Source: Rhodoferax sp. AJA081-3 | Lineage (GTDB): Bacteria > Pseudomonadota > Gammaproteobacteria > Burkholderiales > Burkholderiaceae_C | Assembly (NCBI RefSeq): GCF_017798165.1 | Contig: NZ_CP059068.1 | Location: forward strand, 1,550,001-1,614,000 | Reading direction: 5' to 3' | DNA length: 64,000 nt | In this document: positions 1-64,000 of the stretch, piece by piece | Layout: each line of letters begins with the position of its first letter | Position numbering within the stretch: position 1 is the first letter of the stretch | Made by a program: the position numbers and the translations under genes | Notes under the pieces: model-generated | Seen by the model: only the letters and a program-made list of their open reading frames with translations | Told to the model about the DNA's origin: nothing | Databases searched by the model: none

Positions 1-344
1 GCCACCTGCTGCACGCGCTGGGTGTGACCGGGCGCATCAAAAGCCCGACCTATGCGGTGGTGGAGCCTTATGAGTTGTCGAATCTGAACATCTGGCATTT
101 CGACTTCTACCGCTTTGCCGATCCACGCGAATGGGAGGATGCGGGCTTTCGCGACATCTTTGCCAGCCCCGGCCTGAAGCTGGCTGAGTGGCCCGAGAAG
201 GCCGGCACCATGCTACCCTGCGCAGACATGGACATCACCATCGTCACCACACCCGACGCCGCGCGCCAAGTGACCCTGCGTGCCAACACGCTTGTGGGTG
301 TGGCCCTGCTGCTGGCTGCCCCAGCCGAGGGACCGCAGCCTTGA
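1..344 (+). CDS. tsaE: TsaE, tRNA threonylcarbamoyladenosine biosynthesis ATPase (C-terminal part)
   Basis: The frame is open from the left edge of the window, so this is the 3' part of a gene that starts outside it. TsaE is the small P-loop ATPase that works with TsaB and TsaD to put the t6A modification on ANN-decoding tRNAs in the cytoplasm. The visible part carries the family motifs SPTYAVVEPYE and WHFDFYRF, followed by the WPEKAG segment typical of its C-terminal half; the Walker A loop lies upstream of the window. The stop is 2 bases before the amiC start, and a tsaE-amiC pairing is common in proteobacteria. The C-terminal tail is rich in alanine and proline and not conserved. Confidence 0.93.
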   Translation, partial: HLLHALGVTGRIKSPTYAVVEPYELSNLNIWHFDFYRFADPREWEDAGFRDIFASPGLKLAEWPEKAGTMLPCADMDITIVTTPDAARQVTLRANTLVGVALLLAAPAEGPQP

Positions 345-346
345 CG

Positions 347-1780
347 ATGCAACGCCGCACCCTGCTCAAATCCGGCGGCAGCATTGTGCTGAGCCTGGGG
401 TTGGCGGAATTGGCCCATGGCGCCACCATCATCACCGTGCGGGTTTGGCCTGCGCCCGAGTATTCGCGGGTGACGATTGAATCCGACAGCGCGCTGACCA
501 CCAAGCAGACCTTTGTACCCAGCCCGCCCCGCCTGGCGGTGGACATCGAAGGCATCACGCTGAACCCGGCACTCAAGGAGCTGGTGGCCAAGGTCCGCGC
601 CGATGACCCGAATATTGCGGGCATCCGCGTCGGCCAGTTCGCGCCCAATGTCGTGCGCCTGGTGGTGGACCTGAAGTTGCCGATACGCCCGCAGGTCTTT
701 GCGCTGACGCCGGTGGCAGCCTACCAACACCGCCTGGTGCTGGACCTGTACCCGGCGCAGGAAGCAGACCCGCTGGAAGCCCTGATTGCGCAGCGCTTGC
801 AAGAAGGTGGTCAGCCCCCCGCTACCTCTGCCAAGCCAGCAAGCACTGCCACCCCCAACCCCAGCGACCCGCTGGGTGATCTGATCACCCAGCAAACACG
901 CAAGCCAGACCCCGCTGCGGGCACAGCCACCGCACCTGTCAACGCCCAAATAGCTACACAATCGATAGCAACACCATCAGCAAATACGGGGGCTAGTGGC
1001 CAAAATAGCCCCAAGGTATCTGGCAAAACCTCTACCACCGAACCCACGGCGACCGACCGCCTCATCATCATTGCACTGGACCCCGGCCATGGCGGCGAAG
1101 ACCCGGGCGCTGTAGGACCCGGTGGCACGCGCGAGAAAGACGTGGTGCTGCGTCTGGCCCATTTGCTGCGGGCACGTATCAATGCCACCACGGTCAACGG
1201 CAACGCCATGCGTGCCTACCTGACACGCGACGCAGATTTTTTTGTACCGTTGCAGGTGCGGGTGCAAAAAGCCCGCCGGGTGCAGGCCGATTTGTTTGTC
1301 AGCCTGCATGCCGATGCTTTTTTTACACCCAATCCGCAGGGTGCCAGCGTGTTTGCGCTCAGTCAGGGCGGCGCCTCCAGCAGTGCGGCGCGCTGGATGG
1401 CGGCCAAAGAAAACAAGGCGGATTTGATTGGCGGCCTGAACGTGCAAAGCAAAGATGCCACAGTGCAGCGCGCACTGCTGGACATGAGCACTACTGCCCA
1501 GATCAACGACAGCCTCAAACTGGGCAGCAGCCTGCTGGGGGAGATTGGCCGCGTCGGCAAACTGCACAAGCCCAAAGTGGAACAGGCTGGTTTTGCCGTG
1601 CTGAAGGCACCTGATATTCCCAGTGTGTTGGTAGAGGCCGCATTTATCAGCAACCCCACCGAAGAGGCCAAGCTCAACAGTGACGAGTTTTTAAACCAGT
1701 TGGCAGACGCACTGATGCGTGGCATCGAACGCTATTTCTCCAAGAACCCGCCGCTGGCACGCAACCGGGTCAGGGGTTAA
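347..1780 (+). CDS. amiC: N-acetylmuramoyl-L-alanine amidase AmiC
   Basis: A 477-residue periplasmic zinc amidase that cuts the bond between muramic acid and the stem peptide during daughter-cell separation. The open frame extends upstream, but the ATG at 347 directly follows the tsaE stop and begins MQRRTLLKSGG, a signal peptide with a twin-arginine-like pair, so it is taken as the start. An AMIN domain (about residues 30-140) is followed by a Pro/Ala/Thr-rich linker and an Amidase_3 domain (about 240-470). The zinc and catalytic motifs are visible: DPGHGGEDPGA, REKDVVL, SLHADAF and VLVEAAFISNP. The linker contains a DNA repeat that looks like a comamonad dispersed repeat. The gene converges on and overlaps the DedA gene by 4 bases. 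Confidence 0.95.
   Translation: MQRRTLLKSGGSIVLSLGLAELAHGATIITVRVWPAPEYSRVTIESDSALTTKQTFVPSPPRLAVDIEGITLNPALKELVAKVRADDPNIAGIRVGQFAPNVVRLVVDLKLPIRPQVFALTPVAAYQHRLVLDLYPAQEADPLEALIAQRLQEGGQPPATSAKPASTATPNPSDPLGDLITQQTRKPDPAAGTATAPVNAQIATQSIATPSANTGASGQNSPKVSGKTSTTEPTATDRLIIIALDPGHGGEDPGAVGPGGTREKDVVLRLAHLLRARINATTVNGNAMRAYLTRDADFFVPLQVRVQKARRVQADLFVSLHADAFFTPNPQGASVFALSQGGASSSAARWMAAKENKADLIGGLNVQSKDATVQRALLDMSTTAQINDSLKLGSSLLGEIGRVGKLHKPKVEQAGFAVLKAPDIPSVLVEAAFISNPTEEAKLNSDEFLNQLADALMRGIERYFSKNPPLARNRVRG
948..1005 (+). repeat. Comamonad-type dispersed repeat inside the amiC linker
   Basis: The stretch contains AAATAGCTAC, then ATAGCAAC, and ends GGGGGCTAGTGGCCAAAA. This resembles the short dispersed repeat often seen between genes in Comamonadaceae genomes, which pairs ATAGCT-type boxes with a GGGCTAG-GGCCAAAA end. 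Here it is read in frame and encodes a low-complexity Ala/Ser/Thr/Gln stretch between the AMIN and amidase domains. The assignment is from memory of the repeat family, not from a search. Confidence 0.5.
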
Positions 1781-2421
1781 ACCGCTGCCTTGCTCCGCGT
1801 GCGCCAAGCGCCAAACAAAACAATCAGGCCGGGAACAAAAATCATCGCCCAGATGATCTTGTCCAGATTCGCCTTGACCCAGGGGAAGCTGCCCAAGAAG
1901 TAACCTGCCGTGCAGATGCCCAGCACCCAGATCAGGGCGCCCACCACGTTAAACAGTGTGAATTTGGCACGATTCATCTGCGCCACGCCACCCACAAACG
2001 GTACAAAGGTGCGCAGGAAAGGCATGAAGCGCGCGGCGATGATGGTGAAGCCACCATAGGTTTCGTAAAAGGTGTGCGCCTTGTCAAACGCCGCCTTGTT
2101 GAAAAACCGGGACTGCTCCCACTGGAACACCTTGGGCCCGAAGTAGCGGCCAATCGAGTAGTTGCACTGGTCACCGAGGATGGCCGCCACGAGCAACACG
2201 CTGACCGCAACCGGATAACTCATCAGACCGGCACCACACATGGCGCCCACTACAAAAAGCAGCGAATCACCCGGCAAAAACGGCATGACCACTACGCCGG
2301 TTTCTACAAAGATGATGACAAACAACAAGGCGTAAACCCAGGTGCCGTAGTTCTGGACAAAGGTCTCCAAGTGTTTGTCCACGTGCAGGATGAAGTCAAT
2401 CAAGAAAGCGGCAAATTCCAT
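1777..2421 (-). CDS. DedA family membrane protein
   Basis: A 214-residue inner-membrane protein of the DedA/SNARE-associated (VTT) superfamily, whose members act as lipid transporters or help maintain proton motive force and membrane homeostasis. It has the hallmark FLPGDSLLFVVG motif after the first membrane helices, the RFMPFLRTFVPFVGG re-entrant-loop segment with its conserved arginines, and hydrophobic helices near the C-terminus. Length matches the family. It converges on amiC with a 4-base overlap at the stops. The substrate cannot be told from sequence. Confidence 0.9.
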   Translation of the reverse strand: MEFAAFLIDFILHVDKHLETFVQNYGTWVYALLFVIIFVETGVVVMPFLPGDSLLFVVGAMCGAGLMSYPVAVSVLLVAAILGDQCNYSIGRYFGPKVFQWEQSRFFNKAAFDKAHTFYETYGGFTIIAARFMPFLRTFVPFVGGVAQMNRAKFTLFNVVGALIWVLGICTAGYFLGSFPWVKANLDKIIWAMIFVPGLIVLFGAWRTRSKAAV

Positions 2422-2496
2422 GGGGGGGGTCTAGTTGCGTGTTGAAGGTCGGGGAGTTTACAGAGTCCCCGGGATGTGCCAGGCAGACTGCATTTC

Positions 2497-3426
2497 TTAT
2501 CCCCGAATCGGACCAGGTTCAACCAGCAGGCTGATCGCCTGCGCCAAACTGGCGGGGAACCGTTTGCTATTGCGGCCTCTCGGCGTAAGCCGATAGCTGT
2601 TTCCCGACGGCAGCACATGCAAACCCACCCCAAGCAGTTCCAAACGCTCCTGTGCGTCGATGCTTTCATAGTTAGACAACATATTGCGTCCGTCAACAAT
2701 GGTTACTGCGCCTCGCCCGATAATTTCAATTCCAACACCCCGCTCAACAATCAGCGCAGTGTCTTCATCTACACCGACCCCCAAAAGCGATGGGCGTTCA
2801 GCAAGTACGGATAACAATCGCCCTAAACGGCCACGCTCCGAGAAATGCTGATCGATGATGGCATTTGAGATAAGCCCCAAACCAATATCGAGTTGAGCGG
2901 CGTCTTTTTCCGGGAGCTTTGTGGCGCCGCCGTATGCAAGCATATTGCGTGATAAAACGGCGGCCCCTGCACTTGTTCCAGCCATGCAACAACCTCGGAC
3001 GTGGAACGCCACATGCAGCGCGCGAAACACTTCGGTTTCCCAGATCAAGTCCATGAGCCGACGCTGGTCGCCACCGGATAGAAATATTCCGTCCGCCTCC
3101 AAGATCAAGTCAACCACCGAAACCGCGTTGGCGGCCTCTCGGTCTGGAATTGGGATAGGCTGGCAATCGTCTACACCCAGTTCGGCAAATACGCTTTGGT
3201 AGCCCAACCATGCAAGATTTGGGTCTGAGCTTGCAGCACTCAGAACCCTGATGCGACTCGCCGGTCCACCGCAAAGATCCACGAAGCGCCGAAGGATGAC
3301 ACGGTCCTGGAGTCTGTCTTCCGCCCCCCCAATAATGACCAGTCGTCCAAGACGCCTTGCTTGGGCATTTATTGGCAATGGCAAAAGCGCGGGCGCCATA
3401 GACAGTAGAGAGCGTCGGTTCAACAT
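2497..3426 (-). CDS. Cyanophycinase-like peptidase S51 with signal peptide
   Basis: A 309-residue serine peptidase of family S51 (cyanophycinase/CphB/CphE). The N-terminus MLNRRSLLSMAPALLPLP followed by AQA looks like a signal peptide, suggesting export. The LVIIGGAED opening, the GIFLSGGDQ motif, the nucleophile elbow GTSAGA and the IIDQHFSERGRLGRL segment are all characteristic of cyanophycinases. A secreted form would degrade external cyanophycin (Asp-Arg polymer) to dipeptides. No cyanophycin synthetase is present in the window. The ATG lacks a clear Shine-Dalgarno sequence, so the start is less certain than the family. Confidence 0.87.
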   Translation of the reverse strand: MLNRRSLLSMAPALLPLPINAQARRLGRLVIIGGAEDRLQDRVILRRFVDLCGGPASRIRVLSAASSDPNLAWLGYQSVFAELGVDDCQPIPIPDREAANAVSVVDLILEADGIFLSGGDQRRLMDLIWETEVFRALHVAFHVRGCCMAGTSAGAAVLSRNMLAYGGATKLPEKDAAQLDIGLGLISNAIIDQHFSERGRLGRLLSVLAERPSLLGVGVDEDTALIVERGVGIEIIGRGAVTIVDGRNMLSNYESIDAQERLELLGVGLHVLPSGNSYRLTPRGRNSKRFPASLAQAISLLVEPGPIRG

Positions 3427-3577
3427 TTGTTGGAATAGCCTCGCTGACGAGAATCAATGGTTTGGGACAACCTTTGCCGTTGCGGGATCAACGAGAAGCA
3501 ACACACGTCGCCCCCGTGGATGCAAACCGTACATTTCATAACATCCCATCTCGATGCGAATAGACTTTTCAATAGAA

Positions 3578-3609
3578 AAGGCCGCTAAGTGGTTATTCCT
3601 AGCGGCCTT
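3578..3609 (-). terminator. Hairpin, minus-strand terminator and possible left att core
   Basis: AAGGCCGCTA (3578-3587) pairs perfectly with TAGCGGCCTT (3600-3609). Read on the minus strand it is followed by TTCTATTGAAAA, which is a weak terminator tail. A GTATGGTGG sequence follows on the plus side at 3618-3626. The same arrangement (hairpin with AAGGCCG foot, then TATGGTGG) recurs at 7504-7552. Confidence 0.5.
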
Positions 3610-3692
3610 GTCGGTTGGTATGGTGGAGCTGGCGTCAATTGAAAGAAGGCTGGAAACCCGCATCAACACTAGCTTTTCTATTTCCGCAAGCA

Positions 3693-3718
3693 TTTTTGTT
3701 CCCCCGCTTGTTCCCCCG
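3693..3718 (+). repeat. Paired TGTTCCCCC repeats, candidate integrase arm sites (left)
   Basis: TTTGTTCCCCCG followed by CTTGTTCCCCCG. An almost identical pair is upstream of the integrase gene at 7402-7425. Tyrosine integrases bind short repeated arm-type sites inside each end of their element, so these are candidates for that role. This is inference from placement. Confidence 0.45.
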
Positions 3719-3794
3719 AGTTGCTTCCGCTACCCGGCAAACTGGAGCACGTCGGCAATGTATCACAAGGCCCATCGCATACCCAACAACACGG

Positions 3795-3868
3795 CACCGT
3801 TCACCGTTCACCGTTCACCGTTCACCGTTCACCGTTCACCGCTTACTGTTCACCGCTTACTGTTCACC
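3795..3868 (+). repeat. 7-bp tandem repeat array
   Basis: Six perfect copies of CACCGTT (3795-3836) run into two copies of CACCGCTTACTGTT (3837-3864), the second unit being a derivative of the first. It is not a CRISPR array because the units are contiguous with no spacers. Arrays like this vary in copy number by slippage. Confidence 0.9.
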
Positions 3869-3899
3869 TTTTTCCAAACCTGTTCACTAGCGGAATGTT

Positions 3900-4068
3900 G
3901 CGCCTCTACGCACCCTTGCGGGGTATGTCTCAGGAGTACCTTTCCAAGGTCAATCAGCACAACACAACCCCCTTACGAGCATCACGAAACAGTCCGAATC
4001 CGCGACTCTACGCACCCGTATCAGCTTTGCCCCAGGAGTACCTTTTGAGTGTTGATCCAGCCAAGAAT
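3900..4068 (+). repeat. Imperfect ~58-bp direct repeat, two copies
   Basis: Copies at 3900-3957 and 4010-4068 share CTCTACGCACCC, a GTAT box, CAGGAGTACCTTT and a GATCCAGC/AATCAGC end. No coding role is apparent. They may be remnants of a duplicated non-coding element. Confidence 0.5.
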
Positions 4069-4176
4069 GCATGCAGCCAGTGAACGGAATCCGATGTGAT
4101 TGATTCAGTTCAACTTCGGCTAGCCTCACGCCTCGGCCCTTTAACAAAACAGATAGGCGTCTACGTTCCGCCATCG

Positions 4177-4527
4177 TCAGGCCCTCGTTGTCGGGGTACC
4201 AGCTTGGAAATGCAAGCGGGTAGAACTGGACGCGAATCCAACCCGCTGCAAGACCCTGCCAGAGCCCTTTGGCGCAAGCAGGCCCGCCACACCGGGCTCT
4301 GTCGTAAGGTACTGCGCGCCAGCGTTCATGTCCGCAACAGCGGTGTTGGACCCTTTAAAGTAGACCACCGCTGGCGTCCCGGCCAGTGCGGCTTCCAATA
4401 CATAGCCCATGGCCTCGTAACCACTCGCTGTGGCATCGGCAAGCCGCACACGAAAGAAGCCGCCATCGTCAAAAATATTGACCAGAGCACCGGCAAAAAT
4501 GTCCTGTGAGGCTTGTATCAGCGCCAT
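4177..4527 (-). CDS. Orphan phage structural protein (decoration or tail type)
   Basis: A 116-residue protein beginning MALIQASQDIFAGALVN and ending in VGFASSSTRLHFQAGTP, a layout common in small phage virion proteins where a beta-rich body (YEAMGYVLEAALAGTPAVVY, GAQYLTTEPG) precedes a PSGSGQVVQRVG-like segment. It has no phage neighbours here and is flanked by non-coding DNA, so it is probably a relic of a degraded prophage. The frame is intact. Whether it is expressed is unknown. It is unrelated to the prophage at 36-62 kb as far as can be seen. Confidence 0.6.
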   Translation of the reverse strand: MALIQASQDIFAGALVNIFDDGGFFRVRLADATASGYEAMGYVLEAALAGTPAVVYFKGSNTAVADMNAGAQYLTTEPGVAGLLAPKGSGRVLQRVGFASSSTRLHFQAGTPTTRA

Positions 4528-4827
4528 GTCGGCCGTGACCCAACACCAAGGCGAAGCAAGCCTTTTAGGATCTGTAGTTCAGGGACGCGGGGGCGAGCTA
4601 TTCGGGTTTTGATTTGCATCACCGCTGATGCTGCATAAATGACAGTGCAAAATCTTAAAAAACGTGCACTATTTCACTGTTTGCGGTGGTTGTAACGCTT
4701 CGCTTTTTCGCCTAACCACCATCACCGACGCCATGGGCATGTGCGGGCAAATTTTCCCGGACGATGCCCCGAACAGTAAGTTGCGCTCTCACGCTCCCTG
4801 GCAACTTTCTGCGCTGCTGGCTGTAGC
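4528..4827 (+). other. Intergenic region without recognised genes
   Basis: About 300 bases between the phage relic and the DUF5677-like gene. It has an AT-richer core (around 4640-4690) with no supported open frame, RNA gene or strong terminator. Confidence 0.5.
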
Positions 4828-5589
4828 CTAGGAGAGTGGGGATACGGTCAGAGAGTCGGACTCCAGTGCAATCTGCTCTTGCAAGCTGACTTGCTCAGCC
4901 GCCATCGCTGTAAATTTCTCTCGCCTAATGGGGTCAATGTCTTCACCCGCAGCGATCTGCAATATGCCAAGCAAGATTGATGACGCGCTCACCAAAAACT
5001 GAGGCCCAGACTCTCGACCAACGTCCCCACGCACCCCAATAATTTCCGCTTTCGCATTAACAGGAAGGTATGCGTCCAGTGCAACAAGCGAAGCATGGGA
5101 AAACGCATTCAATCGCCTGTACATTGTGTTGTAGGTCTCCATGTTCCCGCTCTTATCAGCCCAGTAATGCGCGTTGAACCCCGATTGTTCCATGGTCAAC
5201 TCTGATAGCACTTTCTCGATGCTGTCATCTGTCAACCACTCCGGGCGAGAGTCCAAGGAAACAGTCTTCAGTCCCTTTAAGGCTTTGCGGTTTTCCCCAA
5301 GGCTTTGTTTGGCCAACACGTCAAGCTGCTCGGGCGAATCATTAACCACGTGCAAAACAAGTACCAATTCAAGCAACACCCGTAGGACTGCCCCGGCGGG
5401 TTCATACAAATTCGATTCAACTAGGCTGACCACAGCTCGAAAGTAGGTGAGCGCCCTTCGACCTGTGGCCATAGCAAAAATGCGGACCTTTTCAGTTTGT
5501 AGCGCTTGCATGGTGCCAAGCTCTGACACAGCAAGGCGGTCCATTTCGCGACTATGGGCAACTGCGGTTGAAAGTGTTTGAGCATTCAT
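4828..5589 (-). CDS. DUF5677-like protein
   Basis: A predicted mostly helical 253-residue cytoplasmic protein. The frame extends upstream, but MNAQTLSTAVAHSREMDRL at 5589 is the likely start because the upstream extension is Arg/Pro-rich and not domain-like; no clear Shine-Dalgarno sequence settles it. The stretch RALTYFRAVVSLVES, the ELVLVLHVV helix and the late NAFSHASLVALDAYL helix resemble DUF5677/DUF6988-type proteins, which have no known function but are frequent on mobile elements. It lies just downstream of an integrase on the same strand and may be its cargo. The family call is tentative. Confidence 0.6.
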   Translation of the reverse strand: MNAQTLSTAVAHSREMDRLAVSELGTMQALQTEKVRIFAMATGRRALTYFRAVVSLVESNLYEPAGAVLRVLLELVLVLHVVNDSPEQLDVLAKQSLGENRKALKGLKTVSLDSRPEWLTDDSIEKVLSELTMEQSGFNAHYWADKSGNMETYNTMYRRLNAFSHASLVALDAYLPVNAKAEIIGVRGDVGRESGPQFLVSASSILLGILQIAAGEDIDPIRREKFTAMAAEQVSLQEQIALESDSLTVSPLS

Positions 5590-6095
5590 GCTGAAGAGGC
5601 TACGACAGAAATCTCGTTTTTGCCAGTTTTCACGGGGTGATCTGGTCCAGGGGAAGGCATATTCGCGGTCATTTCCAGTCAGGTGCGCAGGCATCCGGGG
5701 CGGTGGTCTGCGTTGAAAGAATGGCAAAACGTGGCAATGGAACAAGTACTGATAGAGAGTTTGCTCCCTATTTGCTCCCTATTTGCTCCCTACATTGCTC
5801 CCTACTGCAATCGGGCTGCAGCCCGCATCGTTGCTGCGTTCCTTCATTTGTCCCCGCTGCTCCCTACAAAAACACATGTCCAGCCGAAACTAACCTCCAT
5901 CGAGCGAAAAAAGCCGCCCGACGGCGGTACGAGGCTGTTTGGAACGGCGGCTGACTGGATTTGCACTGGCCTAACATTTCAGGTCAGTGAACGTTGAGGA
6001 AAAACTTCCGCCACGCTACTCAACACAGTTCTGTGTTCAGCCCTGCTCGGTCTACCCCACTTTTGGGGCCGTAATTTTGCGAATCCAATGAAGTT
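5590..6095 (+). other. Intergenic region with TTGCTCCCTAT tandem repeats and a hairpin
   Basis: Between the DUF5677-like gene and the integrase. It holds about four copies of TTGCTCCCTAT (5761-5805), a further TTTGTCCCCGCTGCTCCCTAC (about 5850-5871), and a hairpin formed by AGCCGCC (5912-5918) and GGCGGCT (5946-5952). The order (repeats, then hairpin) is the same as at 7402-7536, so it could be a remnant attachment region. No gene is supported. Confidence 0.5.
5761..5805 (+). repeat. Tandem TTGCTCCCTAT repeats
   Basis: Three contiguous 11-bp units, then a fourth after a short break. They resemble, with two base changes, the TTTGTTCCCCC repeats at 3693 and 7402 and may be binding sites for a related integrase. 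Confidence 0.7.
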
Positions 6096-7340
6096 CTATG
6101 CCGCCCGCTGGGGCATGGGAACAACGTCCGCGCCCTTGCGCAGCTTGTCCAGGTAGTCGGCCCAATGCTGGATCTGTTCGAAGCGCTGCGCCAGGTACTG
6201 GGTGCGGTTGTAGCTGCGGCCGTTGGAGTCTTTGACGGCGTGGGCTAGGTTGGCTTCGATGGCCAGCGGATCAAGGTTCAACTGATCGACCATCATCGTT
6301 CGGGCGCTGGCCCGGAAGCCGTGCCAGGTCTGTGCCTTGCCAAAGCCAAGCGCATACAGGGCGCTGCGCACCGAGTTGTCACTGATGGGGCGGTCGTGAC
6401 TGCGTTCACCGGGGAAGACATAGCGACCATGACCGGTGATGGGGTGCAGCTCTCGCAGTAACGCGACCGCTTGCGTGGGCAAGGGCACCACATGCGGGTC
6501 GCCTTGCTCCTTTGCCGCCTTGGTGCGCTTCATTTTCGCGCTGGGGATCGTCCATAAGGCCGCGTCCAGGTCGAGCTCTATCCACTCCATTTCCCGCAGG
6601 TTGCCCGGGCGCTGATACACCAGCGGTGCGAGCTGCAGGGCCGTGCGCACAATCGTGCCGCCCTTGTATGCCGACATTGCCCGCAGTAGCACACCAAACT
6701 GTGCAGGCTCCACGATGGCCGCAAAGGTCTTGCCCCGGTACGGCGTCAGGCGTTTTTTCAAGCCCTCGGTGATGTTGCGTTGAGCGACCTTCGCCGTGGG
6801 TAGCCAGTAGTCCCAGATTTGACGGCACAACATCAACACGCGGTCAGCCGTTTCGACTGCGCCCCGCTCCTCCACCTTCTGAAGCACCGCAAGCAGCTCC
6901 AGGGCGTGAATTTCTGCAATGGGGCGCTCACCAACCCATGGGTACAGATCGCGCTCCAACTGGCGCAAAGACCGGTCGGCATGGCTTGGGCTCCACTGGG
7001 GCACTTGCTTGGCATACCACTCCGTCGCCACCGCTTTGAATGTCGCCCCATCCGGTATCGAGGCTTTCAGCTTTTCGACCTTGCGGGCCGCCACGGGGTC
7101 CCGGCCCTCGGACTTTTGCGCCTTGGCCGCGTCACGTGCCTTGCGGGCATCCTTGGGGCCAACGTCTGGATAGCTCCCCAAAGCCATACGCCCCTCTTTG
7201 CCGTCTTTGCGGTACTTCCAAAACCACCGCTTGGAACCATTGGGGGCGACCTCCAGGTAAAGGCCACCGGAGCAAGCCATGCGCACCCGCGTTTTATCTG
7301 CGGGGCAGCTTGCATTTTTACATTCAACATCGGTCAGCAT
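6096..7340 (-). CDS. Tyrosine recombinase/integrase with DUF4102 arm-binding domain
   Basis: A 414-residue integrase of the P4/CP4-57 type that catalyses site-specific insertion and excision of genomic islands. The N-terminal arm-binding DUF4102 domain (about residues 1-90) includes GGLYLEVAPNGSKRWFWKYR and LGSYPDVGPKDAR. The catalytic domain (about 205-390) shows the Arg in RPGNLREMEW (R249), the HGFR box (H340, R343), a later His (H367) and the nucleophile in RSYNRTQY (Y377). It appears intact. The minus-strand promoter region has GGGGGAACAAA facing TTTGTTCCCCC, likely arm sites. It probably moved the small 3.6-7.5 kb element. Confidence 0.93.
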   Translation of the reverse strand: MLTDVECKNASCPADKTRVRMACSGGLYLEVAPNGSKRWFWKYRKDGKEGRMALGSYPDVGPKDARKARDAAKAQKSEGRDPVAARKVEKLKASIPDGATFKAVATEWYAKQVPQWSPSHADRSLRQLERDLYPWVGERPIAEIHALELLAVLQKVEERGAVETADRVLMLCRQIWDYWLPTAKVAQRNITEGLKKRLTPYRGKTFAAIVEPAQFGVLLRAMSAYKGGTIVRTALQLAPLVYQRPGNLREMEWIELDLDAALWTIPSAKMKRTKAAKEQGDPHVVPLPTQAVALLRELHPITGHGRYVFPGERSHDRPISDNSVRSALYALGFGKAQTWHGFRASARTMMVDQLNLDPLAIEANLAHAVKDSNGRSYNRTQYLAQRFEQIQHWADYLDKLRKGADVVPMPQRAA

Positions 7341-7370
7341 GGGGAACAGCTCCAGAGTGAAAACGGGGGA

Positions 7371-7425
7371 ACAAACTCAATTTCCGGAGTCTACCCGCAC
7401 TTTGTTCCCCCGTCTGTTCCCCCAC
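7371..7425 (+). repeat. Opposed TTTGTTCCCCC repeats, candidate integrase arm sites (right)
   Basis: CGGGGGAACAAA near 7371 faces TTTGTTCCCCCG at 7402, followed by CTGTTCCCCC. They lie in the 5' region of the integrase gene and match the pair at 3693-3718. They may also let the integrase regulate its own promoter. Confidence 0.5.
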
Positions 7426-7503
7426 TTTGCACCGGATGTACACGGACTATGGCGGACGAATATGGAAGCACAACGACCGTAAGTCATTGATTAGACAAAG
7501 AAA

Positions 7504-7536
7504 AAGGCCGTTTGCTGGATGTTAGCAAACGGCCTT
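7504..7536 (-). terminator. Perfect 13-bp hairpin, minus-strand terminator and possible right att core
   Basis: AAGGCCGTTTGCT (7504-7516) pairs perfectly with AGCAAACGGCCTT (7524-7536). On the minus strand it is followed by TTTTTCTTTG, a good intrinsic terminator tail. TATGTATGGTGG follows on the plus side, as at the left hairpin, supporting an att-core interpretation. Confidence 0.6.
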
Positions 7537-7886
7537 GGACGTATGTATGGTGGTGGGGCCGCACCCCCTCTCAAACCCAGCAAACTGGGCTCGTTTTAGC
7601 TGCCAATGGCTGCTGCGAAAAAATGCGGAATCCACAAGCCTCGCTAGCGAGTCTATCAGAGGGAGATCATCCGACCTTTCGCAGGCACCAGGTTCAATTT
7701 CAAATCCGCAATCCACACTTGAACCGCCGTCCGCATTTTTTACCCGATAACCTGGCTTTGGTACGAAAACACACCTTCATGGAGCGCCGCCAACTCTTGC
7801 GAAGGAGACCCGTGGACACCAAATATCTGGGGCTAAGACAACAGGCAGGGTGATCAAGACTGCGTTCTTGCACTTTCCGGATTGTT

Positions 7887-7925
7887 GGTTTACAATTTCA
7901 GTACGAAACTACATTTTTGTAAACC
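7887..7925 (+). promoter_or_regulatory. Inverted-repeat operator upstream of XRE/ImmA gene
   Basis: GGTTTACAA (7887-7895) and TTGTAAACC (7917-7925) are perfect inverted 9-bp arms separated by 21 bases, ending 14 bases before the ATG at 7940. The spacing of two helical turns suits binding by a dimer of the HTH protein encoded just downstream, implying autoregulation. Confidence 0.7.
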
Positions 7926-7939
7926 ACTCAAGGCACATC

Positions 7940-9007
7940 ATGTTCAACACTCGACTCCACCGAGCTCGTAAGGCTGCAGGGCTTTCCCTGCGGGATCTTG
8001 GTGAGCGTGTGGGGGTGTCTCATGCCTCTATAAAAAAGTACGAAGACGGTGATGCAATGCCGTCGTCAGACATCCTGCTTCATTTAGCACGGGCCCTGCA
8101 GGTGCGCACGGAATACTTTTTCCGCCCAGCCCCCGTCGTGTTGGAGGGCATTGAATACCGCAAGCGCAGCTCCCTCCCCAAAAAGCGGTTGGATGCGATT
8201 ACCCATGAAGTCCTTGATCAAATTGAACGCCGTATCGAACTAGAGAACCTGTTTCCACAGTCTCCAGTAAAGTCATTTGCACCTGTTGAAGAGGTCAATG
8301 ACCAAATCACGTCGATGGATCAGATCGAGGATGTTGCCGATCGGGTCCGCAGCGCATGGAACCTCGGTTTTGATCCTATCCCGGATTTGATCGACGTTCT
8401 CGAGACAAACGGTATCCGTGTCTTCATGATTGAGGCCGACACCGAAAATAAATTCGACGGCCTTGCGGCTCGTGTAAGTGGCATGCCGATTGTGGTCGTG
8501 GGTCGACACTGGCCCGGCGATCGTCAACGCTTTACCTTGGCCCATGAACTTGGACACCTGATGCTGGAAGGACGTCTTTCTCAGGATCTAGATGAGGAAA
8601 AAGCATGCAACCGTTTCGCAGGTGCTTTCCTGTTCCCACGCGAATCGGTGCGCCAAGAGCTTGGTGATCACCGCAATGCGATTGAACTCAAGGAACTTGG
8701 ACTGATTAAAGAAGAGTTTGGTTTGTCCATGACTGGAATTCTTCATCGCGCCCACGATCTCGACATCATTTCCCCTGCCTATCGGGAAGGTCAGGTTAAG
8801 TTGTTTCGCTTCAAAGGTTGGTACTGGAAGGAACCGGGTCAGCCCTATCCCGCAGAAAAGGCACACATATTCGAGCAACTGGTGTTCCACGCCTTGGCTG
8901 AAGATTACATCGGCGAATCAAAAGCTGCAGAGCTGATGAATATGCCATTGCAACAGTTCCGGCGCGTCCGCTCCATGGAGGGCGGCGATGCTGCTCCTAA
9001 TAAGTGA
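7940..9007 (+). CDS. XRE-family HTH regulator fused to ImmA/IrrE metallopeptidase domain
   Basis: A 355-residue two-domain protein. Residues 1-60 form a Cro/C1 helix-turn-helix (LHRARKAAGLSLRDLGERVGV). A COG2856-type zinc peptidase domain follows, with FTLAHELGHLML giving the HExxH motif near residue 202 and a downstream EEKACNRFAGAFLFP helix. The frame opens earlier, but the ATG at 7940 follows the inverted-repeat operator and starts at the usual HTH position. Such proteins are the antitoxin or regulatory part of toxin-antitoxin pairs, and the next gene is a PIN-domain protein overlapping by 20 bases. The peptidase may cleave a repressor or itself under stress; this is inferred from ImmA relatives. 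Confidence 0.9.
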   Translation: MFNTRLHRARKAAGLSLRDLGERVGVSHASIKKYEDGDAMPSSDILLHLARALQVRTEYFFRPAPVVLEGIEYRKRSSLPKKRLDAITHEVLDQIERRIELENLFPQSPVKSFAPVEEVNDQITSMDQIEDVADRVRSAWNLGFDPIPDLIDVLETNGIRVFMIEADTENKFDGLAARVSGMPIVVVGRHWPGDRQRFTLAHELGHLMLEGRLSQDLDEEKACNRFAGAFLFPRESVRQELGDHRNAIELKELGLIKEEFGLSMTGILHRAHDLDIISPAYREGQVKLFRFKGWYWKEPGQPYPAEKAHIFEQLVFHALAEDYIGESKAAELMNMPLQQFRRVRSMEGGDAAPNK

Positions 9008-9500
9008 TGCCAACATATTGATGGACGTTGAAGTCGGTGACCTTGTGGCGCCGATGTTCAGCTTGGGCTACGAATTTGCCGTGCCCAACGTCCTCTACTA
9101 TGAAGAACTGGAGGATCAGCATGCACATCTGCTGGACATGGGACTGCAGGTCCGCACTTTGACAGCCAAGGGGGTCGGACGCGTCCAGTCACTGAGTCAG
9201 ACCTACGCTAGACCCGGTCGCAATGACTTATTCGCTCTGGCATTGGCCGAAGCGGAACAATGCCCCCTTTTAACCGGCGATGCGGCTCTTAGATCCGCGG
9301 CCGAATCAGAAAATGTCGTGGTCATGGGAACGGTCTGGCTAGTTTCAGAAATGGTGCGTCAGCAGCGCATCACGGTTGCCGTCGCAAGGGCTGCGCTTCA
9401 CAGGATGCGTGTCAACGGTCGCAGACTTCCGTGGGATGTTGCTGAGAAGGCACTGAATGAACTTGAAACTCCACAACCGAAAACCGGGGGGGCTGATTGA
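8988..9500 (+). CDS. PIN-domain protein, putative toxin
   Basis: A 170-residue protein with PIN-like RNase features: LISDANILMD at the N-terminus gives the first acidic residue (D7), DLFALALAE the second cluster and LLTGDAALRS the third. PIN toxins cleave RNA using Mg2+. The gene starts inside the end of the XRE/ImmA gene after a GGAGGG Shine-Dalgarno sequence, so the two are translationally coupled, with the antitoxin first as usual. The C-terminal third (RITVAVARAALHRMRVNG) is helical and may bind the partner. Toxicity is inferred from family and context. Confidence 0.82.
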   Translation: MLLLISDANILMDVEVGDLVAPMFSLGYEFAVPNVLYYEELEDQHAHLLDMGLQVRTLTAKGVGRVQSLSQTYARPGRNDLFALALAEAEQCPLLTGDAALRSAAESENVVVMGTVWLVSEMVRQQRITVAVARAALHRMRVNGRRLPWDVAEKALNELETPQPKTGGAD

Positions 9501-9521
9501 CTAGTTGAGTTTGAAAAGAAA

Positions 9522-9556
9522 AAGGCCCTGAAGTGCTAACTACACATCAGGACCTT
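9522..9556 (-). terminator. Hairpin after the PIN gene
   Basis: AAGGCCCTGA (9522-9531) pairs with TCAGGACCTT (9547-9556) with one mismatch. On the minus strand it is followed by TTTTTCTTTTC. It shares the AAGAAAAAGGCC foot with the hairpin at 7504, so the toxin-antitoxin pair sits between two related hairpins. Confidence 0.5.
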
Positions 9557-9677
9557 CGGTGAGGTGAATAAGGGTCTACCAAACCACCACATACCAGTCT
9601 TGGGGAAGACGAGTGAGTTTACAGCTCCTTGGTGTGCGGCGCAACAAAAACCCTTCAACTTTATGAGGAGGAACTTC

Positions 9678-9800
9678 ATGTTCTATCTCCGATTGAAGAG
9701 TGTCGCTGTCCGCGCATACACCCGCTTTCGCCTTGGGCGAGTGGAGTCTGTGTGCAAGCATTGGCGCTCCCATCCCGGACAGCTACAGCTGTTCACATGA
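9678..9800 (+). CDS. Small basic protein of 40 residues
   Basis: The ATG at 9678 is preceded by GAGGAGGAAC at good spacing, a strong ribosome binding site. The product begins MFYLRLKSVAVRAYTRFRLG and continues through an ESVCKHWRSHPGQ segment. Short proteins with a YTRFR(F/L)G and HWRSxP pattern are remembered from mobile elements of Burkholderiales. Function is unknown; the charge suggests nucleic-acid binding. The strong ribosome site is the best evidence that it is real. Confidence 0.6.
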   Translation: MFYLRLKSVAVRAYTRFRLGRVESVCKHWRSHPGQLQLFT

Positions 9801-9921
9801 CGCGGTTCAAAACCGGGACGTAGCGCCCGGCCGTGAGGCCGGTGTCCAACACCGATGGTAGTTGGAATTGAAGCCCGGGCAATAGCCCGGGGATTCCTCA
9901 AACTTTCACATGGAGCCAATC
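9801..9921 (+). ncRNA. Structured spacer, possible leader or small RNA
   Basis: This 120-base spacer folds readily: CGGCC-GGCCG around 9829-9840, an inverted pair of CCAAC/GTTGG near 9845-9865, and CCCGGG-CCCGGG around 9872-9892. It ends just before the small SANT-like gene. It could be a 5' leader controlling that gene or an independent RNA. No known riboswitch was recognised. Confidence 0.35.
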
Positions 9922-10125
9922 ATGGCCAAAACTCCTGCCAATCATGGCAAAAGCTGGACACCCAGCCAAAATCAGCAACTGAAACAGCTTGCTCAGGGAA
10001 ATACACCAACCCGCGTTATGGGCTTGAAACTCGGACGCACGCCCGAAGCAGTTCAAAGTCATGCACAAGAACTCGGTGTTTCACTGAAGCCGACAAATCA
10101 GTCGCCTTACGGAACTTCAAAGTAG
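9922..10125 (+). CDS. Small Myb/SANT-like helical protein
   Basis: A 67-residue protein with the pattern GKSWTPSQNQQLKQLAQG then RVMGLKLGRTPEAVQ and ending LKPTNQSPYG. This is a widespread small proteobacterial family whose core looks like a Myb/SANT or homeodomain-like helical bundle, suggesting DNA binding. The ATG at 9922 (MAKTPANHG) fits the family start better than the upstream ATG at 9910. It is followed by hairpins and a terminator, so it is probably its own transcription unit. Confidence 0.75.
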   Translation: MAKTPANHGKSWTPSQNQQLKQLAQGNTPTRVMGLKLGRTPEAVQSHAQELGVSLKPTNQSPYGTSK

Positions 10126-10130
10126 GAATC

Positions 10131-10225
10131 TGCCTATGTCCACATAGGCATAAACCTCCTCCGCTTTTACTACTTGAGCGGAGCCCCGCAAGGGTTCAGC
10201 CCGGCCTAAATCCGCTGGGCTTTTT
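10131..10225 (+). terminator. Two hairpins and a Rho-independent terminator
   Basis: TGCCTATGT and ACATAGGCA (10131-10150) form a tight hairpin, CTCCGCT and AGCGGAG (10159-10183) a second. AGCCC (10198-10202) and GGGCT (10217-10221) followed by TTTTT form an intrinsic terminator for the small SANT-like gene. Confidence 0.75.
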
Positions 10226-10356
10226 ATTGCATTCAATACTTGCTGGCATCCGATTCAATTGGCCTCTCAAGCGAGAGTCGACTCAATCACGATGCGACAG
10301 ACCGCTGCGCCTTTCACAGCCCAGTTCACATACGTATTTTTGTATGGAGAACTCGA

Positions 10357-10818
10357 ATGGAACCCAAAATCTGCCCCTGCTGCGGCGAAGTCTTTCAACC
10401 CCGCCCACAGGTCCAAAACCAAACCTATTGCTCATCCCCAGCCTGCCAACGGGAACGACGCCAAGCCTGGCAACGCAAAAAGCTGCAGGACGACCGCTTC
10501 TACCGCGAAAACCGGCAGGACGCGCAGCGCGCCTGGCGAGAACGCAACCCGGACTACTCAAGCAACTACAGAGCCAAGAACCAGCAATACGCGGATCGAA
10601 ACCGCGATCAGCAACGCGCCAAGCCCAATGGCGTCCAGAGATTTGAACTCTCGAAGACGGACATGTCAATTTTGATGAGCGGCATTCCCGCTGGGATCTA
10701 CCGAATCCGGCCTGTTCCACTGAGCCAATCTGCAAAGATGGACGCGTGGATTGTGGAGATTTCTCCAGTGTGCGGCGACTGCCCCTGCAAAACAGACGCT
10801 TGCAAAGATAGGACGTGA
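10357..10818 (+). CDS. Cys-rich zinc-finger-like protein of mobile elements
   Basis: A 153-residue protein with a zinc-ribbon-like start (PKICPCCGEVFQPRP, then CSSPACQRERR) and an Arg/Tyr/Asn-rich middle (FYRENRQDAQRAWRERNPDY). A second Cys cluster is at the C-terminus (CGDCPCKTDACK). The ATG at 10357 follows TGGAGA and precedes the cysteine motif. Proteins of this type recur immediately upstream of serine recombinases in proteobacterial integrative elements, as here. It probably binds DNA, perhaps as an accessory or regulator of the recombinase. Confidence 0.7.
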   Translation: MEPKICPCCGEVFQPRPQVQNQTYCSSPACQRERRQAWQRKKLQDDRFYRENRQDAQRAWRERNPDYSSNYRAKNQQYADRNRDQQRAKPNGVQRFELSKTDMSILMSGIPAGIYRIRPVPLSQSAKMDAWIVEISPVCGDCPCKTDACKDRT

Positions 10819-10825
10819 TAGCCAA

Positions 10826-12445
10826 ATGACCGACCAGCCATTAACGTCCTCACCAAATGAACTCCACACGATCAGCGCCATGTCCACAGAAGAATCAAAA
10901 GACGAAGGGTTGGACTCGCCCGCCCAATTCCGGGCGGCAGAGTACGTTCGGATGTCGACCGAACATCAGCAGTACTCCACCGAGAACCAAGCCGACAAGA
11001 TCCGCGAATATGCCGCGCACCGTGGCATAAAAATCGTTAAAACCTACGCCGACTCAGGCAAGAGTGGCCTGAACATCGGGGGGCGACTCGCGCTGCAGCA
11101 ATTGATCAAGGATGTTGAATCAGGAGCAGCAGACTTTCAGATCATCCTGGTCTATGACGTCAGCCGCTGGGGGCGCTTCCAGGATGCCGACGAATCAGCC
11201 TATTACGAGTACATCTGCAAGCGCAAGAACATCCAGGTTGCCTACGTTGCTGAGCAGTTCGAAAACGACGGCTCGCCGGTGGCCACCATCGTAAAGGGCG
11301 TCAAACGCGCAATGGCCGGTGAATACAGCCGGGAACTGTCGGCCAAGGTGTTCGCTGGTCAATGTCGACTGATCGAATTGGGCTATCGCCAAGGTGGCCC
11401 GGCCGGATACGGACTGCGTCGCACGCTCCTAGACCAGACAGGATCCGTCAAATCGGAACTTGCTCGCGGTGAGCACAAAAGCCTGCAGACAGACCGGGTG
11501 ATCTTGATGCCCGGGCCGGATGACGAAGTGGAAGTTGTGCTCCAGATCTACCGATGGTTCACGGATGGCGCTTTGACTGAGTCAGAAATCGCGTTTCGTC
11601 TCAATCAGCAAGGCGTCCACACAGACCTAGGTCGTTGCTGGACCCGTGCCACTGTCCGTGAGGTACTGAGCAACGAAAAGTACATTGGCAACAACATCTA
11701 CAACCGTCGGTCGTTCAAGCTGAAAAAGCTCCGGGTGGAAAACACCCCGGACATGTGGATCAAAAAAGAAGGTGCGTTTAAGGCCATAGTGCCGCCGGAA
11801 ATGTTCTATGTGGCCCAAGGCATCATTCGGGCACGGTCGTACCGATTCTCCAACGTCGAACTGATTGAGCGACTGCGTTCGCTGTACCACGACCGTGGCT
11901 TTTTGTCCGGGCTGATCATCGATGAGACCGAAGGGATGCCTTCTACATCGGCGTACATCCACAGATTTGGCAGCCTGATTCGAGCCTATCAGGAAGTCGG
12001 GTTCACGCCCGACCGGGACTACCGGTATCTGGAAGCCAACCAGTTTCTGCGGCGACTCCACCCACAAATCGTTGCACAGACAGAGAAATCAATCGGTGAT
12101 CTGGGCGGCACTATTCAGCGCGACCCGGCAACCGATCTGCTCTTGGTCAATCGGGAATTCACAGTGTCACTGGTACTGGCGCGCTGCCAAACCCATGACA
12201 GCGGGCGCAATCGATGGAAAGTTCGGTTCGACACCAGTTTGGCCCCAGACATCACTGTGGCGGTGCGCCTTAACCATACCAATGACGCTCCGCTGGATTA
12301 CTACCTCCTGCCGCGTTTGGATTTTGGGCTCCCCCGCATCAGTCTTGCTGATCGCAACGCTATCGAAATTGAGAGCTACCGCTTTGACACCCTGGACTAT
12401 TTCTACGGCATGGCTCAGCGTACCCGCATACGGAGAGCGTCATGA
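10826..12445 (+). CDS. Large serine recombinase
   Basis: A 539-residue site-specific recombinase. The N-terminal resolvase domain carries the catalytic serine in EYVRMSTEHQ (S44) and the LVYDVSRWGRF segment with conserved Arg residues. The Recombinase domain follows (QGGPAGYGLRR, then YRWFTDGALTESEIAFRLN and NEKYIGNNIYNRRSFK). The usual Cys4 zinc ribbon is not evident, and the last 150 residues are a different, Arg-rich C-terminal part. The start at 10826 sits 8 bases after the upstream gene; a later ATG at 10880 is possible. It overlaps the first parB gene as ATGA. It likely mobilises the surrounding element. Confidence 0.9.
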   Translation: MTDQPLTSSPNELHTISAMSTEESKDEGLDSPAQFRAAEYVRMSTEHQQYSTENQADKIREYAAHRGIKIVKTYADSGKSGLNIGGRLALQQLIKDVESGAADFQIILVYDVSRWGRFQDADESAYYEYICKRKNIQVAYVAEQFENDGSPVATIVKGVKRAMAGEYSRELSAKVFAGQCRLIELGYRQGGPAGYGLRRTLLDQTGSVKSELARGEHKSLQTDRVILMPGPDDEVEVVLQIYRWFTDGALTESEIAFRLNQQGVHTDLGRCWTRATVREVLSNEKYIGNNIYNRRSFKLKKLRVENTPDMWIKKEGAFKAIVPPEMFYVAQGIIRARSYRFSNVELIERLRSLYHDRGFLSGLIIDETEGMPSTSAYIHRFGSLIRAYQEVGFTPDRDYRYLEANQFLRRLHPQIVAQTEKSIGDLGGTIQRDPATDLLLVNREFTVSLVLARCQTHDSGRNRWKVRFDTSLAPDITVAVRLNHTNDAPLDYYLLPRLDFGLPRISLADRNAIEIESYRFDTLDYFYGMAQRTRIRRAS

Positions 12446-13338
12446 CCAGAAAGCAGCCACTGGGCGATTTGCGCATGATCCCAATCGATCGAATCGAGGT
12501 GCTCAACCCTCGTGACCGGAACAAGGCGGTTTTCGATCAGATTGTTGAAAACATCAAATCGGTGGGGCTCAAGAAGCCGATCACCGTGACACCTCGCCCG
12601 ACTGACGACGGCGGAGAAAAGTATCTGCTCGTCTGTGGCGAGGGACGGCTCAAGGCCTTCATGGCTTTGGGCGAAACCACTATCGCTGCCCTGGTGGTCG
12701 ATGTCAGCGAGGAAGATGCATTCATCATGAGCATGGTGGAGAACATCGCCCGCCGCAAATCCAGCCCACTAGAACTACTGGCAGGCATCCAGCAACTGGT
12801 GGCCAAGGGTTATGACAAGAAGACCATTGCCAAGAAGACTGGCCTGAGCGTCGAGTACGTTCAAGGAATCATGTTACTCATAAAAAATGGCGAGGAACGT
12901 CTGATGGTGGCCGTTGAAAGTGGCCGCATACCGTTAAATGCCGCGCTGGCAATTGTTGGCGCTGGAAACAGCAATGAGGCGGTGCAAGCGGCACTTCAGG
13001 AAGCGTACGAATCTGGCCAGCTGCGCGGAAAACAACTGCTTCAGGCCCGCCGTGTGATCGAGAAGCGTCAGACCTTTGGTAGGACTCTGGGCCGGGGTAC
13101 GCCACGTGTGGCGGTCGACATCACCGCCTCAAGCCTGGTCCGGACTTATCAGAAAGAAGTCGAGAGGCAAAAGCTGATGGTGAAAAAGGCAGGCGCAGCA
13201 CAGCAACGCCTTCTTTTTGTGATCGGCGCACTGGGGCAACTCCTGGTCAATGAAAACTTTACCAACCTGCTCCGGGCGGAAGGCCTGGACACGTTGCCAA
13301 CCTACCTGGCCGAGCGTGTTTGGCCTAAAGGAGCCTGA
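12442..13338 (+). CDS. ParB/RepB-like protein 1
   Basis: A 298-residue ParB-superfamily protein. A ParB N-terminal domain (about 10-110) shows the R(I/V)xxLNPRD opening, CGEGRLKAFMALG and the VENIARRKSSPLELLAGI signature. An HTH (about 125-150, YDKKTIAKKTGLSVEYVQGI) and a RepB-like C-terminal helical region follow. In plasmids these bind centromere-like sites. No ParA ATPase is seen nearby, so classic partitioning is unlikely without a host ParA. It overlaps the recombinase stop by 4 bases, indicating co-translation. Confidence 0.87.
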   Translation: MTRKQPLGDLRMIPIDRIEVLNPRDRNKAVFDQIVENIKSVGLKKPITVTPRPTDDGGEKYLLVCGEGRLKAFMALGETTIAALVVDVSEEDAFIMSMVENIARRKSSPLELLAGIQQLVAKGYDKKTIAKKTGLSVEYVQGIMLLIKNGEERLMVAVESGRIPLNAALAIVGAGNSNEAVQAALQEAYESGQLRGKQLLQARRVIEKRQTFGRTLGRGTPRVAVDITASSLVRTYQKEVERQKLMVKKAGAAQQRLLFVIGALGQLLVNENFTNLLRAEGLDTLPTYLAERVWPKGA

Positions 13339-13339
13339 C

Positions 13340-14221
13340 ATGGCCCAGCTATCGCTCGCGTTTTTGCCCAATCCACTTTCCATTCCCTTGGACTTGATTC
13401 TTCCGTCACGCAAGGCGCAGGCCGTCATATTGACCACCAGAAAGTTCCTGCAAATTCAAGCCTCCATAAAAGCAGTCGGTTTGATCGAACCGCTGACGGT
13501 CGGGCCTGCGGATAAAAAAACAGGTCACCGAGTACTGATCGATGGTCATCTACGCCTCCTTGCGCTCAGAACGCTGGAGCGCGCTGAAGCACCATGCCTG
13601 GAATCCACGGATGACGAAAGCTACACCTACAACACGCGCATCAACCGTCTGTCATCCATTCAAGAACACGTGATGCTATGCAGGGCTGTGGAAAAAGGGG
13701 TTACAGCACAACGTCTGGCCGATGCGCTGGACCTTGACGTTTCCACCATCACCCGGAAACTCAATTTGCTGGACGGTATCTGCCCCGAAGCAGCCGCACT
13801 ACTGAAAGATCAGCAATTTGCATCGGACCTGGGCACAATTTTGAAAAAAATGAAGCCGATGCGTCAGGTCGAGTGCGTCGAGTTGATGGTGGACGCCAAC
13901 TGTGTCACCCTGGCCTATGCCAATGCGCTGTTTACTGCAACGCCAGCCTCGCAGTTGGTCGACCCAGGCAAACCTAAAAAGGTCGCTGGCGTGAGTCCCG
14001 CGCAAATGGCCAACATGGAACGTGAGATGGGAAGCCTGCAGGAGCAGTACAAACTCGTGGAGCAAAACTTTAGCCAGGACGTACTCAACTTGTTTCTCGC
14101 CAGCAAATACCTGTCCAAATTGCTGGAAAACGTTGAGGTCAACCGCTACCTGCAAATGCACCACCCGGAGATTCTGACGGAACTTAAGGCCATCGTGGAA
14201 TCCGAGACACTTGATGCGTAG
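13340..14221 (+). CDS. ParB/RepB-like protein 2
   Basis: A 293-residue second ParB-like protein in tandem, beginning at 13340 directly after the first. It keeps SIKAVGLIEPLTV, VLIDGHLRLLALR and an HTH (RLADALDLDVSTITRKLNL), but the core box is DGHLRLLA rather than the first protein's CGEGRLKA, and a C-terminal coiled region (EREMGSLQEQYKLVEQNF) follows. The pair are diverged relatives and may act as a heteromeric complex on the element's DNA. Confidence 0.83.
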   Translation: MAQLSLAFLPNPLSIPLDLILPSRKAQAVILTTRKFLQIQASIKAVGLIEPLTVGPADKKTGHRVLIDGHLRLLALRTLERAEAPCLESTDDESYTYNTRINRLSSIQEHVMLCRAVEKGVTAQRLADALDLDVSTITRKLNLLDGICPEAAALLKDQQFASDLGTILKKMKPMRQVECVELMVDANCVTLAYANALFTATPASQLVDPGKPKKVAGVSPAQMANMEREMGSLQEQYKLVEQNFSQDVLNLFLASKYLSKLLENVEVNRYLQMHHPEILTELKAIVESETLDA

Positions 14222-14225
14222 ATGA

Positions 14226-15626
14226 ATGCCAAGCCGCCAATATTTGCATCCACCGGCCAATCGGGGGCTGAATAGCGACGCAATCGCCCAGCCAGTGGAC
14301 GAGCAGTCCGAAGACGACTCGCCAGACACCCATCGCAACGCACCTCAGCCCGATCCAGTCTGCCTGTACGGTCTGGTTGGTGATGTGGCCCGGGCCGGAA
14401 GTGAAGGCACTGAAGCCAATCCCTATGCAATAGCGGCCAATTTCATGGCGTACTTGTCTTGCGCCATTGGCCGTGGTCCCTACCTGCCAATTGGCAACAC
14501 GTGGCATCACGCTCGTCTTTATATCCTGCACATTGGCAGGTCTGGTCGGGGCCGGAAAGGCGATGCCGTCTCACTTGTCAACCGCCTGGACACAGCGCTG
14601 CGTCAACTGCGGGAAACGGCAGCCCCCCCCATTCACCGAGGTGGTTTGTCAAGCCGTGAAGGTCTGGTATCACTATTTCATGATGGCTACAAAAATGGCA
14701 AGCTGGAAGTTCCGGCGATTCAAGATAAACGGTTGTGGGTTGTCGAATCGGAGTTTGCCAATGTTTTGCATCAGGGACGACGTGAGGGCAACACCCTGTC
14801 GGCAGCCCTGCGCGACTGCTGGGACGGCGTCAGCCTGAAACCCGCAACGAAATCGAACCGCCTTTATGCGAGTCATCCTCACCTGTGTTTGAGCGGAGCC
14901 ATATCGCCTAGCGAACTTTTGTCATTGATGCGCGCGCGTGAATTGACGAACGGCTTCGCCAACAGATTCCTGATGATTTGGGCGGAGCGGGAAAGGATTG
15001 TGCCGTTTCCACAAGCAACTCCGCAGGACGCGGTAGACGCGCTGGCCGCCAGAATTCTCAGCGTTTTGGAATTTGTCCAGGCCGAGCGAGTCAATGAACG
15101 GGATCACTTGCCAGTAACCCTGACAGCACAGGCACAAAGCATTTACTCCCAGCTCTATCGCGGTGAACTAATTGACGATAGCGCTGGCGAACATGTCACC
15201 GCAGTATTGGAGCGTCGTGCGCCGATGTTGCTGCGACTGGCGATGATTTTTGCTCTCTGCGACTTACAAACACGGATTGACGTCCAACACATCCAGGCCG
15301 CCATGGGCTGGATTCGCCATGGTGTCGAGTCAGCAAAATTCGTGTTCCTCAAAGCCACTGACGCGGCGGACACGATTCGAACCAACGCAGCGGTCAAGAA
15401 GATAGTCGAATTTTTGCGCCTCAAGGGGCAATCTACCCGATGGCAAATCACCAGCGAGTGTTTTCAAGGGCATGCCTCGAAAGCCATCATTGACGCAGCT
15501 ATCGAGAGGCTGCTGTTGGCCTCGCCACCTCAAATCACTGTCCAGACCCAACCACGCGCCCGAGGTGCGCGTGGTCCCCAAACCAACATCTACACCTTGT
15601 CCGCTACACGGCAACTTTCGGCATGA
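14226..15626 (+). CDS. DUF3987 family protein
   Basis: A 466-residue protein with DUF3987 features: NPYAIAANFMAYLSCAIGRG, the glycine-rich GRSGRGRKGDAVSL loop where a P-loop-like motif lies, WVVESEFANVL (Walker-B-like acid pair) and HLCLSGAISPSELL, then NGFANRFLMIW. DUF3987 proteins are helicase/primase-associated ATPase-like proteins of plasmids and islands. It follows parB2 by 4 bases and ends the module. A winged-helix-like C-terminus (RWQITSECFQGHASKAI) may bind DNA. Confidence 0.8.
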   Translation: MPSRQYLHPPANRGLNSDAIAQPVDEQSEDDSPDTHRNAPQPDPVCLYGLVGDVARAGSEGTEANPYAIAANFMAYLSCAIGRGPYLPIGNTWHHARLYILHIGRSGRGRKGDAVSLVNRLDTALRQLRETAAPPIHRGGLSSREGLVSLFHDGYKNGKLEVPAIQDKRLWVVESEFANVLHQGRREGNTLSAALRDCWDGVSLKPATKSNRLYASHPHLCLSGAISPSELLSLMRARELTNGFANRFLMIWAERERIVPFPQATPQDAVDALAARILSVLEFVQAERVNERDHLPVTLTAQAQSIYSQLYRGELIDDSAGEHVTAVLERRAPMLLRLAMIFALCDLQTRIDVQHIQAAMGWIRHGVESAKFVFLKATDAADTIRTNAAVKKIVEFLRLKGQSTRWQITSECFQGHASKAIIDAAIERLLLASPPQITVQTQPRARGARGPQTNIYTLSATRQLSA

Positions 15627-15795
15627 GAAATTTATTGCAACCGCGTGTTCACTGCTGAAACGCTTCGCGCACTTCGTATTTGGTGCGAAGAGTTATTCGG
15701 CTGCAAGCTGTTGAATTGCAAAGACAAAAAACTCTTCGCACACTTCGCATGAAAATGCGAATAGACGCAAATTTCTGGCGCTAATGAATCCCAAA
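15627..15795 (+). terminator. Inverted repeats between convergent genes
   Basis: GTGCGAAGAGTT (15683-15694) and AACTCTTCGCAC (15730-15741) are perfect inverted arms, and TTCGCAT-gaaa-ATGCGAA forms a second hairpin just after. The interval separates the convergent DUF3987 and jetD genes and could act as a bidirectional terminator. Several CACTTCG boxes are also present. Confidence 0.5.
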
Positions 15796-16602
15796 TCAAC
15801 CATCGACGCCTGAACGCGGAAAAGCCTCTTGGTTCAGTCCTTTGGTCAGCAATTTAAGCCGTTGCCAAGCCAATACGATTGCAGGATCCTGCTCTTTGTC
15901 GAGTTGTGCACGACTGCCATGGAATGAGTTGGTGAACAGGTGGTCGCGTCGCGCATCACGAATTGCAGGCTCAAGTAGCTCCCAGGGTGGAAGGCAAAGT
16001 GCCTCACGCCGTGGCAATGAGGCAGCCATAGACAAACCGCGCGGATCAAAATCAAAAAAGGCCAATGTCGGCCGGTGATCGTTCTCGATAAGCCGAGCCG
16101 CACCATCGGTTCCAAAGGTGTGGACCATACCTCGGAACAAGCCTAAAGTCGGCCTGCCCTTAATCAGATCCGTCAGCCACAGATAGTCCTTGATCTGCAA
16201 AAACGTTTCAAGGTTTTCGCACACCAGCAGAACTTGATATTGCATCGAAATGGCACTCTGCCACGGCATGGCCAAAAACCCATCTTTCGGGGAGGACACT
16301 TCCATTCCAATGGGAAACACCGCCACCAGGTCTTGCGCTACGGCCCTAGCACCACTTTTCTCCGAGCCTCCACGCGGAGCCTCGCTTCGGGTAAACCCTC
16401 GCGGTGGCGACTCCAGACCGAAACCACGCGTAATGATCAAACTGGCTGCACGCTCAAAATCCTGGGCACGATAGGTCACCTTGGAACCCAGCACTACCCC
16501 GAGCCCCTCTTCCCGAGAGAACTGGATTGCCAAATCACTGCGCCGCTCGACGGGTCGATCGGCAACAAGTCGGCGCAAGAATTCAACTTCCTTGGTCTTC
16601 AA
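15796..16602 (-). CDS. jetD: JetD/MksG-like Toprim nuclease subunit (short form)
   Basis: A 268-residue last gene of the SMC-like operon. A Toprim core is visible: LLVCENLETF supplies the catalytic glutamate (E129) and LAFFDFDPRGL the DxD pair (D184, D186). JetD/MksG cleaves DNA handled by the JetABC SMC motor and so destroys plasmids. Known JetD proteins are often near 400 residues with an N-terminal DUF3322 domain; here only about 115 residues precede the Toprim core. The start is TTG at 16602, overlapping the jetA stop as TTGA. The function call relies on the whole operon as much as on this protein. Confidence 0.8.
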   Translation of the reverse strand: MKTKEVEFLRRLVADRPVERRSDLAIQFSREEGLGVVLGSKVTYRAQDFERAASLIITRGFGLESPPRGFTRSEAPRGGSEKSGARAVAQDLVAVFPIGMEVSSPKDGFLAMPWQSAISMQYQVLLVCENLETFLQIKDYLWLTDLIKGRPTLGLFRGMVHTFGTDGAARLIENDHRPTLAFFDFDPRGLSMAASLPRREALCLPPWELLEPAIRDARRDHLFTNSFHGSRAQLDKEQDPAIVLAWQRLKLLTKGLNQEAFPRSGVDG

Positions 16603-17843
16603 ACGGCAGCTCCTTGCCGGTGCGCGACATTAGGAATCATCTTTCTCTTGGGAAATGCACGTGCATCCCGGAATGTGTGTGCAAATCGCTCACCATCACG
16701 CGGCAAATTGTGGACCAAATGAACCTCATATTGACCTGCACGTAATGCCGCCAATGCCAACACCAGCCAAATAGATGGAGGCATGGTCTGTGCATCGACA
16801 TTGCCGTCACGCCATTCAATGAGGGACAAGCCACTTTCCGCTGTACTGACGTCACGCAGTAATCTTCCCAAGGCCTTCATCGCGGGGGTAATCGGCCTTG
16901 GTGCAGGTGGGTCAACGATTCGTGTGTATCGTTTCGGCTCTTCAGCAGGTATTGGAGGGGCTGCTCTGGAGGGCAACGCACGTGCCAACGTGGCCATCTC
17001 ATCAACCATCCCACTGTCGCTCTCCATCGGTTCGCTATGTGCGACCAGAGGCGAAAGGCACGTGGCCAACAGGAAATCTGGAATTTCGCCAGAAAAATCC
17101 ACTTCGAATCCGCGCCATCCGGGTTGCTGACGCAGCAGCATGTCAGTTCGGGCCAGCAACTTTAGATCTTGCTCCACTACTCTTAAACGGTAGATCTCAT
17201 TGCGTAGGAACGTCTGCATGTCCGACAGTCCATGCTGCCAGGACATCATGTTGGTCAGCAACTGACGGCGAATGAAACGTGCCAGGTCATCTCGACCCCG
17301 GATGCTGGCCTCGCGCTCGACCCGTTCAGCCTCACGCGACAGACGCTGCACGTCGCCACTGAGGGCACTGGTCTGTTTTTGGTAGAAACGGTTTTGACTC
17401 TTCTTCGCGTCCAGGGAACGCACATTGCCGTAGCGCGTGCTCATGAGAATTTGCAGCTGCAGCATATTGCGATTCATCGTGTCGCCTATGTCGAGCACCG
17501 TGGTCTGCAATTCATCAATCATGCCGACAACCGACTCACGATCGCCACGCAGAAGCTCAACCTCATCCCAGAGCGATTTCAAAAGCGTAATCTTGGCTCC
17601 AATGTCTGCCAGGCTTTGAAATGCCGGAAATAGTTGAAGGTGATCCTGCAAGTATTCACGCAACCTGGGATGCAAACGGTAACCGTCGTCGCCTACCGGT
17701 CGCAAGGCCCCGACTTGGCGCAAGGCAAGAATCTCGGCGTGTGATACATCGTCGCCAACCACAACCACACCGGCCAAGGCCTGTGCCACTAAGTCGGCAT
17801 GGCGACTCAATGTCTGCAGGACGTCCTTGATCGGCGTGCTCAT
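16599..17843 (-). CDS. jetA: JetA/MukF/MksF-like kleisin subunit
   Basis: A 414-residue protein in the kleisin position of the SMC operon. An N-terminal winged-helix region (about 1-90, EILALRQVGALRPVGDDGYRL) is followed by a long helical middle (about 90-260) and a C-terminal domain after a Pro-rich linker (about 300-330). Sequence similarity to named families is weak, so assignment rests on size, helical content and the place between jetB and jetD. It overlaps jetB and jetD by 4 bases each. Kleisins bridge SMC heads. Confidence 0.78.
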   Translation of the reverse strand: MSTPIKDVLQTLSRHADLVAQALAGVVVVGDDVSHAEILALRQVGALRPVGDDGYRLHPRLREYLQDHLQLFPAFQSLADIGAKITLLKSLWDEVELLRGDRESVVGMIDELQTTVLDIGDTMNRNMLQLQILMSTRYGNVRSLDAKKSQNRFYQKQTSALSGDVQRLSREAERVEREASIRGRDDLARFIRRQLLTNMMSWQHGLSDMQTFLRNEIYRLRVVEQDLKLLARTDMLLRQQPGWRGFEVDFSGEIPDFLLATCLSPLVAHSEPMESDSGMVDEMATLARALPSRAAPPIPAEEPKRYTRIVDPPAPRPITPAMKALGRLLRDVSTAESGLSLIEWRDGNVDAQTMPPSIWLVLALAALRAGQYEVHLVHNLPRDGERFAHTFRDARAFPKRKMIPNVAHRQGAAV

Positions 17844-18508
17844 GGGGATTGCAGCCCACTGCGGTCACCGTCTGGAACATCCAGTCTGAGCTGGGTATCA
17901 ATCGAATCAACCACCCCATCATCTGACAACAGCGGCGTATTCTCATTGATGAAATTGAGTAACTGGTAAAGGTACTGAACCTTCCCCGTCACCTGATAGC
18001 CCTTGCTGGCAGCGTTGGTCTCCGCGATATAACCAGCTTTAACCAGCTGCTCCAGTACTCGCCTCACTCTGTCGATGGAAGAGTCAGTTGTTCGAGAACC
18101 ACTGATCTCCCGCATTTCGTTCAGGGTTCTCTCCAGCCGAGAGTTGGCGCGCACTGCTTCGCTGATTTCCGACTCCCAGATCATGTCCCCAGGGTGAATG
18201 TGTGGGTCACGCCCTTGAGTCTCGCGCAGTACTTCAAGAAAATGAACAATCGGATCCAGCTTGGTACGGACCGCGCGCATTTCTTCTCGCAAACCGGATC
18301 GCATCTCGTTCGTCACGATGGAATGCGCCATAAAAAATGCACCATCCTCGCCAAGACGGGCAAGTCGATATCCGATTAGCCCCAACCATTCCTCGGCCTG
18401 ACGCTTCCCACCCGCTTCCTGGAGAGTTTCAAATTCATCGGGGTAGTGATATGCGCAAACAAAGCAGCCCTCAGCAAGGCGCTTGAGAGCGGATTCAATT
18501 CTCGACAT
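17840..18508 (-). CDS. jetB: JetB/MukE/MksE-like subunit
   Basis: A 222-residue protein matching the MukE-like (KITE) subunit in size and position. The start MSRIESALKRLAEG at 18508 has a GGAGGAG ribosome site and overlaps the jetC stop by 14 bases. The second half has a winged-helix-like segment (SIDRVRRVLEQLVKAGYI) and YQVTGKVQYLYQLLNFI. KITE dimers bind the kleisin linker and DNA in MukBEF-type complexes. Direct homology is inferred, not proven. Confidence 0.78.
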   Translation of the reverse strand: MSRIESALKRLAEGCFVCAYHYPDEFETLQEAGGKRQAEEWLGLIGYRLARLGEDGAFFMAHSIVTNEMRSGLREEMRAVRTKLDPIVHFLEVLRETQGRDPHIHPGDMIWESEISEAVRANSRLERTLNEMREISGSRTTDSSIDRVRRVLEQLVKAGYIAETNAASKGYQVTGKVQYLYQLLNFINENTPLLSDDGVVDSIDTQLRLDVPDGDRSGLQSP

Positions 18509-21500
18509 AGAAATCCTCCTCCGCATTGATACGTGTGGTTGCAATAGCCCCCGTGTTCTCGAAATAGCTTAGCCGACTGAATTGCCTAGCAAGTGCTGGA
18601 TCCACGCTTGGCGAAGCACTGATTACGTCGATCTGATGGTCATTGAGCGTCTGCATAAATGACGCAAGATTGCCAGCATCAAACCGCCCGACCTCGTCAG
18701 TCACCCAAGTCAGTCGTACGCCGGAGTCAGTACCCCGTATCATTTGGACGAAGCCCATCAGGAACATTGCAGTGATTAGCGCCGTATTGCCATTGGACGA
18801 AACAGCTTGGAACTCCTCTTGGTTGGTGATGCGACGAGCCTGACCGTTTTCCACCAGCGAGCACTCCAGCCGAACATGTTCGCTGAGATTAACCTGCACC
18901 CGACCATCGGCTGGCAAGATGTCCTTGAACTGACGAACCAACATCACGTCATCAACGGTCGGCAGCTCGCGCTCCTGAATGGAATGTGTGCGCCAGCTGG
19001 AATGTCGACTCAAAGACACATCGCGCATCTTGCGCAGCACATTGAGATATTCAATTTGATTCACACCAGACTTTACAGTGACCGACAAATCGCGAAAGCG
19101 TTCAAATTTGGCGGTGTCGGACAGGGCCTTCTGAAGCTGGGTGTTGAAAGTCTGAATGCGCCGGTCAAAAAGGTCCAAATCACCGACAAAGGTGCTGGCC
19201 AGATCCATAAATCCGACCATTTCCTTATTGAGCTGATCAATGTACGGGCCACATTCCATGGGTTCGAACCAGTCAATCAGTACACGAGCCTTTTCACAAA
19301 ACCATTCGTGCTCGTGCAACGTTTGCTCATCAGGTAACTCCTTCTCACGCAACTCAACCCACTGCTGGACGCCGCCAGCCTTACTGAGCATCAAGTTGCG
19401 CAAGGCACGTGATTTCGCTTGGAGGTCCAGCGCATCAACCCTGAGGCTCTCTCGCAGTCCTTCAATCTTTTCCTTGAGCGTTTCAACACTCCAATCAACA
19501 TGCAACTTGGAAGGAACATATGCGTCGAACATTGCCAAGGGCCCGTCGCGCAGCGATTTCAAGGACGTGAGTTCCTGCTCCCTCTTCTGTATGCCAGTAT
19601 CCATTCGCTGAAACTCCAGGCGTGCGTCGGTCTGCAAATTTGTGAGGGACCGCCCATGCTCAAGGCGCACGCTCTTTTCTTTATCCAAACGTTCTTTCGC
19701 CTCTTGTGCCTCGCGCCGCCAGGTTGGCAACAATGGCTCTATCTCTACACGAAACTTGCGCCATAAAGTTACCTCATGGCGATTGGAGGCAATTGAATTT
19801 AAGAGCCCGCCCAGGTGGCTTATTTCACTTTCCAAAGAAGCTACACGTTGCGGGTCGATGCCAAGCCCCGCGAGTTCACGTGCAATGTCAGCTTCCAGGG
19901 CCATCTGCTGGTCTTTTCTGCGCTGCTCCGCCCCCAGTTGTTCCCCATCGAGTCGCTGCGTTGCCTCGTTGTACTCGTCCCGCAAGCGGTCTCTGCGTGC
20001 CGTGTAATCGGCCTTTAGACTGGTCAAACGACTTGCTGCTTCTTCGTTCAACTTTCGACCTTCTTCTGCCAAGTCATGCAGTTGTCGACGAACGCTGGCC
20101 AGTTTCCTCTCTGCGCCAGTCTTACAGGCCAACTCCTCCTGAAGGACTACATTTTCGGCTCGTGTAACGTTGGTCTCAGTGTTTCCCATCGCAGCATCGG
20201 CCAACGCCAAAGTCGCCTCGGCCTGTTCTCGCAGACTTTTGGCAGCAACAAGAGCCTTCGCTGCTTTCTTGGCATTGTCTTGTGCTTCGGTCTGCAAGCG
20301 CGTTGCCTCAACACGCCCGGCTTGTGCCTTTGCTATTTGCTCTCGCAAATCCTTCATATCAACCCAGGACGGCACATCCAGTTCGGACACCCGCAAGGAA
20401 ATGCCACCAACGTCGGCATGTTCTGCTTGCCGCGCATCGCCAGAGTCATTTACGACAATATGCGGAGCAAGATCTTGCCGACTGAGCAATGCGGGATCAA
20501 TGACTTTGGCTGTATCTGACCAAAGCTGAGGATCAACGCCTCGGAAAAATGCCAGCAAGGATCCAGGGGCAGGATCCAGTTTCGCGTTTAAATTTTCTAT
20601 TTCAGCGTCAATGATCTGAATTTGCTGACCATACGACGTAAGCCGATCAGTGGCCTGCTTAGATTCAAACTGACAAGTACGCTCGGCGGCTTGAGCAGCG
20701 AGAAGTCCTTTACCGGCGACCCCATGCTCTGATCGGATTCTGCCTACCTCGGATCGTGCAGCGCATAAATCAGCCAACGATTGGCTACTGGCCGCAGGGC
20801 GCTTAATGGTTACACCCAGCTCTCCGACCTGAACATTTAGGCCATCAATTTCAACGGGGATTTGAATGAGGCGCGCTGGCTTCTGCAGTGACTCTTCGTC
20901 TTTATTCTGCTGAGTCTCCAGGCTTTTTGACATGGTCGACAGCTGCTCGACCTCAGACTGGCGCGCCGTACTGATTCGCCCGTGCTCCTTGGTGTATTCA
21001 GTCTCAATTTCCTGGTTCCGTGCGACCTTGCGCGTCGCCACGTCTCCACCAGCTTTGTTCAACTCAGCTAGCTCCGCTTCTTTCGAAACTTTGGTTGATT
21101 TGTGACTCGCCTCTGACGCTTCCTGATCGGCAAGGCTCTCCACATTGATTTTGGCGAAATACTCGATGCGAGATACAGCTGTAGCGACCCTGGAACTTGC
21201 AACTGAAGCAGCATCTTCAAGAGGCGGAATCGAGAGGTCTAGCTGAGCGATAGCCTCCTCTATGCCTTCCGCTTGAGCGGTAACTTCCTCAGTGCGCTGC
21301 TCTTTGCGCTTGACCAATTCGTGATGCTCTTTCTCGACCTGGCTGATCGCCGCCTTTACTGCCAATTTCAGCGCACTGAGTTCTAGGTGAAGTCCTTTGA
21401 CTCGGTCGGCTTTCGCCTTGAGCTTTTGCGCTTCCGGTACTGCCTTGGATACAGCGACCATATGGTCATGTGCTTCCAGCCACTGAGAGACATCATTGCG

Positions 21501-22205
21501 ACTTTTCTTGAGTTCACGCCGACTTTGCGCCGGGTTTGCCACGTCGCCCTGCAAATCGGATACGCGCTCAATCACGATATTCTGCAAATCCCGAAAATTG
21601 ATTTTTTCGTTAGCCATGGCGGCGGCGATTTGTTCCAAGTTTGTCAGGGGCTTGGGCCCCAATGAATGTACCGCCGCAAGACGCCGCAAGTCTGCTCCTT
21701 CCTTGGTGGAAAGACGCTCATTGAGAATCACACTTCGATACTGATTGAGCATCAGTTTGCGCGTGACCTCGTACCCCATTTCCTCAACACGCCGAGGATA
21801 TTCATCCCGCAATACAAACTGGTTGTTTTCGTCGTAGAAGAAGTCCTCACGGAATCCTGCATGGATGATCCGAAATTCCGGAGCGTCGGCATTGCTTTGA
21901 CAATGCATCACAACGCAACGCAGATCATTCGCAGTCTCACGTTCGTATTCATAGACCACGCAGCTGCTCGGATCCGGCAGCAGGTAGGCAATTAGTGAAT
22001 CACGTCCACTTCCGCGCAGAATTTGAGAGGTGGTCGCTCCATAGAAAACGGGTAAGAGGCGCAAAAACGTTGTCTTACCAACACCGTTTTCGCCGATAGC
22101 CAGCACTCCACCACGAGGATCAAGCTCTGCGACACGACCAGTAGGTAGTCGTGTGATGGAATTTTTAATATTGATGGCGACGATGCGCCGCAATTGGTAT
22201 GGCAC
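18495..22205 (-). CDS. jetC: JetC/MukB/MksB-like SMC ATPase
   Basis: A 1236-residue SMC-type motor. Walker A is GENGVGKTT (residues 38-46). Long coiled-coil arms of Glu/Lys/Ala/Leu heptads (about 240-420 and 620-900) flank a less coiled middle (about 420-620), the expected hinge. The C-terminal head has SSNGNTAL in the ABC signature position and Walker B WVTDEVGRFD (D1170-E1171). Such SMC complexes extrude plasmid loops and deliver them to the Toprim nuclease. The start is GTG after AGGGGG. It leads the operon, unlike the usual jetA-jetB-jetC-jetD order. Confidence 0.9.
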   Translation of the reverse strand: MPYQLRRIVAINIKNSITRLPTGRVAELDPRGGVLAIGENGVGKTTFLRLLPVFYGATTSQILRGSGRDSLIAYLLPDPSSCVVYEYERETANDLRCVVMHCQSNADAPEFRIIHAGFREDFFYDENNQFVLRDEYPRRVEEMGYEVTRKLMLNQYRSVILNERLSTKEGADLRRLAAVHSLGPKPLTNLEQIAAAMANEKINFRDLQNIVIERVSDLQGDVANPAQSRRELKKSRNDVSQWLEAHDHMVAVSKAVPEAQKLKAKADRVKGLHLELSALKLAVKAAISQVEKEHHELVKRKEQRTEEVTAQAEGIEEAIAQLDLSIPPLEDAASVASSRVATAVSRIEYFAKINVESLADQEASEASHKSTKVSKEAELAELNKAGGDVATRKVARNQEIETEYTKEHGRISTARQSEVEQLSTMSKSLETQQNKDEESLQKPARLIQIPVEIDGLNVQVGELGVTIKRPAASSQSLADLCAARSEVGRIRSEHGVAGKGLLAAQAAERTCQFESKQATDRLTSYGQQIQIIDAEIENLNAKLDPAPGSLLAFFRGVDPQLWSDTAKVIDPALLSRQDLAPHIVVNDSGDARQAEHADVGGISLRVSELDVPSWVDMKDLREQIAKAQAGRVEATRLQTEAQDNAKKAAKALVAAKSLREQAEATLALADAAMGNTETNVTRAENVVLQEELACKTGAERKLASVRRQLHDLAEEGRKLNEEAASRLTSLKADYTARRDRLRDEYNEATQRLDGEQLGAEQRRKDQQMALEADIARELAGLGIDPQRVASLESEISHLGGLLNSIASNRHEVTLWRKFRVEIEPLLPTWRREAQEAKERLDKEKSVRLEHGRSLTNLQTDARLEFQRMDTGIQKREQELTSLKSLRDGPLAMFDAYVPSKLHVDWSVETLKEKIEGLRESLRVDALDLQAKSRALRNLMLSKAGGVQQWVELREKELPDEQTLHEHEWFCEKARVLIDWFEPMECGPYIDQLNKEMVGFMDLASTFVGDLDLFDRRIQTFNTQLQKALSDTAKFERFRDLSVTVKSGVNQIEYLNVLRKMRDVSLSRHSSWRTHSIQERELPTVDDVMLVRQFKDILPADGRVQVNLSEHVRLECSLVENGQARRITNQEEFQAVSSNGNTALITAMFLMGFVQMIRGTDSGVRLTWVTDEVGRFDAGNLASFMQTLNDHQIDVISASPSVDPALARQFSRLSYFENTGAIATTRINAEEDFYVEN

Positions 22206-22414
22206 GGTACCCCCTAGTAGTTTTATTCGCTATCAACCTGTCGGCCGCCACTCCGTACCGTGGCAAAGTCACCCAAGGAAATCACATTGACTCAAACGCA
22301 TTCGAAAGCAGGATTGCACTCAATATATCATCAAATTGATGATATTAACGTTAAATATTTAGCCTATACAATGACTGTTTTAAATCTCCATAGTAGTCAA
22401 CTTAAGATTAGGCC
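22206..22414 (+). promoter_or_regulatory. Divergent promoter region of jet operon and WYL regulator
   Basis: About 200 AT-rich bases separate the start of jetC (minus) from the WYL gene (plus). The centre holds a perfect palindrome (22325-22345) and a 10-bp TTAACGTTAA palindrome (22345-22354), making this the likely control point for both defence operons. Confidence 0.75.
22325..22345 (+). promoter_or_regulatory. Perfect palindromic operator
   Basis: ATATCATCAA (22325-22334) and TTGATGATAT (22336-22345) are perfect inverted arms with a single central base. WYL regulators of the BrxR/CapW type bind such palindromes in the promoters of defence islands. The site lies midway between the two divergent starts. 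Confidence 0.75.
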
Positions 22415-23335
22415 ATGGTACATATGCATCCCCAAAGGGCTGAGAGTTTGAGTCACGGCCAGCGAGAACGACTGGCCTACATCGACTTTCGCCTTTACTT
22501 TCTGGGCGAAATTGGCCGCCCTGATCTGGCGAACCGTTTTGGCGTCGCCCCTGCGGGAGCTACACGGGATCTGGCGCTCTATAGAGAGATCGCTCCACAA
22601 AACATCGAGTTCGACGGCAGCGGAAAGATCTATCGCATTGGCAAGGGCTTCGCGCCGATCTTTGTCCATACCTCTCAGCGAGTCCTGTCGGCACTTGCAT
22701 TTGGTTTTGGCGATGGCGTTAGTGGAGATTCACAACCTCTGCTACCTTGTGAATCGCCTGCGGTCTTGAGCAGCCCAAAGATGGAAGTTCTGGCTCCGAT
22801 TTGCCGAGCCATTCACGCCAAACGCCCTGTGGCAATCCGCTACCACTCAATGAGCAGCGGCGGGTCGGAGCGTGTAATCGTGCCCTTTGCTTTGGTCGAC
22901 ACCGGCTTGCGCTGGCATGTTCGGGCGTTTGATCGCAAGAGTAGCGAGTTCCGCGACTTCGTCGTCACCCGCATTGAAGTTCCGACCTTGCTCGATGAAG
23001 AACCCAAGGCGAGCGAGCGGCCGGACAACGACATTCAGTGGACGCGGATCGTGGAGTTGGACTTTGTACCCCACCCACGCCTGAGTCATCCTGAAATCAT
23101 CAAGATGGATTACGGGATGAAGGATGGTTCGATACGGATGCGCGTTCGCGCGGCGGTAGCTGGCTACATGCTGCTGCGATGGAGCGTGGATGCGTCTCCA
23201 GACCACAGCTTGACAGAAGAACAATACCGCCTCTGGCTGCGTGACCCGCTGGCCCTTTATGGCGTCGAGAACGCAAAGCTGGCACCGGGATATCGATCGC
23301 CAGGCACACAAAAAGTCTTAGGCAAGGCTGACTGA
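22415..23335 (+). CDS. WYL-domain transcriptional regulator (BrxR/CapW-like)
   Basis: A 306-residue regulator with an N-terminal winged helix (about 15-70, [19 protein letters not shown] then [11 protein letters not shown]), a WYL domain (about 125-215) with [19 protein letters not shown] and [11 protein letters not shown], and a C-terminal extension (about 220-300). This is the architecture of BrxR/CapW, dimeric repressors that guard BREX, CBASS and other defence islands and are thought to sense nucleic-acid signals of infection. It is divergent from jetC, 46 bases ahead of hsdM and next to a perfect palindrome. The ATG at 22424 is an alternative start. Confidence 0.88.
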
Positions 23336-23381
23336 TGAGCCGCGCCGACACAGAACAACCAAATTTGACTGGATTTCCTAC

Positions 23382-26103
<2,722 letters not shown>

Positions 26104-26123
<20 letters not shown>

Positions 26124-27426
26124 ATCAGTAATTGATATCCCAAATGAAGCCGGATGGCCGGAACGAACTCTAGAACGTATGTGCTCGACCCTTTCGAGGG
26201 GAACAGCACCTGTTTATGTCGAGCATAGCGATGTGCTAGCAATTGGCCAACGGTGTGTTACCGCACTTGGATTTGATCCGTCCTTTGCGAGGCCGCATTC
26301 AGCTCGTGCGATGCGAAATGTTCTGAAACCAGAAGTTGGCGATGTTCTTCTCAACTCCACAGGTACTGGAACGATTGGCCGCTCCTGCGTCTTTGACAGT
26401 TCGAAGGTCTTCATTGTTGACGGCCACGTTACGTTGTTGCGCTCGGTACCTGATCAATTTCGAGGCGAATGGCTTGATGCAGTCCTGAGATCGTCTTGGT
26501 CCCAAAATCACCTCGAGCGGTTTTGCTACGCTGGTTCAACCAATCAAGTGGAGTTAAGTCGAACGGAACTCGCTGCGACTTCGCTTCCTGTTCCAAGTAT
26601 TAATGAACAAAATGACTTCGTAAGAATATTCAATACCCTTGACGGTGCAATCCGAAAAACGGAAGCCATCGTCGGAAAGCTGAAGCAGGTGAAGCAAGGC
26701 TTGCTGCATGACCTGTTAACGCGTGGAGTGGATGCGAACGGGGAAATGCGCCCTACCAAGGATCAGGCGCCACATCTCTACCAAGAATCCAGATTGGGCT
26801 GGATACCAAAGGACTGGACTCTGCGATCCGTTGCCTCACTTGGTGAAATTAGGTCTGGAAGTACGCCCTCTCGCGGGAAGGCCCATCGCTACTTTCATCC
26901 CGAAGGAACGCCTTGGGTGAAAACTCTTGATCTGAATGAAGATGTCATCCGAAAGACGGATGAATGCATCACAGTCGCGGCACTACGGGAGAGTTCCTGC
27001 TCAGTACTGCCAGTAGATTCGGTATTGATTGCAATGTACGGCGGCTGGGAACAAATTGGACGAACTGCAATTCTGGGCGTTCCTGCCGCGACAAATCAGG
27101 CTCTCAGTGCTTTGACGATCAGCGACCCTGACGCCGTGCCGGAGTACGTGCTAAGGGCACTTCAGCATGGAAGACCCAGATGGAAGCGGGTTGCAGCCAG
27201 CACACGGAAAGATCCAAATATCACAAAGGCAGACGTCGAGACGTTTGAACTGGCGATGCCGTCTACCAAAGATGAGCAGGACGCGATCGTGACGCGATTC
27301 CGCGCCTTGTTGACCAGGTTTGCGATTGAAGAAGTGGAGCTTCACAAGCGACACGAAGAAAAAACCGGTGTCATTGATGACCTCCTCACCGGCCGCGTCC
27401 GAGTCACCCCGCTGCTGGCGCAATAA
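26104..27426 (+). CDS. hsdS: Type I specificity subunit HsdS
   Basis: A 440-residue DNA-recognition subunit with two target recognition domains. The first ends with the conserved helix [20 protein letters not shown] and a coiled segment ([20 protein letters not shown]). The second begins at [20 protein letters not shown] and ends with [17 protein letters not shown] and [16 protein letters not shown]. The two-fold layout predicts a bipartite target. The ATG at 26104 follows CAGGAG; 26116 is possible. The TRD sequences are unique enough that the target cannot be stated. Confidence 0.94.
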
Positions 27427-27442
27427 GAAGAAGGACTTGACC

Positions 27443-30400
27443 ATGGGATGGGAACTCAAAGACGTCGAAAAGCCGTTCGTCGAGCAACTGGAAGGCCTGG
27501 GGTGGACACACATCTCGGGGAGCATCGATGAGCCGGCTGTCACCGGCCGCGCGAACTTCACCGAAGTTATCCAGGAGGGCGTGCTGCGCGCCAAGCTGGC
27601 TGAAATTAATTTGCGCGAGGTGGATGGGGCATTCTTGCCCTGGCTGGATGATGAACGTCTTTCTGAGGCGGTTGCGGCGATCACGCGTATTGCGCGGCCC
27701 AAGCTCATCGAAGCCAACCAGGCGGCTACCGAATTGCTGTTGCTTGGTATTACCGTCGATGGCTTGCCCGGCTGGGACGGCGGGCGCGGACAGACCATCC
27801 GCTTCATCGACTGGGACACACCTGAGAACAACAGCTTCACGGTCGTCAACCAGTACCGCGTAGATTGCCCGCCCGGCTACAACAGCGGCAAGGCCTTCAT
27901 CGTGCCGGACCTGGTGCTGCTGGTAAACGGCATTCCGCTGGTGGTGGTGGAGTGCAAGAGTCCATCCATCCCGGAGCCGTTGAGTGAGGCCATCGACCAG
28001 TTGCGCCGCTACAGCAACCAGCGGCACGCCAACTACGAGGTGGAAGACAACGAGGGCAACGAGCCGCTTTTCTTCACCAACCAGTTGATGATTGCATCCA
28101 GCTTCGACGAAGCGCGGGTGGGCACCATTGGCGGCCTGTTTGAGCACTTTGCCACTTGGAAGACCGTGACCCCGGCGCGCGAAGAAGACGTTGCCGCCAG
28201 CATGGGGGTTGCCGCACTGTCCGAGCAGCAACGGCTGGTGGCGGGCATGCTCACCAAGACGAACCTGCTGGACATCGTGCGCCACTTCACCCTTTTCATG
28301 CAGGCCGGTGGGCAGACCATCAAGGTGGCGTGTCGCTATCAGCAGTTCCGCGCGGTCAACAAGGCGATCGGGCGCCTGCAAAGCGGTAAGACCCGCCTGC
28401 AGGACGGTGAATACGACCGGCGCGGCGGCGTGATCTGGCATACCCAGGGTTCTGGCAAGTCGTTGACCATGGTGTTCCTGGTGCGCAAGCTGCGTACCAA
28501 CGCAGCCCTGCGCCGCTTCAAAGTGGTGGTGGTGACCGACCGCAAGGACCTGCAGGACCAGCTTAGCGCCACTGCAGCGCTGACCGGCGAAGTGGTTGAG
28601 GTGGCCACATCGACGGTAGCCGTGCAGAAACTGGTGCGCCGCAAGGGCCCCGGACTGCTGTTTGCCACGATTCAGAAGTACCGCGACCCGGATGCTGCCG
28701 GTGAGCCAGGCCTGACCGAGGATGACATTCCCGAGGGCTGGCACGACGGACAGATGGGCGTGAAGGAGCCTGCGGCGGCCTATGTAGCCAAGCCAGCCGC
28801 CAAGACTTTCGAGGTCTTGAACGAGGACGAGACCATCCTCGTACTTATCGATGAGGCGCACCGCACCCAGGCGGGTGACTTGCACGCCAATCTGCTGGCG
28901 GGGCTACCCAACTGCGCGCGCATTGGCTTCACCGGTACGCCGATCATCATGGGTGACAAGAAGCGAACCCATGAGATTTTCGGCGAGTTTATCGACCGCT
29001 ACACGATCAAAGAGGCTGAGGAAGACGGCGCGACCGTGCCCGTTCTGTATGAGGGCCGCACCGCACAAGGTGCGGTCAAGGACGGGGCCAGCCTGGACGA
29101 ATTGTTCGAGGACTTGTTCCGCGAGCGTAGCGCCGAGGAGCTTGAGGCGATCAAGCAGAAGTACGCCACAAAAGGGCAAATCTTCGACGCCCCGCTACTG
29201 ATCGCGGACAAGGCGCGCGATATGCTGCGCCACTATGTGACCAACATCCTTCCCAACGGCTACAAGGCGCAGGTGGTGGCCTACAGCCGCTTGGCAGCGG
29301 TACGTTACGCGGCCGCGTTTGAAACAGCCAGGTCTGAATTGCTGGCCGAAGCAGATGCGTTGTCACCCGAAGACAAGGCGCTCGACGACGAGACGCTGTG
29401 TCAGCGTCCGCCCAAAGTGCAGGCCATCGTGCAAGCCTGGCGCTACCGCAACACACTGAAAAAGATCGAGTTCGCAGCAGTGATCTCCGGTGGCAACAAC
29501 GACGATCCGGCTTGGAAGCAGTGGACAGACGCTGCGGCTAACGAGACACGGATCAAGCGCTTCAAGAAACCGCTGTTCCACGCTAAGCCGGAGAAGACCG
29601 ACCCGTTGGCTTTCCTGGTCGTGAAGTCGATGCTGTTGACTGGCTTCGATGCGCCGATTGAAGGCGTGATGTACCTCGACCGCCCGATCCGCGAGGCGGA
29701 GTTGCTGCAAGCCATTGCCCGCGTGAACCGCACCGGGTTTGGCAAGCGCTGCGGCATCGTGGTGGACTATTACGGCGTCGCCCAGCACCTGAAGGAAGCC
29801 TTAGCGGCCTACGCCGACGAGGACATCCAGGGTGCATTGCAGAGCCTGAAAGACGAAGTACCTGCGCTACGCGATCGACACATGCGCGTGGTGGACCTCT
29901 TCCGCAGCCGCGATATTGAGTCCCTGGACGATGTAGAGACCTGCGTTGAAGTCCTGGCGGACGAACGGCTGCGCGCGGAATTCACCGTCAAACTGAAGCA
30001 GTTCCTGGGGTCACTGGACATGGTATTGCCCCGTCCAGAGGGCTTGCCCTTCTCCAAGGACGCCAAGACCCTCTCATACATCTACGCCCGAGCCCGCAAC
30101 CGCTACAAGGACACCCCGGTTCTGGGCAAGGACGTAGGCGCCAAGGTCCGAAAGTTGATCGACGACCATGTGATCTCGCTGGGTGTCGATCCCAAGATTC
30201 CGCCGATTGCACTGACCGACGCGCAGTTCGACACGCATCTGTCGCGCCAGGCGAATGACCGCGCCAAGGCGTCCGAGATGGAGCACGCTATCCGCTCCCA
30301 CATCCGCAAGCATCTGGATGAGGACCCTGTGCTGTTTCGCAAGCTCAGCGAGCGACTGAACGAGATCCTGAAGACACTGGCGGATCAGTGGGATGACCTG

Positions 30401-30778
30401 ATCGACGCGCTGCAAAAAATCATCAGCGACATGCGCGCGGGCGCCTCCAGCGATGACGCAGGCCTGCCCGACATGCCTGAACACTACGTGCCGTTCCTAC
30501 GCATGCTGCTGGAGGCCGTGGTGGGCACCGAGAGTCCGAGTGATGAGCAGTTGCTGAAGATCCGCGATCTGACCGTAGAGCTGGTCGAGATGATTACCGG
30601 CGAACTGACCGACACCTTCTGGGAGCCGCACAAGCGGCCGGCACAAGACGCTTTGGGGACGCAACTATTCAAGCTGATCGTCTCTTCGAAAGTGGTGGCA
30701 AGGTCGGATGTACCAGCATTGCGTGATCGATTGATGGATCTTGCGCGGGCCAATTCAGACAAGTTGCGAAAGGCATGA
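27443..30778 (+). CDS. hsdR: Type I restriction endonuclease subunit HsdR
   Basis: An 1111-residue motor-nuclease. The PD-(D/E)xK nuclease is near the N-terminus: VPDLVLLVNGIPLVVVECK (D about 152, ECK about 169). The SF2 helicase has HTQGSGKSLTMVF (Walker A, about 335) and LIDEAHRTQ (about 468), then GFTGTPI and LTGFDAP. A C-terminal helical region follows. The ATG at 27443 follows GAAGAAGGA and begins MGWELKDVEKPFVEQLE, the usual opening; the upstream open frame only overlaps hsdS. It translocates DNA and cuts when the target is unmethylated. It overlaps the next gene by 4 bases. Confidence 0.95.
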   Translation: MGWELKDVEKPFVEQLEGLGWTHISGSIDEPAVTGRANFTEVIQEGVLRAKLAEINLREVDGAFLPWLDDERLSEAVAAITRIARPKLIEANQAATELLLLGITVDGLPGWDGGRGQTIRFIDWDTPENNSFTVVNQYRVDCPPGYNSGKAFIVPDLVLLVNGIPLVVVECKSPSIPEPLSEAIDQLRRYSNQRHANYEVEDNEGNEPLFFTNQLMIASSFDEARVGTIGGLFEHFATWKTVTPAREEDVAASMGVAALSEQQRLVAGMLTKTNLLDIVRHFTLFMQAGGQTIKVACRYQQFRAVNKAIGRLQSGKTRLQDGEYDRRGGVIWHTQGSGKSLTMVFLVRKLRTNAALRRFKVVVVTDRKDLQDQLSATAALTGEVVEVATSTVAVQKLVRRKGPGLLFATIQKYRDPDAAGEPGLTEDDIPEGWHDGQMGVKEPAAAYVAKPAAKTFEVLNEDETILVLIDEAHRTQAGDLHANLLAGLPNCARIGFTGTPIIMGDKKRTHEIFGEFIDRYTIKEAEEDGATVPVLYEGRTAQGAVKDGASLDELFEDLFRERSAEELEAIKQKYATKGQIFDAPLLIADKARDMLRHYVTNILPNGYKAQVVAYSRLAAVRYAAAFETARSELLAEADALSPEDKALDDETLCQRPPKVQAIVQAWRYRNTLKKIEFAAVISGGNNDDPAWKQWTDAAANETRIKRFKKPLFHAKPEKTDPLAFLVVKSMLLTGFDAPIEGVMYLDRPIREAELLQAIARVNRTGFGKRCGIVVDYYGVAQHLKEALAAYADEDIQGALQSLKDEVPALRDRHMRVVDLFRSRDIESLDDVETCVEVLADERLRAEFTVKLKQFLGSLDMVLPRPEGLPFSKDAKTLSYIYARARNRYKDTPVLGKDVGAKVRKLIDDHVISLGVDPKIPPIALTDAQFDTHLSRQANDRAKASEMEHAIRSHIRKHLDEDPVLFRKLSERLNEILKTLADQWDDLIDALQKIISDMRAGASSDDAGLPDMPEHYVPFLRMLLEAVVGTESPSDEQLLKIRDLTVELVEMITGELTDTFWEPHKRPAQDALGTQLFKLIVSSKVVARSDVPALRDRLMDLARANSDKLRKA

Positions 30779-31470
30779 GCGTGCTGACCGTAGATGACCT
30801 CTCCTTTGAGCTTAAGCAGAGCAGTCGGCGCAGAACGCTGCAGATTACCGTGGATCGCAGCGGTGATTTGGTGCTGTCTGCACCGCCCGATGTCGAAGAA
30901 GAGCGTCTGCGGAAGTTCGTCCTGGAAAAGCGCTTCTGGATCTACACGAAGCTGGCAGAGAAGGATCGCCTGCAAAAGGCGGTACCGACCAAGAGCTATG
31001 TCGATGGCGAGGGCTTTCTGTACCTGGGCCGAAGCTACCGGCTGCGATTGGTTGACGACCAGGATGCGGCTTTGAAGCTGCTGAATGGGCGCTTCATGTT
31101 GCGCCGAGACTTGGTCGAGAACGCCCGAGCCCATTTGGTTCAGTGGTACAGCGCCCGGGCCAAGCTTTGGCTGTGGGACAAGTTACAGGACTATGTGGCA
31201 CGCATGGAGGTCCGGCCCGTTGGTGTGAAAGTGCAGGATCTGGGCTTCCGCTGGGGCTCATGCGGCAAAGGTGACTGGCTGTACTTCCACTGGAAGACCA
31301 TCCTGTTGCCGCCGCGCATCGCAGAATATGTATTGGTGCATGAACTGGCGCACCTGCATCAACCGCATCACACGCCGGAGTTCTGGCAGCGGGTCGAGCG
31401 CGCTTTACCGGATTTCGAGCGCCGCAAGATTTGGCTGGCGGAACACGGCATGGACGTAGAAGGAATTTAA
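30775..31470 (+). CDS. YgjP-like (DUF45) metallopeptidase
   Basis: A 231-residue protein of the YgjP/WLM-type metallopeptidase family. The C-terminal half has FRWGSCGKGDWLYFHWK, then the zinc motif HELAHLHQPHHTPEFW (HExxH at 189-193, with H198/H199 and a family-typical FW). The N-terminal region is beta-rich. Such genes often follow hsdR in type I operons; their role there is unknown, possibly processing HsdR or a partner. Start overlaps the hsdR stop by 4 bases and its stop is 4 bases before mcrB. Confidence 0.88.
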   Translation: MSVLTVDDLSFELKQSSRRRTLQITVDRSGDLVLSAPPDVEEERLRKFVLEKRFWIYTKLAEKDRLQKAVPTKSYVDGEGFLYLGRSYRLRLVDDQDAALKLLNGRFMLRRDLVENARAHLVQWYSARAKLWLWDKLQDYVARMEVRPVGVKVQDLGFRWGSCGKGDWLYFHWKTILLPPRIAEYVLVHELAHLHQPHHTPEFWQRVERALPDFERRKIWLAEHGMDVEGI

Positions 31471-31474
31471 AACG

Positions 31475-33469
31475 ATGGCACAGAACTATTTCAACAACGA
31501 CCATTTCAAGTTGCTGAACAAATGGAAAGGGACGGTCTACGACAAGACTAACCCGGAACAGCAGCGCGTCTATGAGGAGCTGGGGAAAGCCTACGACGTC
31601 ACCAAGAATTGGGCCGAGGCGCTGCAACAGCAACTGTTCAAGGGCGGGTGGACCAAGACTGTTCGCAAGCCGACTGATCAGTGGCAGAAGAAGTTCATCC
31701 CATACAACTGGGCGCGGATTTACCCTTCGAACAATGCACCCGAGGGGCTGGCCTACACCGTTGGCATCGAAGCTGACCTCGGTTTTGTCGTCAAGATTGA
31801 CCTCGTGGATATCAAGGTTGACGACGCCGTCTTGCGAAAGAAGTATGAGCAGATTCGAGGGCCATACACATCCTCGCCCATCGTGGCTATCAAGTCGGCT
31901 GACGAGGGGCTCGCACTGGACTTCACCGCACTGGTCGATTGGAGCGTCGAATCGATTAAGAACTTCAAACTGACCTACGACGACGTTGCCGATCAACTGG
32001 GTCTTTCTGCAGGGCAAGACCAGGAGACTTTGCTGCTCCACTTCCAGGGGCACGAGGACTTTGTTGATCGGCAGCCGCTGTGGACCGCAACGACGACAGA
32101 GTTGTTCGGCCGACTTGCCCGCGCAGTGAACGACATGGGGCTGGACTGGTGGTTCACCCGGGCCACCAACAGCCAACTGCGCTTCGGACGCAAGGAAAAG
32201 GGGGCTATCAAAGGTGGGCCTGTCGGATGGCTGTTCTTGCGCAAGGATGGCATTCGAGTGAGTTGGTCTGCCTTTGCCGGACTGGATGATCTGAACTCTA
32301 CCGATCTCACTAGCGAGCTTGTCCAGCTCTTCGAGGCAGCCGACAAGGACGAAGGCAGTTGGCCATCCAAACTTGGTGCACGCTCTGGACGCAACGGCTA
32401 CTGGCCCGACGACTACGACATTGAAGACGAACCCAAAAGTGACAAGCCCCCAAAGAATGTCATCTACTACGGCCCGCCCGGTACCGGTAAGACATTCGAC
32501 CTACAAGCCCTGCTCGTGTCTGAATACACCGATGGAGAGTACGGCGAGCGCTACGAGTTCGTCACATTTCATCAGTCCTACGGGTACGAGGAGTTTGTCG
32601 AGGGCCTGCGCCCCGTGATCATCAAGCGCGGCAAGAAGCGCGCGGTGGAGAGTGAGACAGCCGCTGCGTCGGATGGTGAGGTGCGTTACGAAATCAAACC
32701 AGGCGCCTTTTTGAGGCTGTGTGACCGGGCACGCAGGAACCCATCGCGGCAGTACGCGATGGTGATTGACGAGATCAATCGCGGAAACATCAGCAAGATT
32801 TTCGGCGAGCTCATCACACTCGTAGAAGTAGACAAGCGCGAGGGTGCGAAGTATCCCGTCGCCGTAACGCTGCCGTATTCCGCAGAGAGTTTCAGCGTGC
32901 CTTCGAACGTTGATGTGATCGGGACGATGAACACGGCAGACCGATCGTTGGCGCTGGTTGACACCGCGCTTCGCCGTCGCTTCGAGTTCATTGAGTCAAT
33001 GCCCAAGCCCTCGGTTCTGGCAGGCTCCATCGTTACCCACAACGGCGTGGACATCAACATCGAGCAGTTGCTGACAATGCTGAACAAGCGGATTGAGGCA
33101 CTGTACGACCGAGACCACACGGTGGGGCATGCCTACTTCACGCGCATCAAAGACCTGAAAGATGAAGCTCGTTTCAGCGAGCTGAAGACCGTTTTCAGGA
33201 ACAAGATCATTCCGCTCCTGGAGGAATACTTTTTCGAGGACTGGCAGAAGATTCGACTGGTCCTTGGCGATAACCAGAAACCGAAGCAGGAGCATCAGTT
33301 CGTGCATGAAATCGGCCGCGAGGAGGATCTGCTGGCGCTCTTCGGCCGTGAGCACGAGCTGGATCAATATGCTATTCGTTCTCGCTACCAGTTGAACGCC
33401 GCTGCTCTTGATGAGCCAGACGCGTATGTCGGCATTTATGCCGCCAAACCTGCCGTGACCGCCGGATGA
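31475..33469 (+). CDS. mcrB: McrB-like AAA+ GTPase
   Basis: A 664-residue protein of the McrB family. Residues 1-310 are an N-terminal region without the EcoMcrB DUF3578 domain, presumably recognising the modified base or other target. The AAA+ domain has GPPGTGKT (about 333), VIDEINRGNISKIFGEL (about 430) and IGTMNTADRSLALVDTALRRR, a McrB signature. McrB rings hydrolyse GTP to translocate and activate McrC. The stop overlaps the mcrC start by 4 bases. What it targets (methylated DNA or not) cannot be told. Confidence 0.93.
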   Translation: MAQNYFNNDHFKLLNKWKGTVYDKTNPEQQRVYEELGKAYDVTKNWAEALQQQLFKGGWTKTVRKPTDQWQKKFIPYNWARIYPSNNAPEGLAYTVGIEADLGFVVKIDLVDIKVDDAVLRKKYEQIRGPYTSSPIVAIKSADEGLALDFTALVDWSVESIKNFKLTYDDVADQLGLSAGQDQETLLLHFQGHEDFVDRQPLWTATTTELFGRLARAVNDMGLDWWFTRATNSQLRFGRKEKGAIKGGPVGWLFLRKDGIRVSWSAFAGLDDLNSTDLTSELVQLFEAADKDEGSWPSKLGARSGRNGYWPDDYDIEDEPKSDKPPKNVIYYGPPGTGKTFDLQALLVSEYTDGEYGERYEFVTFHQSYGYEEFVEGLRPVIIKRGKKRAVESETAAASDGEVRYEIKPGAFLRLCDRARRNPSRQYAMVIDEINRGNISKIFGELITLVEVDKREGAKYPVAVTLPYSAESFSVPSNVDVIGTMNTADRSLALVDTALRRRFEFIESMPKPSVLAGSIVTHNGVDINIEQLLTMLNKRIEALYDRDHTVGHAYFTRIKDLKDEARFSELKTVFRNKIIPLLEEYFFEDWQKIRLVLGDNQKPKQEHQFVHEIGREEDLLALFGREHELDQYAIRSRYQLNAAALDEPDAYVGIYAAKPAVTAG

Positions 33470-34803
33470 ATTCCCTGACGATCTTTGAGTTCGACAAGGT
33501 GGTCGAAGCAAAGGCCGGAGCGGTCGGGCTTGCTGTGCCCAAGCGTGTATTCGCATGGTTGGACACGCAGTCCCTGAGAAATGATGAAGATGCCCCTGGC
33601 TGGCTTAAGCCGACTCGACTGAACGGTCAAAGGGCAATTCAGGTCACTAGCTATGTTGGTGTAATTCGCGCCCCTTGCGGTTTTCAGATCGAGGTACTGC
33701 CAAAAACCGGAAGGAATACATCGCCTGAGGAGGCGCGCGCACTCCTCATCTCGATGTTGAAGTGCCTGGCCGGTTTTCGGCATATCAAGACAGCCAACGC
33801 AGATTTGGTCGCTGAACGCATGCCTCTATTGGAGGTTTTCATCCAGGAGTTCCTGTTTGCCGTCGGTTCGCTGGTTAAGCGCGGACTTCGCAGTGACTAT
33901 GTCGCGCGACAGGACAACCTCTTCGCACTTCGTGGCCGGTTGTTGGTGGCAAGGCAGATTTCCCAGAATTTGGTCAGGCGAGACCGGTTTTTCACCGAGC
34001 ATGACGAGTTTTCGCAGGACCGCGCAGAGAACCGACTGATTCACACGGCGCTTCGCCAAGTGCTCACTCTGTGTCGATCTCAGGAGAGCCAGCGTGTCGC
34101 ACGCGAACTTGGTTTTGTCTTCGCGGATGTTCCTCTGTCAGTAGATGTCGCCCTAGACATTCAGCGGATCAGGCTAGATCGCGGCATGGGCTACTACGAG
34201 TCCGCACTGGACTGGGCGAAGCTAATCCTGCAGGGTCTCAGCCCAATCTCCGGTATGGGAAAGCACCATGCCCCGTCACTGCTTTTTCCTATGGAGGCGT
34301 TGTTCGAGGCTTATGTCGAGAAGCACTTGGTGAAGCAGTTACGCGAAGACTTCGTCCTGAAGGCACAGGCAAGTAGCCAGCACCTCGTTGCGCACGACGA
34401 TCAGCGATGGTTCCGCTTGAAGCCCGATCTGTTGGTAAAGCAGAAGCAAACCACGCGCTTGGTCCTGGATACGAAGTGGAAGCTGTTGGATACGGCGAAG
34501 AAGAACGGACGCGAGAAGTATCAGCTCAGCCAGGCCGACTTTTACCAGCTTTACGCCTATGGTCACCACTACCTGGACGGCACTGGGGACATCGTATTGA
34601 TCTACCCAAAGACGGACACATTCACCGAGCCGCTGCCTGTCTTCGAATTTACGAAGGCGAATGGGATGCGGCTTTGGGTGCTGCCGTTTTGTCTCACGAA
34701 GCGCCAGCTCATGCTTCCAGATTCGCCAGCATTCGACACCACTTTCATTCATGACAATTCAAACAAAGCCCGAGCCGACAGCTTGAACGCTGTTCCGGCT
34801 TGA
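33466..34803 (+). CDS. mcrC: McrC-like nuclease
   Basis: A 445-residue PD-(D/E)xK nuclease subunit of McrBC. The N-terminal half contains VGVIRAPCGFQIEVLPK, a family motif, and the C-terminal catalytic core has FRLKPDLLVK (Asp about 320) and LVLDTKWKLLD (about 332). McrC sits on the McrB ring and cleaves DNA. It is 26 bases upstream of the HrgA-like gene. Confidence 0.92.
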   Translation: MNSLTIFEFDKVVEAKAGAVGLAVPKRVFAWLDTQSLRNDEDAPGWLKPTRLNGQRAIQVTSYVGVIRAPCGFQIEVLPKTGRNTSPEEARALLISMLKCLAGFRHIKTANADLVAERMPLLEVFIQEFLFAVGSLVKRGLRSDYVARQDNLFALRGRLLVARQISQNLVRRDRFFTEHDEFSQDRAENRLIHTALRQVLTLCRSQESQRVARELGFVFADVPLSVDVALDIQRIRLDRGMGYYESALDWAKLILQGLSPISGMGKHHAPSLLFPMEALFEAYVEKHLVKQLREDFVLKAQASSQHLVAHDDQRWFRLKPDLLVKQKQTTRLVLDTKWKLLDTAKKNGREKYQLSQADFYQLYAYGHHYLDGTGDIVLIYPKTDTFTEPLPVFEFTKANGMRLWVLPFCLTKRQLMLPDSPAFDTTFIHDNSNKARADSLNAVPA

Positions 34804-34829
34804 GAGCAATGAATATGAGGAATACATAG

Positions 34830-35777
34830 ATGGCACTTAACCTCGGCAAAGTGGTGGTGGATTACCTGGCCACGCATCCAGAACACAAGTTCTCTGCTCG
34901 ACAGATCGCCGAGTGGATTTTTGAAACCTATCCTGCAGAATGCCAAGAAAAAAGATCCAATAGCCGAGGCGATTACATCAAAACTGATGCCGACTTGGTG
35001 CAACAACTGGTTGCGGAGATCAGCTCTCAGCGACCTCGCTTGCAGAAACGGAACCCAGAGCTGAAAACAACCGAGGGGCGGCCGCGCAAGTACTACTACT
35101 CGACAATGTCTGACGTCGCGGAAGTGGCTGCCGTTGAGAGCGTGATTGCCGTGCCTGCGGCAGACGCAAATGGTAAATCGCAGGGAGAGCACGCGATGTA
35201 CCCGCTGCTCTCGCTGTATCTGTGGGAAGAGTTTGGCGTCTACTCGAAACGCATCGATGAGAAGCGCTCATCGAACAAGCGCGGGCCGAACGGCAACCGG
35301 TGGCTGTACCCGGACGTGGTCGGGATGGAGGACTTGGGCGCGGAGTGGCACCAGGAGGTGCGGGACTGCGTGAATCAGTATTCCGACAAGCGCACCAAGT
35401 TGTGGTCGTTCGAGGCCAAGTTGCTGATCAACCGGTCAAATGTGCGCGAGTGTTTTTTCCAGGCGGTTTCCAACTCGTCGTGGGCTAACTTCGGCTATCT
35501 GGTCGCTGCAGAGATTGAGGGCCAGGACACGCTGAAGGAATTGCGAATGCTGTTCGCTGCGCACGGCATCGGCCTGATTAAATTGGATGCCGACAACCCG
35601 GCAGAAAGTCAGGTCTTGATTCCGGCCCGCGAGCGAGACGAGATCGATTGGGACATGGCCAATCGACTGGCCACGGAAAACAGGGATTATCTGGAATACG
35701 TAAAGCTGGTGAAGCAGTTCTATCAAACCGGCGAAGCAAGACTGGCCGATTGGGATGTGCCAGAAACTACGGACTGA
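34830..35777 (+). CDS. HrgA-like protein
   Basis: A 315-residue protein resembling HrgA (COG2958), first named in Helicobacter pylori as a gene replacing a restriction enzyme gene. The N-terminal 80 residues form a HARE-HTH-like winged helix (VVVDYLATHPEHKFSARQI). The body shows YPLLSLYLWEEFGVYSKRI, RWLYPDVVGMED, LWSFEAKLLINRSNVRECF and QAVSNSSWANFGYLV; the PD and E-x-K pattern suggests a PD-(D/E)xK nuclease fold. It ends the defence operon. Its role is unproven. Confidence 0.8.
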   Translation: MALNLGKVVVDYLATHPEHKFSARQIAEWIFETYPAECQEKRSNSRGDYIKTDADLVQQLVAEISSQRPRLQKRNPELKTTEGRPRKYYYSTMSDVAEVAAVESVIAVPAADANGKSQGEHAMYPLLSLYLWEEFGVYSKRIDEKRSSNKRGPNGNRWLYPDVVGMEDLGAEWHQEVRDCVNQYSDKRTKLWSFEAKLLINRSNVRECFFQAVSNSSWANFGYLVAAEIEGQDTLKELRMLFAAHGIGLIKLDADNPAESQVLIPARERDEIDWDMANRLATENRDYLEYVKLVKQFYQTGEARLADWDVPETTD

Positions 35778-35783
35778 AGATCT

Positions 35784-36074
35784 TCACTCAAGATGGCCAA
35801 CGACATCGAGGTGCTGTTCGCCGCGTTGAAACACCCCAATCCACCCGGTACGTGAGTCGGTGCGAACCCGGCTCACGTGTAGTACAAAACCATCGCAGTC
35901 CCGCATTTGGGCTGTGGCGAAATCCGACGTGTCGAATTTGGCCTCGCGCACCAGCGTGGTGGCTACCGACTTCATGGCCGACTCGAATAGATCTAGCAGG
36001 TAGTCTTGCTGGCTGGTGTCGATGTTGCGCGCGGTCACGTCGTCAATGACGGCGCGCTTGAATCGGTTACTCAT
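35784..36074 (-). CDS. Phage conserved hypothetical protein, end of the prophage late region
   Basis: A 96-residue protein starting MSNRFKRAVIDDVTARNID after an AAGGAG ribosome site. It resembles small proteins found at the end of phage lysis regions. The long upstream extension of the open frame overlaps the lysozyme gene and is discarded. The stop is only 6 bases from the hrgA stop on the other strand. Function unknown. A 7-bp hairpin (35850-35878) lies inside the gene. Confidence 0.65.
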   Translation of the reverse strand: MSNRFKRAVIDDVTARNIDTSQQDYLLDLFESAMKSVATTLVREAKFDTSDFATAQMRDCDGFVLHVSRVRTDSRTGWIGVFQRGEQHLDVVGHLE

Positions 36075-36153
36075 TGTTAATGCTCCTTGTTGGCGTGGAT
36101 GACATGAACGCGCTTTTCGGGGATGAAGCCAAGCTCTTCCGGACGTTTCTGGT

Positions 36154-36621
36154 TCAGGTGTTGCGAAGCAGCCAAGTGGCCTCTGCCTCCCGCCGAGTGA
36201 CAAGTCCCGATAGCACTCTTCCGCCGCCATAGACCCACCGTCGCAGTTCCTGACTAGCTGCGGTCCAATCCCGCTGGTTAACCCTTCGACGCAGCGTTGA
36301 TGTCTGCAGCCGCCCCGCGCCGAGGTTGAAAGTGAAGTCGACGATGGCCGCGAGCCGCCCCTCCGACTCGGTGGCCAGTACTGGGCAGTAGCGCAGCGTC
36401 GCCGCCAATGCCGTCTGCAGATCACGCGCCAGATGGACCTCGGCTTCTGCCTCCGTAATCGGTGGATGCTTCGGGTCGCAGAGGTGGCCGTACCCAATCG
36501 TCCAGAAGCCCGCAGGGCAGATGTAGGGAATTGCGGAGATATCAATCCCACGCTTCACCCGGCGCTCGAACCCCTCGAAGCGCTTAGCCAGTTCGATGGC
36601 CATTTTTGGCACTTTGATCAC
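36154..36621 (-). CDS. Phage endolysin, GH24 lysozyme
   Basis: A 155-residue T4/P22-type lysozyme. The catalytic Glu is in RFEGFERR (E16), and PAGFWTIGYGH supplies the conserved Asp/Thr-region partner motif. It ends with RRWVYGGGRVLSGLVTRR, typical of the family. The likely start is GTG at 36621, overlapping the holin stop as GTGA and giving the usual IKVPKMAIELAKR opening; ATG at 36603 is an alternative. No signal sequence is present, so it depends on the adjacent holin for release. Confidence 0.92.
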   Translation of the reverse strand: MIKVPKMAIELAKRFEGFERRVKRGIDISAIPYICPAGFWTIGYGHLCDPKHPPITEAEAEVHLARDLQTALAATLRYCPVLATESEGRLAAIVDFTFNLGAGRLQTSTLRRRVNQRDWTAASQELRRWVYGGGRVLSGLVTRREAEATWLLRNT

Positions 36622-37094
36622 GACCGCGCCCGATCGAACACGCGACCGAGGAACCAGAAGTTCAGCACGCCAGCCCACAGCGCCTGGTCCGCTTCTGTCC
36701 AAGCATGCAGGATCGCTGTACCCCAGCCTGCACCAGCGGTGACAGCCGCCATGAACGCGGCAGTCTTGGCGGCGCAGTACAGTGCCATGAACCAGTACGT
36801 GATTACCGGGCGGACGCTTGCAGACAAGGCATCGGCCCATTGCACTCCCGTTTTCTCGCCCTGAGTACGCACAGCATCGCGCAATGCGTCGATGGCACCG
36901 GTGTTCCAGGCTGCATCCGCGCCGGCCCCAATCTCTGACATGCGCTGGGCACCACGAATCTTTTCGAACTCCAGTGCTTTGTCCTGCATCGCCAGTTCGT
37001 GGCCGCGCTCGCCATTACGGTCCATCCATTTGAGAATTTCGGGTGCCAATCGGAACACGCCACCTAGCAATCCGCCCAGAAGCGTCTCGATCAT
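36618..37094 (-). CDS. Holin, 3TM type
   Basis: A 158-residue protein starting MIETLLGGLLGGVFRLAPEI, with the KWMDRNGERGHELAMQDKALEFEK segment (charged) and C-terminal hydrophobic helices (VITYWFMALYCAAKTAAFMAA). This matches the gene-transfer-agent-type 3TM holin family. The ATG at 37094 overlaps the upstream gene as ATGA. It forms membrane lesions for lysozyme escape at the end of the phage cycle. Confidence 0.87.
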   Translation of the reverse strand: MIETLLGGLLGGVFRLAPEILKWMDRNGERGHELAMQDKALEFEKIRGAQRMSEIGAGADAAWNTGAIDALRDAVRTQGEKTGVQWADALSASVRPVITYWFMALYCAAKTAAFMAAVTAGAGWGTAILHAWTEADQALWAGVLNFWFLGRVFDRARS

Positions 37095-37384
37095 TGGCCA
37101 CCCCCGAAAACTTTGAATTTGATTACTGCACCCGCCACCAAGGCCAGCAGCAGGCCAGTAGTGACTGCTTTCACGACCGTTCGCCATGCGGTCATGCGCG
37201 CTTCACGCCAAGCATCGAGCAGATTGCGCAGCGCACGAATGTCGCGTGCTGCGTCCTCACCATCAAGCCCAACCTCGTGCAAGGCATTCAGCGCGCCGCG
37301 CTCTGCAGCGCGTTCCAGCACAGCCTCAAACTCTTCCTGTGGAAGCGTAACCATGCGACGTCTCTCAATCTGTGTCGTTTCCAT
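37091..37384 (-). CDS. Small phage protein with a C-terminal membrane helix (DUF6127-like)
   Basis: A 97-residue protein with a charged N-terminal two-thirds and a hydrophobic segment (VVKAVTTGLLLALVAGAVI) near the end. It lies at the head of the lysis cassette, overlapping the holin gene. It could be an accessory holin or antiholin. Confidence 0.7.
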   Translation of the reverse strand: METTQIERRRMVTLPQEEFEAVLERAAERGALNALHEVGLDGEDAARDIRALRNLLDAWREARMTAWRTVVKAVTTGLLLALVAGAVIKFKVFGGGQ

Positions 37385-37407
37385 TTTTCATGCTCCAGAA
37401 ATGCGAA

Positions 37408-37438
37408 ACCCGCGCAATGCAAGGTTGCATTGGCGGGT
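37408..37438 (-). terminator. Hairpin between tail genes and lysis cassette
   Basis: ACCCGC (37408-37413) pairs with GCGGGT (37433-37438) with inner AATGCA/TGCATT complementarity. On the minus strand it precedes the lysis cassette and may attenuate transcription from the tail operon; the downstream T-run is weak. Confidence 0.5.
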
Positions 37439-37470
37439 CTCAGGGTTAACTACGAAATACCAGTTGCGTT

Positions 37471-37692
37471 TTAGATGTCAATGATTTCCAGAGTCAGGTT
37501 CGGTGCGATGGCTTCCACTACCGCATCGCGCACAAAGACCTTCTGACCCACAAACGCGTCGCCACGCGCTTTCAGGAGCCCACCACCGGGCATCTGCAGG
37601 GTGACAACTCCCCCGCTTACCGCGATGACAGTGCCTACCTGCAATGGCGGGTCTGGCAGCAACGCACGAAACTGCTGATACAGGTTATGCAT
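37471..37692 (-). CDS. Small phage tail protein
   Basis: A 73-residue protein beginning MHNLYQQFRALLPDPPLQVG followed by a beta-rich VIAVSGGVVTLQMPGG segment and GQKVFVRDAVVEAI, resembling an OB-type small baseplate protein. Start overlaps the upstream hub gene by 8 bases. Last gene of the tail operon. Confidence 0.7.
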   Translation of the reverse strand: MHNLYQQFRALLPDPPLQVGTVIAVSGGVVTLQMPGGGLLKARGDAFVGQKVFVRDAVVEAIAPNLTLEIIDI

Positions 37693-39577
37693 AGGTCTGC
37701 ACTCCCAGGGTTTGCCAAACCTCCGGCAATCCGGCTTCAACTTGTGTGGATCGAACGAGGCCACGCCGGGAAACACTGCCATCCTGGTAATCCACGAAGG
37801 CACCCGGAACAATGATTCCTGTCTCAGCCAACACCGGCAGGCGCAAACTCACTTCGATTTGGCGTCCCGTATCCGCCAAAAGAGCAATGCCACGCTGGCG
37901 TGCCGCCGTGGCGTTGGTGACCAGGGCATCCACCACCATCGGAGCCAGGATTTCTCCAGCGGTGCCAGTTCGGGTCACCTGTCCGAGCACTCCCACTTCC
38001 TGCCCGGAGACAAACACCCGGTTGTAGGCTGGCTTTTCGATCCAACGAAAGGACTCCCGCGAGGTGACGTCGGCAGGCAGCTGAAAGTCGGGAGTCACCG
38101 TGTCCCACTCCCACGGTACGGTGGGATAGCGCGGAAGGACCTTGACGATCTGGCTTGATGCATGCGGTTGCACGTAGCCACCGGCCGAGGCTGCGATTTT
38201 GTTGAGCGCTCCGATGTACGAACCCTGGTGATTGAATACGCCTGCAGGGATTGACCAATCAACCAGTCCCCACTGCACCTCCCAGCCCAGTGGCACGCCG
38301 TTGAAGGTCAACACATCTCCCATGAGCTGCTGCGCAGTTCGACCCTGACTGTTTGTGAAACTGAGCGTCGGCGCATAGGGAGCATCCAGCAACGCCGTCT
38401 TGCCGCGCCCCGAAACTCGCAAATTGTTGCTACCAAACTCGCGGGTTCTCTCAATGCTCTCCACCAAGGAGCGAAACGTCGTGCCATTGATGACCGCCTC
38501 AACCTCAACTGGCGAGCCATTGCCAGCAGGCTCCAGATCGGCCAAGGCACGACCGGGCAAAGCCGCGCTGAAGCTCCAGGTCCAGGAGTCCACATCCAGA
38601 CCGACGGTCATGCTAAAAGTAGGCAGCAGAATATTACCGTCCACGCGGTGCAGACTGGCATTGTTAACAACCATGTAAATCCTCCGTATGGGCACCACCA
38701 CCGTCTCGCCGGTTGGCAGAGGTGTTGCGTTTCGTTCGCAGATAAAAATCAAACCGGTGTCCATCGCCCATGTAGCGTCGAACAGCAAATGGGTGTCAGG
38801 CAAGTAGCAAGGGTCCCGCACCGGCGGCGTTGTGGGTACGGTTGCCACCCAGCGGCCCGCCCTGGGCCGCCATCCATCCTGGTGTCCCAGTTGCCAACCT
38901 CTATTGCCTCTCAATGCCCGTCCGGCACCGCTCAGTGCGCCGAATCGATACCCGGCGGCTGCGTTCCACCGACCCTGCAACACGGATGGGGTTTTGACAC
39001 CCGCATTGAAGAAGTCCCGCACCCGCGATGCGCCCAACCTGGCTGCGACCTGAAAGGCGCTCTTGATGCGCAGACGCACTGCTGGATCACCGCCCTGAAA
39101 TGGCAGGCAACTCGGCTCGGGACCTTTGTGCAAGGCGACTTCAAAGGCTGCCAAGGTTCGCGTGTCATGCCCGAGCGCCGAATACTGGGCAGCGGACACA
39201 CCTAACAAAGACCGATCTGCAGAGGTCCAGTTATCCTGCGTCCCCAATGGCTGACGATTTGCCACCGTGTGCTGCCCCGTAGCTCCAAACTCCTTCGCGG
39301 TCGCACTCTTTGACCACGGCACCCCCACCTTGGCTACGGTGGGTCGTTGCGTTTTGCTCTGATACAAGGCACTGGACGCAAAGGTCATCTCCGGAAAGAC
39401 AATCACCAAGTTGCACGGAATGATGGAACTGGCGCGACCAGCAAAGCTCAGTTCTGCAAACTGGCCAGCAAACTCCAGTGTTCTGGCCGGAGCCTCACCC
39501 AGCAGATCACCAAACAACAGCGTCCAAGGCGGACCCGCAGCAGGCGTGCGCTCAAAGAACAGGTCAACGGATGCCAT
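37685..39577 (-). CDS. Phage tail hub/baseplate protein
   Basis: A 630-residue tail protein. The C-terminal third (about 340-600) has hub-like features: LRVSGRGKTALLDAPYAP, AQQLMGDVLTFNGVPL and KIAASAGGYVQPH, as in late-control/gpD-like hub proteins, and an RGLVRSTQVEAG segment. The N-terminal half is beta-rich. It is followed by the small tail protein and preceded by fibre-like genes, consistent with a central tail-tip role. Confidence 0.75.
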   Translation of the reverse strand: MASVDLFFERTPAAGPPWTLLFGDLLGEAPARTLEFAGQFAELSFAGRASSIIPCNLVIVFPEMTFASSALYQSKTQRPTVAKVGVPWSKSATAKEFGATGQHTVANRQPLGTQDNWTSADRSLLGVSAAQYSALGHDTRTLAAFEVALHKGPEPSCLPFQGGDPAVRLRIKSAFQVAARLGASRVRDFFNAGVKTPSVLQGRWNAAAGYRFGALSGAGRALRGNRGWQLGHQDGWRPRAGRWVATVPTTPPVRDPCYLPDTHLLFDATWAMDTGLIFICERNATPLPTGETVVVPIRRIYMVVNNASLHRVDGNILLPTFSMTVGLDVDSWTWSFSAALPGRALADLEPAGNGSPVEVEAVINGTTFRSLVESIERTREFGSNNLRVSGRGKTALLDAPYAPTLSFTNSQGRTAQQLMGDVLTFNGVPLGWEVQWGLVDWSIPAGVFNHQGSYIGALNKIAASAGGYVQPHASSQIVKVLPRYPTVPWEWDTVTPDFQLPADVTSRESFRWIEKPAYNRVFVSGQEVGVLGQVTRTGTAGEILAPMVVDALVTNATAARQRGIALLADTGRQIEVSLRLPVLAETGIIVPGAFVDYQDGSVSRRGLVRSTQVEAGLPEVWQTLGVQTYA

Positions 39578-39594
39578 GCTTCTCCCTCCAGGAT

Positions 39595-39990
39595 TTACCC
39601 TCCAAGGGTGCCGCTGACCATGCGAGTTTCGCCCCCTTCGAACAGCACCGTGTTCTGAATCTTGATTTCGCCGGTCCCGGTGGTGTCCGAGACATCGCAG
39701 TCAAAGGCAGTCTCGCCATTGCCATTGACCACTCGAGCCCATGCCGCCACGCCACTATTGGCGTTCAGCACTGGATCACCGGGTACCAGGGTCAGCAAGC
39801 CGTCGAGTACCGAGCCACTGGGTTTCTGCAGGGGCAACTCCGCCAGAAAGCCCCCATTGGGAGCAGCACCTACCAAGACTCGCACACCCGGGTAAATTCG
39901 CACCCGGGCTACACCGGCACCTGTGTCAAGAAAGGCGACAACGGCGCTGAGCCTGGCGTTCTTCAGATCAAAGGACACGGACAGGGTCAT
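39595..39990 (-). CDS. Phage tail protein
   Basis: A 131-residue beta-rich protein (MTLSVSFDLKNARLSAVVAF; VLVGAAPNGGFLAEL) overlapping the preceding gene by 4 bases. It has no recognised family beyond phage tail context. Confidence 0.6.
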   Translation of the reverse strand: MTLSVSFDLKNARLSAVVAFLDTGAGVARVRIYPGVRVLVGAAPNGGFLAELPLQKPSGSVLDGLLTLVPGDPVLNANSGVAAWARVVNGNGETAFDCDVSDTTGTGEIKIQNTVLFEGGETRMVSGTLGG

Positions 39991-41054
39991 GGCGCAAACT
40001 CCGCGCTGATGTTGTCTGCCACGACCGCCCGGTAGTTGTTGTCGTAATCAAAGGTCACGACCGTGTATTTGTGGTCCATGCTGACGTACAGAAACTCGTA
40101 GGCCCCGGTCACCGGATCGCTGAAAACTTCACGCACCAGCATCCCGGTTTTTTCATTAAAGAGACGCACGCGGCGCTGCACTGGTGTATTGGGTGAACCC
40201 TTGATGGCCACGCTGCCGACGATTCGGCCGTTCCCACCCAGGTACATATTGCGACGCCACAACTCTTGCCCCCGGTAGTAACCCACCGCGCCGCCCTTGA
40301 TCCTTGCCAGCGGAACGCTGCTGTCAAGTCTGCCAATTCCACCGGTCATCCGGGATGAAGTGATCCCTGAAGGTGTTGCTTCTGGCACCGTATAGACCCC
40401 TCTGCCTTGGGTGGGTTGGAGCCCTTGAAAGCCCAAAACGCCCAAAGGGGTCAACGGCGCATCCCACACCTTGATGCTGTGCAGGCGCACCGTTGACTGG
40501 TAAATGAAGACGCCTGGCCGCAAAGAGGGAAAGGTGGACGCAGTGACCAAACGCAAAACACCATCAATACGTGCCTCGACCGAAAGCCTGGACATACCTG
40601 CACCGGCCCTCATGTCCCAGCGCAGATTGAGTAGTCGGCGATCACCCAAGACATTGAAGGTGTCCGCTGCACCCTGCTGCACGATGGTCTCGCCAGTATT
40701 TCCAGCCCACCAGGTTCCATCCCAGCGGCCCAATCGCCAGTCCGCTTGGTAGTGCCCAAACCGAAAGCCATTGCTTCCAACGGCTTGTCCAGCGACCGCC
40801 CAAGCTCCGGCGTGGCGGTAGTTGTTGGGGCCCGAAAGGTCTGCCACCCACTCCAGATCAAGCTCCATCTCTCCCGCAACAGTCAACGGCGTCGAGGTGA
40901 TGTCCCAAATGCACTGACCAGCCGCACTGTTGCTCAAATCCACCGCTTGGGCGGTTGGGTTGTAGGTGGCTGTCAGTGTTCCCGCCTGCGCCCAGGGTGT
41001 TGCGAAATTGGCAGGAATCGCCGTGGCAAAGGTCTCATCTAAAACCAGTGCCAT
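39987..41054 (-). CDS. Phage tail appendage protein with LamG-like and regulatory-like beta domains
   Basis: A 355-residue protein. The N-terminal 200 residues look like a concanavalin/LamG-like beta sandwich (MALVLDETFATAIPANF; GEMELDLEWVADLSG; VRLHSIKVWD). The C-terminal 85 residues (NGRIVGSVAIKGSPNTPVQR to the end) resemble a carboxypeptidase-regulatory-like beta-sandwich with DPVTGAYEFLYV. Such folds bind sugars or support fibres. It overlaps the downstream gene by 4 bases. Confidence 0.65.
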   Translation of the reverse strand: MALVLDETFATAIPANFATPWAQAGTLTATYNPTAQAVDLSNSAAGQCIWDITSTPLTVAGEMELDLEWVADLSGPNNYRHAGAWAVAGQAVGSNGFRFGHYQADWRLGRWDGTWWAGNTGETIVQQGAADTFNVLGDRRLLNLRWDMRAGAGMSRLSVEARIDGVLRLVTASTFPSLRPGVFIYQSTVRLHSIKVWDAPLTPLGVLGFQGLQPTQGRGVYTVPEATPSGITSSRMTGGIGRLDSSVPLARIKGGAVGYYRGQELWRRNMYLGGNGRIVGSVAIKGSPNTPVQRRVRLFNEKTGMLVREVFSDPVTGAYEFLYVSMDHKYTVVTFDYDNNYRAVVADNISAEFAP

Positions 41055-41057
41055 GTT

Positions 41058-42326
41058 TCACCACCAAGGGCCAGTGATGTCAAACGCGTAGCGCGCCACT
41101 TGACCTGCCGTGCTGTAGCTGTTGCAGACGATCAGGAACTTGCGACCGGGGTAGCCGACTACGCCGCTGACCACATTGAGGTCGGCCATCGGACTGTCGT
41201 TATGCACCCAGAAGATGCCTGGCATCTTGCCGCGCAGGTGGCCAGGTGACTCATGGCGCAGGTACACCGGATGCAGAATCAAACCGTAGTCGGGGCCGTT
41301 GGGCCAAGGGACACCATTGCTGTACCCGGTAATCTGCTGGGCGTTGTTGGTGTTGAGCGCCAAGAATCCCGCCCGGATGTAGCCCCCCACTTGCATGTGG
41401 TCGCGCATAAGCACCTTGCCCGTGAAGTCCAAGGACCGGTTGCAGTAGCTCTGGTAGTCAACGCCGTTGTAGCCCATGTTGGAGCTTGCAGCGATATATG
41501 AGTCTGTGGCCGTGAGCAGCGTGTTGTACGCATCACCCTGACGGAAGCTGGCGAAGTCGGTAAAGAAGTAGCCTGCACGGCCATAAACACTCACCTGCCA
41601 TTCGTTGAACAAGTAGAAGCCCCGGTCGTCACCAATGAGTACCCAATTCTTGTTGCCACCGGTACCCCCCGCACTTTCCGAACTGTTCTGGTCAAGCCGG
41701 GAGTGGTACCACTTGTACCAACCGTCGACGGCACCACCGCCAGTGCCAGTACCAACTGTGTTTTGAAGGGGCCGATTGGGATCAAACGGTGCCTGCGCAC
41801 CCACCACTGTGTCGATATCCGACATGTTCTCAGCCATCAAGACCTTGGCCTTCTTGGCGTAAGTCGTGGTGTAGGACGGATCCAACGAGTTATCCACGCG
41901 CAGGAACGGGCGATTGCTCAGTATGTTCTTGCTGCGATAAACCCGCTTGTTGGCGGCACTGAACGCCTTCTCAAAATTCAGCGGTGCCACCTTGACGCTG
42001 AGTGAGCCGGTGGCCGGTGTGACTGGCGTGCCGACCACGGCAAAAGTGAACTCCAGCGAAGTCGTGCTCAGAACCCGCACCTCGCCGTTGTACTCGGTCT
42101 GATTTGCGCCCTCAATCAACACCACCTGATCGACCAGGTACAAATGCCCGGCGTTGACTCGGGCGGTAGCGATTCCGTCGGCGAAGGTCAAGGTGTCGAT
42201 GGTGCGCAGGTTGAAGCCGTCCACCAGGACCGCGTCCAGGAGCGCAGTCATGTCACCCCATGCGTTTGCCAGTTGAGGGGCACCCTGCATGCCAAAGTTG
42301 TAGTGCTTTACTGCAATCGTTGTCAT
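41058..42326 (-). CDS. Phage tail fibre-region protein
   Basis: A 422-residue protein starting MTTIAVKHYNFGMQGAPQL, with RVYRSKNILSNRPFLRVD and many aromatic, glycine-rich stretches. It lies between the large modular tail protein and the appendage protein. No named family is recognised; a tail-fibre or tip role is inferred from position. Confidence 0.6.
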   Translation of the reverse strand: MTTIAVKHYNFGMQGAPQLANAWGDMTALLDAVLVDGFNLRTIDTLTFADGIATARVNAGHLYLVDQVVLIEGANQTEYNGEVRVLSTTSLEFTFAVVGTPVTPATGSLSVKVAPLNFEKAFSAANKRVYRSKNILSNRPFLRVDNSLDPSYTTTYAKKAKVLMAENMSDIDTVVGAQAPFDPNRPLQNTVGTGTGGGAVDGWYKWYHSRLDQNSSESAGGTGGNKNWVLIGDDRGFYLFNEWQVSVYGRAGYFFTDFASFRQGDAYNTLLTATDSYIAASSNMGYNGVDYQSYCNRSLDFTGKVLMRDHMQVGGYIRAGFLALNTNNAQQITGYSNGVPWPNGPDYGLILHPVYLRHESPGHLRGKMPGIFWVHNDSPMADLNVVSGVVGYPGRKFLIVCNSYSTAGQVARYAFDITGPWW

Positions 42327-42363
42327 TCTGATTCCTCGAAATTGAAACTATGAAAGGCTTAAA

Positions 42364-45300
42364 TCAGGGGCGGTCCACGTCACCACGGACGAGGATGGTG
42401 AATTTGTCATTGATGACGCTTTCAGGGCCTTGCTGAATCGTGCGGACAATCCAGACCGGAAACAGCGCACCTACGGTGTTAAAGCGCAGCACATTGCCCA
42501 CCGCCCAACCGCTGCCCCAGCCAATGCCCTTGATCGTGAAATACGGGCTGCCTGTTGCGGGGTTGATCGGAGATGTGTCGGTAGTGATGTTCCCGTTGGA
42601 GATCGTGCCGACGTGCTCACCAATCACTTCAAAGGTGGTGGTGTTGGTAAAGCGCAGAGCCCATTTCTCGGTCACCGCCCCGTTGTTGGTCACGATCAGG
42701 GGTGCCAAGACATCGTTGTAGGTGCCCGGCGCAACCGATCCAGTCACCGCATCGGCATAGGTCACCGAGTCCCAGGTGGCTTGGTCAAAGAACACGGACA
42801 CCCGGGCCTTCAAGTCTTGCGCCACCAGCGCGCTGGAGATAAAGCTGCCAGGAAACGGATAGGCGTGGGTCACCTGGCGGGTGAACGCCAGTTGGCCATT
42901 GATCTGGACATCGGAGACCTGGACCATGTCCTCAATCCGGTGCTCCACCACCACGGGCTGCACGTAGCCGCTGACCGACGTGAACGTCACCGTGCCAGCC
43001 TCCAGGTCTGCGGTGTAGCCAGTATTGATGACATTGCCATCCGCACCAATCACTCGGACCCGGCTCAGGCGCACCCGAGCACAGTTGATCACCTGGCCAT
43101 TGGAGACCGTTGCAGTGATGCTGGCGGTGTGACCCAAAACGGCAAAACCACCGGGTCGAAAGATCGACACTTTCCCGTCCTGTGGCAGGCGGACCGGGTC
43201 GAGTCCGAGGATGTCCGCATCCAATGGCAGGTAAGTGAACCCTACTGCGTTGAAGCGAATGGTGTCGGCAAACACGGGAGCGGGTTTGAAGATCTTGCCA
43301 TCCGTTCCAACCCCAGCGGCCGAGTACCAAACTTGTGTCTCATTACCAGCGGCCACCACATACGCGCCAAAGCGCAGCCGAACCACGCCCGTCTCATAGT
43401 CCACATGGCCAGAGACATCGACCCCGACGAAATCGCCAGACGTATTGGCCGAAACATTGACCAATCCACCGGCCAAGCGCGTGGCCAGCACTTGAACAGA
43501 CCCGGTGCGCAGCGGAGCCACGGGCGCGCGAAACGTCACCTCATCCACTGGATGACCATCCATGGAGGTCAACATCGATTTGACTGACACTGCCGAACTG
43601 GCTCCGGTGGTCCAAGCATCCAGGGTCACTTCGCCCGACTGGTAGTTGAGCGTTCCCGCCTTGGTGGCATTGCCCGTGGCAACGTCCAGGTTGTAGTAAA
43701 GATTGCCAGCGCGGTCAAAGTAGGTCTTGCCGCCCATAGTGAAGTTGACACTGCCCGGAACGATGTTCTCGGAATATTGGTTTGTCAGGTCAAATTTGAG
43801 TGCTCCCGTGGCAATTGGGGCACTGATTGAGGAATCTGCATCCATGGTGCGGTACTTCACGCTCACATGCGCTGACTCGTCGTTAGGCATATTGGCACCG
43901 ACCGGGTAGTACTCCCATCCCTGAAAAAGCCACCGTCGCATGGCAAAGCCCTGCGGCGAATTCCCAAGAGAAACCCATGCGTACTGAGCCCGGGGCATCC
44001 CTACCGTGGTTTCAGTCTTCAAACTGAGAATCCCAGTGGTGTAGTTCACGGTGCCGTGGTCCGCACCGAGGGTGTCCCGCAGCCGCCCCAGACCATCGTC
44101 GCGTACCGTCTTGTAGGGGTCGCGCGGTGGAAACGCCGTCATGGTGACCGGGTCATACGGGTTGTACAGAAGGTTCCAGGTGACCTCCACGGTGTTGGGC
44201 CGCAAATTTGCCTTGCTCAGCGTCAACGGCACCTCACCATTGATATCACGCAGCGGCGCAGGATACTCCTGCACATCGGGTGGCCCGAAGGCGTAGTCCA
44301 CGGTGTAGATCTGGCCTCCCGCTGGCAACAGCGTTGGCTGCAGCTGGATCAATCCCGTTTGATACCGAATGGTGCCGGTGGCGCTACCGGAGATGTTTCC
44401 CTTGCCATCGTCTGAAGCCGTGCGGGCGGTCCCGTCATTCCAGGTGATCACCACCGTGCCCGGCGTGATTCCTGTTTGCGCCAGTTGGAGTGGAATCTTG
44501 AGTGGAGGCAGACTGGCAGCAGCGCGGTTGATGTAATTCACCCGGGAGCCCCAGTTCAGGATGATTTCACCACCGACATCGGGGAGTGCACCCAAGGTGA
44601 CCGCCACGGTGCCGGTGACGTAACTTACGGTTCCTGCACCGAACGCCACGTCGGCCCCCACCAGTTTGCCTCCACCGTTGTCGCGCAAGTCGTACCACTT
44701 CCCGTTGGATCGGTAGCTCACCCGGGTTGTGGCGGGCGCAGGGGGCGGACTGATGGTCTGGATGTAGTTGTAGGCGCGTGTTTCTTGTGAAACAAAGATG
44801 CCTGCCGAGTCCGCCAACTGCAGTGGCGCGCCAGCGGCCTTGTAGGTAATTGTCTTGGTGCCGCCAATGGACGGAGAGGATGGGGCCAAGGTTGCGGTTC
44901 CGCGCGCATAGTCCACCGTACCAATCACGGTCGTGCCCTGTAGCAGGTCGCCCGAAGCATCGGTCAGAGCACCACCTGAATAGGCAATGTTGAGGGTGCC
45001 GGGAAACACCGGGTTGCCAAAGTACAGCGCGACGTTCGGACTGAAACCAATGGAGGTAGTGATGCTCACAAAGCCATTGGAGGCATCCACCACCGTGTCG
45101 TATTCACCGGCGGCGTTGGCATCGATGACGGGAATTTCCGTCTGCGCACTGGGCACCAGCTGCGTGAAGATGGACTTTGCCTTGGCACTCAGACTTCCCA
45201 TGGTCACTGCATCGGTCAGTGGAACGACGCCAAAGTACTGTGCAGCATCGGCCACCGTGGTGTCGCGCACCAGTGCGGACGCAGGCGTTTTGCGGAAGAA

Positions 45301-45927
45301 TTCGCTGGGTGGTGAGCCAATGAAGTCGTAGCGCAGCGCATCGCTCAGATCGGCAGTGACGATCAAGGCCTTGTATTCCTGCCCGTTGTCCTTGATGAAG
45401 GTACGCAGCACGGAGGCGGTACGCGTTACCCGCACGTACTGGAGTTTTTCGGTACTCAAGCCCTCGTTTTGCACAATCAGCAGCGTGTGGCCGACTTCCG
45501 GAGCCGTGCTGTTAGGCATTTGAAAAAGCTGGATGGAGCGCTGGCCGATGATGTGGTTCTCGAACAGGAAGCCGCCCCAGGCTGGGCCAGGGGCCAGATA
45601 GGCCTCTACGCGTTTCTTGGCCGAGTCGCGCCGATCAAAAATCTCCTTGGTGCTGAACAACGTGACACTCACGTTCGGATCACTGGGCGGATCGGCCACG
45701 ATGACGTTGCAGCCTAGGTAGGTGTCGGTGTCTGGGGTCTGCACACTCACATGCACTTTGCGCAGATTGACCCGGCCACCCGAGCGATCCAACTCGGAGA
45801 TGTCCGGAAAGATCGCGTTACTGGTCGCGTCCAGGATGACCTTGGAAGTAGGCGCGCCGCCACCCTCGGGAACATCGAGCATCACTTGGGAGGCGACCAA
45901 CTTGATGTCGCCCGTCAAAATTGCCAT
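42364..45927 (-). CDS. Large modular phage tail protein
   Basis: An 1187-residue protein starting MAILTGDIKLVASQVMLDVP. It contains six copies of a pattern G-T-x-x-Y-x-T/S-G-x-x-x-L at about residues 336, 432, 518, 625, 758 and 840, each preceded by a glycine-rich DDGxG-type turn, implying repeated beta domains of roughly 80-130 residues. It follows the tape measure and its small neighbour. It is likely a structural component of the tail tip or fibre. No enzymatic motif is seen. Confidence 0.7.
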   Translation of the reverse strand: MAILTGDIKLVASQVMLDVPEGGGAPTSKVILDATSNAIFPDISELDRSGGRVNLRKVHVSVQTPDTDTYLGCNVIVADPPSDPNVSVTLFSTKEIFDRRDSAKKRVEAYLAPGPAWGGFLFENHIIGQRSIQLFQMPNSTAPEVGHTLLIVQNEGLSTEKLQYVRVTRTASVLRTFIKDNGQEYKALIVTADLSDALRYDFIGSPPSEFFRKTPASALVRDTTVADAAQYFGVVPLTDAVTMGSLSAKAKSIFTQLVPSAQTEIPVIDANAAGEYDTVVDASNGFVSITTSIGFSPNVALYFGNPVFPGTLNIAYSGGALTDASGDLLQGTTVIGTVDYARGTATLAPSSPSIGGTKTITYKAAGAPLQLADSAGIFVSQETRAYNYIQTISPPPAPATTRVSYRSNGKWYDLRDNGGGKLVGADVAFGAGTVSYVTGTVAVTLGALPDVGGEIILNWGSRVNYINRAAASLPPLKIPLQLAQTGITPGTVVITWNDGTARTASDDGKGNISGSATGTIRYQTGLIQLQPTLLPAGGQIYTVDYAFGPPDVQEYPAPLRDINGEVPLTLSKANLRPNTVEVTWNLLYNPYDPVTMTAFPPRDPYKTVRDDGLGRLRDTLGADHGTVNYTTGILSLKTETTVGMPRAQYAWVSLGNSPQGFAMRRWLFQGWEYYPVGANMPNDESAHVSVKYRTMDADSSISAPIATGALKFDLTNQYSENIVPGSVNFTMGGKTYFDRAGNLYYNLDVATGNATKAGTLNYQSGEVTLDAWTTGASSAVSVKSMLTSMDGHPVDEVTFRAPVAPLRTGSVQVLATRLAGGLVNVSANTSGDFVGVDVSGHVDYETGVVRLRFGAYVVAAGNETQVWYSAAGVGTDGKIFKPAPVFADTIRFNAVGFTYLPLDADILGLDPVRLPQDGKVSIFRPGGFAVLGHTASITATVSNGQVINCARVRLSRVRVIGADGNVINTGYTADLEAGTVTFTSVSGYVQPVVVEHRIEDMVQVSDVQINGQLAFTRQVTHAYPFPGSFISSALVAQDLKARVSVFFDQATWDSVTYADAVTGSVAPGTYNDVLAPLIVTNNGAVTEKWALRFTNTTTFEVIGEHVGTISNGNITTDTSPINPATGSPYFTIKGIGWGSGWAVGNVLRFNTVGALFPVWIVRTIQQGPESVINDKFTILVRGDVDRP

Positions 45928-45946
45928 TTTGTTTGCTCCAGATTTT

Positions 45947-46354
45947 TCAGAGTTGCATCAGCCGCACGGTGATGCGATAGAAGTCAGAGTCCAGCCGTGC
46001 GGGAAAGCCCGTCACAGGTTCGGACTCGATCGCCGTCTCACCATGGCGAAAGGCAACCGGGAAAGCTCGCCCATCGGCCAGCGTCAAAGTAAAGCGACCG
46101 GCATTCGCGGACAGAGGAACTCCTGCCCATGCATGCAACTGGCCCAGCACGGCGCGCGTGATCCAGGCCATGTCTACGGCACCAACCAAGGTGATCGGAC
46201 GCCCAGCCTGGCGCAAGGCGGACTGCACCAGCAGTGCACCATTTAGCAGGTAGGACACGGAGGACACAGCGGGACTCCAGCTGTGCTCGTCACTCCACAG
46301 GAGATCGTCAGGCAGGAACAGGGATACCCCGTCCGAGAGGTTGGTCAGTAGCAT
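45947..46354 (-). CDS. Phage tail protein downstream of tape measure
   Basis: A 135-residue protein (if started at the ATG at 46354) with LPDDLLWSDEHSWSPAV, RQAGRPITLVGAVDMAWIT and a C-terminal FYRITVRLMQL. This pattern is familiar from small distal-tail-type proteins of siphoviruses. A TTG at 46390 would add 12 residues. It lies between the tape measure and the modular tail protein. Confidence 0.7.
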   Translation of the reverse strand: MLLTNLSDGVSLFLPDDLLWSDEHSWSPAVSSVSYLLNGALLVQSALRQAGRPITLVGAVDMAWITRAVLGQLHAWAGVPLSANAGRFTLTLADGRAFPVAFRHGETAIESEPVTGFPARLDSDFYRITVRLMQL

Positions 46355-46414
46355 GATGAAAAAACGGTTGAGTGAAATGGAAGCGTTCAAGCAGCGCGCT
46401 TCATGCCGCTCGCC

Positions 46415-49400
46415 TCATGCCGCCCGCATTTGGGCGCTTTGCAGCAACTGCAACAAGCGACCTTCGTCACGCTCGTCGATCTGGGCGTTCACCTTGCGCC
46501 CATTGGCGGCAAGCTCCACCCGCACCGTGCGCGTGGGGCCGGTTGCTGCGTCGAGCACTGGCCGATCAATGCCGCCTCTGGCCATAGCGCCGCTGACCAA
46601 ACCACCTGTAGCGAATCCCTGAACCCCCTTGGCCAGTGTCTGTGCAGGCATGGAGAGGTTGTTCAGTGACTCAAAGAAGCCAGCGCCAAATTTGGATACC
46701 GCTGTTCGATTGACAACATACTCGCCGGGGGTCAGCATCGCAGGAACACTGTCGGACTTGGCTATCCCACCGCCCCGAAAAAACTCACCCTGGTGTTGCT
46801 CCATGTAGTCCATCAGGTCGCGCTCCAGATCCTTGCCGTACACCAGCGGCTGCGCCATCGCGTTGCGCCAGGTCTGTTTGATCGCGTCCAGTTTTTGCTT
46901 TTCATTCGCAGTGAGCTGCGCCCGTTTGGGCAGCGATTCGAGCGTCTGGCGGTCGGTTGCAGCCTGCTGGCCGTAATACTTCATGGTTTGCCACTCCATG
47001 TCGATACTCAGCGACGCCCCATAGTGGCCTCTGAGCCACGAGGTGTACTCGCGCATGCCTTGCAAGCCCAGCTCAATCATCTTTTGCGCCTCGAACGCAT
47101 CACGGTTGTGCTTGATGGGGGCGGGCCCCGTGGGTGTCACCGAACCGCCCGTGGCAAACCGTGCAACACCATTGGCAAGTTTTGACAGGATATTGCTGCC
47201 GTATTTACGCACTGCCGCCTTGCGCAACACAAAAGCGCCTGCCTCCAGCGTGCGTGGCACCGTGTCTTGGTCTCCCGAGCCGGGCACCGATCCACCACTC
47301 ATGCGGGTAAACGCTGCGCCAAGTGGTGAAGAAACGGAACCACCATCGGCAAAGCGGCCGATTCCCGCACCCGCCAGTCCGCCCGTAGCATTGGTTTCAA
47401 CCTTGGTCACATAGATCGTGTGGGTGCTGGACGTATTCATGCCGTTGAGGCTCTGAATCTGTCCTTTTGCAGCGTCTGCATTGGTGCTCACGCTGTGTTG
47501 GGACTCCGTGCGAATACGGTCCAGCGCTTTGATCATTCCCTCCACGTTGGTGATGGATGCCTGGGCATTTTCAGTAGTGACCCGCAACTCCAGCAACGAG
47601 TTTTCTTTAGCATAAGCAGTCAGCTTGTCCAAGGCCTGTTTGGCCTGGGTCACGTCCGCTCCCACTGGCAGGGTTTTGCCTTCCTTGAGTAACTGCTCGA
47701 AATCCTGCAACTGCTTTTGCGCCTGCTCCAGATCGGCTTTGATAGGAAGGAGTCGCTCCTTCTCGGCCAGAGCCTTGTCCAAGTCAGCGATCGCCTTATC
47801 GAAACGGCTGGTATCGGCGTCCAGCGTGATCTTCAGACCCTCTTTGAGCTTGTTGGTGATCTGGTCAATCTGCGCTTCGGTATCGCTCAAAGTCTGCTTG
47901 ACCTGCTCACGAGCGGACACCGCTGCCTGGGCTGCCTTTTGATGGGCCTGGGCTTGTGCATCCAGAGTTTTGTTTAGGATTTCCTCGGACTCACGGATGT
48001 CTTGGATGGACCGGTTAACACCTTCTTTGCCCTGGGTGATGGCAGCATCTGACTCTTTGGTCTTTTGCGCCAGTTCAGCGCGCAACTGCTCGGCCTGGCG
48101 CATGAGGTTTTCAGCGGTGGCGTACTCCTGCTTGCGGGAGGCCTCGCGCGCCTGCGCTTCCAAGGCTACAACTTGGGAGTGGGCACTTTCGGACTGTTTC
48201 TTGGCTTCTTCCGCCTTCTTGGCCTCCGAGGTCTGGGTACTGGCCACCTGGGCAGCCAAGTCCATGGCTTTTTGCGCGAATTGGCGTGCCTGCTCAAACT
48301 CACCGTTGGCCAGCGCCTCACGCGCCTTGGTTTGCAACTCAACGACCTGACGTTTGCGGTCTTCGGTAGCCTCAAACTCGGTCATACCCTGGCGACGGAT
48401 ATCGCGAATGCGCTCCTCCGTCGTCATGGTGAGTTGGCGTTTGGCCTCTTCGATGCGCTGGATTTCCGCCAAGTGCCGGTTGGCCTCGGCGTTCAAAGCG
48501 TTGATGTGCGCCGTGTACTCGGCGGCCGCCTGCGTCATGGTCTGGCGCTTGGTGGCCAGAATCTCGTTTTCTACCCGGGTGACGTTGGCGCTGCGCTCCG
48601 CCTCGGTCAAACCCTGACGGGCCGCCGCCGCAATGCGGGCCGCAGACTCCTCATCAATGAGTTTGAGTGTGTCCGTGGTGGCCTGGCGGCGCAGCGTGGT
48701 CTGCTGGGTCAGTGCATCGGTCAACAACTGGGTTGATTTGGCGATCTGGGTCGCCTCAGATGCCTTGGACAAATCCAGTGCGGTTTGCTCTTGCTGGTAT
48801 CTTGCCTTGATGGCATCCACCTGCTTTTGGAGGTTAGCCTCCACCACGCCGGTGAGTCCCTTGTAGGCCTCGGCCATTTTGGCGGTCGCATCTGTAACGA
48901 CCCCGTTGGCTTTGGATACCGCCTGCTCGACTTCACCCAAACGCGATTTGAGTTTTTCGACCGCTGCATGGACCGCTTCAACACCACGTCCGACGGCTTC
49001 CTGAGTACCTTGGCGGACAGCTTCAAGTCGCCGAGCAATTTCCTCTGCCGTGTTGGCCACCGTGGTCATCGCTCCCTTGGCGGCGTCAGAGCCCTTGATG
49101 GCATCGGCATACATCGCAGCAAAGATCTGATTCATCTCTGCCAAACGCGCCTCGTGGCGCTTGGTGGCAGCATCGATCGTGTCGTTGGTGAAGATGGCTG
49201 CAAACGCCTCCCAGCGGTACTGCAATTGCTCAATGGCCTTGACCAGGATCTCGACCATGAAGATGCCTGCCTTGCGGACGATCTCAAATTTCTCGGACAA
49301 CCAGGTGCCAATCTCCCAGCCCACCACAAAGGCTCCAAGCACAGCGAAGGCAGTTTTGAGTAAACCCAAACTTTGCACGGCGGCTGTGACCGACAGATTC

Positions 49401-50431
49401 GCTGTGGCCCAGGCTGCCGAGGTGGCGGTGGCTGCCGTCACGGCTGCTGCGCCTGCGGTTTGCCACGCGGTGATGAGCGCCGGAATCAATCGGTAAATCA
49501 GGACCGACAAGCCCACTTCAGCGATGGTTTTCAGCCACTGCATCACTGTTTGCAAATTGGTGGCAAGCCACGTCATCGCGTCTGCCAGCTTCTTGGTGAT
49601 GCCGGTTGACGCATCGACTTGGGCAACCCACTGGCCGAAGGCGTTTTGCAGACGCTGAAAGGCTTGGCTTACCGTTTGGGGCAATTGGGTGTACTCAGCT
49701 GCCAGCTTGTCCTTTTGCGACAGGAGTGCATTTACCACCACGTCAGCGGTCAGTCGCCCCTCTTCGGCGAGTTTGCGCAGGCGACCAATGGGCACATTCA
49801 AACCGTCGGCCAGGGCCTGCGCCAAGCGAGGGCTGTTTTCGACAACGGAGTTGAATTCTTCGCCGCGCAGCACGCCAGAGGCCAGGGCCTGACCAAACTG
49901 CAGGAGCGAGGACTGGGCTTCTGTGGCCGACGCACCGGAGAGCCGCAGGGCCTGCGAGATGCTCTCGGTAATGGTTAGCGCATCCTTTTGCTCACCACCC
50001 AACATGCGCACCGCTTGCTGCAACTTGCCGTACAGGGTGGTGGTCTCCTGAATGGGCACACCTATGCGCTGGGCAATGTCGAACAGTGCCTTTTGTGCCG
50101 TGGCGAATTCATTGTGACCAATCGTTGCCAGCTTCAACCTGGCCGACATCATGTTCCACGCATCGGCGATCTGGACGATCTCTTGCACCTTGCCTGCCGC
50201 CCAGTTGATGGACAGAAAGGCCAGCAGTTGAGTCTTGGCTGAATTGACTTGGTCGCCGAACGCGGACATCCCGGCTTTGACCTCAGCCAGACCGGCTGCG
50301 GCCTTCTGTCCGGCGGTCTTGGCATTTGTGGCCAGATCACCCAGGCTCTGCTGGGCTGAATTCAAGGCGCGTTTGAGCCCGTCATCAGCGCCTTCGAGGG
50401 CAACAAGAACGGAAATGCGGTTGGTGGCCAT
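46415..50431 (-). CDS. Phage tape measure protein
   Basis: A 1338-residue protein that sets tail length. The N-terminal 230 residues match the lambda-type tape-measure domain (LQQAVRMLGGEQKDALTIT; GEEFNSVVENSPRLAQALADG). Hydrophobic segments (about 290-360) are followed by very long Ala/Glu/Gln/Lys coiled coil (about 450-980) and a C-terminal region with repeated FATGG/FADGG boxes and PAMLTPGEYVVNR. Length predicts a long flexible tail. The start follows a short gap after the DUF6441 gene. Confidence 0.92.
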   Translation of the reverse strand: MATNRISVLVALEGADDGLKRALNSAQQSLGDLATNAKTAGQKAAAGLAEVKAGMSAFGDQVNSAKTQLLAFLSINWAAGKVQEIVQIADAWNMMSARLKLATIGHNEFATAQKALFDIAQRIGVPIQETTTLYGKLQQAVRMLGGEQKDALTITESISQALRLSGASATEAQSSLLQFGQALASGVLRGEEFNSVVENSPRLAQALADGLNVPIGRLRKLAEEGRLTADVVVNALLSQKDKLAAEYTQLPQTVSQAFQRLQNAFGQWVAQVDASTGITKKLADAMTWLATNLQTVMQWLKTIAEVGLSVLIYRLIPALITAWQTAGAAAVTAATATSAAWATANLSVTAAVQSLGLLKTAFAVLGAFVVGWEIGTWLSEKFEIVRKAGIFMVEILVKAIEQLQYRWEAFAAIFTNDTIDAATKRHEARLAEMNQIFAAMYADAIKGSDAAKGAMTTVANTAEEIARRLEAVRQGTQEAVGRGVEAVHAAVEKLKSRLGEVEQAVSKANGVVTDATAKMAEAYKGLTGVVEANLQKQVDAIKARYQQEQTALDLSKASEATQIAKSTQLLTDALTQQTTLRRQATTDTLKLIDEESAARIAAAARQGLTEAERSANVTRVENEILATKRQTMTQAAAEYTAHINALNAEANRHLAEIQRIEEAKRQLTMTTEERIRDIRRQGMTEFEATEDRKRQVVELQTKAREALANGEFEQARQFAQKAMDLAAQVASTQTSEAKKAEEAKKQSESAHSQVVALEAQAREASRKQEYATAENLMRQAEQLRAELAQKTKESDAAITQGKEGVNRSIQDIRESEEILNKTLDAQAQAHQKAAQAAVSAREQVKQTLSDTEAQIDQITNKLKEGLKITLDADTSRFDKAIADLDKALAEKERLLPIKADLEQAQKQLQDFEQLLKEGKTLPVGADVTQAKQALDKLTAYAKENSLLELRVTTENAQASITNVEGMIKALDRIRTESQHSVSTNADAAKGQIQSLNGMNTSSTHTIYVTKVETNATGGLAGAGIGRFADGGSVSSPLGAAFTRMSGGSVPGSGDQDTVPRTLEAGAFVLRKAAVRKYGSNILSKLANGVARFATGGSVTPTGPAPIKHNRDAFEAQKMIELGLQGMREYTSWLRGHYGASLSIDMEWQTMKYYGQQAATDRQTLESLPKRAQLTANEKQKLDAIKQTWRNAMAQPLVYGKDLERDLMDYMEQHQGEFFRGGGIAKSDSVPAMLTPGEYVVNRTAVSKFGAGFFESLNNLSMPAQTLAKGVQGFATGGLVSGAMARGGIDRPVLDAATGPTRTVRVELAANGRKVNAQIDERDEGRLLQLLQSAQMRAA

Positions 50432-50466
50432 GAGTCAGAAGAATTGAAGACAGTGAAGGCAAAGCA

Positions 50467-51111
50467 TCAATCCATCGTTTGGATTTGCTTGCCAATTTGA
50501 GCCGCCAAGCGGGGAATACGCCTTGCGACCAATCGTTCGATGTCGAGCCGCTTCTTGAGCACTACGCGGGGCACAAGGACGGCTATGGGAATGTCCGCAC
50601 CACGTCTGAGACGTTTGACACCGTCGGCTTTACGGTAACGGCGCTTAAATCCGGCCAATGGACGATCGTGCTCTTTGATGTTCTCGGCCATCAGCACAAT
50701 GTTTCCCTTGGCATTTTTAATGAAATACGCATTTCCACCGCGCATGAGCTCAGCAATTTGCGCCCTGAACTTCTTGCGCCCAACCCGCCCATGCAAGGGA
50801 ATCAGCATCTTGGCCGAGATGGATCCGCCACGCTCGTGCATGCCAGACCAGGGAATCCTCGAGCCCACATACAACGCAGGCAAGCGATTCGGGTCCTGGT
50901 CCAGCACCTTGGCGTTGAAGCCTTTGAGGAAGGATTTCTTGACCACCGACATTTGGGAGGCCACTTGGGCGCGAACCGCCTCCTTGATCTCGGTGGCTTC
51001 GCTACGCATGGCGCGTGCCACCGCCTTTTTGACCTTGTCGCGGTATTCCCCACCCCAGCGGCGCAGTTGCGCCTGCGCCAGGGCGCTATCGATACGGACG
51101 GAGATTTTCAT
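50467..51111 (-). CDS. Phage protein, DUF6441-like minor tail
   Basis: A 214-residue basic protein starting MKISVRIDSALAQAQLRRWG, with ARAMRSEATEIKEAVRAQV and LPALYVGSRIPWSGMHERGG, and C-terminal RRIPRLAAQIGKQ. It resembles DUF6441-type minor tail proteins found between tail chaperone and tape measure. It starts 5 bases after the frameshift extension stop. Confidence 0.75.
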   Translation of the reverse strand: MKISVRIDSALAQAQLRRWGGEYRDKVKKAVARAMRSEATEIKEAVRAQVASQMSVVKKSFLKGFNAKVLDQDPNRLPALYVGSRIPWSGMHERGGSISAKMLIPLHGRVGRKKFRAQIAELMRGGNAYFIKNAKGNIVLMAENIKEHDRPLAGFKRRYRKADGVKRLRRGADIPIAVLVPRVVLKKRLDIERLVARRIPRLAAQIGKQIQTMD

Positions 51112-51116
51112 GTGCC

Positions 51117-51730
51117 TTACGCTTGGTTTGCGTGTTCGATGAGTCGGTCCAGGGTCTGGTCGAGGTTTTTGGCGTCACCCCGGGTTCCGACCGCGATCAG
51201 GGACAGCAAACGCGCCTCAAATGCAGCCTCCTGCCGGTTGATCGCATCGAGAAAACCGCGCGTTTGCGCCAAGGTGTAGTCAAGAATGTCGGGCAGACGG
51301 TGGCCGTGGGCGATCAGGCGCTGGATGGCATCGAACCAGATGCCGGGCCTGTCGGCGTGGCTGGCACTGGTGCGAGGTTTTTGGCCTGCGTGAACAGACC
51401 GTCCAGTTTGGGCATCACCGTCCGGGTAAAAAAATCGGCATTCACCTCAATCACCTTGGCTGCCAACAAAATGGCCTCGTCGGCGGCCAGCTCATCGACC
51501 CACTGGCGCGGTTTACCCACCGCAATGGCGATTGCGGACAGCAGATCGTCGCCACGCTCGCCAAATAGGGTGAGCCAGTCGATCTCGGTGCGGCTTAAGT
51601 GCTGCATTACCGGCGAAATCGTTCGCAAAAAGGCCGGCATCTGGCCAACCTTGAGCGGTTTGATGGCCAGAGTCTCGCCATTCACAGTCAACTCAAGCGC
51701 CTGCGGGATGAGTTTTTCCAGATCGGTCAT
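51117..51730 (-). CDS. Tail assembly chaperone, predicted -1 frameshift fusion product
   Basis: The chaperone frame overlaps a second open frame in -1 phase running to a stop at 51117-51119. It has no ATG or GTG start in its first part, but encodes a good domain (PGIWFDAIQRLIAHGHRLP; DYTLAQTRGFLDAINRQEAA). Such a G/GT layout is made in lambda-like phages by a programmed -1 slip. A T TTT TTT heptamer in the zero frame (51428-51434) and C AAA AAC (51377-51383) are candidates. If at the first, the fusion has about 204 residues. This is predicted, not observed. Confidence 0.65.
51314..51730 (-). CDS. Tail assembly chaperone, unshifted product
   Basis: A 138-residue protein starting MTDLEKLIPQALELTVNGET with IKPLKVGQMPAFLRTISPVM and WVDELAADEAILLAAKVIEV, the pattern of siphoviral tail assembly chaperones. 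Such chaperones bind the tape measure and help tail tube polymerisation. It follows the tail tube gene as expected. Confidence 0.85.
   Translation of the reverse strand: MTDLEKLIPQALELTVNGETLAIKPLKVGQMPAFLRTISPVMQHLSRTEIDWLTLFGERGDDLLSAIAIAVGKPRQWVDELAADEAILLAAKVIEVNADFFTRTVMPKLDGLFTQAKNLAPVPATPTGPASGSMPSSA
51428..51434 (-). promoter_or_regulatory. Candidate -1 frameshift heptamer (T TTT TTT)
   Basis: In the chaperone reading frame the codons run GAT TTT TTT ACC, so the last T and two TTT codons form a slippery heptamer allowing re-pairing in the -1 frame. The -1 frame is open from here to 51117. Confidence 0.5.
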
Positions 51731-51750
51731 GGTGATTTCCCCTTTTCTGG

Positions 51751-52503
51751 CTACAACTGAATGATTCGGCCAAATTGGCCCAGCGCCGCGTCGAAGGGCT
51801 TGGTGGCATCGGCCAACAAAGAGCCTTCCATCTCGAACTTGTTGTAGTCATCCGAAATAAACGAGATTTCCTTCAAAGGATCGAAGGCCACGCGATACAA
51901 CTCGACCAGCACCTTGGCGTTGCCCTGCGCGGTGTTGAGTCCTTCCAGTCGCAAGTAGCGTTCTGGCAGCGGTTGCGTAAAAATTCCAATTTCGGTGGTC
52001 ACACCAAAGCCGTAGCTGGCCTTGAACGGGGCCGTAAAGCCGGTGACCTCCAAAAACTGGATGGCACCGAAGTCAGTTTCGGCGGTGTAGTTCGTACCCA
52101 GCACCAGGGTTGCCGGTGTGGCGGCCGAATCCGTAACAACCAAGGTCGAGACCTTGGGATGTGCCAGAAAATAGCGGTCCCCAATGACGGGGGCCACCCC
52201 GCCAAGCGGCTCGCCGGTCACGGTACCGGCAGCACCCGTCACAAAGTTGCCGTACAGCGCCAGGGCGAGGTTTTCTTTGGTGAATTCCTCAATGGTCAGT
52301 TTGACCGTGGCAGACTTTTGCTTGACCATGCGGTGGTCCAGCGTACGCTGGCCAGTCTGGCTCTCGTAGTGCTCCAACACATCGGTTTTGAGGGAGAGTT
52401 TGAGTTCGGCCACGTTGCCCGGCGAGCGGACTTCGATGGGTTCACCATTGGCGTCGCGTTTGCCGAGGTAGACACGGCCTTGGAAGGATGCATAGGTGCT
52501 CAT
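51751..52503 (-). CDS. Phage tail tube protein
   Basis: A 250-residue protein starting MSTYASFQGRVYLGKRDANG with an overlap to the upstream gene's stop as ATGA. Regions VAELKLSLKTDVLEHYESQ and RIIQL at the end fit siphoviral tail tube proteins, which polymerise into the tail lumen. The neighbours (chaperone after, terminator before) fit this. The longer open frame upstream is a shadow of the preceding gene. Confidence 0.82.
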   Translation of the reverse strand: MSTYASFQGRVYLGKRDANGEPIEVRSPGNVAELKLSLKTDVLEHYESQTGQRTLDHRMVKQKSATVKLTIEEFTKENLALALYGNFVTGAAGTVTGEPLGGVAPVIGDRYFLAHPKVSTLVVTDSAATPATLVLGTNYTAETDFGAIQFLEVTGFTAPFKASYGFGVTTEIGIFTQPLPERYLRLEGLNTAQGNAKVLVELYRVAFDPLKEISFISDDYNKFEMEGSLLADATKPFDAALGQFGRIIQL

Positions 52504-52715
52504 GGCTTGGGTTCCTTGATGGGTTTGGAAGGGTGGGACAGATTGACTGCGGCTGTCTCTGTGCTGGAGACAGACTTTTGGGGCGGGACATCTGGTCGGG
52601 TGATGCCCTGTGACAGCAGCCACTCAAACGTTGGTGCATCGACCTCAAGTCGTTCACCGACCTGGAAAGTTTTGCCTGCGTGGGTGTGCGGTTTCAAGAG
52701 AACAAGTTGTGGCAT
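52500..52715 (-). CDS. Small phage protein (DUF7210-like)
   Basis: A 71-residue protein starting MPQLVLLKPHTHAGKTFQVG and continuing with ERLEVDAPTFEWLLSQGIT. This pattern of small proteins that lie between tail terminator and tube is common in phages. Its tail is Pro/Lys-rich. Confidence 0.7.
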   Translation of the reverse strand: MPQLVLLKPHTHAGKTFQVGERLEVDAPTFEWLLSQGITRPDVPPQKSVSSTETAAVNLSHPSKPIKEPKP

Positions 52716-52718
52716 GGG

Positions 52719-53162
52719 TCATCCAATCAGTGAAAGGTCATGGGCCATGGTTCGATAGCTGAACTGGTAGCGCGCGGGAAGTGCGGCGATCAGCGCGTCG
52801 GCATCCTCCACATCCCACTCACAGTCCAGTTCTCGCAGACCCACGCAGAGCCCGCTCAAATTGGCATTGGCAAACAGAGCCGCGTGGGCTGCAACCAGCA
52901 GACCGTCGGCGATGGTCTCGGGTGCTTTGCCCACGGCTTCACGCGAAAGCGCCACGATACGAAGCACCAGTTGGCGCTCGACGCGGTCGTTGACACGCGG
53001 GGACACGGTGTCCGATTCCGGAAAGATCAGCAGTGCGGGGGACTGCTCACGGGTGAGCCCGTTGGGCGGCGAGCGAATCAAGGTGACACCATTGGCCAAT
53101 GCAATGGGTGCCAGCAAGGCCATCACCGCCTGAATGATGCGTTCGCGAAGAGATTCGTTCAT
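52719..53162 (-). CDS. Phage tail terminator-like protein
   Basis: A 147-residue protein starting MNESLRERIIQAVMALLAPI with VERQLVLRIVALSRE and ALPARYQFSYRTMAHDLS. Size, composition and position between the neck gene and tail tube fit a gpU/tail-terminator-type protein. The start at 53162 is used because the upstream extension overlaps the opposite-strand gene. Confidence 0.72.
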   Translation of the reverse strand: MNESLRERIIQAVMALLAPIALANGVTLIRSPPNGLTREQSPALLIFPESDTVSPRVNDRVERQLVLRIVALSREAVGKAPETIADGLLVAAHAALFANANLSGLCVGLRELDCEWDVEDADALIAALPARYQFSYRTMAHDLSLIG

Positions 53163-53221
53163 GAGAAATTGCCTCGATTCGTAAAATGAAAAATTGAAAA
53201 AAAGCGCAACGAAGAAGAACC

Positions 53222-53857
53222 ATGGCCACCACAGCACCCAAGAAGCCTCACCGCAGCAGTCAGTCGTCACCGACCCGCTACACGCTCCTGGTCGAACTGG
53301 AAGAAACCAGTCCCACCATCTGGCGGCGCATCCACATTGATGGCCGTGCACGACTGGATGCGTTTCACCACGTTTTGCAGGCAGCAATGGGCTGGTCCAA
53401 CTCGCATTTGCACGAGTTCGAGATCCGGGAGCGCAAGTACGGCACCCCTGACCCGGAATTCCTGGATGAGGACCATCCCGTCTTGATCGAGAAAAAGTTC
53501 CGACTCAACCAAGTCCTCGGCGAAGGTGACACCTGCACCTACCTGTATGACTTTGGGGACAGCTGGGCTCACCGCATCACGGTCGAATCCATCGAAGACC
53601 TGGACGAGAAGAGAGCCCAATCCCGCACTGTCTGGATTGAAGCCGGAGCCAGGGCCTGTCCACCCGAAGACGCCGGTGGCGTGGGGCAATACCAAGACTT
53701 CCTGGAGTCTCTGGAAAACGACCCCTACGGTGAAGAAACCAAAGCGACCCGGGAATGGGCCGGACTGGACTTTGATCCTGAACGCTTTGATCGCCAAGCT
53801 GCCAACAACGCCATCGGCCGGCTGCTTTGGAACGGCTGGATCAAAATCGGCGCATGA
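53222..53857 (+). CDS. pRiA4b ORF-3-like family protein, phage moron
   Basis: A 211-residue protein of the plasmid pRiA4b ORF-3/IS1096 TnpR-like family: WRRIHIDGRARLDAFHHVLQ, AAMGWSNSHLHEFEI, YLYDFGDSWAHRI and the CPPEDAGGVGQY motif are all characteristic. It is the only plus-strand gene inside the minus-strand morphogenesis operon and has its own 59-base AT-rich upstream region shared with the divergent tail terminator gene. This is the pattern of a moron, a gene added to a prophage and expressed independently. The molecular role of the family is unknown. Confidence 0.9.
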   Translation: MATTAPKKPHRSSQSSPTRYTLLVELEETSPTIWRRIHIDGRARLDAFHHVLQAAMGWSNSHLHEFEIRERKYGTPDPEFLDEDHPVLIEKKFRLNQVLGEGDTCTYLYDFGDSWAHRITVESIEDLDEKRAQSRTVWIEAGARACPPEDAGGVGQYQDFLESLENDPYGEETKATREWAGLDFDPERFDRQAANNAIGRLLWNGWIKIGA

Positions 53858-53878
53858 AATTCGACGGTCAATCTTGAC

Positions 53879-54163
53879 CTACAGCTTGCTCAGTGACGCA
53901 CGACGCTCCGAGCCATCGCCTATTGCCGTGATTTCACGCACGCGATAGGTCTGGCCAGAGATCTCCAGTGTGTTACCCGCAGCCAAAGACGGGAGCCAGG
54001 TCAGGGGATACCGGATGGCATAGTCCCGACTGACGCCCATGCCGCTAAGTACATCCTCATCGGGTGCACGGAAGTCAACCATGACCTCCGTGCTTTCCAA
54101 GAAGGCCTTCTGAAGCATTCCCGCGTTGGCCGCCGCGCTGTAGAGAAACTCAACGCTGAGCAT
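53879..54163 (-). CDS. Phage head-tail joining (neck) protein
   Basis: A 94-residue protein starting MLSVEFLYSAAANAGMLQKA. It sits between the major capsid and tail terminator genes, where lambda carries FII-type connectors; the C-terminal ISGQTYRVREITAIGDGSE is a typical beta-rich head-tail connector end. The upstream extension of the frame overlaps the capsid gene and is discarded. Confidence 0.72.
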   Translation of the reverse strand: MLSVEFLYSAAANAGMLQKAFLESTEVMVDFRAPDEDVLSGMGVSRDYAIRYPLTWLPSLAAGNTLEISGQTYRVREITAIGDGSERRASLSKL

Positions 54164-54174
54164 CAGACAGAGCG

Positions 54175-55179
54175 TTACGCCACGGTCAGCTTGACCAACA
54201 CGCCCGGACGGTGGCACATGGGCAGCGGATTGGCCTGCGTGTGCAGATCCGTACCACGCTCGAACTTGCGCGGCTGCTGCTTGGCATACAGAACCTGCCC
54301 CAGCGTGTTGGCGGTCTCGTTAAAGTCCGCCGGTGCAAAGTAGGTGCTGAAGGTGTCAATCGTGCCCAAGGGGAATGCGTGCGCCTCACCAGCGGCAATG
54401 AAGCGCCGCGATACACCGCTGAAGTCGGTTGCCTGACCACGGTATTCCTCGAAGGTGATACCCCCAAAGGTGAAGCCTGCGCGCATGTCGTTGATGAGCA
54501 CAGCGCCTTGCTGCCAATAGGTGTAAGCCTTCTCGACCTTGGCGTGCCCTGTGAGCGCGTCAAAAAACTCAGGCGAGCACAGCACGTGAATTCCAGTCAT
54601 GAATTCACCTTTGAGGTTGTCCTCCAGATGGCGTAGCACCTCGGCGCACTTGGTCTTGACGTTGGTATTGGCGTTACCCAGATCAAAAGGCACGGTCGCA
54701 GGCGAGATGCCAAACTCGTCGTACAGGTCGTAGATCACCGAGCCGTCAGCGTCCAGGATCACACCCTTGAGGGCGCCCATGCGCAGATGTTCGAGGGTGA
54801 TGGCGTGCTTGTTGCGCATGGTCTCCAGGTGGCGGGCCATAACGCCTGCGACGCTCTCCATCTCGGTCTCAGAGCCGAAGGCCCGGATGCCCTGGACTTC
54901 TTCCGGCAAGACCACATCGTCATGGGGAATATGGGGAATCACAAAGGAGCGCACCTTGCGCTTGCCACGTGTTCCCACGGTTCCGGGCGAGCCCGGAGGC
55001 ATGGTGGGCAGCAGGTTCAGGACACCGTTTTGCTCTTCCACGATGACCTGGCGGGTGCGTACTGGCTTGACTGGAAAAAGGTTCAAGGCCTCCATGCGAC
55101 CGTAACGGTTGGGGATGATGTTGATGGCAGCAGTGAGTGCGGCCATCGAAAACGCGGGGGTGTTGAATGGATTGTTCAT
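54175..55179 (-). CDS. Major capsid protein, lambda gpE type
   Basis: A 334-residue protein starting MNNPFNTPAFSMAALTAAIN with NRYGRMEALNLFPVKPVRTR, GKRKVRSFVIPHIPHDDVV and CSPEFFDALTGHAKVEKAY. This is the gpE-like fold forming the icosahedral shell. It is preceded by a gpD-like decoration gene, as in lambda. The alternative upstream start at 55197 lacks the family pattern. Confidence 0.92.
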   Translation of the reverse strand: MNNPFNTPAFSMAALTAAINIIPNRYGRMEALNLFPVKPVRTRQVIVEEQNGVLNLLPTMPPGSPGTVGTRGKRKVRSFVIPHIPHDDVVLPEEVQGIRAFGSETEMESVAGVMARHLETMRNKHAITLEHLRMGALKGVILDADGSVIYDLYDEFGISPATVPFDLGNANTNVKTKCAEVLRHLEDNLKGEFMTGIHVLCSPEFFDALTGHAKVEKAYTYWQQGAVLINDMRAGFTFGGITFEEYRGQATDFSGVSRRFIAAGEAHAFPLGTIDTFSTYFAPADFNETANTLGQVLYAKQQPRKFERGTDLHTQANPLPMCHRPGVLVKLTVA

Positions 55180-55215
55180 GGTGAGGTGTCCGATCAAGGT
55201 TAAAAATCAAGCCAA

Positions 55216-55596
55216 TCAAGCGGATTGGCGAATCAAGATGCCAAGCGACGCCAGCTGCGCGGTGATGGCTGCCTGCTGATCGGTGGAAATCTCCACCGGC
55301 CAAACGACAGCTTTGGATGCGACCACGCCGTGACGGGCGAGGATCAAAGCGTCTTCACGGTCGATGAGCGTGGCATCCACCGCACCCAGCAGGATTCCCA
55401 CTGGAAAGTGGGATCCATCCTCTGCTCCAGGGTCGAGTTGCTTGACCTTGGCGGTGGCTGTCACACGGCCCACGATGCAACCCAGTGGTAGGTTCTGGCC
55501 TGCCTCCACCGTCACAACATCGCGCGAGTAGTTGAGGCTGTCTTGCTCGTACTTGACGAGGTCGCCCAGGTTGAGGGCTTCATTGATGACGTTCAT
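55216..55596 (-). CDS. Head decoration protein, lambda gpD type
   Basis: A 126-residue protein starting MNVINEALNLGDLVKYEQDS, with LPLGCIVGRVTAT, FPVGILLGAVDAT and ILARHGVVA, matching gpD-like trimeric decoration proteins that lock and stabilise the expanded capsid. It lies between the protease/scaffold gene and the capsid gene in the standard order. Confidence 0.9.
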   Translation of the reverse strand: MNVINEALNLGDLVKYEQDSLNYSRDVVTVEAGQNLPLGCIVGRVTATAKVKQLDPGAEDGSHFPVGILLGAVDATLIDREDALILARHGVVASKAVVWPVEISTDQQAAITAQLASLGILIRQSA

Positions 55597-55614
55597 GGCT
55601 TGGATCCTTCCGAG

Positions 55615-56079
55615 TTAAATCTTTTGAGTGAGTTTCTTGACCGCTGCCATCAAGGCACCGGTGTCGCCTGAAGCGCCCGCGCTCTTAGGTGCTGCGTCGG
55701 GGGCGATGAGTGAGGTGATCTCTTCGCTCTGTGCACGGCTGGCCAGCAGGGTCTGGCGCACCTGAGCTGCCGAAAGACCTTGGGTGAGAAACGTGGCGAT
55801 GCGATTGCTTTGCCCGGCAAGTTGGCATAGCTCGGCAATTGAAATAGCCTGGGCAACGGCCTCAGCCTTGGCTGAATGGACGGCTGCGGAAATGGCGACG
55901 TCATTTACCGTGGGTGTCAATGGCGCTAACGGAGCCAACGGTGCCACTGATGGTGTTGGCGAGGGAGACTTCACGGTCGTGTCGGACGGTGCAGCTTCTT
56001 TGCGCCGCACCTGATCAGCTTCAGCGGTTGGGTCGTCAGGGTCGGCGATCGCCGGGTCATTTGCTGTTTCTGGATTCAT
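55615..56079 (-). CDS. Nested scaffolding protein (Nu3-like), internal start
   Basis: Inside the protease gene and in the same frame, an ATG at 56079 (MNPETANDPAI) has AAGGAGAT 5 bases upstream, a near-perfect ribosome site. The 154-residue product starts with an acidic, Pro-rich segment and is then Ala/Ser-rich and helical. Lambda makes its scaffold Nu3 the same way, from the 3' end of gene C. Prediction rests on the ribosome site and the analogy. Confidence 0.7.
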   Translation of the reverse strand: MNPETANDPAIADPDDPTAEADQVRRKEAAPSDTTVKSPSPTPSVAPLAPLAPLTPTVNDVAISAAVHSAKAEAVAQAISIAELCQLAGQSNRIATFLTQGLSAAQVRQTLLASRAQSEEITSLIAPDAAPKSAGASGDTGALMAAVKKLTQKI

Positions 56080-57012
56080 ACGAATCTCCTTGGAGTTGGT
56101 TTGGAGGACAAGGGAGGCGCTGGACTGAACGTCCAGGGCTTTGGCACTGATCACGCGGGAGGCCACACCTCTCACGTTTCTTGCGCCAAGGTAGGTGGTG
56201 AACTCGGATACGACCTGCTCGGTACTGGCCAGCGAATCCGCAAAGCCAGAGCGAACCGCGTCAGGTCCGAAGAACAAACCGGCCTGCGTATCGCGTATGG
56301 CCTTTGCTTGCATCCCGCGCATAGATGCCACGTGGTCTACAAACAAGCCATAGAGCCGATCCACTTCGGTTTGCAGTCGGCCAAGTGCTGCTTTGTCGAT
56401 AGGCTCATGCGGGGACAGATCGTTCTTGAAGTCACCAGCAGACACCGCCGTGAAGCGGTACCCCTCTTGGGCATCGCGCACCGACTGGTCCACATGCATG
56501 GCAATGACACCAATGGAGCCAACACCAGCTGTCTGCGTGACAAACACCCGGGATGCTGCGCAGGCAATGGCGTAGGCTGCAGAAAACGCCGAGTCACACG
56601 CCAGCGCCCAGACCGGCTTGATGGCATCAACGGCGCGAATACGCTGTGCCAGCTCAAACACGCCACCTGCCTCGCCACCTGGAGAATCGATGTCCAGCAA
56701 GATGCCAGACACCGTCGGGTCGGCCGCAGCCGCATCAAGCATCGCAGCAATGTCGCCGTAGGACGTCAACCCGGAAGCAGCATCAAGCGCAATAGCCCGG
56801 CGCACCAGCGAGCCGTGCACAGGGACAACCGCAATGCCAGTGGCAGCCATATGTTGACCTGAAGGGGATGCACGGGGCGGCGGCAAGGCCAGTTCTGACT
56901 GAATGGGCCAGTCAATACGAGAACCCAGAACCGAGAGAATGATGTCGAGTTTGGTACGCGCAAGCAGAAGCGGCGTCCCGTACAAACGAGACGCCAGGTG
57001 TGGCAACAACAT
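55615..57012 (-). CDS. S49-family capsid maturation protease (lambda gpC-like)
   Basis: A 465-residue phage peptidase. The ClpP-like S49 domain (about 55-260) includes AVVPVHGSLVRR, LLDIDSPGGEAGG and the nucleophile region ACDSAFSAAYAIA, plus TAGVGSIGVIAMH. The C-terminal 155 residues form the scaffold part. During head assembly it cleaves the portal or scaffold. It follows the portal gene by 2 bases. Confidence 0.93.
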   Translation of the reverse strand: MLLPHLASRLYGTPLLLARTKLDIILSVLGSRIDWPIQSELALPPPRASPSGQHMAATGIAVVPVHGSLVRRAIALDAASGLTSYGDIAAMLDAAAADPTVSGILLDIDSPGGEAGGVFELAQRIRAVDAIKPVWALACDSAFSAAYAIACAASRVFVTQTAGVGSIGVIAMHVDQSVRDAQEGYRFTAVSAGDFKNDLSPHEPIDKAALGRLQTEVDRLYGLFVDHVASMRGMQAKAIRDTQAGLFFGPDAVRSGFADSLASTEQVVSEFTTYLGARNVRGVASRVISAKALDVQSSASLVLQTNSKEIRMNPETANDPAIADPDDPTAEADQVRRKEAAPSDTTVKSPSPTPSVAPLAPLAPLTPTVNDVAISAAVHSAKAEAVAQAISIAELCQLAGQSNRIATFLTQGLSAAQVRQTLLASRAQSEEITSLIAPDAAPKSAGASGDTGALMAAVKKLTQKI

Positions 57013-57014
57013 GG

Positions 57015-58523
57015 TCAGCGTCCTTGTGAAGGCGATTCGGGATGCGGCATCTGCACCTCTTCGGGGGCAGCTGAGGGGGACTTGGTCAATTCGTGCCGGG
57101 GGTCGGAATCAAAGACCAGCCCAAGGTCATCGGCGCGAGCGTTGTCGGCAGCAATTTCCCGGTCCACGTCTTCTGCGTCGTAGCCGTTGGCGGATATGGC
57201 CTCCGAGCGGCTCATGAGTCCGGAACGAATGGCGGCCTTCATGGCATCGGCCTCTTTGAGCGGATCCACCCATTGCCAGCCCTGTGGAATCCACTTGCAA
57301 GCCTGGTACTCGCGGCGTTTTGGTTGTGCAGAACCGTATCCCGGCAGCGTCAGCGCGCCTTCGATAACCGCTTGGTCCATCCATGCCGCCCAAATCGGTC
57401 GGCACAGTTGATGCACGATGACGCCGTGCTGCAAGGATTCCACGCGGCGTCGAAACTCCAGGAGCCCGGCCCGAATGGATGAGTAGTTGACCTGCGTCAG
57501 GTCGCCCGTGAGTTGTTCATAGGTGACACCCATGGCAGCGGCCACCGCGCGAAACTGCATACGCAAGAATTCGGAATACGAACCACCCACGTCCGCAGGC
57601 TGAGAAAATTTGATGTCTTCGCCTGGCTCCAGGATTTGCATAGTGCCGGGCTCCAAACCTGCCAGCGCGACTCCATTGGAATCGGCATTGCCTTCGCCCA
57701 TCAGGCTGTCCTCGGGCGACAGACGGGTCACAAAGCCCGCGAACATGGCGGCAGTTTTCTTGCGCACCAGTTCAGCGTCGTCGTACTGGTCCAGTTCGTT
57801 CAGTTTGACCAGCGCACGCGCCAGCCAGGGTTCTCCCCGGATCTGACCCGGCCGAAGCGGCCGGAACAGGTGAATGATTTCTGCGGCATCCACCCGCACG
57901 GTGCTCAAACCACCATCGCCCGACATGGGCGCAAGCAATCCGTCCTCCGGGTGAGAGCGATACAGGTGGTACGCCACCCGCCGCCCCAGCCGATCAAACT
58001 CAATGCCTGCGCGAATCAGGTTGCCGTTTTCTGCGGTGATGTTCATCTGAACGGGTAGATGCTCAGGTTCCAGAACCTGGATCTGCAGTGCAACACTCAG
58101 GACATCGTCAGGCCTGCGGTAGCGAAGGCGAATCAGTGCCTCGCCACCTTCGAGCATGGCGCGGCATGCCATCGCCTGCAGTCCATAAAAGTCGGTGAGT
58201 CCAGCTGCATCAGCTTCCACGGTCCAGTTGCGCCAGAGCGCCTGGACTGCCTCGCGTTGCTGCGCATTGGCCAGCATCGACTGGGGCTTGATACCCGTTC
58301 CGATGGCATTGGCCACATAGGACTCCAGCGCAGAGTTGGCCCACGCGTTGCGGCGCACCAGATCGCGGCTCTTTGCACGCAATTCATTCTGGTTGAACAA
58401 CATGGCTGCAACCGCGCCGGGATTGCCCACCGACCAAGACAGTGCGCGCCTGCCGCCACCCACTCCGTCGTAGGTGGGCGTGGAGGCCAGCAGCCTCTTG
58501 CGAATAGATTTAAACCAGCCCAT
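57015..58523 (-). CDS. Portal protein, lambda gpB type
   Basis: A 502-residue portal protein forming the 12-mer DNA gate. It contains RRNAWANSALESYVANAIG, GLQAMACRAMLEGGEALI, GEPWLARALVKLNELDQYDD and AAAMGVTYEQLTGDLTQVNYS, signatures of lambda-type portals. It follows gpW with a TGATG stop-start overlap. Confidence 0.93.
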   Translation of the reverse strand: MGWFKSIRKRLLASTPTYDGVGGGRRALSWSVGNPGAVAAMLFNQNELRAKSRDLVRRNAWANSALESYVANAIGTGIKPQSMLANAQQREAVQALWRNWTVEADAAGLTDFYGLQAMACRAMLEGGEALIRLRYRRPDDVLSVALQIQVLEPEHLPVQMNITAENGNLIRAGIEFDRLGRRVAYHLYRSHPEDGLLAPMSGDGGLSTVRVDAAEIIHLFRPLRPGQIRGEPWLARALVKLNELDQYDDAELVRKKTAAMFAGFVTRLSPEDSLMGEGNADSNGVALAGLEPGTMQILEPGEDIKFSQPADVGGSYSEFLRMQFRAVAAAMGVTYEQLTGDLTQVNYSSIRAGLLEFRRRVESLQHGVIVHQLCRPIWAAWMDQAVIEGALTLPGYGSAQPKRREYQACKWIPQGWQWVDPLKEADAMKAAIRSGLMSRSEAISANGYDAEDVDREIAADNARADDLGLVFDSDPRHELTKSPSAAPEEVQMPHPESPSQGR

Positions 58524-58744
58524 CAGGTGCCTTTAGACGTGTTGATACGGATCTGGCGTGGGGCACCGGGCCACAGACCCGTGGCCGTAGCCTGCTCCGA
58601 AAGCCCACGACGGACGTCACGCATGGCCACGCGCAGTTCTTCCACCGAGCGGTACTCCACCGTCTTGTCACCAAAGGTCACCCTGCGTTCACCTTTGGCA
58701 AGAGCGCTCTCTAATGCCTGGAGTTGGGTTTCTGTAAAGGCCAT
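58523..58744 (-). CDS. Head completion protein gpW-like
   Basis: A 73-residue protein starting MAFTETQLQALESALAKGER with VTFGDKTVEYRSVEELR, the lambda gpW pattern. gpW joins the portal to complete the head. Overlaps the upstream stop by one base and the portal start by one. Confidence 0.88.
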   Translation of the reverse strand: MAFTETQLQALESALAKGERRVTFGDKTVEYRSVEELRVAMRDVRRGLSEQATATGLWPGAPRQIRINTSKGT

Positions 58745-59136
58745 CAGCGATACACCACGAGGTTGATTTCAGAGGAGTCGTCAAACGACGATGCAGCGGT
58801 CGCGCAGGAGATGTCGACGTACTGCACAGTTTTAAGGTCGGAGCTGGCACGCACCAAGACCAAGCGCTGCTGGCCGGTATTGGTGCTGCTGCGAGCCAGC
58901 GCCGTCCAGCAGTAGTTCGTATCCGGCATCGCCACAGCGAAACGCACGCGGTACCGGCCCGCCGCTGTGCGCGCCACACTAGCGACGTTGTGCGAACCAT
59001 GGATCACCACCTGACCACCCACGTAGCCAAAGCTCACCCATACCCGGGCAATACCGGGATGCGTCGCGTCGATCTTGGTTTTGACCTCAATGCCAATACG
59101 CGCAGCCAGGGCAGCAATGCTGGACGCAAGACTCAT
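58744..59136 (-). CDS. Phage fibre-like protein B
   Basis: A 130-residue protein starting MSLASSIAALAARIGIEV and containing RVWVSFGYVGGQVVIHGSHN, then VASVARTAAGRYRVRFAVAM and MPDTNYCWTAL. This is the beta-rich pattern common in the tip of tail fibres. It lies between terminase and gpW, an unusual place for a fibre. The N-terminus is similar to that of the next upstream gene. Confidence 0.65.
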   Translation of the reverse strand: MSLASSIAALAARIGIEVKTKIDATHPGIARVWVSFGYVGGQVVIHGSHNVASVARTAAGRYRVRFAVAMPDTNYCWTALARSSTNTGQQRLVLVRASSDLKTVQYVDISCATAASSFDDSSEINLVVYR

Positions 59137-59627
59137 CAGACCAGTGCCCCATTGAAGATCAGGATAAAGTCGGTATCGGTGTTGCCCACATCGCTGGCTG
59201 CGACTGCCCCAATGTTGGTGCGGGCCTGAAGCTGTTCAGCCACCGTCAAGGTCTGCGCCGCATCGAAGCGCACGCGCAAATTGACGGCACTCAGAATCGC
59301 GTCAAGGCCGCTTGTGCCGTTCTGCAGAGCCTGCTGGATCTCCAGCAGAGTGTCATAAGCGGCGTCGGCACCACCCAAAATGTCGGCCTTGAGCGCGTCC
59401 AGCAGAGTCACGATCTTGTTGGACGAGTAGGTGCTGGTCGTGGCGATCTGGCTGTCGTCGATGGCGATCGCGGACAAGACTGCTGCCTTGAGTTCGTTAA
59501 TGGCAGCGACCAGGCTCGATTTGTCGGTCGTCGACAGGCTGGCCAGACTGCCTGCGGTGGCCCGGACATCGTTAAATTCCTGAGCAACCCGGATGACCAG
59601 GCTCTCAATACGCGTAGCGAGACTCAT
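59136..59627 (-). CDS. Phage fibre-like protein A
   Basis: A 163-residue protein starting MSLATRIESLVIRVAQEF with SSLVAAINELKAAVLSAI, then GADAAYDTLLEIQQALQNG and RVRFDAAQTLTVAEQLQAR, the helical repeat found in fibre stalks. It ends with DTDFILIFNGALV. It lies between the large terminase and fibre-like protein B. Confidence 0.65.
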   Translation of the reverse strand: MSLATRIESLVIRVAQEFNDVRATAGSLASLSTTDKSSLVAAINELKAAVLSAIAIDDSQIATTSTYSSNKIVTLLDALKADILGGADAAYDTLLEIQQALQNGTSGLDAILSAVNLRVRFDAAQTLTVAEQLQARTNIGAVAASDVGNTDTDFILIFNGALV

Positions 59628-59647
59628 AAAAACACTCCTTTAAAAAT

Positions 59648-61603
59648 TCATGACAGCCATCGGCTGCGCACCACACGCCTGGCGACCCTGCGCCCGTCAG
59701 AAATAACAAGGCCACCGCTAGGGGTGGCCAGGATTTCAGTGGGGATTGCAACGGGTTCGGGCGGTGGTGCCAGACCAAGTTGCTTTTCCAACTCGCGCCA
59801 ATGGCGCTCCTCGAACCGGTCCAGGCCTGCCGCACTGGCACTGGCCCGGGCATAGACATAGCAGTCCAACGCCTCGTTGCGCTCGCGCATCTTTTGCCAC
59901 TCACGGATGGCGAAACCATTGCGGTCGCGCCGGGTGACCAGCTGCTCGGCACAAAGTTGCTGCACGTATTCCGCATCAACCTTGGGCAGGTGCACGAAAC
60001 CAGCGGGGTACTTGACGGTGACTCCGTCCTCCTGGACGTCTGCGGCCTTGCGCAGGTTGTTGTAAAGCTCCAGCTTTGCCATGCCCACCGTGACGGAGAA
60101 CACCTTGATACCCCGGCGCAGCTTCTTGCCGCCCTGCGTGATGTCGACAGCCGTCGGCGTGCCGATCAAGGCTGCACCGCGCGCTACGCCTTTGACCGCC
60201 ATCACGCGGGAGTCACGGCAGGCACGCACAAATGCATACGCTTCCTGCGTGGCAAAGCCGGTATCCAGTGCAAACCGCACCAGGGGCAGCGACGCACCCG
60301 ACTCGTGTGTCCAGGTCTCTGCGAGCATTGCCTGGAGTTGCTTCCAAACTGCGTCTCGCGCGGTATCACCCATCAGAACCCGGTGTTCGACCAACCAGCA
60401 TTCCTTGCCTCTACCGAAGGCCCAGACCGAGGCTTCGATCCGGTCCTTCTGCACGTCCGCACCGCCCACTAGCAGCAGGCCGCCAAGGGGCACAGTGCCT
60501 ATCGAATAGTCCTCACGGCGCTCAATGAGCCGCTGCCAGTCTGGCGCTTCACCTTCTTCGACCCAGGTCTCACCGAGTTCGGTGTTCTTGAAGGTCTTGA
60601 TGGCCGCTGCTGAGCCAGATACCTTACTCACAGCGCCTTCCCAGGCCACAGCAATGTCCTTCCAACTGCGCCAGCCCACTGGGCTGTACAGGCTGGAGAG
60701 GTGAAAGCCTGCAGTCTTGGTGCCGTGCTCCGGGACCATGGCCCGCCACTCACCGTGCTCAAGCATCCAGGTTTTGTGGTGCTCAAGGATGGCGGTGTCA
60801 CAAGACTCGCAGATATAAGCTGCGGTCTCTGCATGTCCTTTGTCCCAGCGCAATTGCTCGAATCTCAGCCATTGGCGGTGTGCACAGTGCGGACACGGCA
60901 CGAAATAGCGCTGCTGGTCGGAGTCCTCGTACTCCCGTTCAATGGCACTCACACCAGAGATCGTCGGCGTCGAGACTATGAAAATCTTGCGCCGCGCGAA
61001 GGTCCGGGTGCGGGCCTCGGCCAGCGAAATCGCGTCGCCTTCGCCTTCCACGTCCAGCGGGTACCCATCAACTTCATCCAGGAACAGGTAACGCACTGGC
61101 ATCGAGCGCAAACCCACCGCGCTGTTGGCACCGGTCATCACCAGAACACCACCCCGAAACTCCTTGGCCAGGATGGTGTTGCCCGAATCACGCGACCGGG
61201 CTGGAGAAATCAGAGCCGACAAGGCTGCGGACTCCTCAATCAACGGATCGATCCGTTGTTTGGAGTTGCGCTTGGCCATGTCCACCGTGGGCCAAACCGC
61301 CATCATGGGCCCTGGCGCGTGGTGGATCACATAGCCAATCCAGTTCGACCCCATCTCGGTCGCACCCAGCTGCGCCGCTTTCATGAACACCACCCGCTCC
61401 ACCGCCGAGGTGGGCGACAGGCAATCCATGATGGCCCTCAGGTATGGCGTGCGGCTGGTGCGCCAGCGGCCCGGCTCAGCTGACGCTTTGCTGGAGAGCA
61501 TGCGGTGCCGATCCGACCATTCCGAGACCGAAAGCAGCGGATCTGGAGTCAGCCCCTCCCGCCAAGCCCGCTCAATTTCTTGGGCACCTTCGTAATCTTC
61601 CAT
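59648..61603 (-). CDS. Large terminase subunit, lambda GpA type
   Basis: A 651-residue packaging motor-nuclease. The ATPase domain has FMKAAQLGATEMGSNWIGY (Walker A-like) and YLFLDEVDGYP (Walker B), then a Cys-rich segment (CPHCAHRQWLRF, CESCDTAIL) and the nuclease domain with LLVGGADVQKDRIEASVWAF and FALDTGFATQEAYAFVRA. This is the GpA family. It is preceded by the small subunit gene. Confidence 0.95.
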   Translation of the reverse strand: MEDYEGAQEIERAWREGLTPDPLLSVSEWSDRHRMLSSKASAEPGRWRTSRTPYLRAIMDCLSPTSAVERVVFMKAAQLGATEMGSNWIGYVIHHAPGPMMAVWPTVDMAKRNSKQRIDPLIEESAALSALISPARSRDSGNTILAKEFRGGVLVMTGANSAVGLRSMPVRYLFLDEVDGYPLDVEGEGDAISLAEARTRTFARRKIFIVSTPTISGVSAIEREYEDSDQQRYFVPCPHCAHRQWLRFEQLRWDKGHAETAAYICESCDTAILEHHKTWMLEHGEWRAMVPEHGTKTAGFHLSSLYSPVGWRSWKDIAVAWEGAVSKVSGSAAAIKTFKNTELGETWVEEGEAPDWQRLIERREDYSIGTVPLGGLLLVGGADVQKDRIEASVWAFGRGKECWLVEHRVLMGDTARDAVWKQLQAMLAETWTHESGASLPLVRFALDTGFATQEAYAFVRACRDSRVMAVKGVARGAALIGTPTAVDITQGGKKLRRGIKVFSVTVGMAKLELYNNLRKAADVQEDGVTVKYPAGFVHLPKVDAEYVQQLCAEQLVTRRDRNGFAIREWQKMRERNEALDCYVYARASASAAGLDRFEERHWRELEKQLGLAPPPEPVAIPTEILATPSGGLVISDGRRVARRVVRSRWLS

Positions 61604-61631
61604 ATACCGTGCCCCAACTTATTGCTCGGAT

Positions 61632-62171
61632 TCAATCTACCCGGGGACGCAAGTCACCCAGTTCCTGCAGGTGGTCGCGCAGTGCGGCTTCTAGTGCCAC
61701 GTGCATGGCGTGCGCATCCACGCCCAATTTGGCTGCCATCTGGGCTGAGACCCGTGCGGGCCAGTTCAGCCAGGCATCGCGCTCCGAGCGCGCCAGCTTG
61801 AAAACATGCGCGATGGCCTGCGGCCGATCCACCAGTTCACCCTTGAGCCTGGCCAGTCGGACCTTGTTCGTTTGCGCCTTGACCACTTCGTTGACGGTGC
61901 GCGCCTGAAGTAGTGATGTGCCGCCAGTACCCGGTGAGGATGGCAACACTGCGGACGATTCGCCGTTGGTCTCCCGGACCACCACGCTCTCTGCACGCTC
62001 CCTTGTTCCCCTTTTGGGCGCATCGGTATTGCGTGCCCAGTCGGCATCGGCCCGGTCCGCATCAATGGTTCCATCAGCTTCTGGCGTGACACGGCCAGTG
62101 CGAATTGCCTTGTGCACAGCGGTGTCGGTGACCCCCCTGTGGCGGGCATAGGCACGAATCGAGATTCCCAT
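61632..62171 (-). CDS. Small terminase subunit/Nu1-like HTH protein
   Basis: A 179-residue protein starting MGISIRAYARHRGVTDTAVH with a MerR-like winged HTH (residues 1-45) that would bind the packaging site, a Ser/Gly linker and a helical C-terminus (EVVKAQTNKVRLARLKGELV; LNWPARVSAQMAAKLGVD). This matches phage small terminases. A TTG at 62183 is an alternative start. Confidence 0.85.
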   Translation of the reverse strand: MGISIRAYARHRGVTDTAVHKAIRTGRVTPEADGTIDADRADADWARNTDAPKRGTRERAESVVVRETNGESSAVLPSSPGTGGTSLLQARTVNEVVKAQTNKVRLARLKGELVDRPQAIAHVFKLARSERDAWLNWPARVSAQMAAKLGVDAHAMHVALEAALRDHLQELGDLRPRVD

Positions 62172-62209
62172 TGGATATTTCAAACATTTGTTTGTCTTCT
62201 TGCAGATTT

Positions 62210-62241
62210 AGCTTGGCTTCCATCTGGAACAGCGCGTTCAT
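62210..62241 (+). repeat. Upstream repeat R1 (AGCTTGGCTT ... GGAACAGCGCGTTCAT)
   Basis: First copy of a conserved block in the upstream region of the small plus-strand genes. AGCTTGGCTT, six bases, then GGAACAGCGCGTTCAT, followed by a TCGCAAC box about 7 bases later. It lies 33 bases upstream of the gene at 62275. Confidence 0.85.
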
Positions 62242-62274
62242 AGAGGCATCGCAACACCACACGGAAACAAGCAA

Positions 62275-62514
62275 ATGAAATCGATCAACGCACAAGTCAC
62301 CGACACCAACCACCGTCCACGCGGCGAGATGCGCATCCAAGTCGACTTTGACAAGACTGGCCCCAGTCTGGTCGAGCACGACGGCCAGACCTACTGCTAC
62401 ACGTACAAGGCGGGCACCAACCGCAAGACCGGATTGGAAGTGCGCGAGATGGCCACCATCGAGGACGCACGCCTTTGGATCACCCTGGACGGCACACAAG
62501 TGTGGGAAGACTGA
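62275..62514 (+). CDS. Small conserved hypothetical protein
   Basis: A 79-residue protein starting MKSINAQVTDTNHRPRGEMR, with TYKAGTNRKTGLEV and ARLWITLDGTQVWED. Probably beta-rich. It has the R1 repeat just upstream. Function unknown; likely an accessory gene of the mobile element or phage. Confidence 0.7.
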   Translation: MKSINAQVTDTNHRPRGEMRIQVDFDKTGPSLVEHDGQTYCYTYKAGTNRKTGLEVREMATIEDARLWITLDGTQVWED

Positions 62515-62587
62515 AAGCCACCCCGCTGAAAAACACTACCAAGCAGCAAATCTTCAACCCAATCACCAACCGACCTAAGGATCTCAA

Positions 62588-63166
62588 ATGACCACGATTC
62601 AACTCACCCACACCCAAACCCAAGTCCTGCAATACGCACTGGATCACAACGACGGCCAGGTCGTCTGGTTTCCTGAAAGCGTCAAGGGCGGAGCCCGCAA
62701 GAAGGTGCTCGACGGACTTTTCAACCGCGCCTTGGTCACCACCGATGGTGGCACCCACTGGTATGTCGCGGCCGAAGGCTACGACGCACTGGGTCGTCCA
62801 CGCCCCACAGTCGCATCGATCGCACCTTTGGCACCCTTGGTCGCAGACCTGGAAATGGAGGCCACTGTGGCGCAACACGAGGCTCAGTGGGCCAATGAGG
62901 CACAAGCCTCAGCGCCCGCGGCACCGGCCACAGATCTGTCACCCGATCCCGTCAAGGTCCGCACCCGCGAAAACAGCAAGCAAGCCACTGTGGTCCAAAT
63001 GCTCAAGCGTCCCGAAGGAACAACGATCGCGCAGATCTGCGAGGCCACCGGCTGGCAGGCCCACACGGTGCGCGGCACCTTTGCCGGAGCCTTCAAGAAG
63101 AAGCTGGGCCTGACCATCGAGTCCGACAAGGTCCAGGGTGGCGAGCGCGTTTACCGCATCGCCTAA
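62588..63166 (+). CDS. DUF3489-family protein
   Basis: A 192-residue protein. The C-terminal domain (about 125-190) includes SKQATVVQMLKRPEGTTIAQ, ATGWQAHTVRGTFAGAFKKK and GERVYRI, the pattern of DUF3489 winged-helix-like proteins found with phage and plasmid genes. The N-terminal part starts MTTIQLTHTQTQVLQYALD. Likely DNA-binding, perhaps a regulator. It has no R-type repeat immediately upstream and may be co-transcribed with the 62275 gene. Confidence 0.8.
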   Translation: MTTIQLTHTQTQVLQYALDHNDGQVVWFPESVKGGARKKVLDGLFNRALVTTDGGTHWYVAAEGYDALGRPRPTVASIAPLAPLVADLEMEATVAQHEAQWANEAQASAPAAPATDLSPDPVKVRTRENSKQATVVQMLKRPEGTTIAQICEATGWQAHTVRGTFAGAFKKKLGLTIESDKVQGGERVYRIA

Positions 63167-63198
63167 CTCAAAGTATTGATCGAAAAGATGCTGCAAAT

Positions 63199-63230
63199 AG
63201 CTTGGCTTTTGATCGGAACAGCGCGTTCAT
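63199..63230 (+). repeat. Upstream repeat R2
   Basis: Second copy: AGCTTGGCTT, six bases, GGAACAGCGCGTTCAT, identical to R1 apart from the six-base middle. Preceded by GAAAAGATGC. It is 41 bases upstream of the gene at 63272. Confidence 0.85.
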
Positions 63231-63271
63231 GCAATTGTCGTGATTGACAACGAATAAACGGGATATCCACT

Positions 63272-63652
63272 ATGAACGCACCCACCACCATGACATCAAC
63301 CATGACCATATCCATCGAGCGCACGCCACTCACCATCACCCGAGAGGGCCTTGCCATCCAGGTCGAGGAGTTGAGCGTGCGCCTGCCCTTTGCCAGAAAA
63401 CCTGCCGACCTCAGCGAGGTGGGCGGCTTTGGCAACACCAGAATCCTTGTCACCGAGACACGGGAGATGACCCAAAGCGACTTCGACTCCTTTGCCAGCA
63501 ACCTGATGAAGTCACGCGACTGGCTGCGCGGCAAAGGTGGCGGGACCGGCGATGGCTACTTCTGCGTGGAGGTCCACGCGCCCGGTCGCCCGTACCTGTA
63601 TGTCAACCCGGAGGGCGGCGACTACGCCCGGTATGTTGCCCGCCTCGGATGA
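63272..63652 (+). CDS. Small hypothetical accessory protein
   Basis: A 126-residue protein with ITREGLAIQVEELSVRLPF, LVTETREMTQSDFDSFASN and GRPYLYVNPEGGDYARYVA. No family was recognised. The R2 repeat lies upstream. Likely part of the same set of phage or plasmid accessory genes. Confidence 0.7.
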   Translation: MNAPTTMTSTMTISIERTPLTITREGLAIQVEELSVRLPFARKPADLSEVGGFGNTRILVTETREMTQSDFDSFASNLMKSRDWLRGKGGGTGDGYFCVEVHAPGRPYLYVNPEGGDYARYVARLG

Positions 63653-63684
63653 CTCAAAAAATAGATTGAAAAGATGCCAAGAAC

Positions 63685-63713
63685 AACTTGGCTTCTCAGT
63701 GGATCAGCGCGTT
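63685..63713 (+). repeat. Upstream repeat R3
   Basis: Third, slightly diverged copy: ACTTGGCTT, six bases, GGATCAGCGCGTT, then TCGCAAC nearby. Preceded by GAAAAGATGC as in R2. It is about 40 bases upstream of the gene at 63753. Confidence 0.75.
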
Positions 63714-63752
63714 ACTACGGGTGTCGCAACAATCACCATCAAGGTCCAAACC

Positions 63753-64000
63753 ATGAACACCAACACCAGCATCCCCGCCACTCAGAATGAAGACTGGGGC
63801 TTTTGGGGCACGATGCAAGATAAAGCACCAGCAGCATGGGCGATCGCATTGCCTGCCATTGCACAGATCACTGGCTGCGCTCCCGACGCAGTCCGCGCGT
63901 TTCTGGACAGCCGCCATGGACGCCACTTTGCGGACGAAGTGCAAAACCATCTGTATCTTGGCAAGGGCTTGGAGCAGGCGGTGCAAGCAGCCACCCAAAA
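63753..64000 (+). CDS. Phage/plasmid accessory protein, partial
   Basis: The frame opens at ATG 63753 and runs off the window. The visible 82 residues include EDWGFWGTMQDKAPAAWAIA, GCAPDAVRAFLDSRHGRHFA and DEVQNHLYLGKGLEQAV. This is a small family common on plasmids and phages, with unknown function. The R3 repeat is upstream. Confidence 0.8.
   Translation, partial: MNTNTSIPATQNEDWGFWGTMQDKAPAAWAIALPAIAQITGCAPDAVRAFLDSRHGRHFADEVQNHLYLGKGLEQAVQAATQ

Follow-up and report, generated by a model that had tools for sequence, protein, structure and literature searches.

Four genes arranged in the order C-B-A-D probably encode a nuclease-armed complex of the MksBEFG/Wadjet group that belongs to a separate branch and acts on circular DNA. 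They lie in a 64,000-nucleotide stretch of Rhodoferax sp. AJA081-3 DNA (NZ_CP059068.1, positions 1,550,001 to 1,614,000; hereafter the window). Wadjet/MksBEFG systems destroy foreign circular DNA, and Wadjet type I (JetABCD) corresponds to MksBEFG of Corynebacterium. Profile matches of C, B and D, together with low dN/dS ratios, indicate that the four-gene operon is more than a chance arrangement.

All four genes are on the minus strand. Gene C (22205-18495; GTG start) encodes an SMC ATPase of 1236 aa in the JetC/MksB position; gene B (17840..18508) a MksE/JetB-type KITE protein of 222 aa; gene A (16599..17843) a 414-aa protein that position and size place in the kleisin (JetA/MksF) slot; and gene D (15796..16602; TTG start) a short Toprim subunit of 268 aa in the JetD/MksG position, predicted to be a nuclease. 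The first-pass annotation had described four overlapping genes, and all the open reading frames were found where it placed them, as were the motifs it quoted (for C, GENGVGKTT, WVTDE and SSNGNTAL; for D, LLVCENLETF and FDFDPRGL). For gene B, an ATG start at 18508 is more likely than a TTG at 18544 (234 aa) because the two nearest full-length relatives (L002 and L003) have 222 aa at that position; with this start, successive genes overlap by 14, 4 and 4 bp. The dN/dS ratio is 0.05-0.21 across the four genes relative to L002 and 0.06-0.08 relative to L003, the latter a rough figure only with dS above 1.2. The operon is thus under purifying selection. These ratios, with all window frames open and all motifs intact, make it very improbable that the operon is decayed or inactive cargo, as damaged relatives could suggest: C is split by an insertion sequence in L021, a fragment in L170 and has IS911 at its end in L183, while D falls in two ORFs in L182 and only an A-D remnant is present in L016.

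We compared the four proteins with known families by profile searches and hhalign. Pfam assigns C to PF12128 (794 bits, residues 17-1216), B to the MksE family PF21980 (31.3 bits; cut-off 27) and D to DUF7281, PF23947 (49.5 bits; cut-off 27). By hhalign, C scores 98% with type I JetC, 91.4% with MksB and 58.8% with MukB; B scores 88-90% with type I JetB, 61.4% with MksE and 1.8% with MukE; and D scores 90.4% with type I JetD. Set against at most 1.8% in 12 crossed control pairs, the 88-98% of the B, C and D comparisons with type I bears out the earlier family assignment for three of the four subunits. The D set came from 22 of the 28 C-B-A-D loci (without L002, L021, L068, L167, L171 and L172), and L164 was added to the A-C sets. 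The type I set was 10 of 20 fetched JetD_C loci, selected for clear frames in all four genes; the MksBEF loci were identified from their size, gene order and MksE matches, and their set omits L156 altogether and L160 in the case of B, whose frames were overlong or unclear. Elsewhere, B has one weak match in PHROGs, to a family of unknown function; C alone gave only chance-like matches to PDB sequences, and the C alignment matched a dynactin coiled coil.

By contrast with hhalign, none of the four proteins of the window has a PADLOC Jet match (types I-III) at E up to 1, although four JetC1 proteins used as a positive control scored 1597-1832 bits. Weak PADLOC matches occur in a Vibrio relative (JetB1 1.7e-5, JetC3 9.8e-6, JetC1 2.6e-5 and JetC2 0.058) and in the C protein of L164 (JetC1 7.9e-5). 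In the other direction, the family C, B and A profiles matched none of the 20 JetD_C loci at E up to 0.05, and one JetD (L083) was matched at 0.01. This result, like the lower scores of B with MksE and MukE, counts against the main reading. Type III was compared through the PADLOC JetX3 models. A JetC3 scan of 249 genomes yielded no convincing type III locus (weak matches in 84, the best at 34.5 bits), and a JetC2 scan of 249 genomes gave mostly weak matches and one locus that was kept (L152, 594 bits); we read the weak JetC3 and JetC2 matches as coiled-coil noise. An LmuB-type SMC-like protein is common to all Lamassu systems, according to the available portion of a review (PMC10586767). The window SMC has no LmuB match at E up to 1 in PADLOC; LmuB is matched by the Vibrio relative (2e-9) and also by a type I JetC (9.4e-12).

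Walker A (residues 38-46, GENGVGKTT) and Walker B (residues 1166-1171, TWVTDE) are conserved in all 23 SMCs of the family alignment. The SSNG motif at residues 1136-1139 was considered as an unusual signature, and this idea was dropped: three MksB-like proteins examined have AASNGTT at that position, so SNG is shared with MksB-like proteins and is not odd.

Subunit A is best described as a putative kleisin, from its position and size. It has no match in Pfam or PADLOC at E up to 1, and its hhalign scores are 0.1-1.1% with the JetA I, JetA II, MukF and MksF sets (0.6% with the MksBEF set) and 2.2% with A of the D-C-A-B loci described below. Its weak links are to a two-sequence MksF-like set (51.5%, E 1.5e-4) and, through the family A profile, to the A protein of L159 (4.6e-5). 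That A has no detectable similarity to the four kleisin sets counts against the reading given at the outset. However, JetA, MukF and MksF also fail to detect one another (0.2-0.8%), so this hhalign comparison is without power for A.

The first-pass annotation had taken the 268 residues of subunit D to be unusually few, and the shortness proves to be real and family-wide. The Toprim glutamate lies at positions 129-149 in 21 of 22 relatives (at 195 in the remaining one, whose called start is overlong), whereas all ten type I JetDs have it at 248-277 and the one type II JetD examined at 316. Total lengths are 265-308 aa in 21 of the 22 and 382-415 aa in the ten type I proteins. The suspected reduction of the N-terminal region is likewise borne out: 128 residues precede the glutamate in D, and the family has ∼100-150 fewer there than type I JetD. 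The metal-site residues of D are E129, D184 and D186, and this E/D/D set does not vary among the 22 aligned family members or the 16 other D proteins aligned. D may carry a simplified nuclease arm, as the first-pass annotation proposed. We considered whether the missing part is fused elsewhere in the complex and dropped this idea, as neither A nor B exceeds its type I counterpart in length; C does exceed MksB.

The D of L071 links DUF7281 with JetD, since it matches JetD_C (7.7e-6, above cut-off), PADLOC JetD1 (5.1e-8) and DUF7281 (2.8e-4, below cut-off). One of the PADLOC JetD1 models (PDLC00531) is itself just 234 positions long. Against PDB, the D profile matched topoisomerase VI-A (2zbk) at E 0.0078, which is weak support because an unrelated cytochrome chain ranks higher (8.3e-4). 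A D profile search gave the MksG structure 8b7f at E 0.98 as its sole match at E up to 1, and the D of L168 had no match among PDB sequences.

We then compared gene order and SMC phylogeny. The order C-B-A-D, noted in the first-pass annotation as departing from the usual A-B-C-D, is real and conserved in 28 loci (one with an SMC split by an insertion sequence), but the reversal covers the A-B-C core only, with D still last. The SMCs of the family form one clade (support 100/99). Its tentative placement is on the MksB side, together with the SMCs of nuclease-free MksBEF systems (93/90). Tree and profiles differ here: the SMC groups with the MksB type, whereas in pairwise profile comparison B and C score better with type I than with the small MksBEF set. 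The separate clade and the lack of PADLOC Jet matches for the window proteins support the earlier proposal of a distinct subtype.

With Wadjet type I, the operon shares the combination of an SMC, a KITE protein, a protein in the kleisin position and a Toprim protein with conserved E/D/D residues. It differs in (i) its gene order, the ten type I loci used being A-B-C-D; (ii) its SMC, which branches elsewhere in the tree; and (iii) its 268-aa D, compared with a JetD of ∼380-415 aa that has an N-terminal CAP-like domain. The one type II locus compared (L152) is arranged A-B-C-D, with a 447-aa JetD; the family scores 0.2%, 0.9%, 33.7% and 34.4% with it for A, B, C and D, where type I and type II JetD themselves reach just 32.7%. 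MksBEF condensins share the SNG-type signature, a MksE-type B and the side of the SMC tree, but they have no D, are ordered F-E-B and have an SMC of ∼943 aa rather than ∼1236 aa. Short D proteins (260-293 aa) are also found in four D-C-A-B loci (L070, L071, L161 and L162) and in L069 (A-B-C-D), and the family scores 99.7% for C and 96.5% for D with the D-C-A-B set; these loci have SMCs of 923-998 aa, other orders (A assigned by position) and separate clades, and our searches yielded no name for them. Three Bacteroidota loci (L168, L169 and L173) form a sister SMC clade (97/95) with SMCs of 1209-1233 aa, but their core order is A-B-C, with A assigned by position. What follows C differs: in L168 it is a 284-aa D matched by the family profile (3.3e-10), in L169 a 297-aa ORF that is Toprim-like by eye and missed by the profile, and in L173 no such gene.

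The distribution of the family is sporadic. DUF7281 is present in 13 of 398 surveyed Pseudomonadota genomes, 10 of the 28 C-B-A-D loci are among the 13 non-window DUF7281 matches from these genomes, and PF12128 exceeds its cut-off in 2 of the 101 genomes searched for relatives (counting the host's own). Relatives occur on chromosomes, on plasmids (in one case of type IncC, beside Tn7-like transposition genes) and in one 209-kb cyanophage. One plasmid copy is that of Rhodoferax ferrireducens NC_007901 (proteins WP_011458577.1 and WP_041793478.1). The system is present in one phage record of 50,697, and three scans of viral contigs yielded none. The loci surveyed come from Pseudomonadota, with one cyanophage and some Bacteroidota records in addition.

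These data bear on whether the complex could serve mainly to condense or partition large replicons, like MksBEF, with D a topoisomerase-like helper or dispensable. D-less MksBEF systems share its side of the SMC tree, L164 has C-B-A without D, and 12 of 13 intact plasmid copies are on records of at least 107 kb, with one on 40 kb. Carrier size is weak evidence, because any 6-kb cassette is more likely to be carried on a long plasmid. Furthermore, D is present in 28 of the 29 loci ordered C-B-A (two damaged E. coli loci not counted), its metal site is invariant, the host chromosome already has its own canonical SMC (C1:767203-770658, a 1188-aa frame) and the distribution is patchy, so that we consider a condensin or partition role unlikely. 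The idea that carriers of at least 107 kb reflect escape from self-restriction was dropped, given the intact 40-kb copy and the lack of a plasmid-size baseline. Intact copies on plasmids, the expected targets of a size-sensing nuclease, count against an anti-circular activity.

A divergent intergenic region between C and a WYL-domain gene (22206..22414) is a putative control region. It holds the palindrome ATCATCA-AAT-TGATGAT (22327..22343), a candidate operator with one match in the window (up to one mismatch; 0.01 expected) and present in 2 of 181 loci, L001 (own genome) and L003, there too between C and WYL. The WYL-domain gene (22415..23335, plus strand; PF13280, 50 bits) encodes a possible regulator that may control the operon; a WYL relative adjoins C in 3 of 34 loci (89% in L003; 28-29% in L021 and L061). 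Promoter and terminator scans gave nothing above chance. On the other side, a mobile module convergent with D (10751..15626, plus strand) encodes a serine recombinase, two RepB/ParB-like proteins and a DUF3987 protein (Pfam); all four genes lie beside D in L002, two in L003 and one in L004.

The operon also adjoins type I R-M and McrBC genes, a defence-island setting that fits the preferred reading. This setting, together with the relatives in the cyanophage and beside Tn7-like genes on the IncC plasmid, could indicate defence or inter-element competition directed mainly at phages with circularised genomes rather than plasmids. Such a target seems distinctly improbable, as the homologous Wadjet systems act on smaller circular plasmids according to the portion of the review available (PMC10586767).

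For the preferred reading, a nuclease acting on circular DNA, we adopt by analogy the complex formation, extrusion, cutting and plasmid target of published type I systems. C would dimerise via its hinge and bind ATP between its heads, which A (kleisin) and B (KITE) would bridge. Two motors joined via A would extrude DNA loops until extrusion is complete on a small circle, whereupon the stalled motors would engage a D dimer. Its metal-dependent Toprim sites (E129, D184 and D186) would make a double-strand cut, and the plasmid or other circular element would be lost. As D lacks ∼100-150 N-terminal residues, its self-inhibition and activation probably depend either on a reduced N-terminal domain or to a greater extent on A-B-C.

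A more far-reaching proposal, which we regard as possible but doubtful, is that the family is a further Wadjet type, a nuclease-armed branch on the Mks side with a half-length JetD N-terminal region and a reversed core order. MksBEF of that side of the tree would have arisen by loss of D, the system would pass between plasmids, a Tn7-like element and a jumbo cyanophage and serve as a weapon against other circular elements, and the nuclease would be restrained by A-B-C instead of a long JetD N-terminus. Our literature searches found no paper on DUF7281/PF23947, no Wadjet type IV or similarly named type (a MksG study was the only match) and no experiment on any family member. The clade may already be listed in Data S1 of a survey of Wadjet-group operons (PMC7617805), so priority cannot be claimed.

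Work on Wadjet has mostly concerned type I, as far as the available text of the review indicates (PMC10586767). With its naturally short nuclease subunit, the clade tests which portion of JetD is required for self-inhibition and activation. No SMC motor illustrates the measuring and subsequent cutting of DNA more clearly than Wadjet. The position of the clade near MksB bears on whether chromosome condensins arose from defence systems by nuclease loss. Finally, given DUF7281 in the 13 genomes and no or weak Jet matches in PADLOC-DB 2023 for the C-B-A-D members scanned, barriers between plasmids and their hosts may be under-counted.

Four overlapping genes, as described in the first-pass annotation, lie on the minus strand of the window, with overlaps of 14, 4 and 4 bp between neighbours: gene C (22205–18495) encodes a 1236-aa SMC ATPase matching PF12128 (DUF3584; 794 bits, residues 17–1216); gene B (18508–17840, or from 18544 with that annotation's longer alternative start) encodes a 222-aa KITE protein matching MksE (PF21980; 31.3 bits, cut-off 27); gene A (17843–16599) encodes a 414-aa protein in the kleisin position with no Pfam match at E up to 1; and gene D (16602–15796) encodes a 268-aa Toprim protein matching DUF7281 (PF23947; 49.5 bits, cut-off 27). 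The four proteins gave no match to the PADLOC Jet models at E up to 1 and none to an NCBIfam family at its cut-off. The host genome, a single contig of 5.17 Mb, has its own separate SMC. A genome contig scan with C as the query found three records (L002–L004), all Burkholderiales or beta-proteobacterial MAGs. Selection seems to conserve all four genes, judging by dN/dS (0.05–0.21 against L002, and 0.06–0.08 against L003, a rough figure only as dS is above 1.2).

The operon is placed between a mobile module (10751–15626; a serine recombinase, two RepB/ParB-like proteins and a DUF3987 protein) and a divergent WYL-domain regulator gene (22415–23335, plus strand), beyond which lies a defence island (23382–34803; type I R-M with HsdM, HsdS and HsdR, a YgjP-like protein and an McrB/McrC-like pair). 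Further right, the window is probably occupied by a prophage, with a tape measure protein (PF20155) at 46415–50431. Beside D, L002 has all four module genes (9610–13381), L003 two of them and L004 one. Of the 34 loci compared, three have a WYL relative next to C (L003, 89%; L021 and L061, 28–29%). The palindrome ATCATCA-N3-TGATGAT at 22327–22343, between the WYL gene and C, occurs just once in the window, against 0.01 matches expected, and L003 also has it between C and WYL; it is possibly an operator for both divergent units.

The gene order C-B-A-D, also reported by the first-pass annotation, holds on one strand in 28 loci, i.e. the window and 27 others: L002 and L003, ten plasmids (L008–L015, L017 and L019), an Enterobacter IncC plasmid with C split by an IS (L021), three further plasmids (L167, L171 and L172), ten genomes from a DUF7281 survey (L059–L068) and the 209-kb cyanophage Dfl-JY45 of Dolichospermum (L020:6001–12356, PP438435.1). 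The phage cassette is complete, with all four genes annotated as hypothetical. Searches by tblastn with the window C gave 25 plasmid records and one phage record, and with the SMC of a survey genome 40 plasmid records, not all intact or C-B-A-D; 23 records were inspected, three of them (L011, L168 and L169) lacking annotation and read from ORFs. Thirteen loci (the window, L003, L008–L015, L017, L019 and L020), picked for the size and place of their genes, some subunits also having Pfam matches, seeded the profiles by which the remaining 15 were found or confirmed. By annotation, the order also occurs beside yghD in two E. coli chromosomes (L182 and L183), where D is two ORFs in one and IS911 lies at the end of gene C in the other. 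The cassette is rare in E. coli, with partial DNA matches in 11 of 5426 genomes (3–7% of the query among the ten matches listed).

The distribution of this family is sporadic. DUF7281 occurs in 13 of 398 genomes of the phylum (14 matches, the window counted), JetD_C (PF09983) in 22 of 200, and PF12128 over its cut-off in 2 of 101 genomes in a search of relatives, own genome counted. Ten of the 13 DUF7281 matches outside the window belong to complete C-B-A-D loci; the other three, with SMCs of only 923–998 aa, are L069 (A-B-C-D) and L070 and L071 (D-C-A-B, DUF7281 match below the family cut-off). The D-C-A-B loci (L070, L071, L161 and L162) begin with a short JetD, followed by an SMC of 978–998 aa, a 464–478-aa protein and an MksE-sized protein; they are weakly seen by PADLOC (L071: JetD1, 5.1e-8) and possibly form another branch of this group. 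L164 keeps C-B-A but lacks D, L170 has a fragment of C, and L016 (Cupriavidus necator pENH92, 7778–9831) has only A-D, with C and B not nearby; this could be what is left of a cassette, or D may be used separately there. Four Bacteroidota records (L018, L168, L169 and L173) have a related SMC family and the core order A-B-C; position and size identified A in these records, as they did B in L018. Their Toprim gene after C is present or absent, varying by record, and with housekeeping genes close by, two 'plasmid' records (L018 and L173) may be chromosomal.

We compared the family with known systems. The type I Wadjet set comprised 10 of 20 fetched JetD_C loci, chosen for clear frames and the order A-B-C-D; four JetCs were typed by PADLOC (JetC1, 1597–1832 bits), and assignment of the other six rests on JetD_C and place in the tree. 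The Wadjet kinship proposed in the first-pass annotation held in hhalign for C (98.4%, E 9e-15), B (89.6%, E 1.9e-6) and D (90.4%, E 1.4e-6), against at most 1.8% in 12 crossed control pairs, and with another alignment mode and L164 added to A, B and C (98.2, 87.9 and 90.4%). A reached 0.2 and 0.1%, respectively, which says little because JetA, MukF and MksF reach only 0.2–0.8% among themselves. Values for C, B and A were 91.4, 61.4 and 0.6% against MksBEF and 58.8, 1.8 and 1.1% against MukBEF (both labelled by size, order, MksE matches and motifs), and, with D last, 33.7, 0.9, 0.2 and 34.4% against type II (one locus) and 99.7, 5.3, 2.2 and 96.5% against the D-C-A-B loci. The pair L159/L069 gave 98.9, 19.8 and 51.5% (L069 D, 85.8%); its A matches MksF at 100%, and the family A profile matches L159 A at 4.6e-5. 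In plain profile searches of the 20 JetD_C loci, C, B and A found none at E up to 0.05 and D found one JetD (0.01). The D of L071 ties D to JetD, since it matches JetD_C over the cut-off, PADLOC JetD1, and DUF7281 under its cut-off. Against the PDB, one D profile matched topoisomerase VI-A (0.0078, ranked after a chance cytochrome match), described as structural kin of MksG/JetD (PMC10123090), and a second matched only an MksG structure (0.98).

All 22 aligned family D proteins keep the Toprim Glu and the two Asp. That D is short, as first noted for the window, is borne out by the position of this Glu, at residue 129–149 in 21 of 22 (the odd one, at 195, has an overlong called start) compared to 248–277 in all ten type I JetDs and 316 in the one type II JetD. 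The Glu lies at 123–155 in D of the D-C-A-B loci and L069, so the short D is wider than the C-B-A-D clade. In the window D, 128 residues precede it, and a small CAP-like domain is possibly kept there.

The records that carry the 13 intact plasmid copies range from 40 kb to 1.17 Mb, and 12 of them measure at least 107 kb. Circles above about 50–100 kb are reported to be spared by Wadjet (PMC10586767), which the large carriers would fit. The 40-kb carrier pACI-b25a (L014:1073–7547, cassette intact) is a misfit, within the size range that Wadjet reportedly destroys.

In a tree of SMC N- and C-terminal heads (56 proteins, 453 columns), 28 C-B-A(-D) SMCs, including L164 but not L021 with its IS-split C, fall into a single clade (SH-aLRT 99); support was 100/99 when the long-branched L152 and L071 were removed and the also long L085 and L086 kept (54 proteins, 458 columns). 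This agrees with the distinct subtype first suggested for the window. The sister is the Bacteroidota group (97/95), followed by MksB-like and D-C-A-B proteins (96/88), with MukB and type I JetC on the opposite side (93/90). Deep placement on the MksB side is tentative because the tree program warned of long branches meeting and because type I, not the three MksBEF loci, gives B and C their higher hhalign scores.

In the literature searched, we found no paper naming the C-B-A-D system; its loci may be listed in the data of a survey of operons of the Wadjet group published in 2025 (PMC7617805). In brief, these comparisons indicate a real, conserved and mobile system of the Mks/Wadjet group, nuclease-armed by homology, from which we also infer its mechanism. 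If the placement holds, the turned core would have arisen on the branch to the 28 and the short D would be older, and MksBEF without a nuclease would sit beside nuclease-armed loci, which agrees with a view expressed in PMC10586767.
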